From Arcobacter sp. F2176 (GTDB lineage: Bacteria > Campylobacterota > Campylobacteria > Campylobacterales > Arcobacteraceae), in NCBI RefSeq assembly GCF_004116465.1, contig NZ_PDJV01000023.1:1-39833 (forward strand): a DNA stretch of 39,833 bases, written 5' to 3'. Shown here in pieces: positions 1 to 39,833 of this stretch. Under the pieces are notes generated by a model. It searched no databases and was not told where the DNA came from. It saw only the letters and a program-made list of their open reading frames with translations. Each line of letters opens with the position of its first letter. Position 1 is the stretch's first letter. The translations under genes and the position numbers were made by a program.

Positions 1-508
1 ATTATATTGACTATTACACTATCACTCATCCAATTAGAAACTTAGATGAAAGTATCCCCCCTGATTAATATGTACTTACTTACATCTTACAAATGAGTAT
101 TATTTAACCTTTGAAATGACTCAGCTTAATTATTAATTTATTGTTAATATTAATTTAATTTAATTAATACTAAAATGACAACAGAGAAAAGAGATAAAAG
201 CTATTTTATCCTACTAGTTAATTTAAATACGTCAGAAATATTTAAATTCACTTTTACCTCACTCACTTAACCTATTTGGCTAATAGGCAACAATAATCGA
301 ATTGAATTAATACTGTTAGATTAAATATTCTAGCAGTATTTTAATTAATCTTTTAAATACTTTCTAAAGACTTTGGAAAAGTTATTCTTTGTGTCATTTA
401 TAATAGTTAATACAGCCAAATATCAAATAGTGCAACTAAATATTTTAATAAGATTGATTGATATTTTTTATTTTGATAAACTAAATAAAATTATTTATAA
501 GTGAAAAT
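1..508. other. Non-coding AT-rich leader region with two hairpins
   Basis: No reading frame of useful length is open on either strand; stops are dense in all frames. Two inverted repeats are visible: CCTATT / AATAGG around a 5-base loop at 271-287, and a longer one at 309-340 with 12-base arms AATACTGTTAGA and TCTAGCAGTATT (one mismatch, a G-U pair in RNA) around an 8-base loop. The second could be a terminator for a gene ending left of the window, or a structured site of the mobile element. I searched the minus strand here for the missing 3' half of the secretin gene found at 21082-21966 and saw none. Confidence 0.6.
309..340. terminator. Hairpin, possible terminator
   Basis: The inverted repeat has arms 309-320 and 329-340 with eleven of twelve pairs standard and one G-U pair, and the AT-rich flanks extend it imperfectly. 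It is followed by AATCTTTT on the plus strand. There is no gene directly to its left in the window, so its function cannot be assigned. Confidence 0.35.
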
Positions 509-2485
509 ATGAAGTTAATTAGAAAAAGATTAAATAAAATTAATGTATCTGAATGTAAACAAAATATACTTTCAGAAAATGATTTAATAAAGAAATTAAA
601 GTCATTATTAGTCTCAAATTGTTTAGATGATAAGTTAGATTTTTATATGTTAAATGATGAAATACAACAAAAAAAGCTGGAGTATTCTTTATTAAAGCCA
701 GTGAATAAAATATATTTATCTTTCATAATATATGTAAGTGATGTCATAAATAGAGTATATGACTTGAAAAATTCAAAGTATGTTGACTTATGGGAAGAAG
801 CATATGTTATATATGTAAACAATAAAAAAGATTATTCTTTAAGTCATCATTTATTTCAAACAGAAAATTTATTAGTTAATTCAATCTTATACTTTAAAAA
901 ATATAGGATTAAAACTCATGTTGGAAAAGTTGTTATTGATAATACAATTAAACAAATTTCTAATGAAATTAATAAAAATATAATAAAAATTGGTCCAGAA
1001 AACGTTTTATCAAATATATTTGAAGAACAAATTAAAAGAAATAGGTATAAAAGATTTCATATGCCTAAAAAAGTTACTATGGGTGGATTTCCAGAATTAG
1101 GAATACCTTTTAATTATTTGATTAATTTATCAGTAAAGAATATAACAAAAAATATAACAAAAAAGAATGCATATGAAAAAAAAGATTTAGAACATTTATA
1201 TACAATTTCAAAACAATACTTAGCTTTATTTCAAGTACAAGACTATGATGTTTTATCACATATGAGTCTCGGAAATTTTACTTTAGAAAATCTTTACAGA
1301 CAACTATCATATGATAACATTTTTAGATTTAATCAAATTTCAGATGATAACATATTGAAAATCCTTAATAATTTATTTTTGAATATTAATTATGATGAAA
1401 TGAAAAAGAAATTAGGGTTTTCATTAGAAGAATATATATCATTGTTAAAAAGAGTTATAGCTCTATCACCAAAAGAAGGCCCAATCTATTTACTTTTTAA
1501 TCTATTTTCAGATCATGAGTTAAAGATTCTAAATTTAATTTCTCATCATCAAAAAATAAATACAAAGTTTATATTACCAACCGATGTCAAAATGATTACA
1601 TTTAATGATAAGCCATTAATTAAATTAATTGATTCATTTTTATTGATAGATTTAAATTATTGTTCTTGGATATTTTATGAAGTGTTATTAGAGTTATTAT
1701 CTACAAACAATGTTTCTGTAACAAGAAAAAATGCAAATCGAATAAATAGTAATATTGGTTTTAATATAGAAGATTTTTTAATAAAAGAATTAGAAAATAA
1801 GAAAATAAATATTCATTATGGTAGATATTCCGAGAAGAATGAATGTGATATAGTTGTTGAAGATAAAAAATCAAATGCTTTAGTATTTCTTGAAATTAAG
1901 AAAAAGAATTTTACAAAAGAATCTAGAAGTGGAGATTTAAATTTTGTTGCATTAGATTTAGTTGAATCATTTGTTTATGCAATGAATCAAACTTATAGGC
2001 ATGAACATTATCTAAGAAAGAATGGTAAAATTAAATTTATAAATGGTACAAATAGTGAAATAATATATAACAATCAAAAAATTGAAAGAGTTGCTGTAAC
2101 ATTGTATGATTTCCAAAGTTTGACTCAAAATAGTATGGCATTAATAGAGTGGTTTTCTGAACTTATTTTTATAATTGATAAATCATTTACTCCTAACACA
2201 TATCAAGAAAAACGTATTTTAAAACAATTTAAGAAAGCTAATAAACAATTAGATTTATTAAGAACTAATATAAAATTAATGTCTAAAGAAAAAGAAGAAT
2301 ATAGATCCAAAAGAATGAATTCAAAATTAGTTTCTTTAGAATATATTCTTTTCTTATTAGAATATATTGATGATGAAAAATCGTTATATGATATGCTAGT
2401 TTTTAATAAGCCTATATTTTATGGTAGTGGTGATTTATATGCTGAGTTTTTATCATATTATAAATTAAGGGCTAAAAAAGAGTAG
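509..2485 (+). CDS. Large protein with PD-(D/E)XK-like nuclease motif
   Basis: The protein has 658 residues and I do not recognise a named family. The visible signature is near residues 421-466: an acidic helix (E421), CDIVVED with D447, a short hairpin, then LEIKKK with E462 and K464. This D-(x)14-E-x-K arrangement is the core of PD-(D/E)XK nucleases, for example restriction-type and defence nucleases. The 420-residue N-terminal part is mostly helical and has no motif I can name; the C-terminus is lysine-rich. No signal peptide or membrane segment is seen. The start follows TATAAG by seven bases with only a weak Shine-Dalgarno (AAGTGA), so the mRNA may be nearly leaderless. It faces the ART-like gene convergently and lies on the accessory side of the window. 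A single-gene defence nuclease is an inference. Confidence 0.5.
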   Translation: MKLIRKRLNKINVSECKQNILSENDLIKKLKSLLVSNCLDDKLDFYMLNDEIQQKKLEYSLLKPVNKIYLSFIIYVSDVINRVYDLKNSKYVDLWEEAYVIYVNNKKDYSLSHHLFQTENLLVNSILYFKKYRIKTHVGKVVIDNTIKQISNEINKNIIKIGPENVLSNIFEEQIKRNRYKRFHMPKKVTMGGFPELGIPFNYLINLSVKNITKNITKKNAYEKKDLEHLYTISKQYLALFQVQDYDVLSHMSLGNFTLENLYRQLSYDNIFRFNQISDDNILKILNNLFLNINYDEMKKKLGFSLEEYISLLKRVIALSPKEGPIYLLFNLFSDHELKILNLISHHQKINTKFILPTDVKMITFNDKPLIKLIDSFLLIDLNYCSWIFYEVLLELLSTNNVSVTRKNANRINSNIGFNIEDFLIKELENKKINIHYGRYSEKNECDIVVEDKKSNALVFLEIKKKNFTKESRSGDLNFVALDLVESFVYAMNQTYRHEHYLRKNGKIKFINGTNSEIIYNNQKIERVAVTLYDFQSLTQNSMALIEWFSELIFIIDKSFTPNTYQEKRILKQFKKANKQLDLLRTNIKLMSKEKEEYRSKRMNSKLVSLEYILFLLEYIDDEKSLYDMLVFNKPIFYGSGDLYAEFLSYYKLRAKKE

Positions 2486-2559
2486 TTGTTTAGTAATATT
2501 TTTATTATTGTGGTATTCTTCTTTGAATTGGCAATATCAAAACTATTATATACTTTTAT

Positions 2560-3441
2560 TTAAGATATTTGCATTTTAAGAATATATATTGGGATATATT
2601 TATACTCCTGATCAAAATCAAATACTTTGTAGTTATCACTTATTTTTGTTCTAGAAATTAATTCTATTTTTGCATTAGATGCGAATAAAACTTCAATTTC
2701 ATGTCCAAAATTAGAGCTATCTTTGTCAAATACAAATACTTTTGTTAAAGATTCTTTAACTTCTATGACTAATAAGTCAATATATCCATTATCATATGCT
2801 TTATTACCATGCTCAGCATTTCTTAAAGCAACAATGGGGTTTAATGTTGTTGAAAACGGACGATTAGTAATAATAATTTCTTCATATTCCTTCCATCCAC
2901 CACCATGAAATAAAACCTGTTTAGGACTTAAGTAGTGTCCATGCATATTTATTGCTTTATTAATAGAATAGTAACTATTAGGGGGATACGCTTCTTGATA
3001 ATTTATTAGACATTTTGGAGTATTTTTAGGCATCATTTTAATCCAATATTTATATTGCTTACTTTTATCTAAAGTTTTGATAACAAAACTATTTAAATAA
3101 GGACAGGCTGGCTTTTCAGCTGCATATTTAGCTGCGTCAATAGAAGAACTTATACTATACTGTAGTTTATCATCTATTCCAAAAATCATTCTTTTATTTT
3201 TTTTAAAGTACTCACTCCATTCATCTTCTGTTAGCTTCTTTTTTGAATAAATTTTTAATGGATCTTTATATATATCAATAATAGGAAGTATTTGAGAAAA
3301 GTCCTTATTAAAGAGAATTTTGTACTTAATAAAGAATATTTGATAAATTGAACAATTATATTTTTTTGATAATAAATCGATATTTACTTTTTCCTTATTA
3401 TTATGAGCTTTTAATAGTTCTTCTTTTAGTTCTAGATACAT
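2560..3441 (-). CDS. ADP-ribosyltransferase-like protein (H...STT...ExE)
   Basis: The C-terminal half of this 293-residue protein shows the order of motifs seen in ADP-ribosyltransferase folds: VLFHGG (H179, where R-S-E enzymes have R and diphtheria-type ones have H), then FSTTLNP (S197-T199), then GHEIEVLF (E248 and E250, matching the E-x-E-V-L-x strand that carries the catalytic glutamate). The N-terminal 60 residues look like a small helical, possibly helix-turn-helix, region. There is no signal peptide, so it would act in the cytoplasm. A strong GAGGT Shine-Dalgarno lies just ahead of the ATG. No antitoxin-like gene is adjacent: the remnant of endonuclease I lies upstream and the PD-(D/E)XK gene is convergent. 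It could be a conflict toxin or phage-defence effector; substrate unknown. Confidence 0.45.
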   Translation of the reverse strand: MYLELKEELLKAHNNKEKVNIDLLSKKYNCSIYQIFFIKYKILFNKDFSQILPIIDIYKDPLKIYSKKKLTEDEWSEYFKKNKRMIFGIDDKLQYSISSSIDAAKYAAEKPACPYLNSFVIKTLDKSKQYKYWIKMMPKNTPKCLINYQEAYPPNSYYSINKAINMHGHYLSPKQVLFHGGGWKEYEEIIITNRPFSTTLNPIVALRNAEHGNKAYDNGYIDLLVIEVKESLTKVFVFDKDSSNFGHEIEVLFASNAKIELISRTKISDNYKVFDFDQEYKYIPIYILKMQIS

Positions 3442-3900
3442 TTTACCTCACAAAAATATTTGTATTTAATTGAATCTTTTCAATTCTCTTATTTCTCTCA
3501 ATTTCCCATTCATCAACAGGATCTAATTTATTCCAAGCATTAAAAAGTTGCTTTTCTTGTTTAGATATTTTCATTCATAAGTATCTTCAAAAGAAAAGTA
3601 AGTTCTAGCTATATTACCTCTAATATTCTAAGTAATATTGAACACTTGAACACTTGAATATTAGAACTAAATTAGTAATAATATATAGTATAAATTTAAA
3701 TATTTTTACTAAAAAACTTATTACTAAGTAGTATTGAATATTAATTATATAAAGTAACTAATTAAAAAAGTATTATTATATGTAAACATAATTACAAAAC
3801 CTACAGGTAAATTAAAGGCAAGATCAAAGGCAAGATTACAAAGATTGGTTTTAGATAATATCTATGGAATTTACATAAATAATATTAAATACTTGAATAT
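3442..3900. other. Intergenic stretch with endonuclease I remnant and short repeats
   Basis: This 459-base stretch has no intact gene. It holds the endonuclease I fragment (3479-3626, listed separately), a pair of near-identical 16-mers beginning at 3627 (CTAAGTAATATTGAA type) and about 3723 (CTAAGTAGTATTGAA type), and a tandem 12-base repeat at 3814-3837 (AAAGGCAAGATC, AAAGGCAAGATT). Around the tandem repeat a plus-strand frame reads KPTGKLKARSKARLQRL but has no start codon; it may be the relic of a gene. Confidence 0.5.
3479..3626 (-). pseudogene. Endonuclease I gene fragment (C-terminal part)
   Basis: These 148 bases align directly with 12730-12878 inside the intact endonuclease I gene: by hand I count 8 substitutions and one single-base deletion over 149 positions, about 94% identity. 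The fragment corresponds to residues about 186-235 of the 246-residue protein, has no start, and the deletion shifts its frame, so it is dead. Both copies are in the same orientation, forming a direct repeat around the two defence-like operons. It marks either an old insertion or a recombination between two related endonuclease I genes. Confidence 0.85.
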
Positions 3901-4773
3901 TTACTTTTGGTTCATTGCTAAGAAGTTTTTAAATAAATTAGTTGTGTGGTTAACTAATTGTCTTATTTCTATATAGACTTTTTCCATTTTTGGGATAAAA
4001 TCAGCGGCATTATTTAGATAAGATATTATTCTCTTGTCATTCTCTAGAATAGATGTTTCTAAATCATCTTTATCATAATAAAGAAATAAATCACTAAAAT
4101 ATCCTTTTTCTATGTTATGTAGAGAAAGTCTTTTGATAAGATTATAATTAGCACCAACTATATGCATGAAGCATTTATCAATATATAATTCATAGCCATA
4201 AAAAGATAGTTTACTGTTGGTTTCTTCAATTAAATCAAGCAATTCATAGTTTATATTAACTTTTATAATTTCTACATTATTTATTTTGACTTCATCATAA
4301 CATATTGATTGAAGATAAATACCCATTGCAGTTCGATGATTTCCTTGTGTAGCAATAAATTTTTCTATACCATCCCTATCAATAAATGACATATAAGAAA
4401 TTGGATCATCTTGTCTTATAACTGGTGCATTAAAAAAATATTCTGGATTACTTGCAAGATAAGCAAAAATTCTTTTCATTCTTTTTGCTTCATTAATTAT
4501 CATTTGGACAGGAGATTGTTTTACATAATCACAATGGTCACCACCTAAAACATTTTTAAAATTGATAGTTTCTTTTTTTTCACTATTCCAATACATTTTT
4601 CTGTAATGACTTTCAATAAACTCTGATTTTCTACTTGCTTCTTCGTTAGTTTTAAATGCTTTCTTATCAACAAAATGTGTTAAAAGATATGACTTAACTA
4701 CTTTCGATTGTTCTGTATAATCAGAAATATCCTTGAATGTTTTTAGGGTAGCAATTAATTCTTCTTTATTCAT
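3901..4773 (-). CDS. ParB/sulfiredoxin-like protein, paralogue 2
   Basis: The 290-residue protein shares with the upstream 310-residue protein (5598-6530) the core PISYMSF (residues 124-130) followed by KFIATQGNHRTAMGIYL, with GNHRT at 144-148. The G-x-H-R loop after a beta strand is the hallmark of the ParB/sulfiredoxin fold (compare DGQHR of DndB and GERR of ParB), which binds nucleotides or DNA and in some members hydrolyses them. The rest is mainly helical and I cannot name it. It is the last gene of a four-gene leftward operon and overlaps the HEPN gene by 8 bases, so the two are probably co-translated. Two diverged copies flanking a HEPN gene suggest a heteromeric regulator or sensor, but this is inference. 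Confidence 0.5.
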   Translation of the reverse strand: MNKEELIATLKTFKDISDYTEQSKVVKSYLLTHFVDKKAFKTNEEASRKSEFIESHYRKMYWNSEKKETINFKNVLGGDHCDYVKQSPVQMIINEAKRMKRIFAYLASNPEYFFNAPVIRQDDPISYMSFIDRDGIEKFIATQGNHRTAMGIYLQSICYDEVKINNVEIIKVNINYELLDLIEETNSKLSFYGYELYIDKCFMHIVGANYNLIKRLSLHNIEKGYFSDLFLYYDKDDLETSILENDKRIISYLNNAADFIPKMEKVYIEIRQLVNHTTNLFKNFLAMNQK

Positions 4774-5605
4774 TCTTCTTTACCATATAATAGTTTTCAT
4801 CTTCTATTTTATATCTGACCATACATATTTCCTTGACTTCATTTATGAACTCAACACATATCTTATTTAAATTTCTCAACACATTAATATCGGTATTAAT
4901 CGAACATATCCAAATATTTTTTTCATTCTTTTTAATTTCATCAGAATTAATATGATAAAATATCATTGAAGTTTTAGGCTCTGGAACGCTTTTTATGTGG
5001 ATTTTTTTTATAATATCAATTTCTTTGTTAATATCGTCAATAATGCCTTCTTTCTCTTCAAAAGAACTATTTCCATGAGCTAATATATTTCTTAATCCTC
5101 TTAATAGTTTTATAATTTTCCATCTTTTTAAATTTTGGATATTTAAATTCTTTTCTGTAATAATTGATATATATTCAACTGCTTTTAACATGTCAGTAAA
5201 TTTTCCACCTGTATTATAATCAGGGGGTATTTTTTCTTTTTCTTTTTTTTGAATAATAAAAGATAAATTTACTAGAGTTTTTTCAATATAAGCAAGATGC
5301 TTAACGATTAACGATTCAATTATAATTCCAGAAAATAAGTCTAAGTTTATATATGGCTCACTTAAATTATATTCCATCATTTGGCCAAATGTTACATCTG
5401 GTGAATGTACTTCATGTAGTGGCTTATCATATTCTCCACTCGCTTTTAATTCATTAATTTTTACGTTAAATTCATCATCAACTGTTTTAAAGTCTTTTTG
5501 ATAATTTTTTATTAATATCTCTATACAATCTCTTAGATAATCAAATTCAGAACCTATTTGTTTAAAATAGGTTTTATTCATAAACTTTGTTAATGAATCA
5601 GTCAT
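4766..5605 (-). CDS. HEPN-domain protein, putative ribonuclease
   Basis: The 279-residue protein is all-helical in appearance. Residues 160-180 read KRWKIIKLLRGLRNILAHG: R172 and H177 form the R-x4-H motif that is the catalytic signature of HEPN RNases found in toxins, abortive-infection proteins and CRISPR effectors. The N-terminal 130 residues form a long helical region with charged stretches and no clear motif. No signal peptide or membrane segment is visible. It sits between two ParB-like paralogues with 8-base overlaps on both sides, so the three are tightly coupled. A likely role is an RNA-cutting effector controlled by its partners. Many HEPN proteins have lost catalysis, but here both residues are present. 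Confidence 0.6.
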   Translation of the reverse strand: MTDSLTKFMNKTYFKQIGSEFDYLRDCIEILIKNYQKDFKTVDDEFNVKINELKASGEYDKPLHEVHSPDVTFGQMMEYNLSEPYINLDLFSGIIIESLIVKHLAYIEKTLVNLSFIIQKKEKEKIPPDYNTGGKFTDMLKAVEYISIITEKNLNIQNLKRWKIIKLLRGLRNILAHGNSSFEEKEGIIDDINKEIDIIKKIHIKSVPEPKTSMIFYHINSDEIKKNEKNIWICSINTDINVLRNLNKICVEFINEVKEICMVRYKIEDENYYMVKKNE

Positions 5606-6530
5606 TATTAACCTTTAAACTTATATGTTTTGTCTGTATTTTTATATATCTTATAAAGATTTTCTTTAATAGTTTACTATATATTAAAAGTTTTCCTAAA
5701 TAAGTACGTTTTTTTAATTTTATTGCTGAGTATGTACTATCCAAAAATTCTTTTATATAAGTATCATTTTTAGAAATTGATTCAGTCATTCTATCTATAT
5801 TATAAGTAAAATTTTCTTTTTGATAACACTGTTTTGTTCTTTTATCTTTAATATATAATTGGGTAATAACTCTATACTCTTTATAAAAGGTATCTTTATT
5901 AAAATTCCTATAGGTAACTTTTAATTCGAAAAAAAAAGGTTTTATTTTATTTGTAAAGTCTTTTATCAAATTAAGCTGTTTTTGATCAATTTCATAATGA
6001 GTAATAGGACAATTATTAATATAAATTGTTTCATTCTCTATAATTTTATTTAAATACATTCCTAAAATTGTTCGATGGTTTCCTTCTATACAAATATACT
6101 TTAACTTATTTTTTGTATCTTCGAATGACATAAAAGAAATGGGATTGACATGAGATTCAATTTCTTGAGAAAAATAGTATAAAGGTTTATCACATAAACA
6201 AATTAATGTACTACTTTTAAGTTTTCCTTCTAAATCTTTTAATAAATGTAAAGGTGTCTTATCTTTATAGCAATCTAAACGTGAACCTATAACTTTATCA
6301 AAATTAATATTATTATTTTTAGAAAAAGATTTAACTTTATAATTATCATTTAAATAACAATACTGTGAATAAGCTTCTTTAAAAGATTCAAAAGAATGCT
6401 TATCACTATCGTATAATGAAACTAAAAAAGATTTTGTTTCCATTATTTTAGAAGTTACATCTGTAAAACCTTTAGAATTTATACATTTAATCGCATCTAA
6501 AAAATATTCTTTATTAATATTTATATCCAT
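5598..6530 (-). CDS. ParB/sulfiredoxin-like protein, paralogue 1
   Basis: This 310-residue protein is a diverged paralogue of the 290-residue protein two genes downstream. Shared features are NPISFMSF (129-136) and YICIEGNHRTILGMYL with GNHRT at 150-154, the G-x-H-R loop of the ParB/sulfiredoxin fold. The region before it is helical and includes a three-cysteine stretch (residues 87, 111, 113) that may be fortuitous. The C-terminal 45 residues are very basic (many K and R, KKRTYLGK onward), which would suit nucleic-acid binding. The ATG directly follows the stop of the DUF6765-like gene (TAAATG), and its own end overlaps the HEPN gene by 8 bases. Substrate and activity are unknown. Confidence 0.5.
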   Translation of the reverse strand: MDININKEYFLDAIKCINSKGFTDVTSKIMETKSFLVSLYDSDKHSFESFKEAYSQYCYLNDNYKVKSFSKNNNINFDKVIGSRLDCYKDKTPLHLLKDLEGKLKSSTLICLCDKPLYYFSQEIESHVNPISFMSFEDTKNKLKYICIEGNHRTILGMYLNKIIENETIYINNCPITHYEIDQKQLNLIKDFTNKIKPFFFELKVTYRNFNKDTFYKEYRVITQLYIKDKRTKQCYQKENFTYNIDRMTESISKNDTYIKEFLDSTYSAIKLKKRTYLGKLLIYSKLLKKIFIRYIKIQTKHISLKVNND

Positions 6531-7595
6531 TTATGAAACAATAATTCCATATTTTGGAAGAATATTATTAACAATATCAAATCTATGTGCTTTTAAAGCA
6601 ACATGAAAATTTCTCCAATGGCTATTAATAAAGTCATTAGTATACGTAAATAATTCTCTACCCGTATCTTCAGCCAACTCTTGCTTAATTGCTTGATATT
6701 TCCAAGAATTAATCCCTTTTGGAATATATTCAAGTTTTTCAGAACCAAAGGAAAAATCACCTCTATCAATAGACTCAATCCAATTTTGAAGTCTAACTTC
6801 TTCATTATCATCTTTAAAATTTTCTAAATTATTTTTAATTTGTTCAAAATCTGATTCATTTTCATCATTTACAGTGCCACCTAATTCTGATAATACAAGT
6901 CCAAGTTGACCGTATAAGTTATAACATGCCTTCATAAATATTTCTAAATTATCTCTTTCTACCTTATTTCCAAGTCCGTTTGTATAGCTCCATTTTAAAA
7001 AAGGCATATCTGGACAAGTTAATGCTGCACCATGTCCCATTGGAAAGGCATTACTCAATGCTGAAGCTTTAGTTTTATTAAAAAAACTCATACTATAGTT
7101 AGAACATTCAAGGTTTTCAACTTTATTTATATCATGGACTACGCCTGCAAAACCTTGGTGTGCAAATGTATCGGCAAATACATGCATAGTAATTCCAACT
7201 CTTTGTAAAAAATGAGGTTTATCAATATCTTTCAAACAAGCATCAAGCATATCTACTGCAATTTGACTATAAGGTTTACAAACTAATTTATTAATAAAGC
7301 CACCTTTTGGATTTTCTCCTGCTGATAATCCATCATTACCAGGAAGGAAATGAAAAGGCACCCATACTAAATGGTTTTCATGTGCATCAGTATAATATTT
7401 TATATCATATGCTGTCATAGTATGTGCAGAACTTATTCTACTAAACATTGCTCCATTGTCAAACTTTGCTATTCCACTATTTGTAGCATCATCCACATAT
7501 TGAGCAGAATAAGCAATAATTTGAGCTCTTTCATGTTCAAAACCTACCATCCTTGCTAACGTATATGTTAATGTAAAATGTCCGTCTATTTGCAT
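6531..7595 (-). CDS. DUF6765-like / zinc phospholipase-C-like helical protein
   Basis: The first gene of the leftward operon encodes 354 residues. It starts MQIDGHFTLTYTLARMVGF and continues with AAQYVDDAT-type sequence (AYSAQYVDDAT, D35-D36), H58, FHFLPG (H82), MHVFADTFAHQGF (H138, D142, H146) and GHGAALTCPD (H188, D196). The conserved H-x3-D-x3-H helix plus further His/Asp residues spread through a helical protein resemble the metal-binding helices of zinc-dependent phospholipase C / S1-P1 nuclease folds. I believe it matches the uncharacterised DUF6765 family, from memory. There is no signal peptide, unusual for a secreted phospholipase, so an intracellular role is likely. An AAAGGA Shine-Dalgarno precedes the ATG. 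Its place at the head of a HEPN/ParB-like operon suggests an effector or metal-dependent hydrolase in the same system. Confidence 0.5.
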   Translation of the reverse strand: MQIDGHFTLTYTLARMVGFEHERAQIIAYSAQYVDDATNSGIAKFDNGAMFSRISSAHTMTAYDIKYYTDAHENHLVWVPFHFLPGNDGLSAGENPKGGFINKLVCKPYSQIAVDMLDACLKDIDKPHFLQRVGITMHVFADTFAHQGFAGVVHDINKVENLECSNYSMSFFNKTKASALSNAFPMGHGAALTCPDMPFLKWSYTNGLGNKVERDNLEIFMKACYNLYGQLGLVLSELGGTVNDENESDFEQIKNNLENFKDDNEEVRLQNWIESIDRGDFSFGSEKLEYIPKGINSWKYQAIKQELAEDTGRELFTYTNDFINSHWRNFHVALKAHRFDIVNNILPKYGIIVS

Positions 7596-7761
7596 AATAT
7601 TATTCCTTTAGTACTAACATGTAATTTAATTGTATTAACAATATTATTAATATATAATTAATTTCAGTTAACATAGAATATATTACATTCTGTTATATTT
7701 TTACATAGTTATAATAAAAGATGTTAATATATCAGCAATTTATATTTTATAAGGAGTTTTA
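7596..7761. promoter_or_regulatory. Divergent promoter region between the two defence-like operons
   Basis: This 166-base spacer separates the leftward HEPN/ParB-like operon from the rightward MBL/E2-E1-JAB operon. A TATAAT box at 7710-7715 fits the plus-strand operon, with an AAGGAG Shine-Dalgarno at 7751-7756 ahead of a TTG start at 7762. For the minus strand, AT-rich TATA-like sequences lie around 7645-7665 and an AAAGGA lies next to the ATG at 7595. No clear operator palindrome is seen, but shared control from one short spacer is plausible. Confidence 0.5.
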
Positions 7762-8460
7762 TTGCCAAATTCATATACAGTTTCTGCATTATATATACCT
7801 GCATTTATTTTACTTATTCCTATATATTTAATATTTCAAATGCATGAAGTCAATATAATTGAATTATTTAATAAACTTGACACACTAAATTTAACATGGA
7901 ATGAAATATCTATTTCAAGTAATTTAGTTCTTTGGATTTTTCTTGCAAATTTAATAAGATACATTGGAAAGCATCAATTAGAAAATAAAATATTTAATTT
8001 TGGGAGAACATTCCCAACAACACAATTTTTAAAGAAAAAATCAAATATCCTTTCACAATCATTTAAAAATAGAATATTTGAACTAATTTATAACGATTTT
8101 AATTTTGATATATCTAAACTCAATAATATGAATAAAGATGAAGAAGAATTAGAATTAAAAGATTATGTAAGTCAAATTAGAATAAAAGTTGGTAAAGGTA
8201 CATTAACATTTAATCATAATGTACGATATGGTCAAATAAGAAATTTTATTGGTGGCTTATATATAATTTTACCAATATTAATTATTAATAGTATATACAT
8301 TTTTTATATTTCAAAATATGGACTTATTGAAAACACACTATTAGTTATAAATTTCTTATTTTTTCTTATTTTTTTATTAAAAAAAACTATCATTATAAAA
8401 TATGCAGATGAATATGCCAATATGCTTTTTAATGATTATATTAATTTACAAAGGAGTTAG
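7762..8460 (+). CDS. Four-helix membrane protein at head of ubiquitin-like operon
   Basis: The 232-residue protein has hydrophobic segments near residues 8-27, 50-67, 166-188 and 192-212, giving two N-terminal and two C-terminal membrane helices around a charged cytoplasmic or periplasmic middle of about 100 residues (rich in K, N, E). I do not recognise a family. The start is TTG with a good AAGGAG six bases upstream. The stop at 8458-8460 is followed after four bases by the MBL start, and the Shine-Dalgarno of the MBL lies inside its last codons, so the genes form one operon. In defence operons a small membrane protein is often the effector that perforates or signals at the membrane; that role is inference here. 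Confidence 0.55.
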   Translation: MPNSYTVSALYIPAFILLIPIYLIFQMHEVNIIELFNKLDTLNLTWNEISISSNLVLWIFLANLIRYIGKHQLENKIFNFGRTFPTTQFLKKKSNILSQSFKNRIFELIYNDFNFDISKLNNMNKDEEELELKDYVSQIRIKVGKGTLTFNHNVRYGQIRNFIGGLYIILPILIINSIYIFYISKYGLIENTLLVINFLFFLIFLLKKTIIIKYADEYANMLFNDYINLQRS

Positions 8461-8464
8461 AAGT

Positions 8465-9616
8465 ATGGCTTATTCAAAAATGACATTTTTACCTGTTGAC
8501 AATGGAAACATGGTCTTGATTAAATTAAATGATTCTAATAAAACTACGATTTTATATGACATGTATATTCGTGAAAAAGCATGTGATGAAAATGATGATA
8601 GTTATGATGTGTTAGGCTATTTGAAAAATAATTTAAACAAAGATGAAGAAGGTAGACTCTTTGTTGATGTTTTTATTTTGTCTCATCATGATGATGATCA
8701 TATTAGAGGTTTTCAGAATCATTTTCATACAGGTGATATTAAAGAATATATAAAAGACAGTGATAAAATTTACATTAAAGAGATTTGGGGTTCTTCAAGA
8801 TTTTTCAAACGGGCAGATAAATATAACACATTAGAAGCGAATGCTAAAGCATTTAATACAGAAATGAAAAGAAGATATAAACTTCATAAAGATAATAAAG
8901 TAATTCAAGAAGAAGGTAATCGTATTATTATTCTAGGAGAATCAGAAGATGACAAAACTGATCATGTTCAAGATATTGTATATAAAATAGGTGATACGAT
9001 TAAGAAATTAAATAATAAAGATATAAGTTCAAAAATTGAAATAGAACTATTAGGACCAATAGAGCAACAAGATGGTGAAGCTGAAGATCTTTATAAAAGA
9101 AAAAATAGAGGAAGTGTAGTATTACAATTAAATATCAAAGAAGGAAACTATACTAATCAAATTCTACTTACTGGTGATTCAGGAGCAGATGTTTTAGAGT
9201 ATATGCATGAAATTTATCCTCTATCTTCTTTTGAATACGATATTTTACAAGCACCACATCACTGTTCTAAATATTCTATGTATAATCAAATTGGGCAAGG
9301 AGAGAATAAAATATGTGAATTATCTGAAACTGCATTTGAGATACTTTCTCAAGCAAAAACAGGTGCTAAGATTATTGCAAGTTGTAGAGAGTTTGGTAAC
9401 GAAACTCCTCCTCATAATGAAGCAAAAGAAAAATATGAAGAGATTGTAGAGATTTCAAACTTCTTATACACTGCAGGGCATAAGAAAAAAGGCAAAGTAG
9501 AGCCAATTGAGTTAGAATTTACACAAGAAGGTCATAAAGAGCCTGTAGGTTTAACAAAAAGCAAAACTGCTGCTGCAACAATTGGTTCAGCAGGGGAAGC
9601 ACGTGGGCATGGTTAA
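8465..9616 (+). CDS. ComEC/Rec2-like metallo-beta-lactamase-fold hydrolase with Gly-ending tail
   Basis: The 383-residue protein carries ILSHHDDDHIRGF (H74, D76, D78, H79), the H-x-D-x-D-H metal site of ComEC-like metallo-beta-lactamase-fold proteins, then LLTGDSGADVLEYM (TGD 236-238) and LQAPHHCSKYS (H265, H266), in the same order as in ComEC. Such domains are usually phosphoesterases or nucleases acting on DNA. The last 20 residues form a small, flexible, Ala/Gly/Lys-rich tail ending ARGHG, with glycine as final residue, reminiscent of the C-terminus of ubiquitin-like modifiers. I chose ATG at 8465 (AAGGAG at 8450-8455 and conserved start of the fold) over an upstream in-frame ATG at 8402 that lies inside the preceding gene. 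Its end overlaps the E2-E1-JAB gene by 8 bases. It could be the enzyme-effector or the conjugated partner. Confidence 0.75.
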   Translation: MAYSKMTFLPVDNGNMVLIKLNDSNKTTILYDMYIREKACDENDDSYDVLGYLKNNLNKDEEGRLFVDVFILSHHDDDHIRGFQNHFHTGDIKEYIKDSDKIYIKEIWGSSRFFKRADKYNTLEANAKAFNTEMKRRYKLHKDNKVIQEEGNRIIILGESEDDKTDHVQDIVYKIGDTIKKLNNKDISSKIEIELLGPIEQQDGEAEDLYKRKNRGSVVLQLNIKEGNYTNQILLTGDSGADVLEYMHEIYPLSSFEYDILQAPHHCSKYSMYNQIGQGENKICELSETAFEILSQAKTGAKIIASCREFGNETPPHNEAKEKYEEIVEISNFLYTAGHKKKGKVEPIELEFTQEGHKEPVGLTKSKTAAATIGSAGEARGHG

Positions 9617-11717
9617 TATTAATTTTATTAACCTTGCATATAGCTATACTCATAAATCTGACCATATAAGTAGTGTTAGTGAAATCAAAATTGATGAAGC
9701 AAATAAAAAAGCTTCATTCACAGCAACCTTTGTTTTAAAATTTCCTAGTGCCATTACTGATAAAGAAACAAAATTTGGAGTCAGACAAAAGGAACCTGTC
9801 ACATTTGAGTTTTCTGAACAATTCCCATTAAAAGCTCCTTTTATTACATTAAGGAAAGATTTTCCAAGAGTATTTGAACATATTAATCCCAATAAAGATG
9901 TGGTAAATCCTTGTATTTATGAAGGCGATCTAAATGAGTTATTACAACAACCAGGTTTCTTTGATGAAGTACTTGACCAAATGGCTACATGGCTTGACAA
10001 AACAACTACTAATAGTTTATTTAATAGAGACCAAGGTTGGGAACCTATGCGAAGTGATGAACTTCATGGTATTATTGAGTATCCAACAAGTGTGGTTGAA
10101 GAATTTATAAATACTGGTATTAATATTGCGGGGATTTCATATAAGTTTAAAAAAGAAAAATTTAAAGTAACAATTGAAGAGTATAAGCCAGAAAGCTTAA
10201 ATAATACGGATACTTCAGCATTAATACCATTTATAAGTGAGGATATTGCAGAACAATATTATCCAAACTCTATAAATATTTATCAAGATTTAGTTGATTT
10301 CTGTAAAAAAGTTCATATTCCAGATTTAGATAAATACTTAGTTGAACATTACAAGGTTTTACAAAGACTTTCTTTTGTTTTTGTGACTCTGTTTGTTAAA
10401 CGACCTGCAAAAGTTATTGGAACAAACTTAGATTGTGAAATAATGAATTTTGCAATCAATGTAAAAACACTTAAAATAACAAAGACAGCAGCAAAAATAC
10501 AATATGGAGCAAAGGTTTATACATTAGGAACTATTGAATGCCCTTCAAAAAATTTATTGGCTAAATTTTCAGGACTTAGTACAAAAAATATCAAAAAAGG
10601 TATGACTATTACTCAAATTGGCTGTGGAAGTTTAGGTTCAAAGATAATTATGCATTTAGGACGTACAGGCATTACAGATAATATTAATTTAATCGATAAT
10701 GGGGTATTTAGTGCTCACAATCATGCACGCCACGCTTTGTGTAATACAAAATATTTATTATCTAATTATAAGAGTGAATTATTATTTGCAGCCTTAAGCG
10801 AAATGGGTTTAGAGAATGTAAGACATTCAGAAAATGATATTAAAGATATAAAAAAACTAATTAAAGAAAATCAAGTTTTAATCGACTCAACTGCTGATAT
10901 ATCTGTTAGAAACTTTTTAGTTGATGATGAAATTAAAAGTGAGGTTATCTATACTGTACTTCATAATTTAGGAACTGTTGGTTTGGTATTTATTGAAGGT
11001 AAAGACAGAAATGTGAGGATAGATGACATTGTTATAGAGTTTTATCTCTTATGTTTTCACAATGACACATTATCTCAGCTTATTTGTACGAGTAATGTAC
11101 AATATCAAACAGTTGGACAAGGATGTGGATCCTTAACCACCATTGTATCTGATGCAACCATTTCTCTTCAAGCTTCAGCTATGGCAAATATTATTCAAAA
11201 ACGATTAGAGAATGGTTCAAGTGAATTAGGAGAACTTTATATAGGAAGTATTGAAAATAATATAAACATAAATTGGCAATCATTAAACATTAATACTCCA
11301 ATGATATTACATGATGATACTTATGATATGCAAGTAAGAATTTCGCCAAGAGTTGTTAACAAAATTAAAGAAGAATCTAGCATACATTTTCCTAATGAGA
11401 CGGGAGGCGTACTTATTGGTCATATTTCTTTGATTAATAAAACTTTTACAATAGTTGAACTTATTGATGCACCAGCTGATAGTACTAGAAGTCCAGGGTA
11501 TTTTAAATTAGGTACATTAGGCTTACTTGAAAATATAGCTAACTATGAAGAAAGAACAAATGGACTATTAACCTATATTGGTACATGGCACAGTCATCCT
11601 CAAGGTGGTGGAGCTTCTAGAACTGATTTCAATATGAAAAATAAGTTAATTAAAGATAGAGAAGATTTTCCTTCTGTATGTCTTATTTATAGTCAAAAGA
11701 AGTTTTTAACTTATTAA
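9609..11717 (+). CDS. E2-E1-JAB single-chain ubiquitin-like conjugation protein (Cap2/Cap3-like fusion)
   Basis: The 702-residue protein combines three activities of ubiquitin-type systems. Residues 1-140 are E2/UBC-like: the HINP strand and NPCIYEG give the likely catalytic C102. A linker of unknown fold follows. Residues 330-530 are an E1/ThiF-like adenylation domain: TQIGCGSLGSKI nucleotide loop, LIDNG and the downstream Arg/His, with GQGCGSLTT (C506) as candidate E1 cysteine. Residues 575-702 are a JAB/MPN isopeptidase with E596 in NETGG, H661 and H663 in TWHSHP, and S670/D673, a complete JAMM site; its end is short after the last strand. E2 and E1 in one chain match Cap2 of type II CBASS, where the JAB Cap3 is separate. 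I chose ATG 9609 (AGGGGA 12 bases upstream) over TTG 9582. No separate ubiquitin-like gene is seen. Confidence 0.8.
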   Translation: MVNINFINLAYSYTHKSDHISSVSEIKIDEANKKASFTATFVLKFPSAITDKETKFGVRQKEPVTFEFSEQFPLKAPFITLRKDFPRVFEHINPNKDVVNPCIYEGDLNELLQQPGFFDEVLDQMATWLDKTTTNSLFNRDQGWEPMRSDELHGIIEYPTSVVEEFINTGINIAGISYKFKKEKFKVTIEEYKPESLNNTDTSALIPFISEDIAEQYYPNSINIYQDLVDFCKKVHIPDLDKYLVEHYKVLQRLSFVFVTLFVKRPAKVIGTNLDCEIMNFAINVKTLKITKTAAKIQYGAKVYTLGTIECPSKNLLAKFSGLSTKNIKKGMTITQIGCGSLGSKIIMHLGRTGITDNINLIDNGVFSAHNHARHALCNTKYLLSNYKSELLFAALSEMGLENVRHSENDIKDIKKLIKENQVLIDSTADISVRNFLVDDEIKSEVIYTVLHNLGTVGLVFIEGKDRNVRIDDIVIEFYLLCFHNDTLSQLICTSNVQYQTVGQGCGSLTTIVSDATISLQASAMANIIQKRLENGSSELGELYIGSIENNININWQSLNINTPMILHDDTYDMQVRISPRVVNKIKEESSIHFPNETGGVLIGHISLINKTFTIVELIDAPADSTRSPGYFKLGTLGLLENIANYEERTNGLLTYIGTWHSHPQGGGASRTDFNMKNKLIKDREDFPSVCLIYSQKKFLTY

Positions 11718-11777
11718 TATAAAAAGCAATATAATTATAAAGATGACAGCTTATAATTATTGATAGGAAAACAAAAA

Positions 11778-12620
11778 ATGTATTTTAAATTTAAGAGCAA
11801 AATACTTAAAGGACTAATTGGAAATAGTGTACATATTAATGATAAACTCATCGTTCATGGTTTCACTGCTGGAAAAGGGTTTGGAACTACTGCATTAACA
11901 TTTCTTGTAAAAAAAGCATTTAATATTCATAGATTTCCTTTGTGGGAAGACCGCCATTTTACGGAAGAATTTAATAGAAAAAATACTTATGCTACTCTTG
12001 ATAATATAATACAACATGATGAATTCATAAATTCTATTGATGAAATGGTTGAAGAAATTAAAGAGATATATACTACTACTCAAACTAAATTAAATATTCA
12101 ATATCCAAACCAAAGCCATGTAAAATTATATAGAAGTTTAGATCATGAGTATGGAGTTATTTTACTTCAAATGAAAGAAGAAGCTTCAAAAAACGGTAAT
12201 AGCTATATTGAGATTGGCACTGATATATTAAATAGTTTTACTGATAATCGTGGTAAATATGGGATGATTGCAAAAATTACAATTGATGTACCTAAAGAGG
12301 ATATATTATATTATGATGAACTCTTTAATGATATTATGGAATATGATGAGTTTGTTGTGATGAATAGAAGAATGGATGGGCTTTTAAAAATTCCAATTGA
12401 TTGTATAAGAAAAAGTGTCAATAGTTTTGATATTTATGATAATAGTTGGTATAGCAAACATATGCATCAAATATTTGGAGTAAAGAAGTATAATGGAAAA
12501 CATAACTTTATTAATTTATCATCGTGTATACATATAAAATTCTTTAAATTAAATACTAATAGAAAGAAAGATGGGTTCATAAAAAAAGTTTTAAAAAAAT
12601 TAGCACAATGTGGGACTTAA
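11778..12620 (+). CDS. ADP-ribosyltransferase-like protein, last gene of ubiquitin-like operon
   Basis: The 280-residue protein has an R-S-E-type ART motif order: KLYRSLD (R119), LNSFTDNRGKYG (S153-F-T155), a strand KITIDVPKEDIL, then MEYDEFVVMNR with E191 as the likely catalytic glutamate and E188 before it. The layout Arg strand, S-F-T strand, V-P-x-x-D-I-L, E-F-V-V resembles phage and toxin ARTs. The first 110 residues are an unassigned N-terminal region; the C-terminus is lysine-rich. I chose ATG 11778 with AGGAAA eight bases upstream over TTG 11760. The gap from the E2-E1-JAB stop is 60 bases and the strand is the same, so it is probably in the same operon. A cytoplasmic effector that modifies host or phage targets, or a modifier acting with the conjugation enzymes, is inference. 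Confidence 0.45.
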   Translation: MYFKFKSKILKGLIGNSVHINDKLIVHGFTAGKGFGTTALTFLVKKAFNIHRFPLWEDRHFTEEFNRKNTYATLDNIIQHDEFINSIDEMVEEIKEIYTTTQTKLNIQYPNQSHVKLYRSLDHEYGVILLQMKEEASKNGNSYIEIGTDILNSFTDNRGKYGMIAKITIDVPKEDILYYDELFNDIMEYDEFVVMNRRMDGLLKIPIDCIRKSVNSFDIYDNSWYSKHMHQIFGVKKYNGKHNFINLSSCIHIKFFKLNTNRKKDGFIKKVLKKLAQCGT

Positions 12621-12664
12621 AAAAATTAAAATCACCTTATCCCTAAATATAATCAAAAAAGCAA

Positions 12665-12708
12665 AGATTCATAATAATCAACATTTTGACATTTTATTTT
12701 ATGAATCT
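12665..12708. terminator. Inverted repeat at convergent gene ends
   Basis: AGATTCATAA at 12665-12674 and its exact complement TTATGAATCT at 12699-12708 flank a 24-base loop between the ends of the rightward operon and the leftward endonuclease I gene, whose stop codon is in the loop. The long loop makes it a weak terminator, but the position between convergent genes suits that role. Confidence 0.3.
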
Positions 12709-13434
12709 ATTCAAGTTTTCTAGAATAGATTCAATTCTCTTATTTCTCTCAATTTCCCATTCATCAACAGGATCTAGTTTATCCCAAGCATTAAAAAGTT
12801 GCCTCTCTTGTTTAGATATTTTCATCCCATAAGTATCTTCAAAATAAAAATAAGTTCTTGCTATATTACCTCTAATATCATCTTTAGGTTCAGCACGTCT
12901 TGCTTTAAAGTCCACTTCAAAATCTATATCTTTTCCATAGGCTCTTTTTTCACCTTCTATAATTCCATATCTAAAATTAGACCTATCAGCATTTAGTTCA
13001 CCAATAGCAGGTACTAGATTATGCATATCAGCTTCCATAAGTTTAAATTGCTTATTTACTTTAGAACAACACTTTCTTCCTTTATAGGCTTTACCATTAC
13101 TTTTAACACATTGAGAATCACCTTCTCTCCAACATGTAAACTGTCTTCCAAAGTTTTCAGCAGGAATCACATGTTCCCATTCAATTCTTCTTGCTCTTTT
13201 ATTTACTTTTCCAGATTTAGTATATTCATTTCTAGGAGTATAACCACATGATTGTCTATCAATCATATTGTTCTTATCTTTATAGCTATATTTACAATTA
13301 GCATAGAATGTAATTTGATGGTCTTTGTATATTTCTTTTAATAGTTTTTTTGATTTTGAAAAGGAATCAATTGTTGAGTTTGCTTGAGCAAAAAGGGAAA
13401 GTAATAATATTAAAATTAGTATATATTTTTTCAA
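12694..13434 (-). CDS. endA: Endonuclease I, secreted non-specific nuclease
   Basis: The 246-residue protein has a Sec signal peptide (MKKYILILILLLSLFAQA, cleavage near residue 18) and the features of the EndA/NucM/Vvn family: RRIEWEHVIPAENFGRQ with the beta-beta-alpha metal-finger E-H-V, and MEADMHNLVPAIGELNADRSN, whose Asn/Glu bind the metal. Six cysteines (in NCKY, SCGY, TCWRE, SQCVK, KCCSK) suit periplasmic disulfides. It would degrade DNA or RNA in the periplasm or outside the cell. Length and ends look intact. The segment for residues 186-235 is duplicated as a dead fragment at 3479-3626, so this gene borders the island. The upstream gene 13524 is divergent. It may be a resident gene at the island edge or cargo. 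Confidence 0.9.
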   Translation of the reverse strand: MKKYILILILLLSLFAQANSTIDSFSKSKKLLKEIYKDHQITFYANCKYSYKDKNNMIDRQSCGYTPRNEYTKSGKVNKRARRIEWEHVIPAENFGRQFTCWREGDSQCVKSNGKAYKGRKCCSKVNKQFKLMEADMHNLVPAIGELNADRSNFRYGIIEGEKRAYGKDIDFEVDFKARRAEPKDDIRGNIARTYFYFEDTYGMKISKQERQLFNAWDKLDPVDEWEIERNKRIESILENLNRFIK

Positions 13435-13474
13435 AGAGTACCTTTTAAGTAAAATAAATATAAAAAACTTGTAA

Positions 13475-13480
13475 TATAAT
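13475..13480 (+). promoter_or_regulatory. -10 box for the secreted C2-like gene
   Basis: TATAAT lies 43 bases ahead of the TTG start at 13524, with a Shine-Dalgarno-like AGGGA at about 13512-13517. No clear -35 element is visible, which is common for Campylobacterota vegetative promoters. Confidence 0.4.
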
Positions 13481-13523
13481 ATTAAAATAAATATAAATAA
13501 TCACATAAAACTAGGGAATTACT

Positions 13524-14174
13524 TTGAAAAGTTTCAAAATCAAGTATACATTATTCTTTATACTCATATTTAATATCTTAAATGCAAATGAAGAAATTAA
13601 ATACATAAATTTAACAGTTTTAGGTGCAGTTATTGCTCCAACTAAAATAGATAAAACTACCTGGGATAAAGGTGGTATAAAAATTGATAATGCTTCTTCA
13701 AATTTAATTAGTGAAATGCTAACTACTGGAATACCTGTTTCAAGTATTATGAATACAATTGGAAATAATGCTGCAAAAGGTACTGCTGCTCCTGATGTAA
13801 TTGGATATATTCAATTAATAGGTTCAAGTTTAAAAAATATATCAAATATAGCTTGGACACCTATTGTATTAGCTACTAAAAGTTATGCTTTATCAAAAGA
13901 TTCTTATACCCCAAGTTTTAATGCAGGGTATAAAAACTGGCCTTTATTTAAAGAAAATAGATTTAGAATAGTTCTATGGGATGCTGATTTATTTGATGAT
14001 GACCCAATTGCTACGGTTGAGTTGACATACAATGATGTAATGAATGCAATTAAAGTGGGGAAAACTACTTGGATTAATGTAGCAGAGCAAGGAAACAATC
14101 AACTTTTATTTATACAAATATCTGCCTCAGAGTCAAGTTCAAAGAAATCTTTTATTGATGGGTATAAATATTAA
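13524..14174 (+). CDS. Secreted C2-like protein
   Basis: The 216-residue protein starts with TTG and has a signal peptide (MKSFKIKYTLFFILIFNILNA, cleavage near residue 21). Residues 22-30 and 130-200 look like a C2-type beta sandwich: YINLTVLGAVIAP at the start and RIVLWDADLFDDDPIATVEL near residues 147-166, whose Asp cluster resembles calcium-binding loops of C2 domains. A helical, Gly/Ala-rich insertion lies between. It would act in the periplasm or outside, perhaps binding membrane lipid. The next frame, a broken membrane protein starting at ATG 14158, overlaps its end by 17 bases, suggesting a former two-gene unit. Function is not known. Confidence 0.4.
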   Translation: MKSFKIKYTLFFILIFNILNANEEIKYINLTVLGAVIAPTKIDKTTWDKGGIKIDNASSNLISEMLTTGIPVSSIMNTIGNNAAKGTAAPDVIGYIQLIGSSLKNISNIAWTPIVLATKSYALSKDSYTPSFNAGYKNWPLFKENRFRIVLWDADLFDDDPIATVELTYNDVMNAIKVGKTTWINVAEQGNNQLLFIQISASESSSKKSFIDGYKY

Positions 14175-14771
14175 TAATAATTCATCTAAAGAAGATACTT
14201 ATTCTCGTATCATGAAAAACGAATTAAACATCTATAAGAAACCTGACTCATTAATTAAGCTAAAGAAAAAAGAAATAGTCTTATATTTTTTATTGTTATT
14301 CCATTATTAGCTTTTATTGTTTTTCAGCATTTTAATGAGAAAGCAGGGAAAGAAGAAATTGTTAAGAATAAAGTTAATATACAGAATATGACTTTTAATT
14401 TACTTTTTAACAAGGGTTTATTAGTCCAAAACAATACAAGTTTTAAAATAACTTTTTCCTCCTCAGAATATAGATACATTGCTAATTATTTTGAAAAATT
14501 AAAAACTAATTACAATATCAAAACTAATATGAATTTTAACGCACTTGAAGAAACAAAAAATAATAGATTCAAATATGAAATAGATGGAAACTTTTGGTAT
14601 TTAGATATTTCTGAAAATAAAGAAATATTCCTTAAAAATATTTATTCTTTAAAAAAAGTAAAAGAAGGATATGAAATAAATAAAAGTATAGGTTATCTTA
14701 TTTTACTAATAGAAGAAAGAAAATTCTCTAATTCCGCAGATATATATTATTCACTTTTTGGTAAAAAATAG
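14158..14771 (+). pseudogene. Frameshifted single-pass membrane protein
   Basis: A frame beginning at ATG 14158 (or 14212) encodes MGINI... then KKPDSLIKLKKKEIVLYF and hits a stop at 14308-14310. From about 14283 a different frame continues with FIVIPLLAFIVFQHF, a membrane helix, then NEKAGKEEIVKNKVNIQNM and a soluble domain to the stop at 14771. Joining them by a one-base shift in the A- or T-run around 14265-14290 gives a sensible protein: short basic cytoplasmic tail, one membrane helix, external domain of about 140 residues. The downstream part alone (ATG 14388, 127 residues) lacks the helix. I read it as a recent frameshift, a sequencing error in a homopolymer, or programmed slippage. 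No family recognised. Confidence 0.6.
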
Positions 14772-14863
14772 ATATTTATGATGAAGATATAAAAGTAAAA
14801 ATACAAAATAAAAAGAATTCAAAAGAATAAACTATTTAAAATAAAATTATATAGTTATAAACT

Positions 14864-14897
14864 TCTCTTTACATATTAATGTTTTAATGTAAAGAAA
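14864..14897. terminator. Hairpin after the broken membrane protein gene
   Basis: CTTTACAT at 14867-14874 pairs exactly with ATGTAAAG at 14887-14894 around a 12-base loop, and flanking bases extend the stem. It lies 93 bases after the stop at 14771, between convergent units, and could end the plus-strand transcript. Confidence 0.35.
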
Positions 14898-14923
14898 ATC
14901 AATTGTCAAATTATATACTTAAC

Positions 14924-14946
14924 AAAAACCTTTATATAGGGCTTTT
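14924..14946 (-). terminator. Probable terminator of the recombinase operon
   Basis: Read on the minus strand, AAAAGCCC, TATATAAA, GGTTTTT forms a short stem (A4, CC with GG, T4 with one bulge) ending in a T-run, about 38 bases after the stop of the 508-residue recombinase. This has the shape of an intrinsic terminator. Confidence 0.45.
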
Positions 14947-14950
14947 GACT

Positions 14951-14968
14951 ACCCGTTATATAACGGGT
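14951..14968. repeat. Perfect 18-bp palindrome ACCCGTTATATAACGGGT
   Basis: ACCCGTTATATAACGGGT is fully self-complementary with no loop, which suits a dimeric protein operator or recombinase site better than a terminator. It lies 16 bases beyond the stop codon of the 508-residue recombinase. No copy was noticed near the other end of the operon (21,013-21,090). Confidence 0.55.
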
Positions 14969-14984
14969 AATTTTAATATTTGTA

Positions 14985-16511
14985 TCATTTACTTTCCAAA
15001 AAACCTCTGGAAATTGCATAGGATAATGGATTAAATAACTTTTCTTGATAATAAAATCCAAATTCATCTTCTGCAAAATTTCTCATTTTATTAATAAAAC
15101 TTGTCGTAACTTCAAAGTTATTATCTATTTTTTGGCTAAAACCCCTATCATCAATTATTAATCCTGTTTTTAAACCATATGATAAGAAATCAAAATTTTT
15201 TGGTATTTCTTCTTTAAGTTTCTTCTTTACAATTTCTTCTAGAATATATTGTGCTGAAGAAGATTTTTTAAAACTTTCTAGTGATATAGGCGAAAAATTA
15301 GAACCATAATGCCCACCAAAATTTGTTAATAATATTGCTACCCTTATATATATTAATACAGTTTCTTCCGATGCATGTCCTAAAAATTTTGCAAGAATCT
15401 TTAATAATTGAATATTTGGAGTTATCCCGACATCAACAATATTAATTCCTTGTGATTCATAAAAATCTAAAACAATCCACGTTGCAAAAGTATGTCTCAT
15501 CCAATGTGGCGTAATACTTTTCTCTTTTCGTCCTATTATATTAGAAGCCTTTTTAAAAGCATACATAACATTTCCATAATTAATTTTTTTACCTTTAGTT
15601 GTAAACCAAAATATTTTATTTATTTCACTAGATCCTAAATTATTTTTTACATACACAGTTCTTCTACGTATATATTCTCTAGAAATATATTTAATATGAA
15701 GTTTCTTTAAAAATCTAATTGGAAACGTTGCAATTTTTATATCTCCTCCTTTTGCAATATACTTTATGTCAACTCGTTGATAATCTTCTTTCCCACCATT
15801 AATATAACCAAAAAGTCCATCAAAATCTTTTTTAACTATTTCTAAAGCTGCTGAAATTCTCAAACCACTTTCCACCATTAATTCTGCTATTAATGCATAT
15901 ACTATATCAATTTTTTCAAGTTCATTATAAAATGAATTATATTCTTTCTTACTTATTGCGTTATAACTATAAACTGTAGGTGAATTTCTAACTTTAATTG
16001 CCCATGAGTCAACATAATTTCTCTCATTTTGATTATTTGAAATATGAGAAAGAAGCTTGTTTTTATAATAAAACTTTGGAACTTTTTTGATTGTCATATT
16101 TATTTTTATTCTATATCCAATTTTTTTCATATAATTAAAAAAACTAAACCAAGTGTCTAGTTTTCTGTTCATTGTATTATTCTTTATTGGTTTATAATTA
16201 AACTTACTTTCTGATACTTTTTCATATCCATCCCAACAAAGCATTCCATATTTTATTTGTTCAATATGATACTCTTCCGCACAAGCCCATGTTATACCCA
16301 TATCATCTAAGTGTCGGTATAATTCCATGATTTCAATTGCTTTACCTCGGTGTGTTGTCCTTCCTTGAATACTATTATTACGTCCACCATACTTAGATTC
16401 AAAAACTAAAAACTTTAATGATGGTATGTCAATTTGATTATTTACAAATAAAACACTGATATTTCTATTTTTAATATTTGGATTTGAAATTTCTTTTACT
16501 CTAAATTTCAT
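14985..16511 (-). CDS. Tyrosine recombinase 3 of the trio (complete catalytic set)
   Basis: The 508-residue protein has all tyrosine-recombinase residues: ESGLRISA (R218), a K in the beta hairpin (K254), HWMRHTFA (H336, R339), LGHAS (H379) and YIR (Y388). It carries a long N-terminal arm/core-binding part and about 110 residues after the tyrosine, longer than simple phage integrases. As the last gene of the operon it starts 11 bases inside the 157-residue gene. In Tn554-type modules two large tyrosine recombinases plus a small protein carry out insertion; here a third, degenerate recombinase-like protein is also present. This one is probably a DNA-cutting member. Confidence 0.85.
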   Translation of the reverse strand: MKFRVKEISNPNIKNRNISVLFVNNQIDIPSLKFLVFESKYGGRNNSIQGRTTHRGKAIEIMELYRHLDDMGITWACAEEYHIEQIKYGMLCWDGYEKVSESKFNYKPIKNNTMNRKLDTWFSFFNYMKKIGYRIKINMTIKKVPKFYYKNKLLSHISNNQNERNYVDSWAIKVRNSPTVYSYNAISKKEYNSFYNELEKIDIVYALIAELMVESGLRISAALEIVKKDFDGLFGYINGGKEDYQRVDIKYIAKGGDIKIATFPIRFLKKLHIKYISREYIRRRTVYVKNNLGSSEINKIFWFTTKGKKINYGNVMYAFKKASNIIGRKEKSITPHWMRHTFATWIVLDFYESQGINIVDVGITPNIQLLKILAKFLGHASEETVLIYIRVAILLTNFGGHYGSNFSPISLESFKKSSSAQYILEEIVKKKLKEEIPKNFDFLSYGLKTGLIIDDRGFSQKIDNNFEVTTSFINKMRNFAEDEFGFYYQEKLFNPLSYAISRGFLESK

Positions 16512-16974
16512 AGTTATTTCTTTTTATTCTATCTTCTAAATTTTCTATTTGTTCTTCCAAACTACTTATTTTTTCATCTTTTTTAACTAATTCGTTATTT
16601 AAATTTATTTCTAAATTAGCAAAATAAATTAATTTAGATAATACTGATTCTAATTCTGCTTCCAATATCTTTATCTTATCATATAGTTTTTGATCTGTGA
16701 AATTTTTATGTTTTTTGAAATCTATTTTAAAGTCATCAATTTCTTTTTTTATTTCTTTAAACTCTGATGTCTTTGGATTTTTCAAAGTTTGTACACTTAT
16801 ATCATTACTAAAGTTTATGTCAGTAGTTTTTACTAATTCATTTGCTAATATCGTTGCAGTTTTTCGAGATAATACATTTTTTTTTAAACTATATGAATTT
16901 TCTTTTAATTTTACAATAGCTTCTTTAAGAAATTTTATCTTATTTTCTTTTTCTATACTTGTTAATCTTGCCAT
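16501..16974 (-). CDS. Small coiled-coil protein, TnpC-like
   Basis: The 157-residue protein begins with a short helical, basic part (SRKTATILANELVKTTDI) and ends with a long coiled coil (residues about 95-155, LEAELESVLSKL... LEEQIENLEDRI). It sits between two tyrosine recombinases, 10 bases after the 630-residue gene and overlapping the 508-residue gene by 11. Size, position and helical N-terminus are similar to TnpC of Tn554, an accessory protein affecting insertion orientation; similar short proteins are grouped in DUF6262. The assignment rests on context and general character, not on a catalytic motif. Confidence 0.55.
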   Translation of the reverse strand: MARLTSIEKENKIKFLKEAIVKLKENSYSLKKNVLSRKTATILANELVKTTDINFSNDISVQTLKNPKTSEFKEIKKEIDDFKIDFKKHKNFTDQKLYDKIKILEAELESVLSKLIYFANLEINLNNELVKKDEKISSLEEQIENLEDRIKRNNYEI

Positions 16975-16984
16975 TAATAATCCT

Positions 16985-18877
16985 TTAGTTATCTTTAGGT
17001 ATGATTTTTTTTAAATTAAAACCATTTGCTTCAATAAATAATTTATTTGATTTTAATCTATCATACAATTCAGCTTCCAATGAAATATAATTAATTTTAT
17101 CAATTTGTTCTTCTGTAAATACTGCATTAGGACAATCTAATGCTCTACATCTTGAAGGATATACCTTCTCTCCAAAAAAGTTTTCTAAATCTAAATCTCG
17201 TTGACAGGCCATTCTGTCCTTATTAGAAAAGTCATGAAAACAAAAACTAATGGGAGTTTGTAGTATTACTAATTTCCCAGAATCTATCGATTTTTTAAAT
17301 TCAAAATTTAAATAATCAGATAGCTCATCAATGTAACTTCCTTTAAACATATAATTTTTATATATATTATTTCCATTTTTATTATATAACTTTTTGTTAT
17401 TTTGGACTTCTTTAATTATTAACTCTGAAATTTCATTAGATTGAATCAATTCTAAGTCATCAATTGCTTTTTTTATATTTTTATTAAATTGAGATAAATA
17501 CATCAATGACATATTTTTGGATTTATGAGATAGAATCATTCTTGAAAGTTCAAGTCCATCACTTTCACTAGCATATGCAACTATAAAAGCCATAGAATGT
17601 CGAAACATATGTGGAGAAATATTTCTTATGTTTAATTTTTTACAAAAATAATTTATTCCTGAATATATAACATTTGTTCTCGGTTCATTTGAAATTTCAC
17701 CGACTATTAAAAAGTCATTATTTGGAAATAAAATTTCCTGAAGTTCACTTAAACCATTTATTGCATATTTTGTTATAGCAGGAATTGGTATATCAAAAGT
17801 ATCTCCATTCTCATAATGCGAAGTTTTAAAAACTATTTTTTTCATCATTAAAAATTCAGATTCTTCAAATATAGGAAATCTTTCTAATATTGAAAATTCT
17901 CCTACTCTCATCGCAGTAGTAAATAAAACAATAATATAACAAGAAGCTTTATACATTCTAATTTCATGCATTAATAATTGTTGCAAATTTTTATTATCAT
18001 AAAAAGAATTTATATTTGAGAATATTCTATTTTTTAATATATCTTTATCAATTTTTTTACATTCATTTTTAATATTATTTAATGATGGATTGCTAAATTC
18101 ATGATTATCTAAAATAATATTCTCTATTATAAAAATGTTTCTTGAATTATATTTTTGTCCACTATGAAATTTTAATTTTTTTACTTTTTTAGTTAATTCT
18201 GATACATATAGTATGTCATCTTTGTAATATTCAACATATTCTATAGCTTTAGATAATACTTGTTTTAAAATTGGTAAATCTAAAGCTTTAAAGAAATAAT
18301 CTATTTGATATGGCTCAGACATTTTCTTTTTATTAATAAGCTCCAATATTTTGATAAACTGTGGATTTTCTTCAACAAATGAAAAATCATATCTCATAAA
18401 ATATGGTAACAATTTATTTAATTTATTCCAAAACCTTAATTTTGACAATTTTGAAAATGCTGTTCCTGCAGTTATTTCTTCTCTTTCAACTTTTTTGTGA
18501 TATTCATTAATTATATTTTCTAAATCAACTTTTCTAATTTCTTTTAAAGAATTAATTTCACCACAATTTTTTTCAATTTCTTTTAAAATAACTCTTAAAT
18601 TGTAAAAGAAATTACTTTTTCCACTATTATTTAATATTCCATCTGGTAACCCTTGAAATTTTAGATAAATAAATAGCTTTAATAATGTCCTAAAAAATGA
18701 TGTCTCCATCTTAAATTTATGCTCAATTTTAATTTGGCCATTTTTTAAATATGTAAATGAATTATCTTTAAACTTAGAATCAAGGCATAAATTGAATTTT
18801 TGTTCTTTTAAAAGGTTTTCTACTTCATTTATATTTATACAATATATTAATTTATCAATTACATTATTATATTTCAT
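16985..18877 (-). CDS. Tyrosine recombinase 2 of the trio (TnpB-like)
   Basis: The 630-residue protein has TTAMRVGEFS (R324), PHMFRHSMAF (H423, R426), LSHKSKNMSLMYL (H451, Y460), so the catalytic set of tyrosine recombinases is recognisable. After the tyrosine come about 170 residues with a Cys/His cluster (CFH, ACQ, SRCRALDC) that looks like a zinc-binding domain. The length equals the usual TnpB of Tn554 (about 630 residues). Its ATG overlaps the stop of the 711-residue gene (TAATG), so translation is coupled. It is a likely catalytic partner of the 508-residue recombinase. Confidence 0.8.
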   Translation of the reverse strand: MKYNNVIDKLIYCININEVENLLKEQKFNLCLDSKFKDNSFTYLKNGQIKIEHKFKMETSFFRTLLKLFIYLKFQGLPDGILNNSGKSNFFYNLRVILKEIEKNCGEINSLKEIRKVDLENIINEYHKKVEREEITAGTAFSKLSKLRFWNKLNKLLPYFMRYDFSFVEENPQFIKILELINKKKMSEPYQIDYFFKALDLPILKQVLSKAIEYVEYYKDDILYVSELTKKVKKLKFHSGQKYNSRNIFIIENIILDNHEFSNPSLNNIKNECKKIDKDILKNRIFSNINSFYDNKNLQQLLMHEIRMYKASCYIIVLFTTAMRVGEFSILERFPIFEESEFLMMKKIVFKTSHYENGDTFDIPIPAITKYAINGLSELQEILFPNNDFLIVGEISNEPRTNVIYSGINYFCKKLNIRNISPHMFRHSMAFIVAYASESDGLELSRMILSHKSKNMSLMYLSQFNKNIKKAIDDLELIQSNEISELIIKEVQNNKKLYNKNGNNIYKNYMFKGSYIDELSDYLNFEFKKSIDSGKLVILQTPISFCFHDFSNKDRMACQRDLDLENFFGEKVYPSRCRALDCPNAVFTEEQIDKINYISLEAELYDRLKSNKLFIEANGFNLKKIIPKDN

Positions 18878-21012
18878 TATGCACCCTCTTGTTTTAACTT
18901 TACTTTTTTATAAAACCTACATCTAACAACATCATAATACTTACTAGATTCTTTTTTTGCAAAGATTTGTTCTTCATTAGTAAATCCATTAAAAACACTA
19001 TATGCTATAGTCAATGAATTAGCAAATTCTTTCTCAAAATCTGATTTCTTAATAAAATCTATTTCTTTTTCTTCCATATAATCAATCCAAGCTTTAATAA
19101 CTGGCCCATGAATTTTGGGAATTATATGAGCCTGAGAACAGTTTAAACAGTTAAACCAATCGATACATCTTTCATCTTCTTTTAAATTGATATACTCTGA
19201 ATAATCAGGCTCTTGAGGATTTTTACAATCACTAATTAACCCATTAAATAATTTATCTAAAGGACTTGAAGATATTGTTCCTTTAAAAATTCCAATAATC
19301 TCATCTTTAATTTTTGCCACTTTAAAATTTCTAGATTCTTTCCATTCTGTTAAATTCTCATAGTGGTTAATTGTCATACTTTTATCTTTATGATTCATTA
19401 GATGTTGCCGTACATATTCGTTTAAACCTTGTAGATAATTTTTATAGTTATAATAGGGACGTATTTCAGAGAAATTAATTTTATTTATTCGATTACCTTC
19501 ATTATCAAAAATTTCATATTTTGTAAAAAAATCATTAAGGCTTTTAGTAGGACTTTTCCAATTAGATTTATCAAACTGTATTATTGGATTAAAATTTGAT
19601 TGTATTAATGTGTTGGAACGGGTATAATACTGAAAAAATTTACTTGAATTTGAATTATTATAGAGTTCTTTCATATGTTCTAAATAACTTTTTATAAATT
19701 TTATTTGAGAATGTTCTTTTCTGATTAAAGTATCATAATAAGAATTTGATCTAATTTTGCTTGCACGAATTATGTATGCTGATGGTGTTTCAATTCCGAT
19801 AGTATATGTATTATCTATTTTTTTTACTTCCCAATTTTTTAATACTTCAGGATTAATTCCTTCTCTTATCAATATAAACAAGAATAGCACATATATTTCT
19901 TCTCTAGAAACATAAAATAATTTATTTAAATTAGGTGGTAATTTTTTTCTTTTTAGAATTTTCATGTATAATTCTCTAAAACTATTCAATTTATGTCCAA
20001 TTAAATTAAATTTATTATTTAATTTATTATCATATGGAAAATTTGGAAATAATGTTATATGCCAAAAATAATACATTTTTTCATTTTTAAATGAGATATC
20101 AACTCCCTTTTTCGACAATTTTAAAAGTCTTTTATGTTCTTTTTCATGTTTAATATCTTTATAATAATATTTGCTACCCTTTTTTAACTTCCAAATCTTT
20201 AAATCTATTTTATACAAACATTTAGAAATTTTATTAACTTGAAATTTTATTGAATTTAATTGATTACTCTTATAATAAGTATGTGCCAAATTTTCTAAAG
20301 AAAATAAAATAAAATTTTTATATTCTTTTTTCCATTCAACGACTTTTTTAAATATTTCTAAGTTTTCATTTAATTCTTTTTCACAAAAATAGTCTAATTG
20401 AAAAATGATACTAGAAGGAATTCCTTTTCTAGGTAAACTATGTTGTGAATTGTTTTTGAAACTTGACATAAGGTATGTATCACTAAACTTAGAAATATTA
20501 TTGAAAAATCTATTCAAATTTCTAATATTACTTTTAAAAAGATTCTTAGTATTATAAAATTGATCATAAATTTTATTTTGTAATAAATAATCAATTTTAT
20601 TAAAATCTTCGAATTTTATATTAATACTTTTTAATATTTTCAAAAATAATTGAAAACCTTTGATATCCATTGATGTAGAACTTTTTGATGTAAGAGTAGG
20701 ATTAGATTTTTCTATATAAAAAAAGAGCATTTTTTTATACTTACTAAATTCAGTAGTAAAAAAATCACTCTCTTTAGCTATTGAAGAAAAACTTCTATAT
20801 ATTATTTTCCTATTTAATCTTTCTTCTTGATATTCTTTAAATTCTTTATATGAAATATACACTCTACCATCATGAGACATTACATAAGAGCCTTTATGTT
20901 TGTCTCTTAATAAATCATCTTTTAAATCATAAAATTTTTCATTTAAATTTTCTCCACTTTGAAAAACCTTTAAATTAGATTCTAAATGATTTAACTTTTT
21001 TAATTTTTTCAT
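18877..21012 (-). CDS. Degenerate recombinase-like protein, first gene of the trio
   Basis: The 711-residue protein is the promoter-proximal gene. It looks like a decayed or specialised tyrosine recombinase: an IREGINPEVL segment at the place of the first Arg, no H-x-x-R (the corresponding part reads EIRPYYNYK), but HLMNHKDKSMTINHY near residue 540 resembles the H ... Y end. Following it is a Cys-rich stretch (DCKNPQ ... CIDWFNCLNCSQAH) likely to bind zinc, as in the 630-residue protein. It is probably a structural or DNA-binding subunit rather than a cutting enzyme. It lies next to the junction with the interrupted secretin gene. The stop overlaps the next start. Confidence 0.6.
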   Translation of the reverse strand: MKKLKKLNHLESNLKVFQSGENLNEKFYDLKDDLLRDKHKGSYVMSHDGRVYISYKEFKEYQEERLNRKIIYRSFSSIAKESDFFTTEFSKYKKMLFFYIEKSNPTLTSKSSTSMDIKGFQLFLKILKSINIKFEDFNKIDYLLQNKIYDQFYNTKNLFKSNIRNLNRFFNNISKFSDTYLMSSFKNNSQHSLPRKGIPSSIIFQLDYFCEKELNENLEIFKKVVEWKKEYKNFILFSLENLAHTYYKSNQLNSIKFQVNKISKCLYKIDLKIWKLKKGSKYYYKDIKHEKEHKRLLKLSKKGVDISFKNEKMYYFWHITLFPNFPYDNKLNNKFNLIGHKLNSFRELYMKILKRKKLPPNLNKLFYVSREEIYVLFLFILIREGINPEVLKNWEVKKIDNTYTIGIETPSAYIIRASKIRSNSYYDTLIRKEHSQIKFIKSYLEHMKELYNNSNSSKFFQYYTRSNTLIQSNFNPIIQFDKSNWKSPTKSLNDFFTKYEIFDNEGNRINKINFSEIRPYYNYKNYLQGLNEYVRQHLMNHKDKSMTINHYENLTEWKESRNFKVAKIKDEIIGIFKGTISSSPLDKLFNGLISDCKNPQEPDYSEYINLKEDERCIDWFNCLNCSQAHIIPKIHGPVIKAWIDYMEEKEIDFIKKSDFEKEFANSLTIAYSVFNGFTNEEQIFAKKESSKYYDVVRCRFYKKVKLKQEGA

Positions 21013-21043
21013 ATAATAAACCTTTTCAATTATATTTTTATAT

Positions 21044-21070
21044 ATTATAGAAAAAAAATTAATTATACAA
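21044..21070 (-). promoter_or_regulatory. Promoter of the recombinase operon
   Basis: On the minus strand TTGTAT (plus-strand 21065-21070) and TATAAT (21044-21049) are separated by 15 bases, with an AAAAGG Shine-Dalgarno just ahead of the ATG at 21012. The promoter lies within about 40 bases of the presumed element end, as in Tn554-type elements. Confidence 0.45.
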
Positions 21071-21075
21071 ATTTA

Positions 21076-21095
21076 TATTTTTTAAGAAAAAGTAT
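21076..21095. other. Presumed junction of mobile element and secretin gene
   Basis: The secretin frame runs into a stop at 21082-21084 right after TTNTFS, in the middle of the secretin domain. AT-rich non-coding DNA and then the recombinase promoter follow to the left. The exact boundary and any core sequence cannot be fixed without the other end or an empty site. Confidence 0.5.
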
Positions 21096-21966
21096 TTGTT
21101 GTCTGTCCTGTTTTGAAAGATTTTGTTTCACCAACATAAATAGATGATTCTTTATTATTTATACATAAAATTGAGGGCTCTGATATTACATCTATTGCTT
21201 GGTTTTGTTTTAGGAAATTTATTGTGGCCCCTAAATTTAATCCCTTTGATAAAGAATTTAAGTCAAAACCAAAAGTTGAAAATTCACTAAAATTAATTGC
21301 AATATTTTTTAAACTATTAAAAGAACTAGAAAAAGTACTAAGATTTGTAGAACTATATTTATTAAATCCATTTAACCCATATTCTAGTCCCACTTCTTTT
21401 GTCTTAGTTTCACTTATTTCAACAATTTTTGCTTTTATATAAATTTGAGGATATGAAATATCAATTTTTTTGATAAATCTTTTTATATTTTCTGTATCAC
21501 TTTTACTTCCTACTACTATAATAGAATTTGTATCATTTTCTACTGTCATAATTGGATTTATATTTGATTTCTTATTTGAATAAATGGTATTTAAAACTTT
21601 TAATATATTTTGAGCTTCAAGATTTTGAATAGGTATTATTTCTACTTTTTTTTCTTGTTGATTCAATGGTCTATTTTTATTTTCAATTTTGAAAATAGTT
21701 CCTTCATCTTTTAAAACATAACCTTTTTTCAATAAAGTAAATTTTAAAAGTTCTAAAAGCTTTTGCTTTTTTATTGATTTATTTGATACAAAATCAACTT
21801 TTCCTTCAATCTTATCTAAATAAAAAATATTTTTATTCAATTGCTTAGAAGTGATTTTTATAAACTCTTCAATGGATAAATTTTTAAAATTTATATTTAT
21901 ATACTCGTTATTGTTTGCCTTTAACCCCATTGTAAAAATCAATAAAATAAAAATTATAATCTTCAA
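21082..21966 (-). pseudogene. Truncated secretin (GspD/PilQ/MshL type), 3' half missing
   Basis: The 294-residue product has a signal peptide (MKIIIFILLIFTMGLKA), an STN/N0 domain (residues 22-95, FKNLSIEEFIKI to FKIEN), an N1-type ring domain (105-175, IPIQNLEAQNILKVL to NDTNSIIVVGS) and the beginning of the secretin beta domain (AKIVEISETKTKEVGLEYG ... SEPSILCINNKESSIYVGE). It stops at GQTTNTFS, whereas secretins go on for about 150-250 more residues including the gate and the final membrane strands. It cannot make a pore. The cut coincides with the recombinase module, so I read it as insertion. The start is TTG with an AAAGG Shine-Dalgarno; the gene lies 61 bases after yigZ on the same strand. 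Confidence 0.8.
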
Positions 21967-22027
21967 TTGTTACCTTTAATAATTATAAATATTATTATAT
22001 ATTAATTATTTAAAAGTTACATTAAAA

Positions 22028-22609
22028 TTATAAATTTATAGCTAATTTAGTATTTAGAGGTAAATCTTTTTCAAAGATTTCAAAATCTTCTTTTGTAGAT
22101 TCTAAATATAGTTTGATATTCAAATCAAACTCTTTATTTATAATATTTATATTTTGATTACTAATTAAATACTCTAACTTCGATAAATCAGAATATTCAC
22201 AAGTTAGTATTCTCTGTTCTAGTTTTTCATAAGTTTGTAGTTGTGAAATATTAATCACACTATTAACAGCATCACTATAGGCTCTTACTAGTCCACCTGT
22301 TCCAAGTTTCACTCCACCAAAATATCTTACAACTATCACAAAAGTGTTTATTAGTTCATTTCCTGCCATTACATTTAAGCAAGGTTTCCCACTTGTACCT
22401 TTTGGTTCTCCATCATCACTACTATTTTCAATAATTTGATCAAATTCATTTAAATACCTATAAGCATAAACAAAATGTCTAGCTTTTGGATGCTCTTCTT
22501 TTAATCTTTTCATTACATCATTAAACTTTTCATACGGAGCTAAAAAAGCAAAAAACTTTGATTTTTTCTCTTCAAAAACTGAACTAAACTCTTTTTGAAC
22601 ATATTTCAA
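22028..22609 (-). CDS. yigZ: YigZ/IMPACT family protein
   Basis: The 193-residue protein has the UPF0029/IMPACT signature: FVYAYRYL near residue 48, SSDDGEPKGTSGKPCL (63-78), then VVRYFGGVKLGTGGLVRAYSD (92-112), and a C-terminal ferredoxin-like domain. Length is standard. The family is widespread, with roles in translation control or nucleic-acid binding suggested but not settled. The start is TTG at 22609 with GGTGGA upstream; it is divergent from tlyA with only 14 bases between the start codons. Confidence 0.85.
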   Translation of the reverse strand: MKYVQKEFSSVFEEKKSKFFAFLAPYEKFNDVMKRLKEEHPKARHFVYAYRYLNEFDQIIENSSDDGEPKGTSGKPCLNVMAGNELINTFVIVVRYFGGVKLGTGGLVRAYSDAVNSVINISQLQTYEKLEQRILTCEYSDLSKLEYLISNQNINIINKEFDLNIKLYLESTKEDFEIFEKDLPLNTKLAINL

Positions 22610-22610
22610 C

Positions 22611-22616
22611 TATAAT
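22611..22616 (+). promoter_or_regulatory. -10 box for tlyA, implying a leaderless mRNA
   Basis: TATAAT ends seven bases before the tlyA ATG at 22624, so transcription would begin at or next to the start codon. No Shine-Dalgarno is present (TTCCACCC precedes the ATG), and the N-terminal S4 motif fixes that start. Confidence 0.5.
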
Positions 22617-22623
22617 TCCACCC

Positions 22624-23346
22624 ATGAGATTAGATTTATTTTTAACAAAAGCTTTCAACATACAAAGTAGAAATAAGGCGCATGAACTTATAAAAGCAAA
22701 TAAAATAAAAATAGATGGTGCCATTATAACAAAACCATCTTTTAATGTAGAAGATACACATAAAGTTGAAATACTAGAAGATACTTTTTATGTCTCAAGG
22801 GCTGCATATAAATTAAAATACTTTTTGGATGAAATTGATTTAGACCTAAATGATTTAACAGCTTTAGATATAGGTTCTAGCACTGGTGGTTTTACCCAAA
22901 TACTTCTTGAAAATGGTGTTAAAAGTGTAACTTGCGTTGATGTAGGTTCAAATCAACTCCATGAAAAAATAAAACATGATGACAAAATTGAGTTTTATGA
23001 AAACTGTGATATTAGAGATTTTAAAAGTGATAAAATTTTTGATATCGTTACTTGTGATGTTTCTTTTATAAGTTTACACAATATTATAGATGATATAAAT
23101 AGATTATCAACAAAAAATATAATAGTACTGTTTAAACCCCAATTTGAAGTGGGTACAAATGTCAAAAGAGATAAAAAAGGTATGGTAAAAGATAAAGATG
23201 CCATAGACCTAGCTCGTAGAAAGTTTTTAGGAGTAACTGTTCTTTTAAATTGGAAGCTAATTAAGAACTCTAAAAGTAAATTAGAAGGGAAAGATGGCAA
23301 TATTGAAGAGCTGTTTTACTTTCAAAAAGCACAGGTAGAAAAATGA
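22624..23346 (+). CDS. tlyA: TlyA-type rRNA 2'-O-methyltransferase
   Basis: The 240-residue protein begins with an S4 RNA-binding domain (MRLDLFLTKAFNIQSRNKAHEL, residues 1-60) followed by an FtsJ-like Rossmann methyltransferase domain with ALDIGSSTGGFTQIL (79-93) as SAM site. TlyA methylates ribose 2'-OH groups of 16S and/or 23S rRNA; in Mycobacterium and Campylobacter loss gives capreomycin resistance. The order tlyA-ribF and the stop-start overlap with ribF (ATGA, 4 bases) agree with Campylobacterota gene order. Length about 240 is like the Campylobacter form (shorter than the mycobacterial one). A predicted leaderless start is noted separately. Confidence 0.9.
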   Translation: MRLDLFLTKAFNIQSRNKAHELIKANKIKIDGAIITKPSFNVEDTHKVEILEDTFYVSRAAYKLKYFLDEIDLDLNDLTALDIGSSTGGFTQILLENGVKSVTCVDVGSNQLHEKIKHDDKIEFYENCDIRDFKSDKIFDIVTCDVSFISLHNIIDDINRLSTKNIIVLFKPQFEVGTNVKRDKKGMVKDKDAIDLARRKFLGVTVLLNWKLIKNSKSKLEGKDGNIEELFYFQKAQVEK

Positions 23347-24164
23347 AAAAAGACAAAAAGAGTATAACATCTATTGCAATTGGAGGATTTGATGGGATGC
23401 ATATAGCCCATCAATCTTTATTTAACAACTTAACTTCAAATGGTGCAATTATTGCAATTGAGACAGGTCATGCAAATATGACACCAAAAGAACAAAGACA
23501 AAAATATACAACTTTTCCAATATTTTATTATGAATTAAATGATATAAAAGACTTAAGTGGAAAAGAGTTTATAGACCTACTAAAAGATGAATTCCCAAAG
23601 TTAAAGAAAATAGTTGTTGGCTTTGATTTTTGTTTTGGTAAAAACAGAGCTAACTCTACAGAAGAGTTAAAATCACTCTTTAATGGAGAAGTTGTTGTTG
23701 TAAATGAAATAAGTGTAAATGATATAGCAATACACTCAAGAATAATCAGAGAATATATAAAAAATGGTGACTTAGAAACAGCAAATACACTTCTTGGAAG
23801 AAAGTATGAAGTAAAAGGAACTCAAATAAGAGGTCAAGGCTTAGGGAAGTCAGATTTTGTACCAACTATAAACTTAAATATTCAAGACTACCTTCTTCCA
23901 AAAGAAGGGGTTTATATCACTAAAACAATAGTTGATGATATAAGCTATCCATCTATTTCTTTTATTGGTCACAGAATTACTACAGATGGTAACTTTGCAG
24001 TTGAAACTCATATTTTAAATAAAGATATTACAGTACATAATAGTGATATTTCAATCAAGTTTTTCAAAAAACTAAGAGATAATGAAAAATTTGAATCTTT
24101 TGAAAAATTAAAAGAACAAATAATAAATGACATAAATGATTGTAAAAACTATTTTAAAATTTAA
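23343..24164 (+). CDS. ribF: Bifunctional riboflavin kinase / FAD synthetase
   Basis: The 273-residue protein has an N-terminal FAD synthetase (nucleotidyltransferase) part with GGFDGMHIAHQSL near residue 14-26 (the usual G-x-F-D-G-x-H-x-G-H family site) and a C-terminal flavokinase part with GRKYEVKGTQIRGQGLG and FVPTINLNI near residues 158-185. It turns riboflavin into FMN and FAD. It is somewhat short compared with the usual 300-310 residues, as in other Campylobacterota. Translation is coupled to tlyA by a 4-base overlap. Confidence 0.9.
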   Translation: MKKDKKSITSIAIGGFDGMHIAHQSLFNNLTSNGAIIAIETGHANMTPKEQRQKYTTFPIFYYELNDIKDLSGKEFIDLLKDEFPKLKKIVVGFDFCFGKNRANSTEELKSLFNGEVVVVNEISVNDIAIHSRIIREYIKNGDLETANTLLGRKYEVKGTQIRGQGLGKSDFVPTINLNIQDYLLPKEGVYITKTIVDDISYPSISFIGHRITTDGNFAVETHILNKDITVHNSDISIKFFKKLRDNEKFESFEKLKEQIINDINDCKNYFKI

Positions 24165-24172
24165 AAGTATAT

Positions 24173-24207
24173 GCATGTGAACTTATTAAATTAACAAGTT
24201 TACATGC
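24173..24207. terminator. Bidirectional terminator hairpin after ribF
   Basis: GCATGTGAACTTATT at 24173-24187 pairs with AACAAGTTTACATGC at 24193-24207, 15-base arms with two mismatches that are G-U pairs in RNA, around a 5-base loop. It lies between the convergent ends of ribF and the secreted-protein gene at 24216. Confidence 0.65.
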
Positions 24208-24215
24208 TAGACTTT

Positions 24216-24671
24216 TTAGAATTTTTTACCACTATTTAATAAATATGAAGTTCCTTGACCATATGGGTTTGGGGCAGTAACTATAGTAGTACCAGAATAA
24301 TAACCACCAATAAGACACTCTACACCCGGTTTTACATATGAAGTAGTAACAGTTCCACTTCCATATGTAACTGCATCAAAATATCCAAACTCAAAATTTA
24401 CCATAATACTTTGATGGGGTTTTAAATGTAAAGAAATTTTTCCATTAGAATCAGTAATGTATTCCTCTGAAATTTGTTTACCAGTCAGCAAAGAACCATC
24501 CGATTTCCAAAACTGAACAGATACATCTACATCATCTGTATTACAAGCATTTGTTAAAGAAATAGATGTTCTCCATAATGAGGAAATAATCCATTGATGA
24601 ATATTCTCAGTTGCACCAAAAGATGCTGTCGTAAAAAATACTGACAAAATTAAAATTAACAACTTTTTCAT
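24216..24671 (-). CDS. Secreted protein of unknown function
   Basis: The 151-residue protein has a signal peptide (MKKLLILILSVFFTTASFGA, cleavage about residue 19-20). The mature part is beta-rich with two cysteines (NACNTDD and GVECLIGG), probably one disulfide, and ends in Gly/Tyr/Ser-rich sequence. It resembles small periplasmic or surface beta-sandwich proteins, but I recognise no family. It is monocistronic, with TCTCC (GGAGA on the minus strand) before the ATG as Shine-Dalgarno. Its neighbours are unrelated housekeeping genes. Confidence 0.6.
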   Translation of the reverse strand: MKKLLILILSVFFTTASFGATENIHQWIISSLWRTSISLTNACNTDDVDVSVQFWKSDGSLLTGKQISEEYITDSNGKISLHLKPHQSIMVNFEFGYFDAVTYGSGTVTTSYVKPGVECLIGGYYSGTTIVTAPNPYGQGTSYLLNSGKKF

Positions 24672-24816
24672 GTTTTCTCCTAAATATATATATAATAATT
24701 GTTAATGAATTATATAATAACTATCTTAATATTAACTAATTAAACAATATGGCATTAAAGAACATAAAAAGAATAATTTTAGAGCTTTTTGATATATTAA
24801 AAACTTTACTCAAAGT

Positions 24817-24838
24817 AAATGATTATTAATAATCATTT
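24817..24838. promoter_or_regulatory. Perfect 22-bp palindrome, Fur/PerR-like operator
   Basis: AAATGATTATT at 24817-24827 is followed at once by its exact complement AATAATCATTT. The TGAT...ATCA halves with A/T centre recall Fur boxes (repeats of GATAAT/ATTATC) and PerR boxes. It lies just upstream of the presumed -10 (TAGAAT at 24842-24847) and would cover the -35 region of cmoA-bcp, so a repressor here would block transcription. Identity of the regulator is inference. Confidence 0.5.
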
Positions 24839-24841
24839 TGA

Positions 24842-24847
24842 TAGAAT
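24842..24847 (+). promoter_or_regulatory. -10 box TAGAAT for cmoA, near-leaderless
   Basis: TAGAAT ends six bases before the ATG at 24854 and there is no Shine-Dalgarno (ATCTAC precedes the ATG). As with tlyA, a transcript from this box would begin at the start codon. Confidence 0.4.
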
Positions 24848-24853
24848 ATCTAC

Positions 24854-25564
24854 ATGATAGATAAAGTATTTAATAAATCAATTAAAAAACAATTTGAATT
24901 TGACGAAGAGGTTGCATCTGTATTTGATGACATGCTTAATCGCTCAGTTCCATACTATAAAGAGATGCAAAGATTGACTATAAACTTTGCCCTAAATTTT
25001 TTAGAAGATGATTATAAAGTTTTTGATTTAGGTTGTTCAACAGCATCAACCCTAATAGAGCTTAGTAAACATTGCAATAAAAAGTTAAATTTAATTGGTA
25101 TTGATAACTCACAAGCTATGTTAAATAGAGCTTCAAATAAAGCTAAAGCTTTTGGAGTTGATATTGATTTTATTTGTGGAGATATTCATGATGTAGATTT
25201 ATCAAATGCTAACTTAATTATATCTAACTACACATTACAATTTATACGACCTTTACAAAGGGAAAAACTTATAAAAAAGATATATGACTCTTTAGAAAAA
25301 AAAGGAGTTTTTATTTTTAGTGAAAAAGTAATTTCATCAAATAATGTTTTAAACAAACAATGTATTGATGAGTATTATGAATTCAAAAAAACACAAGGTT
25401 ATTCAGAATTTGAAATTTCTCAAAAAAGAGAAGCTTTAGAAAATGTTTTGATACCATATACAGAAGATGAAAATAAAAAAATGATAAAAGATGCTGGATT
25501 TACCCATTGTGAAACACTTTTTAAATGGGTTAATTTTGCAACATTTATAGCAATAAAAGAATAA
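24854..25564 (+). CDS. cmoA: Carboxy-SAM synthase CmoA
   Basis: The 236-residue protein is full length for CmoA and shows [15 protein letters not shown] (residues 56-70, SAM site), [14 protein letters not shown], and [13 protein letters not shown]. The N-terminal [30 protein letters not shown] matches the family's conserved DxVFxxMvxRSVPxY. CmoA turns SAM and prephenate into carboxy-SAM, used by CmoB to make cmo5U34 in tRNA. It is followed by bcp after 11 bases. In Campylobacter the same gene lies next to tlyA-ribF. Confidence 0.9.
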
Positions 25565-25575
25565 GGAATTATAAT

Positions 25576-26082
25576 ATGTTAGAAGTAAATTCAATAGCAC
25601 CAGATTTTTGTGCACCAAATCAAGATGATGTAGAGATTTGTTTAAGAGATATAAAAGGAAGCTGGATAGTTTTATATTTTTATCCAAGAGATAATACGCC
25701 AGGTTGTACAACTGAGGCTTGTGACTTTACAGCTTCTATGCCAGAATTTGACAACTTAGATGCTACTATTTTAGGAGTAAGTCCAGATACTCCCGCAAAA
25801 CATAGAAATTTTATAGAAAAACAAAATTTAAACATAACACTACTTGCAGATGTTGAGAAAAAAATGTGTGAAGATTATGGTGTATGGCAACTTAAAAAAT
25901 TTATGGGTAGAGAGTCTATGGGTGTAGTTAGAACTACATTTATTATAAATCCAAAAGGTGAAATTGCTGCAATTTGGGAAAAAGTAAGTGTAAGAAAAAA
26001 GAAAAAAGTGAATGGCGAAACAATTGAAATTCTTCATGTAGATGAAGTAAAAGAAAAATTACAAGAGTTACAAACTAAATAA
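25576..26082 (+). CDS. bcp: Peroxiredoxin Bcp/PrxQ
   Basis: The 168-residue thioredoxin-fold protein has YPRDNTPGCTTEACDF with peroxidatic C44 and resolving C49, the PrxQ/Bcp alpha-type two-cysteine spacing. It reduces hydroperoxides using thioredoxin. AAGGAA seven bases ahead of the ATG is the Shine-Dalgarno. It follows cmoA by 11 bases and precedes the pgbA-like gene by 8, so they are likely co-transcribed under the palindrome at 24817-24838, which would make sense if the regulator is PerR or Fur. Confidence 0.9.
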   Translation: MLEVNSIAPDFCAPNQDDVEICLRDIKGSWIVLYFYPRDNTPGCTTEACDFTASMPEFDNLDATILGVSPDTPAKHRNFIEKQNLNITLLADVEKKMCEDYGVWQLKKFMGRESMGVVRTTFIINPKGEIAAIWEKVSVRKKKKVNGETIEILHVDEVKEKLQELQTK

Positions 26083-26090
26083 GGAAAAAA

Positions 26091-27167
26091 ATGATAAATA
26101 ATAAATTATTACTACTTGGAGCAACACTTTTAGTTGCAAATAGTTTAAATGCAGAAACTACAACTTGTTATAAAAAATCTTGGGAAACTCCATCAACTAT
26201 TGAAACTACTAAATTAGATGGTGGTGAGTGTAAGGGTGAAAAATCACTAAAAGAGATGAAAAGAGCTGGTTGGTATATAAAAGATATTGAAATTAAAACT
26301 GCAGAAAAAGGTTTAGATTATACTTATATATTAAGTGATATAAATCCTGTAGTTATTGACAAAGAATTAACTTCTAAAAATGATATTACAACTGCTTTAG
26401 ATATGCAAACTCAAAGTAGCAAACTTTATGATGTGACAAGTGACCATGCAAAAATAAATATTGGAAACTTGAAAATTGGACAAAGTGGTGTTATTCAACA
26501 TACATACAAAGATGGTAATTCTCTTATTATATCAAGTGCTTATGTTGAAAGTTCAAATGCAAACTATTCAACTGTAAAATTTATTCCTTTTTTAGATTTA
26601 AAACAAAATGCAATTCCAACATCAAATAGAACTGTAACAAATAATGATACATTTATCTTAAATTTTATGTATGATCAAAGTTTATTAATTACACCAAATA
26701 TTGATGCATTTAGAGCAACAAGAGGAAAATTTACTAAAAATAACTTTGTGCACTCAGATATCTTTGGAGCATATTTAAAAAGTGAATATAGACCTCTTCC
26801 AACTCAAAAGATGATTCAAGAATTTGCACTTTCTCAAAATATGGGAACTATATTTATAGTAATAAAATCAAATTTATATATCTTAGATAGTAGAACTTTT
26901 ACACTTTTAAATAAACAAACTATTCCAAATGTTTCAAGTAAAACACAAATGCCATTTTATACAAGAGTTGAAAAAATTGAATCAAATATTTTCACATCTG
27001 ATATATGGAGTTGGCTAGACTTCTCTGCTATTACAAAGTTTTTAAATGATGATAGAACAGAAGAAGAAGTTTTATATGGTGATTTAGCAACTAAGAAAAG
27101 TAAAGATCAAATAGATTATAATTCATATTATACAAATGTCTTAGGACTAAATAATGATAAAAAATAA
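26091..27167 (+). CDS. PgbA-like plasminogen-binding protein
   Basis: The 358-residue protein has a signal peptide (MINNKLLLLGATLLVANSLNA) and the layout of the plasminogen-binding protein PgbA N-terminal family found in Helicobacter and relatives: a Cys pair (TTCYKKSW and GGECKGE), a KRAGWYIKDIEI motif and a beta-rich middle. In H. pylori PgbA is on the surface and binds plasminogen through a Lys-rich C-terminus. The C-terminus here ends in DDKK with moderate lysine content. The wide presence of the family in free-living Campylobacterota suggests a basic envelope role, not only virulence. It overlaps glcD by 14 bases. Confidence 0.7.
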   Translation: MINNKLLLLGATLLVANSLNAETTTCYKKSWETPSTIETTKLDGGECKGEKSLKEMKRAGWYIKDIEIKTAEKGLDYTYILSDINPVVIDKELTSKNDITTALDMQTQSSKLYDVTSDHAKINIGNLKIGQSGVIQHTYKDGNSLIISSAYVESSNANYSTVKFIPFLDLKQNAIPTSNRTVTNNDTFILNFMYDQSLLITPNIDAFRATRGKFTKNNFVHSDIFGAYLKSEYRPLPTQKMIQEFALSQNMGTIFIVIKSNLYILDSRTFTLLNKQTIPNVSSKTQMPFYTRVEKIESNIFTSDIWSWLDFSAITKFLNDDRTEEEVLYGDLATKKSKDQIDYNSYYTNVLGLNNDKK

Positions 27168-28542
27168 TCACTTAGAATACTTTATTTCAATTGTAGGCAA
27201 AGAAAATGTCAAAAGTGACAAAGCACATTTAATAGCGTATTGTTATGATGCTACTAAAGAGAGATTTGAGCCAGAGGCTGTTGTTTTTCCAAGACATGAG
27301 CAAGATGTATCAGATGTATTAAAATATTGTAATGAAAATAAAATAGTAATAGTTCCAAGAGGTGCAGGCTCTGGTTTTACAGGTGGAGCACTTCCTTCTG
27401 AAGGTGGTATTATTTTAAGCCTTGAGCGACATATGAATAAACTACTAGAAATAGATATGGAAAACATGTTAGGAGTTGTACAACCAGGTCTTATAAACAT
27501 GGAATTTCAAAAAGCAGTTGAAGAAGTAGGTTTATTTTATCCGCCAGATCCAGCAAGTGAGCACTACTCTACTTTGGGTGGAAATGTAAGTGAAAATGCT
27601 GGTGGAATGAGAGCAGCAAAATATGGTATTACAAAAGATTATGTAGTTGCTTTAAGAGCTGTTTTACCAAATGGTGAGATTATAAGAGCTGGTAAAAAAA
27701 CTATTAAAGATGTGGCAGGATATAACACTGCTGGTATTTTAATAGCAAGTGAAGGAACACTAGCAATTATTACAGAAATCACGCTTAAACTTATTCCAAA
27801 ACCAAAATTCAAACAAACATACATGGGTGTTTTCCCTGATGTAAATAAAGCTATGAATGCTGTATTTAAATCATTAGCATCTGGAGCAAATCCAGTTGCA
27901 ATGGAGTTTTTAGATGCTTTAGTAATAAAAGCGTTAAGACAAAAATTTCCACAAGTAAGTCTACCTGAAAATGCAGGTGGGATTTTAGTAGGTGATGTTG
28001 ATGGAAGTAGCCAAGCTGAAGTAGAAGAACAATTAAAAACTTTAGAAAACTCTTTTGCCCAATATGGTTCAACTGAATTTATTATCGCAAAAGATGATGA
28101 AGAAGCAGCTAAATTATGGTTTGCAAGAAGAAATGCAAGTCCAGCAACTGCAATATATGGAACTAAAAAACTTAATGAAGATATTTCAGTTCCAAGAAGT
28201 AAACTACCAGTTGCCTTAGATGAAATATATAAAATCGGTGATAAATATGGTTTCAATGTTCCTTGTTTTGGACATGCAGGAGATGGAAATATCCATGTTA
28301 ATGTAATGGTTAAAGATAAAACAAATGAAAAAGAGATGCACGATGGACATAAAGCCATTGAAGAGATTTTTCAACTAGTAGTTGATATGGGAGGAACTTT
28401 AAGTGGAGAACATGGAATTGGTCTATCAAAAGCTCCTTTTATGAATATAGCATTTTCCCAAGCAGAACTTGAACTATTTAAAAGTATCAAAAAAGCATTT
28501 GACCCAAATAATATTTTAAATCCACATAAAATGGGTTTATAA
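27154..28542 (+). CDS. glcD: FAD-linked glycolate/D-lactate oxidase subunit GlcD
   Basis: The 462-residue protein has the vanillyl-alcohol-oxidase type FAD domain, with PRGAGSGFTGGALPSEGG (residues 65-82) and YPPDPASEHYSTLGGNV, and the C-terminal FAD-linked oxidase domain with CFGHAGDGNIHVNVM and GEHGIGLSKAPF. It oxidises glycolate or D-lactate to the keto acid. Length matches GlcD. A glcF-type Fe-S partner is not next to it, so it may act alone or with a partner elsewhere. Confidence 0.9.
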   Translation: MIKNNHLEYFISIVGKENVKSDKAHLIAYCYDATKERFEPEAVVFPRHEQDVSDVLKYCNENKIVIVPRGAGSGFTGGALPSEGGIILSLERHMNKLLEIDMENMLGVVQPGLINMEFQKAVEEVGLFYPPDPASEHYSTLGGNVSENAGGMRAAKYGITKDYVVALRAVLPNGEIIRAGKKTIKDVAGYNTAGILIASEGTLAIITEITLKLIPKPKFKQTYMGVFPDVNKAMNAVFKSLASGANPVAMEFLDALVIKALRQKFPQVSLPENAGGILVGDVDGSSQAEVEEQLKTLENSFAQYGSTEFIIAKDDEEAAKLWFARRNASPATAIYGTKKLNEDISVPRSKLPVALDEIYKIGDKYGFNVPCFGHAGDGNIHVNVMVKDKTNEKEMHDGHKAIEEIFQLVVDMGGTLSGEHGIGLSKAPFMNIAFSQAELELFKSIKKAFDPNNILNPHKMGL

Positions 28543-28551
28543 AGTGAAATA

Positions 28552-29343
28552 ATGAAAGAAAATAGTAAAAAGCTATTTGCAAAATTAATAGAAGTTTTAG
28601 ATTCATTTTTTAATGATGATACAACATATTATGCCGCAAGTCTTAGTTTTTTTACTATTTTTTCAATCCTTCCAATTTTTGCATTAATCATTGCAATAAT
28701 TTCAAACCTAGAACAATTTAACGATTATGTTGATTTATTTATAAATTACATATTAAATTTAATCAACCCTTCTCATTCTCAAAACTTTGCCCAAGAGTTT
28801 AAAAACTTTATAGCCAACTCAGATAAACTTGGGAATATAGGTATTATTTATATGTTATTTGTATTTACAATGTTTTTTAAAGATTATGAATATATTGTAA
28901 ATAAAATTCATAAAACAAAAAGAAAATCAATTTATGCTTCTTTTTTCTTTTATCTTTTATTTATTACTCTACTTCCAGCAGTTTTTGCAGGATATATAAT
29001 TTTAACAACATTTTACAATAATACAATTTTTGACTTTTTATTAACCCTAATGTTAGGATGGAGTTTGTTCTTTGTATTATTTAAATTAACAGTTAATACA
29101 TACATTAGTGTAAAAGCAGCACTTATATCTTCATTTTTTACTTTGGTAGTCATATCAATAACAAAAAACCTATTTATCTATTACATCTTATACAATCAAA
29201 CATATACAACCCTATATGGCTCAATGGCAACACTTCTTTTTACTTTTCTTTGGATTTATACCTCATGGATAATTTTTCTATATGGTGTAAAACTTTGTCA
29301 TAATTTAAATATAAAAGAATTAAATAAATTAGCAAGTAAATAA
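28552..29343 (+). CDS. YihY/BrkB family inner-membrane protein
   Basis: The 263-residue protein has six hydrophobic segments (near residues 35-58, 95-115, 128-150, 155-178, 190-212, 225-248) and an N-terminal DDTTYYAASLSFFTIFSILP, which is the conserved start of the YihY/BrkB (formerly RNase BN) family. The family is polytopic with an unsettled function. It follows glcD by 9 bases and is probably co-transcribed. Confidence 0.85.
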   Translation: MKENSKKLFAKLIEVLDSFFNDDTTYYAASLSFFTIFSILPIFALIIAIISNLEQFNDYVDLFINYILNLINPSHSQNFAQEFKNFIANSDKLGNIGIIYMLFVFTMFFKDYEYIVNKIHKTKRKSIYASFFFYLLFITLLPAVFAGYIILTTFYNNTIFDFLLTLMLGWSLFFVLFKLTVNTYISVKAALISSFFTLVVISITKNLFIYYILYNQTYTTLYGSMATLLFTFLWIYTSWIIFLYGVKLCHNLNIKELNKLASK

Positions 29344-29433
29344 AATTATTTTTTATTAATAACTAATTTATTAATTATATTATAATAGCTACAATGATAT
29401 AATCATAAGATTTAAAAAAACGCAGGAGATAAA

Positions 29434-29829
29434 ATGAAGAATATTTTAAAAGTATCAAGTATACTATTTTTGGCATTATTTTTTTTAGCAGGTTGTAGAA
29501 CAGCTTCTATTTATAATGTTAATAATGATCCAATAGAAGTAAAAGCATCTATGGATAAAGTTTATAATGCAATTAAATTTGCAGGTGCATCAAAAGGTTG
29601 GATTATTACAAAAGTTAAACCTGGATTAGCAATGGGAAAACTTAATGTTAGAAAACATCAAGCAGTTGTTGAGATTCCTTATACAGAAAAAAGTTTCTCA
29701 ATCAATTATAAAAGTAGTTTAAATTTGAAATACAATTCTCAAACAAATCAAATTCACCAAAACTACAATGGATGGATTCAAAACTTAGAAAATGCAATCA
29801 ATCTTCAATTATCAATGTTACAAAAATAA
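29434..29829 (+). CDS. Small lipoprotein
   Basis: The 131-residue protein has a lipoprotein signal peptide with lipobox FLAGC (C21). The mature part of about 110 residues is a small alpha/beta domain with VKASMDKVYNAIKFAGASKGW and LAMGKLNVRKHQAVVEIPY, like single-domain periplasmic lipoproteins found in many proteobacteria; no function can be given. AGGAGA precedes the ATG. TATAAT boxes near 29382 and 29396 could be its promoter. A strong hairpin follows the gene. Confidence 0.75.
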   Translation: MKNILKVSSILFLALFFLAGCRTASIYNVNNDPIEVKASMDKVYNAIKFAGASKGWIITKVKPGLAMGKLNVRKHQAVVEIPYTEKSFSINYKSSLNLKYNSQTNQIHQNYNGWIQNLENAINLQLSMLQK

Positions 29830-29835
29830 TTTCTT

Positions 29836-29870
29836 TAATGTAATATAGTTTTAAAGACTATATTACATTA
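29836..29870. terminator. Perfect 14-bp hairpin after the lipoprotein gene
   Basis: TAATGTAATATAGT at 29836-29849 and its exact complement ACTATATTACATTA at 29857-29870 surround a 7-base loop, seven bases after the lipoprotein stop. It lacks a long T-run but has the right place for a terminator. Confidence 0.6.
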
Positions 29871-29959
29871 ATAATTACGAAATAACAACTTCTCTTATTC
29901 ATTTTTAATAAAAAAAATGATATTTTATCATAATAAAAATAATCTTTCAGGCATCTACT

Positions 29960-30907
29960 TTGAATCAAAAAAAAGTTTTAGTAATTTCTTATTCTCAAAC
30001 TGGACAATTAAGTAATTTAGTCAATAATTTCACAAAACCTTTATTTGAAAATAAAAATATTGAAGTTATTTATAAAAATATTGAACCAAAAAAAACTTTT
30101 CCTTTTCCTTGGTCTCTTATGACTTTTATGGATAGCTTTCCTGAGTCTGTTTATCTTGATCCTTGTGAAATAAATGAGTTTGAAGATGATTCCAATGATT
30201 ATGATTTGATTATACTTTCTTATCAAGTTTGGTTTTTATCACCTTCTATTCCTATCTCATCATTTTTAAAATCTTCTTGGGCAAAAAAGAAATTTAAAAA
30301 TAAACCTGTAATTACTCTGATTGGCTGTAGAAATATGTGGATAATGGCGCAAGAAAAGATGAAAAAGATCTTAATAAACCTTGATGCAAAATTAATAGAT
30401 AATGTGGTACTTATTGACAAAGGTAACTCTTTAGAGACATTTATCACAACACCTAGATGGATGCTAACTGGTAAAAAAAATTCAATTTTTGGATTAAGTA
30501 GTGCAGGAATTGATGAAAATGAAATAAAAAAATCTCAAAGATTTGGGAAAGCACTAGTTGATGCTTTAATGAATGATAAAGAAAAAGAAAATAAAAGTTT
30601 ACTTTATGGATTAAAAGCAGTTGTTGTAGATACAAAACTTATCAAAAGTGAAAAGATAGGAACCAAAAGCTTCACTATTTGGGGTAAACTAATAAAAAAA
30701 ATTGGTAAACCAGGTGACATAAAAAGAAAACCAATTGTAATGTTGTACTTAATATTTTTATTATTGATGATAATAACAGTAGTTCCTATAAATATGATAA
30801 TACAATCGATTTTAAGAAAAATAAACAAAGATGCAGTTATAAAAGAAAAAGAACTATATGAATTACCTTCGGGAAGTAGTGATGAAAGAATAAAGGAATA
30901 TCAATAA
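29960..30907 (+). CDS. darA: DarA-type dialkylresorcinol biosynthesis protein
   Basis: The 315-residue protein starts with a flavodoxin-like fold (VLVISYSQTGQLSNLVNNF, residues 6-24) and LIILSYQVWFLSPSIPI, and ends with one membrane helix (about residues 248-272). This matches proteins annotated as the dialkylresorcinol condensing enzyme DarA, found with DarB in flexirubin and dialkylresorcinol clusters. The exact chemistry of DarA (aromatisation step) is less settled than that of DarB. The start is TTG with no strong Shine-Dalgarno. darB begins right after its stop. Confidence 0.75.
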   Translation: MNQKKVLVISYSQTGQLSNLVNNFTKPLFENKNIEVIYKNIEPKKTFPFPWSLMTFMDSFPESVYLDPCEINEFEDDSNDYDLIILSYQVWFLSPSIPISSFLKSSWAKKKFKNKPVITLIGCRNMWIMAQEKMKKILINLDAKLIDNVVLIDKGNSLETFITTPRWMLTGKKNSIFGLSSAGIDENEIKKSQRFGKALVDALMNDKEKENKSLLYGLKAVVVDTKLIKSEKIGTKSFTIWGKLIKKIGKPGDIKRKPIVMLYLIFLLLMIITVVPINMIIQSILRKINKDAVIKEKELYELPSGSSDERIKEYQ

Positions 30908-32053
30908 ATGTCAAATGTTTATATAAATAACATTCAAAAATTTATGCCAAATGAACCTGTAGATAATAAAGATATAGAAGAATATTTGGGCTATATTGGT
31001 GGTAAAAAATCAAAAGCAAAAAATATAGTTTTAAGAAGTAATGGAATAAAAAAAAGATTTTATGTTTTAGAAAAAGGAACTCAAAAGCCTTTATTTACAA
31101 ATGCTCAACTTTGTTCAAATGCAATCAATAAATTAATTGATGAAGATTTTACTTTAAATGACATTCAATGTTTAGCTTGTGGAACTACTTCACCTGATCA
31201 ATTAATGCCTGGACATACTTTGATGGTGCAAGGAGAATTGGGAATAAGTGGAATTGAAACAATATCAGCTTCTGGAATTTGTTTAAGTGGAATAAATGCA
31301 TTGAAATATATCTATTATGGAATAAAAGCAGGAGATCTTACAAAAGCAGTTTCTTGTGGTTCAGAAGCATCTTCTCCAATCTTATGCGCTAGAAACTTCA
31401 CAGAAGAATCAAACCATCAATTAGAAGAGTTAGAAAGAAATGCAGGAATAGCATTTGAAAAAGATTTTCTAAGATGGATGCTTTCTGATGGTGCAGGAGC
31501 TATGAGAGTAGAAAACAAAGCAAATAAAAATAAACTTTCTTTAAAAATTGAGTTTATTGATGTCTTGTCATATGCTGGAGAAATGCCTGTTTGTATGTAT
31601 AGTGGACTAGAAATACTTGAAAATAATTCTATTAAATCATGGCGTGCTTATGAGCAAGAAGAAGTTATGAAAAAGTCATTATTAAGTGTACGACAAGATG
31701 TAAAACTTCTAAATGAAAATATCGTTGAATACACAGTAATAAAACCTTTAATTAAAATAATTGAAAAACGGAAAATCAATCCAGAACAATATGATTATTT
31801 TTTACCACACTATTCTTCAACATACTTTAGAGATAAATTATATGAAGGATTAAAGAAAGCAAACTTTGAAATTCCATATGACAAATGGTTTACAAATCTA
31901 GTAACACATGGAAATACAGGGAGTGCTTCTATGTATATCATGTTAGAAGAATTATTTAATAGTGATAGATTAAAAAAAGGTCAGAAAATCCTTTGTTATA
32001 TTCCCGAAAGTGGAAGATTTTCTACTGCATTTATGTCTTTAGAAGTTGTTTAA
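30908..32053 (+). CDS. darB: DarB-type ketosynthase (KAS III-like)
   Basis: The 381-residue thiolase-fold protein has ISASGICLSGINALKYI with active C125, LPHYSSTYFRDKL as His region, and THGNTGSASMYIML with the catalytic Asn, as in KAS III enzymes. DarB condenses a beta-ketoacyl chain with an unsaturated acyl chain to give the ring precursor of dialkylresorcinols. It starts right after darA and ends TAATG, overlapping the next gene by one base, so the unit is tightly coupled. Confidence 0.8.
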   Translation: MSNVYINNIQKFMPNEPVDNKDIEEYLGYIGGKKSKAKNIVLRSNGIKKRFYVLEKGTQKPLFTNAQLCSNAINKLIDEDFTLNDIQCLACGTTSPDQLMPGHTLMVQGELGISGIETISASGICLSGINALKYIYYGIKAGDLTKAVSCGSEASSPILCARNFTEESNHQLEELERNAGIAFEKDFLRWMLSDGAGAMRVENKANKNKLSLKIEFIDVLSYAGEMPVCMYSGLEILENNSIKSWRAYEQEEVMKKSLLSVRQDVKLLNENIVEYTVIKPLIKIIEKRKINPEQYDYFLPHYSSTYFRDKLYEGLKKANFEIPYDKWFTNLVTHGNTGSASMYIMLEELFNSDRLKKGQKILCYIPESGRFSTAFMSLEVV

Positions 32054-32460
32054 TGAAAAAAATTGATGTTCCACAAGAAAATAATTCTACACTAGATGGA
32101 CAAAAAAAAGTTATGTATGGAACAGATGACAATGGAGAATTTCAAAGAATAAATTATGCAAGTAGTGTAGAAGAATATGCAACTATTACAGCAGTAGAAG
32201 AGTATAAAGAATTAGAAAAAGAGTGTTTAGAAGATATTCAAAATAATATTGCATCTCCAATTAAATATTACATGTATAAAAATAGAATGGATTTACCAAC
32301 CCTAACAAGTGCAGTAGATATGTTTTCTTTTAGAGTTAAAAGACATCTTAAAATGAAAATATTTAAAAAATTAAAAGATGATACAATTAAAAAATATGCA
32401 GATGCTTTTAATATTGAGATTGAAGAGTTAAAGGATTTTAAATATGACAGAAAACTTTAA
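32053..32460 (+). CDS. Small cluster-associated protein of unknown function
   Basis: The 135-residue protein is charged and largely helical (VEEYATITAVEEYKELEKECLEDIQ, then FSFRVKRHLKMKIFKKL). It has no signal peptide or membrane helix and I recognise no domain; the C-terminal half looks like a small helical DNA- or protein-binding unit. I chose ATG 32053, in the TAATG overlap with darB, instead of an upstream in-frame ATG inside darB. Its end overlaps the BtrH-like gene by 17 bases, so it belongs to the dar unit. Confidence 0.55.
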   Translation: MKKIDVPQENNSTLDGQKKVMYGTDDNGEFQRINYASSVEEYATITAVEEYKELEKECLEDIQNNIASPIKYYMYKNRMDLPTLTSAVDMFSFRVKRHLKMKIFKKLKDDTIKKYADAFNIEIEELKDFKYDRKL

Positions 32461-33436
32461 ACATTCTCAATTTGCACATTGTGAAAGTGGAGTTGTTTCT
32501 ACTTTATTAACACATTATGGATTAAAAATTAGCGAACCAATGGCTTTTGGAATAACAAGTACTCTATCATTTGCTTTTTTTCCTTTTATCAAAATAAATA
32601 ATCTTCCATTGATTGCGTATAGGGATTTACCTAAGAATATTGTAAAAAAAATTGAAAAAGTTCTAGGCGTTACAATTTTCAAAAAACAATATAAAAATCT
32701 TTTAGAAGCGAATTTAGAACTTACTAAAATAGTAGAAGATGAAAAAAAACTTGTAGGCTTGCAAACTTCTGTTTTTTATCTTCCTTATATGCCTGAGAAC
32801 ATGAGATTTCATTTTAATGCACACAATCTATTAGTGTATGGTAAGATTGGCAAAAAATATAAAATCTCTGATCCAGTTTTTGAAGATGTAGTTGAATGTA
32901 ATGAAAAAGATTTAACAATTGCTAGATTTGCAAAAGGAGCATTTGCCCCTAAAGGATTTATTTATTATCCTACAAATATTCCTAAAAATATTGATTTTAC
33001 AACAATATTAAAAAAAGCCATTAAAAAAAATGCAAAATCTATGTTAACTCCATTCCCTTTTGCAGGAATCAAAGGAATGAGAAAATTAGCAAAATCAATA
33101 GAAAAACTTCAAAAAAATACGGATCAAAGATATATTAAGAATTATCTAACTCATATAGTGAGAATGCAAGAAGAAATAGGAACTGGTGGAGGTGGATTTA
33201 GATTCTTATATGCTGCATTTTTACAAGAATCAAAAAAATATAATTTGGACAATGAAAAACTTCAAAAAGCTAGTGAATTAATTACTCAATCAGGAGATAC
33301 ACTTAGATTTTTTGCTTTAAAATGTGTAGAATCTGCAAAAAAAACAGAAAAATTTAATAGTAAAGAAATTTCAGTTATTCTAATAAAAGCTTCAACTTTA
33401 GAAGAAGAAGCTTTTAAAATATTGAAAACGATTTAA
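32444..33436 (+). CDS. BtrH-like acyltransferase/peptidase-fold protein
   Basis: The 330-residue protein has an N-terminal papain-like BtrH domain: FAHCESGVVSTLLTHYG with nucleophile candidate C13 in the first helix, then FNAHNLLVYGKIGKKYKISDP with H and D. BtrH of butirosin synthesis moves an acyl group from an acyl carrier protein to an amine. A helical C-terminal domain follows (DUF4872-like). In resorcinol/aryl-polyene clusters such a protein may join the product to an acyl partner or amine; inference. The gene ends by overlapping the convergent KS-like gene by four bases. Confidence 0.6.
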   Translation: MTENFKHSQFAHCESGVVSTLLTHYGLKISEPMAFGITSTLSFAFFPFIKINNLPLIAYRDLPKNIVKKIEKVLGVTIFKKQYKNLLEANLELTKIVEDEKKLVGLQTSVFYLPYMPENMRFHFNAHNLLVYGKIGKKYKISDPVFEDVVECNEKDLTIARFAKGAFAPKGFIYYPTNIPKNIDFTTILKKAIKKNAKSMLTPFPFAGIKGMRKLAKSIEKLQKNTDQRYIKNYLTHIVRMQEEIGTGGGGFRFLYAAFLQESKKYNLDNEKLQKASELITQSGDTLRFFALKCVESAKKTEKFNSKEISVILIKASTLEEEAFKILKTI

Positions 33437-34284
33437 ATAGATTTAAAAAAGAAAAGATAAGCTCTTTTCTTAGAATCTAAACTTATATAAATAGATGATT
33501 CCTCTTTCTCTTCTAACAGATCAATAATATCAGCAACACTGTAAGTCCCACTAAAATTATCTTTATTTTTATATATTAAATCTTCAGCTATTTCTAACTC
33601 ACTCATATATTTTTTTGCAAATTGATTCAATCCTACAATTTTATAATCAATAATTTTTAAATATTTATTTAGTTCTTCCAGATTTACAAAAAAATCAAAA
33701 TGCTTTATTTTGGCTAAAGAATCTGTCTTATCATTATTGATATAAAGCCAAGATGAGTTATCTTTTGAATCTAAATTATACAAGTTATTTATAATTGAAT
33801 TATGATTTAAAACATTAGAGAGGGATTCATCTACTCCTCCAATCAATATTTCATCTACTTTCTTAAAATAAAAATCAAAATATGCTAATTCAAATGCTTT
33901 TTCAAAAGATAAATCTTCAGATGTTATATTTATATTATTTCCAATTGTTTTTAATGCTTGAGAGATAAGAAATCCAGTATTATTTGTATTTACATTTAAA
34001 AAGTCAAAAGGCATAACCATAGAATCATCACTATTTATTTGATTTAACACTTTTATCAAATCTTCAATACAGCCATATTCACTTGCAAGGTAAATAGATA
34101 AGTTATCTTTATATTTTACATTATTTAGTGTCTTTATTGCTCCATAAACAGACATAACATTAAATTTTGAATTACGTCTTAGATTCAAAGTAGAAATCTC
34201 TTTTAAATCTTTTCTATACTCTTTTGCAGATTTATTTTCATTTACCTGTTTATAAATACTTTTTATATACATTTTAGCTCTCAT
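33433..34284 (-). CDS. Ketosynthase-like protein lacking the active cysteine
   Basis: The 283-residue protein resembles the N-terminal half of a beta-ketoacyl synthase: MPFDFLNVNTNNTGFLISQAL corresponds to the nucleophile elbow but the usual T-A-C-S/T is replaced by N-T-G-F, so there is no catalytic Cys. It is followed by ILIGGVDESL. The C-terminal His residues of true KS enzymes are absent. Such chain-length-factor-like partners occur in aryl-polyene and type II PKS clusters. It overlaps the complete KS gene upstream by 11 bases, which suggests they form a heterodimer. Confidence 0.6.
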   Translation of the reverse strand: MRAKMYIKSIYKQVNENKSAKEYRKDLKEISTLNLRRNSKFNVMSVYGAIKTLNNVKYKDNLSIYLASEYGCIEDLIKVLNQINSDDSMVMPFDFLNVNTNNTGFLISQALKTIGNNINITSEDLSFEKAFELAYFDFYFKKVDEILIGGVDESLSNVLNHNSIINNLYNLDSKDNSSWLYINNDKTDSLAKIKHFDFFVNLEELNKYLKIIDYKIVGLNQFAKKYMSELEIAEDLIYKNKDNFSGTYSVADIIDLLEEKEESSIYISLDSKKRAYLFFFKSI

Positions 34285-35422
34285 TACTTAAAACTATAGA
34301 AGTATTACTTCCACCAAATCCTATAAAATGAAAAAGTACAGTTGCTTTATATACTTGCTTACTTTTTAATAAAGGAGTAAAATCTATATTATTATACTTC
34401 TCATAGAAATTAATTGTTTTTGGTAAAAAAGCATTTTTAATACTTTCACATAATAAAACAATTTCATTAGTTCCACAAGCACCTAAAGTATGTCCAATAT
34501 AAGGTTTCAAAATCACAACATCGGTTTTTTTCTTATACTTTTTAAATAGTTTATCAATAGCAATAACTTCAGATAAATTTGAATTTTCACTTCCTGTTGC
34601 ATGTGCTTTTAAGCAGGTGAGATTTTCTATTGATAAATTGGCTTTTTTTAAAGCTTCTTCCATACAAGAGAGTGTCACTTCTCCATTTGGATTAGAGCTT
34701 GTTACAGAATAATTATCAAAGTTACTATTTGATGATACTATTTCAAAATCATTTTCTTCTTTTCTTTCTGATTCCAAGATAACAGCAGAACATGCCTCAC
34801 CTAAAATCAATCCATCACTATTTATATCAAAGGGTTTATATTCTCCTGACTTGCTTAAAAGCATCAAAGATTCAAAGCCTCTATAAGTCGTATAATTAAA
34901 AAATTCAAAACCTATGACTAAAGCTTTTTTTATTTTATTATTTTTTATTAAATCGCTTGCATTACAAATTGCATTTGCGCTTGAAGTACAAGCCGTTTGG
35001 ATTATTGTTGCTTTATATTTTGAACTAATTAAATTTTCAATAAAATTACCAATTTCTCCATATCCAATATTTCTAATCTCTTCTTTTGATTGCTCATTTT
35101 TATACTTTAAGTGTTGTTCTTCTACTATAGATATTGACATTGAAGTTGAACCTAAAAAAATATGTAAATCTTTTGTTTCTTCATTTGACAACTTTGCATC
35201 GTCTATTGCTTTTAGTACTACTTCTTCTAATATTGAATAAAACTTCTCTTCATTTGATACGAAGTTTTTCTTTATTTGATAATATTTTAATTCTTGAAAA
35301 TTATCTTTTAAATATTCAAAATAATTATCATCTGTAATTTCTTGGATTTTTTTAACAGAATCATCTTTATTATTTCCAAGTGCAGAAATAATTGATGAAC
35401 CTGTTATATAAACTTTATTCAT
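34274..35422 (-). CDS. Beta-ketoacyl-ACP synthase (FabF-like)
   Basis: The 382-residue thiolase-fold protein has IIQTACTSSANAICN with active C145, LKAHATGSENSNLSE (H274) and KPYIGHTLGACGTNE (H311), the C-H-H triad of KAS I/II enzymes. It would extend the polyene or fatty chain on the adjacent ACP. Start overlaps the ACP stop (TAATG). In aryl-polyene clusters such KS genes work with KS-like partners, here the gene directly downstream. Confidence 0.85.
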   Translation of the reverse strand: MNKVYITGSSIISALGNNKDDSVKKIQEITDDNYFEYLKDNFQELKYYQIKKNFVSNEEKFYSILEEVVLKAIDDAKLSNEETKDLHIFLGSTSMSISIVEEQHLKYKNEQSKEEIRNIGYGEIGNFIENLISSKYKATIIQTACTSSANAICNASDLIKNNKIKKALVIGFEFFNYTTYRGFESLMLLSKSGEYKPFDINSDGLILGEACSAVILESERKEENDFEIVSSNSNFDNYSVTSSNPNGEVTLSCMEEALKKANLSIENLTCLKAHATGSENSNLSEVIAIDKLFKKYKKKTDVVILKPYIGHTLGACGTNEIVLLCESIKNAFLPKTINFYEKYNNIDFTPLLKSKQVYKATVLFHFIGFGGSNTSIVLSNES

Positions 35423-35673
35423 TAATTCTCTTCAATATATTTTGCTAAAGTATTAATTGAAACCATTATTTTTCTAAGTTCTTTACTGTCTGTTGTTTTT
35501 ATTCCATACTTTTTATTTAAAGCCATAGATATTTGAAGTGCATCCATTGAATCAAGTTCTAATGCAGACTCAGGATCAAATAAGATATCATCATCTTTGA
35601 TATCTTCTATTTCACACTCCTTTTCACACTCTTCAATAATTAACTTTTTTAATTCATATTTTAAATCACTCAT
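35422..35673 (-). CDS. Acyl carrier protein
   Basis: The 83-residue acidic protein has LELDSMDALQISMAL with S42 as phosphopantetheine site (D-S-M-D). It carries acyl chains for the neighbouring KS pair. Stop and start overlaps with the KS gene (TAATG) and a four-base overlap with the ABC permease show a single transcription unit. Confidence 0.9.
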   Translation of the reverse strand: MSDLKYELKKLIIEECEKECEIEDIKDDDILFDPESALELDSMDALQISMALNKKYGIKTTDSKELRKIMVSINTLAKYIEEN

Positions 35674-36833
35674 TGATTATTTCCTTTTTTTAATATCATG
35701 TATGCTAAAAGTAAAAATGTTATAGCAAATATTACCAAATACAATATATAAATTTTTATGTCACTAAAACTTCCACCCCTAACAAAAATTTCTAATAATC
35801 CTTCCAACCCCCAAGACATAGGAGAATAAGATGATATATCTTGCATAAATTGTGGCATCACAAATTTAGGAACCATAATTCCTCCAAGTGCTGCTAAAAC
35901 TATATTTGTAACTCCTCCAATAGAAGTAGCTTCTTCTGTTGTTTTACTAATATTTGCTATAAATAAAGCAAAACAAATTGCAGCGAAAGAAATAGTACTA
36001 CTCATACAAAAGATAAGTAAATAATTCCCACTTATGACTAAAGAATCACCACCAAATAAAGGAACAATAAATATCCCTACTAAAATCATAATCACAACTT
36101 GAATTTGATTTAGAAGAAAATATGGGATAATTTTACCAATTAGTATTGGAAATAAAGATACATTGATACTTCTGATTCTTGAAATCGTACCAAAATTTTT
36201 CTCATTTATAAAAGTATTTGAAATAGGTATCAAAATAAAAAACATAGAAAAAACAAGCCAAGCTGGAACACTTTGTTGTACTGAACTTGGTTTCAATCTT
36301 GGTTTATTGCCTTTATAAATATAGGTATTATTTATTTTATCACTTAGTACTGAAAGTGTCCTAGCATCAATTTTTGATTTTACAAAATAATCTTTCATAA
36401 TACTTTTTGAAATAATTTCTGCTATACTATTTTTTAATATATAAAAATACTCTTTTTTTATACTTGATTTACTAAAAGTCTTTATCTCAAAATCTTTAAC
36501 ATTGCTATTTATTTTTGATTTAAAATTTTTATCAATATTTACAATAAAATCATAATTCTCTTTATATATTAAAGTATCAAAAGATTTATTTTGTACCAAA
36601 CTTGCAGAAAAATATTTACTTTTATTTAACTCTTTTACAAATTCTTTTATATCACTATTTTCAGAACTTATTACTGCAACTTTTAATTTTGACTCAAAGT
36701 TATCTGAATAGGTATTTTTTAAAGCTAATGACATTATTAAAATAAAAAGTGCTGGCATAATAAATAATACCATCAAGGCATGAATATCTCTAAATATCAG
36801 TAAAAATTCTTTTTTTAAAATATATTTAAACAT
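35670..36833 (-). CDS. ABC-2 type exporter permease
   Basis: The 387-residue protein has one membrane helix near residues 18-40, a soluble domain of about 140 residues (the ABC2 membrane family 3 layout), and five helices from about 190 to the end. It pairs with the ATPase gene directly upstream (TGATG overlap). It probably exports the lipid or pigment product to the outer envelope. Confidence 0.85.
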   Translation of the reverse strand: MFKYILKKEFLLIFRDIHALMVLFIMPALFILIMSLALKNTYSDNFESKLKVAVISSENSDIKEFVKELNKSKYFSASLVQNKSFDTLIYKENYDFIVNIDKNFKSKINSNVKDFEIKTFSKSSIKKEYFYILKNSIAEIISKSIMKDYFVKSKIDARTLSVLSDKINNTYIYKGNKPRLKPSSVQQSVPAWLVFSMFFILIPISNTFINEKNFGTISRIRSINVSLFPILIGKIIPYFLLNQIQVVIMILVGIFIVPLFGGDSLVISGNYLLIFCMSSTISFAAICFALFIANISKTTEEATSIGGVTNIVLAALGGIMVPKFVMPQFMQDISSYSPMSWGLEGLLEIFVRGGSFSDIKIYILYLVIFAITFLLLAYMILKKGNNQ

Positions 36834-37693
36834 CAGTCCCTCAAATCCTCTTTAGTAAGGGATAAAAATAGCTTTTCTAAATTCTTATCTGGGAAATTAA
36901 TATTTTTAATATTCTTATTTATATTTTTTAACTCACACATCAAATCTAAAAATTTATCATAAGAGTTAGAAATATCAACATCTATCTTTTCATTATCCAA
37001 CTCAATTTCAATGATAGATTTTTCTTTTATTAAAACATCTTTTTTCTCTTGTAGTATGATTTTATTTTTATCTAGTACTGCTATTTCATCACATAAATAT
37101 TCAACTTCTTCCATATAATGAGAAGTATAAATAATAGTTGTATCTTGAGTTTTATTTAGATTCTTTATTACTTCTAAGATATATTTTCTTGATTGGGGAT
37201 CAATTCCAACTGTTGGTTCATCAAAATATATTATTTTAGGAGAATTAAGTAAGCCAATAGCAATATTCAATCTTCTTTTTACTCCACCTGAATATGTCGA
37301 AGCTCTTTTATTTACAAACTTTTCTAAAGAAGTAGCTTCAATACAATAAGAAATTTGTTTTTTTAAATTATCACCTTTTAGTCCATATAAAGCTGCAAAA
37401 AATTCCAAGTTTTCATAACTTGTTAAATCAGGATAAAAAGCATATGTTTGAGGTATATATGAAGATATTTTTTTTATTTCATTTTTCTGTTTTTCAAAAT
37501 CTAAACCATAAATTTCTATATAGCCAGAGTCTTTTAAAATAAGATGATTTAAAATAGATACCAAAGTAGTTTTCCCAGCACCATTTGGTCCTAATAAACC
37601 AAATACAGAACCTGTTGTAATCTCCAATGAGAGATTTTCTAAAATAGGAACATTGTTATAGGACTTATTCAAATCTTTTATTATAATAGACAT
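36833..37693 (-). CDS. ABC exporter ATPase
   Basis: The 286-residue protein has GLLGPNGAGKTTLVS (Walker A), YSGGVKRRLNIAIGL (signature), and IIYFDEPTVGIDP (Walker B). It is the energy subunit for the permease 35670-36833. A 60-residue C-terminal extension follows the nucleotide-binding domain. The next upstream gene, the acyl ligase, ends 48 bases away on the same strand. Confidence 0.95.
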   Translation of the reverse strand: MSIIIKDLNKSYNNVPILENLSLEITTGSVFGLLGPNGAGKTTLVSILNHLILKDSGYIEIYGLDFEKQKNEIKKISSYIPQTYAFYPDLTSYENLEFFAALYGLKGDNLKKQISYCIEATSLEKFVNKRASTYSGGVKRRLNIAIGLLNSPKIIYFDEPTVGIDPQSRKYILEVIKNLNKTQDTTIIYTSHYMEEVEYLCDEIAVLDKNKIILQEKKDVLIKEKSIIEIELDNEKIDVDISNSYDKFLDLMCELKNINKNIKNINFPDKNLEKLFLSLTKEDLRD

Positions 37694-37741
37694 TAATTTT
37701 CTTTATTTTTATTATGCTGATTATAGCCAATTGCAAATAAA

Positions 37742-38959
37742 TTATTGAATTGCAAGTTTTTTACCAACAGCTGATGTTTTTATTTTATCGACAATTTTTA
37801 AATTAATAGAAAATTTGATATTTGATAACTCTTTTTGTAATATCTTTCTTATATCTTTAACTAAAAACTCGTGCTTACTTTCAATAGTAATATCTAAAAC
37901 CTCATCTTTTAAACTATTTTTTTCATTTGAATTTACAAAGACAACTGCTTTTTCTATTTCTTCAACCTCTTCTAAGATATTTTCAATTTGTATTGTTGAA
38001 TATCTTTTACCAGCTATTTTCAGAATCTGAGAACTTCGTCCGATTAGTTTAAATCTGTTTTCATAAAATTCTACATAATCGAAGGTTTGTATTTGATGAT
38101 TTGTTATTTTAAACTCTTCTTCATAAATCAAATTTGATATAAAAGGTGATTGTACTTTTAACTCATTTTTCTCATTTGTAGAGTTAATTACTTTAGGAGT
38201 AGTTGTCCAAAGAGAGTCATCATTGTATTTATATGCAATTCCGCCTGTTTCAGTAGAGCCAAATATTTGTAAAATATCTGTAGAAAACTTTTCATTAAAA
38301 TCCTTTGCATCAGAAGGTAATAATGGCCCAGTAGAACTTACAAATAAAGATTTAGAAAGATCTTTTGACTCTTTTATTCTATTTAATGATTTTATATATA
38401 AAGGTGTAGTTACAACTAAAGAATTATCATCTATCATATCAAGAAGATCATGGGGTAAAAAGTGCTCTTTTAGTAATATATCTATGTCATTTACTAAAGG
38501 AAAAAACAATCCATACAATGAACCATAAAGATGAAGAAAAGGAACAGTAACAATAACTCTTTTTATATTAAACTCTTTTAATGATGAAGTAATTACTTCT
38601 ATCTCTTCTAATATATTTTCTTTTGTTTTTAATGCTCCACTTGGGAAACCTGTACTTCCTGAACTAAAATATAAAAACATAAAATCTTTGTCATAAAAAA
38701 TATTTTCATTATTTCTTGGCTCATTAAACTCTTTTATATTTAACTTATCTAAAGAATCATTCAAAGATTTATTTGTTTCATCAAATAAAATTGATTTTGC
38801 ACCTGAGAAATATGATTTAATCATATTTAAAACATTTGTTTCTTTTTTAGAAGAAGCTATATAAGATACTTTATTTAAGCACTCTTTATCAAAAAATAGT
38901 TCTTTTTTTATTTCATGTTCATTTACTGAACCATTATCATTAAATACTTTAAGAGTCAT
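37742..38959 (-). CDS. AMP-forming acyl/aryl ligase
   Basis: The 405-residue protein has FLYFSSGSTGFPSGALKTK (residues 95-113, ATP loop), FGSTETGG (near 237), KLIGRSSQILKIAGKRYS, and a C-terminal AMP-binding_C part ending TSAVGKKLAIQ (Lys-containing). It activates a carboxylic acid to the adenylate and onto ACP or CoA. It lacks about 80-100 residues at the N-terminus compared with full acyl-CoA synthetases, as in other aryl-polyene cluster ligases. Its start overlaps the MMPL gene end by 11 bases. Confidence 0.8.
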   Translation of the reverse strand: MTLKVFNDNGSVNEHEIKKELFFDKECLNKVSYIASSKKETNVLNMIKSYFSGAKSILFDETNKSLNDSLDKLNIKEFNEPRNNENIFYDKDFMFLYFSSGSTGFPSGALKTKENILEEIEVITSSLKEFNIKRVIVTVPFLHLYGSLYGLFFPLVNDIDILLKEHFLPHDLLDMIDDNSLVVTTPLYIKSLNRIKESKDLSKSLFVSSTGPLLPSDAKDFNEKFSTDILQIFGSTETGGIAYKYNDDSLWTTTPKVINSTNEKNELKVQSPFISNLIYEEEFKITNHQIQTFDYVEFYENRFKLIGRSSQILKIAGKRYSTIQIENILEEVEEIEKAVVFVNSNEKNSLKDEVLDITIESKHEFLVKDIRKILQKELSNIKFSINLKIVDKIKTSAVGKKLAIQ

Positions 38960-39833
38960 AAGAAGGCCTTTTTAAAATTATTATTAGAAGTGCAATTGCA
39001 AGTATACCAATAGAGGCAATAATACCTATAGAAAAGAGTGCATTTATTTTAGAAAAAATCAATACTCCAAATCCAGCAAAAGTAGAGAATAAAGAGTAGA
39101 GAATAGCTATATAAGTACTCTTATCTAATTCTTTTGAACCAAGGTAAATACCAAAATCTATGCTTATAGATAAAATCACAAATAGCATAAAAAAATGCAA
39201 AATATTAAATGTCATAAAAAAGGACAATGATAATATTAAGGCAATTGGGAAAATCAAATATGTAAAAGATAGAAGATAATTATCTCTTGTTGATAAAAAT
39301 AACATAAATAAAATAAACAAAACAGATATTATGCCATAAAGAATCAATTCATCGTATATAGAGCTTAGATTTTGCTCAAACATTGTTTTAATGCTTATAT
39401 TTTCAATATAATCATACTTAGAAAATTCATCAATTTTATCTTTTGGCAAATTTGCATAAGTCAAAAAATAATCTTTAAATTGAAGAACATCTATTCCTAA
39501 ATCATTTATTGACTCTTTTGTATAAGTTGGCTTATTATTGCTTAAAATATATGCATCTTTGAAATAGTTAGCTTTAAACCCTAATTCTACAGCTTTTTTA
39601 TCCAATTGATTTTTTATATTTTTCAAGTTTATGTTTTGTAATAAAATATTTTTATCTAAAAAGCTTTTTTTATCTATTAATATAGAAATTGGGATATAAG
39701 AGTTAGGATATTTATTTTTCAATATTCTTGCATCTTCAATGAGTTTTTCTATTGATTTTGCTTTTATTAAAACAGGCATATTTTTTTGAACATTTAAATA
39801 GTTATTAAAATACTCTTCTATTTTCTTTAATTG
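38949..39833 (-). CDS. MMPL/RND-type exporter, C-terminal part (5' end outside window)
   Basis: The visible C-terminal 295 residues have a soluble porter part followed by six membrane helices (from about YDELILYGIISVLFILFMLF on), with the D-F-G-I-Y-L-G-S motif in the fourth, typical for MMPL lipid exporters. The ATG at 39779 is internal: the frame stays open for 18 more codons to the window edge, so this is a partial gene. Exporters of this type are found in aryl-polyene clusters and carry lipid precursors across the inner membrane. Confidence 0.75.
   Translation of the reverse strand, partial: QLKKIEEYFNNYLNVQKNMPVLIKAKSIEKLIEDARILKNKYPNSYIPISILIDKKSFLDKNILLQNINLKNIKNQLDKKAVELGFKANYFKDAYILSNNKPTYTKESINDLGIDVLQFKDYFLTYANLPKDKIDEFSKYDYIENISIKTMFEQNLSSIYDELILYGIISVLFILFMLFLSTRDNYLLSFTYLIFPIALILSLSFFMTFNILHFFMLFVILSISIDFGIYLGSKELDKSTYIAILYSLFSTFAGFGVLIFSKINALFSIGIIASIGILAIALLIIILKRPSYDS

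Follow-up and report, generated by a model that had tools for sequence, protein, structure and literature searches.

An element with a four-gene recombinase operon in the ctsD homologue of Arcobacter sp. F2176, and its possible role against natural transformation

The question whether mobile elements evolve to survive transformation is still open, with few model systems to address it, and natural competence is known in the bacterial group to which Arcobacter sp. F2176 (Arcobacteraceae) belongs. In this strain, an operon of recombinase-like genes abuts a secretin gene that breaks off within its conserved domain. So did a mobile element enter this gene, and could it matter to such an element which gene it breaks? 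The window, that is, the whole stretch of DNA analyzed here, is the entire contig NZ_PDJV01000023.1 (39,833 nt; hereafter C23) of GCF_004116465.1, a fragmented assembly of 98 contigs.

The split secretin gene

The sequence-only reading had proposed that a recombinase-driven element is inserted in the secretin gene, and had suggested seeking the intact gene in relatives and the missing 3' half beyond the window. Both were found, and the insertion, as first observed, is confirmed. The secretin ORF (21966-21082) breaks off at position 41 of the 169 positions of the Secretin profile, and the 3' half, covering profile positions 44-168, is located on another contig, at C7:178066-178422, 88 bases short of the contig end. 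Intact secretin genes, that is, empty sites, are present in two congeners, G001 (468 aa) and G002, and the two halves adjoin when mapped on either of them. The earlier claim that the gene stops exactly at the boundary, in mid-domain, holds with respect to the domain and requires correction with respect to the stop: the in-frame stop codon (21084-21082) is supplied by the element and lies inside it, the element boundary being 21090/21091. The features involved are:

1..21090, no strand: portion of the element in the window (from the empty sites in G001 and G002 and the target 3' half on C7)
21082..21966, minus strand: 5' part of the target, a secretin and ctsD homologue (secretin domains from Pfam and NCBIfam; 88% identity to the intact gene of G001)
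C7:178423-178510: far end of the element, 88 bases (from the target 3' half on C7)

Thus, the window holds most of one element end, and the element, at least 21 kb in size, continues past its left edge. The middle of the element is absent from the assembly and C23 and C7 are not joined; neither of these contig ends has another convincing match elsewhere in the host genome.

Sequence comparison identifies the target, which the earlier reading did not recognize, as an orphan secretin homologous to Campylobacter ctsD, the competence pore without which DNA is not taken up. Homologues of ctsD and ctsE are listed for A. butzleri, the closest matches of the target secretin and of the ATPase are 1.3-1.7 kb apart in ten g23 genomes, and a C. 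jejuni mutant without ctsD/pilQ shows no DNA uptake. Contig C13 still carries another secretin, full-length and accompanied by its own GspE-like ATPase. Because this pair remains, the predicted loss in the host is that of DNA uptake rather than that of a type II or type IV pathway at large, so that of the previously claimed loss of a type II or IV pilus-like path, only the broken secretin stands. We infer that the element is mobile and that the host has lost competence.

The operon and the cargo

The operon consists of four minus-strand ORFs arranged head to tail and joined by overlaps or by a gap of about 10 bp:

18877..21012, minus strand: gene A, 711-aa recombinase-like protein without the first catalytic Arg; its Cys-rich C-terminal part is conserved (family alignment A1, Pseudomonas plasmid homologue)
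16985..18877, minus strand: gene B, large tyrosine recombinase of 630 aa, catalytic residues complete (Phage_integrase, family alignment)
16501..16974, minus strand: gene C, coiled-coil-like protein of 157 aa, occupying the position of Srap/GinD/TnpC (position conserved in the family)
14985..16511, minus strand: gene D, tyrosine recombinase of 508 aa, catalytic residues complete (Phage_integrase, family alignment)
14950..14969, no strand: perfect palindrome TACCCGTTATATAACGGGTA, probable terminator, directly after gene D (sequence)

Both B and D hit the Phage_integrase profile, B narrowly missing the cut-off, and the residues R-K-H-R-H-Y are invariant among the six family members compared. In gene A, the first catalytic Arg is replaced by Asn (Asn387), which is invariant in the A proteins. 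Gene A has no match in Pfam or NCBIfam, its tie to recombinases runs via a Pseudomonas homologue, and AlphaFold, with three sequences as input, yielded a mean pLDDT of 39.6. Nothing related to gene A turned up in viral contigs, where the matches of gene D were short and distant. The inward-reading operon of three recombinase-like proteins and a TnpC-like one, as initially described, is a four-gene operon indeed, but one in which the small protein lacks detectable TnpC/DUF6262 homology. Given that the operon lies downstream of, and is codirectional with, the broken gene, the promoter of the target may help express it.

Two cargo loci deserve attention:

12694..13434, minus strand: endonuclease I of the Dns/EndA family, its N-terminus resembling a signal peptide (Pfam Endonuclease_1 1.1e-37; PDB endonuclease I 1e-54)
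8402..11717, plus strand: metallo-beta-lactamase-fold protein and E2-E1-JAB fusion, a probable anti-phage operon (PADLOC, Pfam)

The endonuclease, which appears to be of the secreted type, also matches the NCBIfam deoxyribonuclease I model at 1.1e-63, below the model cut-off. A transformation block in Campylobacter is linked to nucleases of this kind (CJIE DNases; PMC10893306). No such gene was found in the parts of the other family elements that were examined.

Targets of the family and the predicted loss of transformation

The A-B-C-D order recurs in eight further loci of Campylobacterota, besides a ninth that is a remnant, and on Pseudomonas plasmids. The secretin gene, taken at first to be the preferred site, is the site in this strain, and no fewer than seven other genes serve as targets in the relatives. 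Integration is site-specific, since elements whose proteins are 43-51% identical occupy the same gpx nucleotide in G249 and G273, where the flanking proteins are 90-93% identical; a single strict integration-site consensus was not found, and the cores vary between target groups. Three targets of the relatives, ctsE, comM and comFC, are transformation genes which, together with ctsD, make up four of the eight distinct targets. The other four, namely gpx, hsdM, the 3' end of mutS and a CPXCG-like ORF, are not, so that the notion that all family members reside in competence genes had to be rejected. The targeting of transformation genes apparently has at least two origins.

What could these targets have in common for the element? 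The splitting of ctsD, ctsE, comM and comFC suggests that the elements protect themselves by stopping host DNA exchange. Natural transformation is a route by which a cell can swap an inserted element for the empty site, and this route would be blocked; in the present element, the broken ctsD homologue and the endonuclease I cargo may combine two means to this end. One family appears to strike DNA uptake and processing at four distinct points: the outer-membrane pore, the traffic ATPase, ComFC and ComM. That half of the distinct targets lie outside transformation counts against such a role, as does the second secretin on C13, and we regard a selected anti-transformation function of the element as evenly balanced between right and wrong. 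An even chance is also what we would give to the full proposal, namely, that these elements represent an undescribed four-gene recombinase family of Campylobacterota that was selected to enter ctsD, ctsE, comM and comFC, with at least one member adding a secreted-type endonuclease I, preventing removal via uptake of empty-site DNA.

The principal alternative, which in our estimate falls somewhat short of an even chance, is that the insertions into competence genes are incidental, the recombinases recognizing conserved coding motifs and the loss of transformation being an unselected side effect. The four targets outside transformation, several of which are hit inside highly conserved motifs, are compatible with this possibility, as are the reported insertions of GInts in an ABC-transporter gene and ssb (PMC5385486). 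However, four transformation genes among eight distinct targets have a binomial probability of 3e-7 to 4e-6, under assumed gene counts, and the four integration sites show no evident common sequence. Furthermore, the sister elements of G296 and G531 disrupt different genes of one pathway, and the endonuclease I carried in the window likewise argues for selection.

The element ends and the known systems

The operon end carries a core, arm-type repeats and a spacer:

21091..21096, minus strand: AATACT, the 6-bp spacer where the operon end meets the target (same sequence as in the empty site)
21069..21090, minus strand: core motif, TTTTCTTAAAAA... (direct comparison; G249 arranged alike)
21059..21074, minus strand: arm-type repeat 1, weak copy, ..GTATAATTAA (exact copies at that position in G249 and G277, weaker in others)
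21021..21039, minus strand: arm-type repeat 2, weak copy

The window, G277 and G249 have this architecture of core, arms and 6-bp spacer in common; in each, the start of the last arm precedes the core end by exactly 26 bases. The core of the far end (C7:178423-178435) and that of the operon end are imperfect inverted repeats, and the spacer at the C7 junction is AACTCT. Comparison of the window and G277 with intact relatives, and of G249 with its inferred original site, reveals a 6-bp footprint: the operon end has the target's own 6 bp whereas the far end has foreign ones. Although the arm copies at the operon end of the window are weak, we are in all likelihood dealing with an integrated element in the ctsD homologue that follows this 6-bp footprint rule. 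The products of genes A-D would assemble into a complex for recombination: two tyrosine recombinases that are catalytic, one protein without the catalytic Arg, and a small protein of coiled-coil type. Together they would pair both core motifs, aided by the arm-type repeats at each end, and exchange strands with the target across the 6-bp spacer. The 6 bp of the target would thereby come to the operon end, and the 6 bp from the earlier site to the far end, as under the footprint rule of SEs and Tn554.

A Tn554-family transposon, as originally suggested, would share this rule with its short brought-in spacer (6-7 bp), the site preference, and the combination of one ordinary and one large catalytic recombinase with a small protein. 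However, Tn554 has the order tnpA-tnpB-tnpC whereas here four genes run A-B-C-D, with no Tn554 counterpart of the additional recombinase-like gene A; six C proteins gave no match to Pfam DUF6262 at E values up to 0.1, and hhalign of gene C with a Tn554-type TnpC protein reached a probability of 3.5%. Gene content, order and gene C lead us to reject membership, and this origin is very improbable. Hardly credible is an assembly chimera, in which unrelated DNA was fused to the secretin in C23 and a second break occurred by chance at the C7 end: a 98-contig genome and a mere 88 foreign bases on C7 might invite it, but the core and arm repeats in these bases, spaced at 26 and 60-61 bases, are the same as in the far ends of G249, G147 and G277, in which both element ends lie on a single contig, and the two halves restore the G002 empty site, the 6-bp spacer excepted.

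Among the known systems closest in design to the integrated element are the SEs (SE-6945, SE-6283), which combine ordinary and large catalytic recombinases with a defective recombinase-like protein and a small coiled-coil-type protein, and share the 6-bp spacer, the target copy at the operon end, the far-end footprint and the imperfect inverted cores (PMC10214605). The SE order intA-tfp-intB-srap (ordinary-defective-large-small) is rotated here to defective-large-small-ordinary, and SEs have been reported solely from Gammaproteobacteria (PMC10214605), whereas the present host belongs to Campylobacterota. In comparison with SE-6283, gene D scores 97% with IntA and gene B 94% with IntB, but controls of the Xer type attain 92% and 84% over shorter segments. 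Genes A and C showed no sequence match to Tfp and Srap of SE-6945 and SE-6283 (probabilities below 1%); gene A weakly matches (50%) a protein encoded on pF061_1 by a locus with the SE order. The GInts (ginABCD), compared by description rather than by protein sequence, likewise have three recombinase-type proteins and a small one, an operon at one end, varied cargo, a GinC without the first Arg, as in gene A, and an exchange staggered by ~6 nt, but their small gene comes last rather than third (PMC5385486). RIT elements encode three catalytic recombinases of 315-410 aa, in contrast to the 711, 630 and 508 aa found here, with A lacking the first Arg. For GmtX, GmtY and GmtZ of the gamma-mobile-trio, there was no NCBIfam match at E values up to 1 in a library that may not include those models. 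The recombinase quartet of the Pseudomonas plasmids pPUV-7 and p727-IMP, whose annotation does not go beyond integrases, has the same A-B-C-D order; its A, B and D are homologous to those of the window by profile comparison, whereas its gene C has an unrelated sequence of twice the length. With the present family, transposition of the SE/GInt/Tn554 kind is widened to a new gene order and a new phylum, with well-defined ends.

In functional terms, the closest parallels are transformation-disabling elements which break DNA-uptake genes, with insertions in comM, comYC, comFA and comK (PMC4774983), or carry a blocking DNase (CJIE; PMC10893306), as may be the case here; the targets named in the passages considered do not include ctsD and ctsE. 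Most of these known cases are prophages and islands for which one integrase is named, whereas the present element may unite the two means.

The split secretin gene and its element

The positions that the sequence-only reading gave for four open reading frames and a truncated secretin gene turned out to be right; all lie on the minus strand:

Gene A, recombinase-like protein, 711 aa
Gene B, large recombinase, 630 aa
Gene C, coiled-coil-like protein, 157 aa
Gene D, recombinase, 508 aa
21082..21966 (-), 5' part of the secretin gene

The window is contig C23, one of 98 of a 3.27-Mb genome, and in its gene the Secretin profile breaks off at position 41-42 of 169; positions 44-168 are found on another contig of this genome (C7:178066-178422), within a frame of 188 codons, 88 bases short of the contig end. 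The 3' half that the earlier reading had proposed to look for elsewhere in the genome is thus present, and the gene whose intact version it had proposed to seek in relatives is uninterrupted in two genomes of the same genus (G001 and G002), neither of which yielded the operon in searches with gene A. Both halves align consecutively on the intact gene, whose flanking genes G001 also keeps in the same order. Given the 3' half on C7 and the intact gene in both relatives, neither outcome named beforehand as counting against an insertion was seen, and we consider the insertion into the secretin gene and the anatomy of the element well supported.

The DNA from the operon to the contig end carries, as cargo, a gene for endonuclease I, which begins with a signal-peptide-like stretch, contains the EHVIPA region and is presumably of the same family as the DNases of the Campylobacter jejuni CJIE elements. 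Those of CJIE1, 2 and 4 are linked to transformation loss (PMC10893306). The cargo further includes an operon that is picked up by anti-phage models:

8402-12620, probable ubiquitin-like anti-phage operon: adjacent genes for a metallo-beta-lactamase-fold protein, an E2-E1-JAB fusion and a protein that matches DRAT (ADP-ribosyltransferase) weakly

Outside the element, genes for a ketosynthase-like protein, an ABC transporter and an acyl-CoA ligase-like protein follow one another (29960-39779); judged from translations only, they resemble a cluster for aryl-polyene or fatty-acid-type biosynthesis.

Ends and site specificity

On the operon strand, the junction beside gene A (21090/21091) reads ACAACA-AATACT-TTTTCTTAAAAAATATAAATTTGTATAATT, the far junction on C7 reads AATTATACTTTTTCCTTTTTTTAGAAAA-AACTCT-TCAGGAACAAC, and the empty site in G002 reads ACAACA-AATACT-TCAGGAACAAC, from which it follows that the operon end has the target's own 6 bp and that those at the far end are foreign. 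The same spacer rule holds in G277, compared with the intact gene in G188 (CAACAA and CTATTT), and at the split glutathione peroxidase (gpx) gene of G249 (GGCTTC and GATAGT), where the original site is deduced from the intact gpx genes of relatives and the gpx halves are 35.8 kb apart. Apparent nitrous-oxide reductase and cytochrome bc1 genes lie between these halves (L075, L076; G249:C1:336001-368000); they may be cargo, or the region may be rearranged.

At the operon end, a repeat near AATTATACTTTTTT is found in inverted orientation, ~20 and ~65 bases in, and the far end has direct copies of it at about -162, -117, -92 and -31 (G249, G147). G277 has the 25- and 61-base steps as well, the C7 end has one of 60 bases, and in the window's element, G277 and G249 the start of the last copy lies exactly 26 bases ahead of the core end. 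Three exact copies were observed at each far end (G277, G249) against 0.03-0.05 expected from shuffled ends. The operon-end copies are weak in the window's element, and the G296-G531 pair has a repeat of different appearance. On the operon strand the arm repeats at 21021-21074 read GTATAAT; the -10 box of the operon may therefore coincide in part with recombinase binding sites.

In 10 of 10 insertions the operon and the target gene point the same way, and the 5' part of the target adjoins the operon end. G249 and G273 carry insertions at the same gpx nucleotide; their A-D proteins share only 43-51% identity, and three flanking host proteins share 90-93%. This shared site reflects either independent insertions or replacement of one element by the other, and both scenarios require site-specific integration.

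Distribution, targets and transformation

Searches with gene A located the operon in G277, G311, G424 and G443, that is, with the window, in 5 of 104 Arcobacteraceae, and further operons in G249, G273, G296 and G531. A gene A remnant in G147 (L047 8935-9177), with an IS3-type transposase and a split gpx next to it, marks a decayed element with both ends still recognisable. The A-B-C-D order is constant among complete operons; of two Aliarcobacter plasmids, pM830MA carries a copy that has the full order and is partly broken, and pAFAEC a gene D homologue. The catalytic residues are all kept in B and D, and in the gene A protein Asn replaces the first Arg, with Arg518, His541 and Tyr551 kept. 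We infer that the element is mobile and that A-D divide the labour.

The intact secretin has 468 aa (G001); the ATPase whose gene is split in G277 has 451 aa in its intact form in G188, where a 394-aa GspF-type protein comes next. In a survey of Aliarcobacter butzleri, the homologues of Campylobacter competence genes are ctsD (478 aa), ctsE (453 aa) and a pilG-like gene (396 aa) (PMC8308473). Since size, family and neighbours fit, we take the two targets as ctsD and ctsE homologues, an assignment by homology and size and not by direct alignment with the named A. butzleri loci. In ten genomes of genus g23 the closest matches of secretin and ATPase share a strand and are separated by 1.3-1.7 kb, as expected for ctsD-ctsP-ctsX-ctsE. 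C. jejuni without ctsD/pilQ takes up no DNA at all (PMC10046745), and the host here would have lost competence; an intact ctsE homologue remains in its genome (C21:17624-18952), as does another secretin, on C13. G531 has a broken comFC (match of residues 1-159 to the solved Helicobacter pylori ComFC, 4.9e-25), and a short frame containing the TTG loop lies ~10.5 kb away; ComFC is essential for transformation (PMC9005727). The broken gene of G296 belongs to the ComM/YifB family, its contig ending before the other half; the role of ComM in transformation is known from other species (PMC4774983) and is assumed for these bacteria. The other targets are:

gpx, in three genomes (G249, G273, G147)
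hsdM, in G424
mutS homologue, 3' end, in G311
small ORF with CPxC-type motifs (family assigned by eye), in G443

Transformation genes thus make up 4 of 8 distinct targets, with a binomial chance of 3e-7 to 4e-6 if 20-40 such genes are assumed among 2500, in a test carried out once the data were known. In none of three trees (A, B, D) do the elements that target competence genes group as a single clade, and well-supported branches require at least two changes for A and for B, and one for D. A selected role of such elements in disabling transformation is a plausible and testable proposition, which we regard as evenly balanced.

Comparison with known elements

Large Pseudomonas plasmids share the A-B-C-D order, with homologous A, B and D:

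L032 4918-12001 and L033 3077-10160, A-B-C-D-like recombinase quartets, annotated only as site-specific integrases

IntB and IntA of SE-6945 and SE-6283 (plasmid pSEA1) match B and D somewhat better than Xer-type controls do, by a margin too small to call, and A and C gave no match to Tfp and Srap of these elements. The Pseudomonas aeruginosa plasmid pF061_1 (L078 6431-11932) carries a recombinase quartet in SE order, whose second protein matches gene A weakly and is alone among the SE-ordered ones in doing so. Most economically, the element can be described as related to SEs and GInts and as having its genes in a rotated order.
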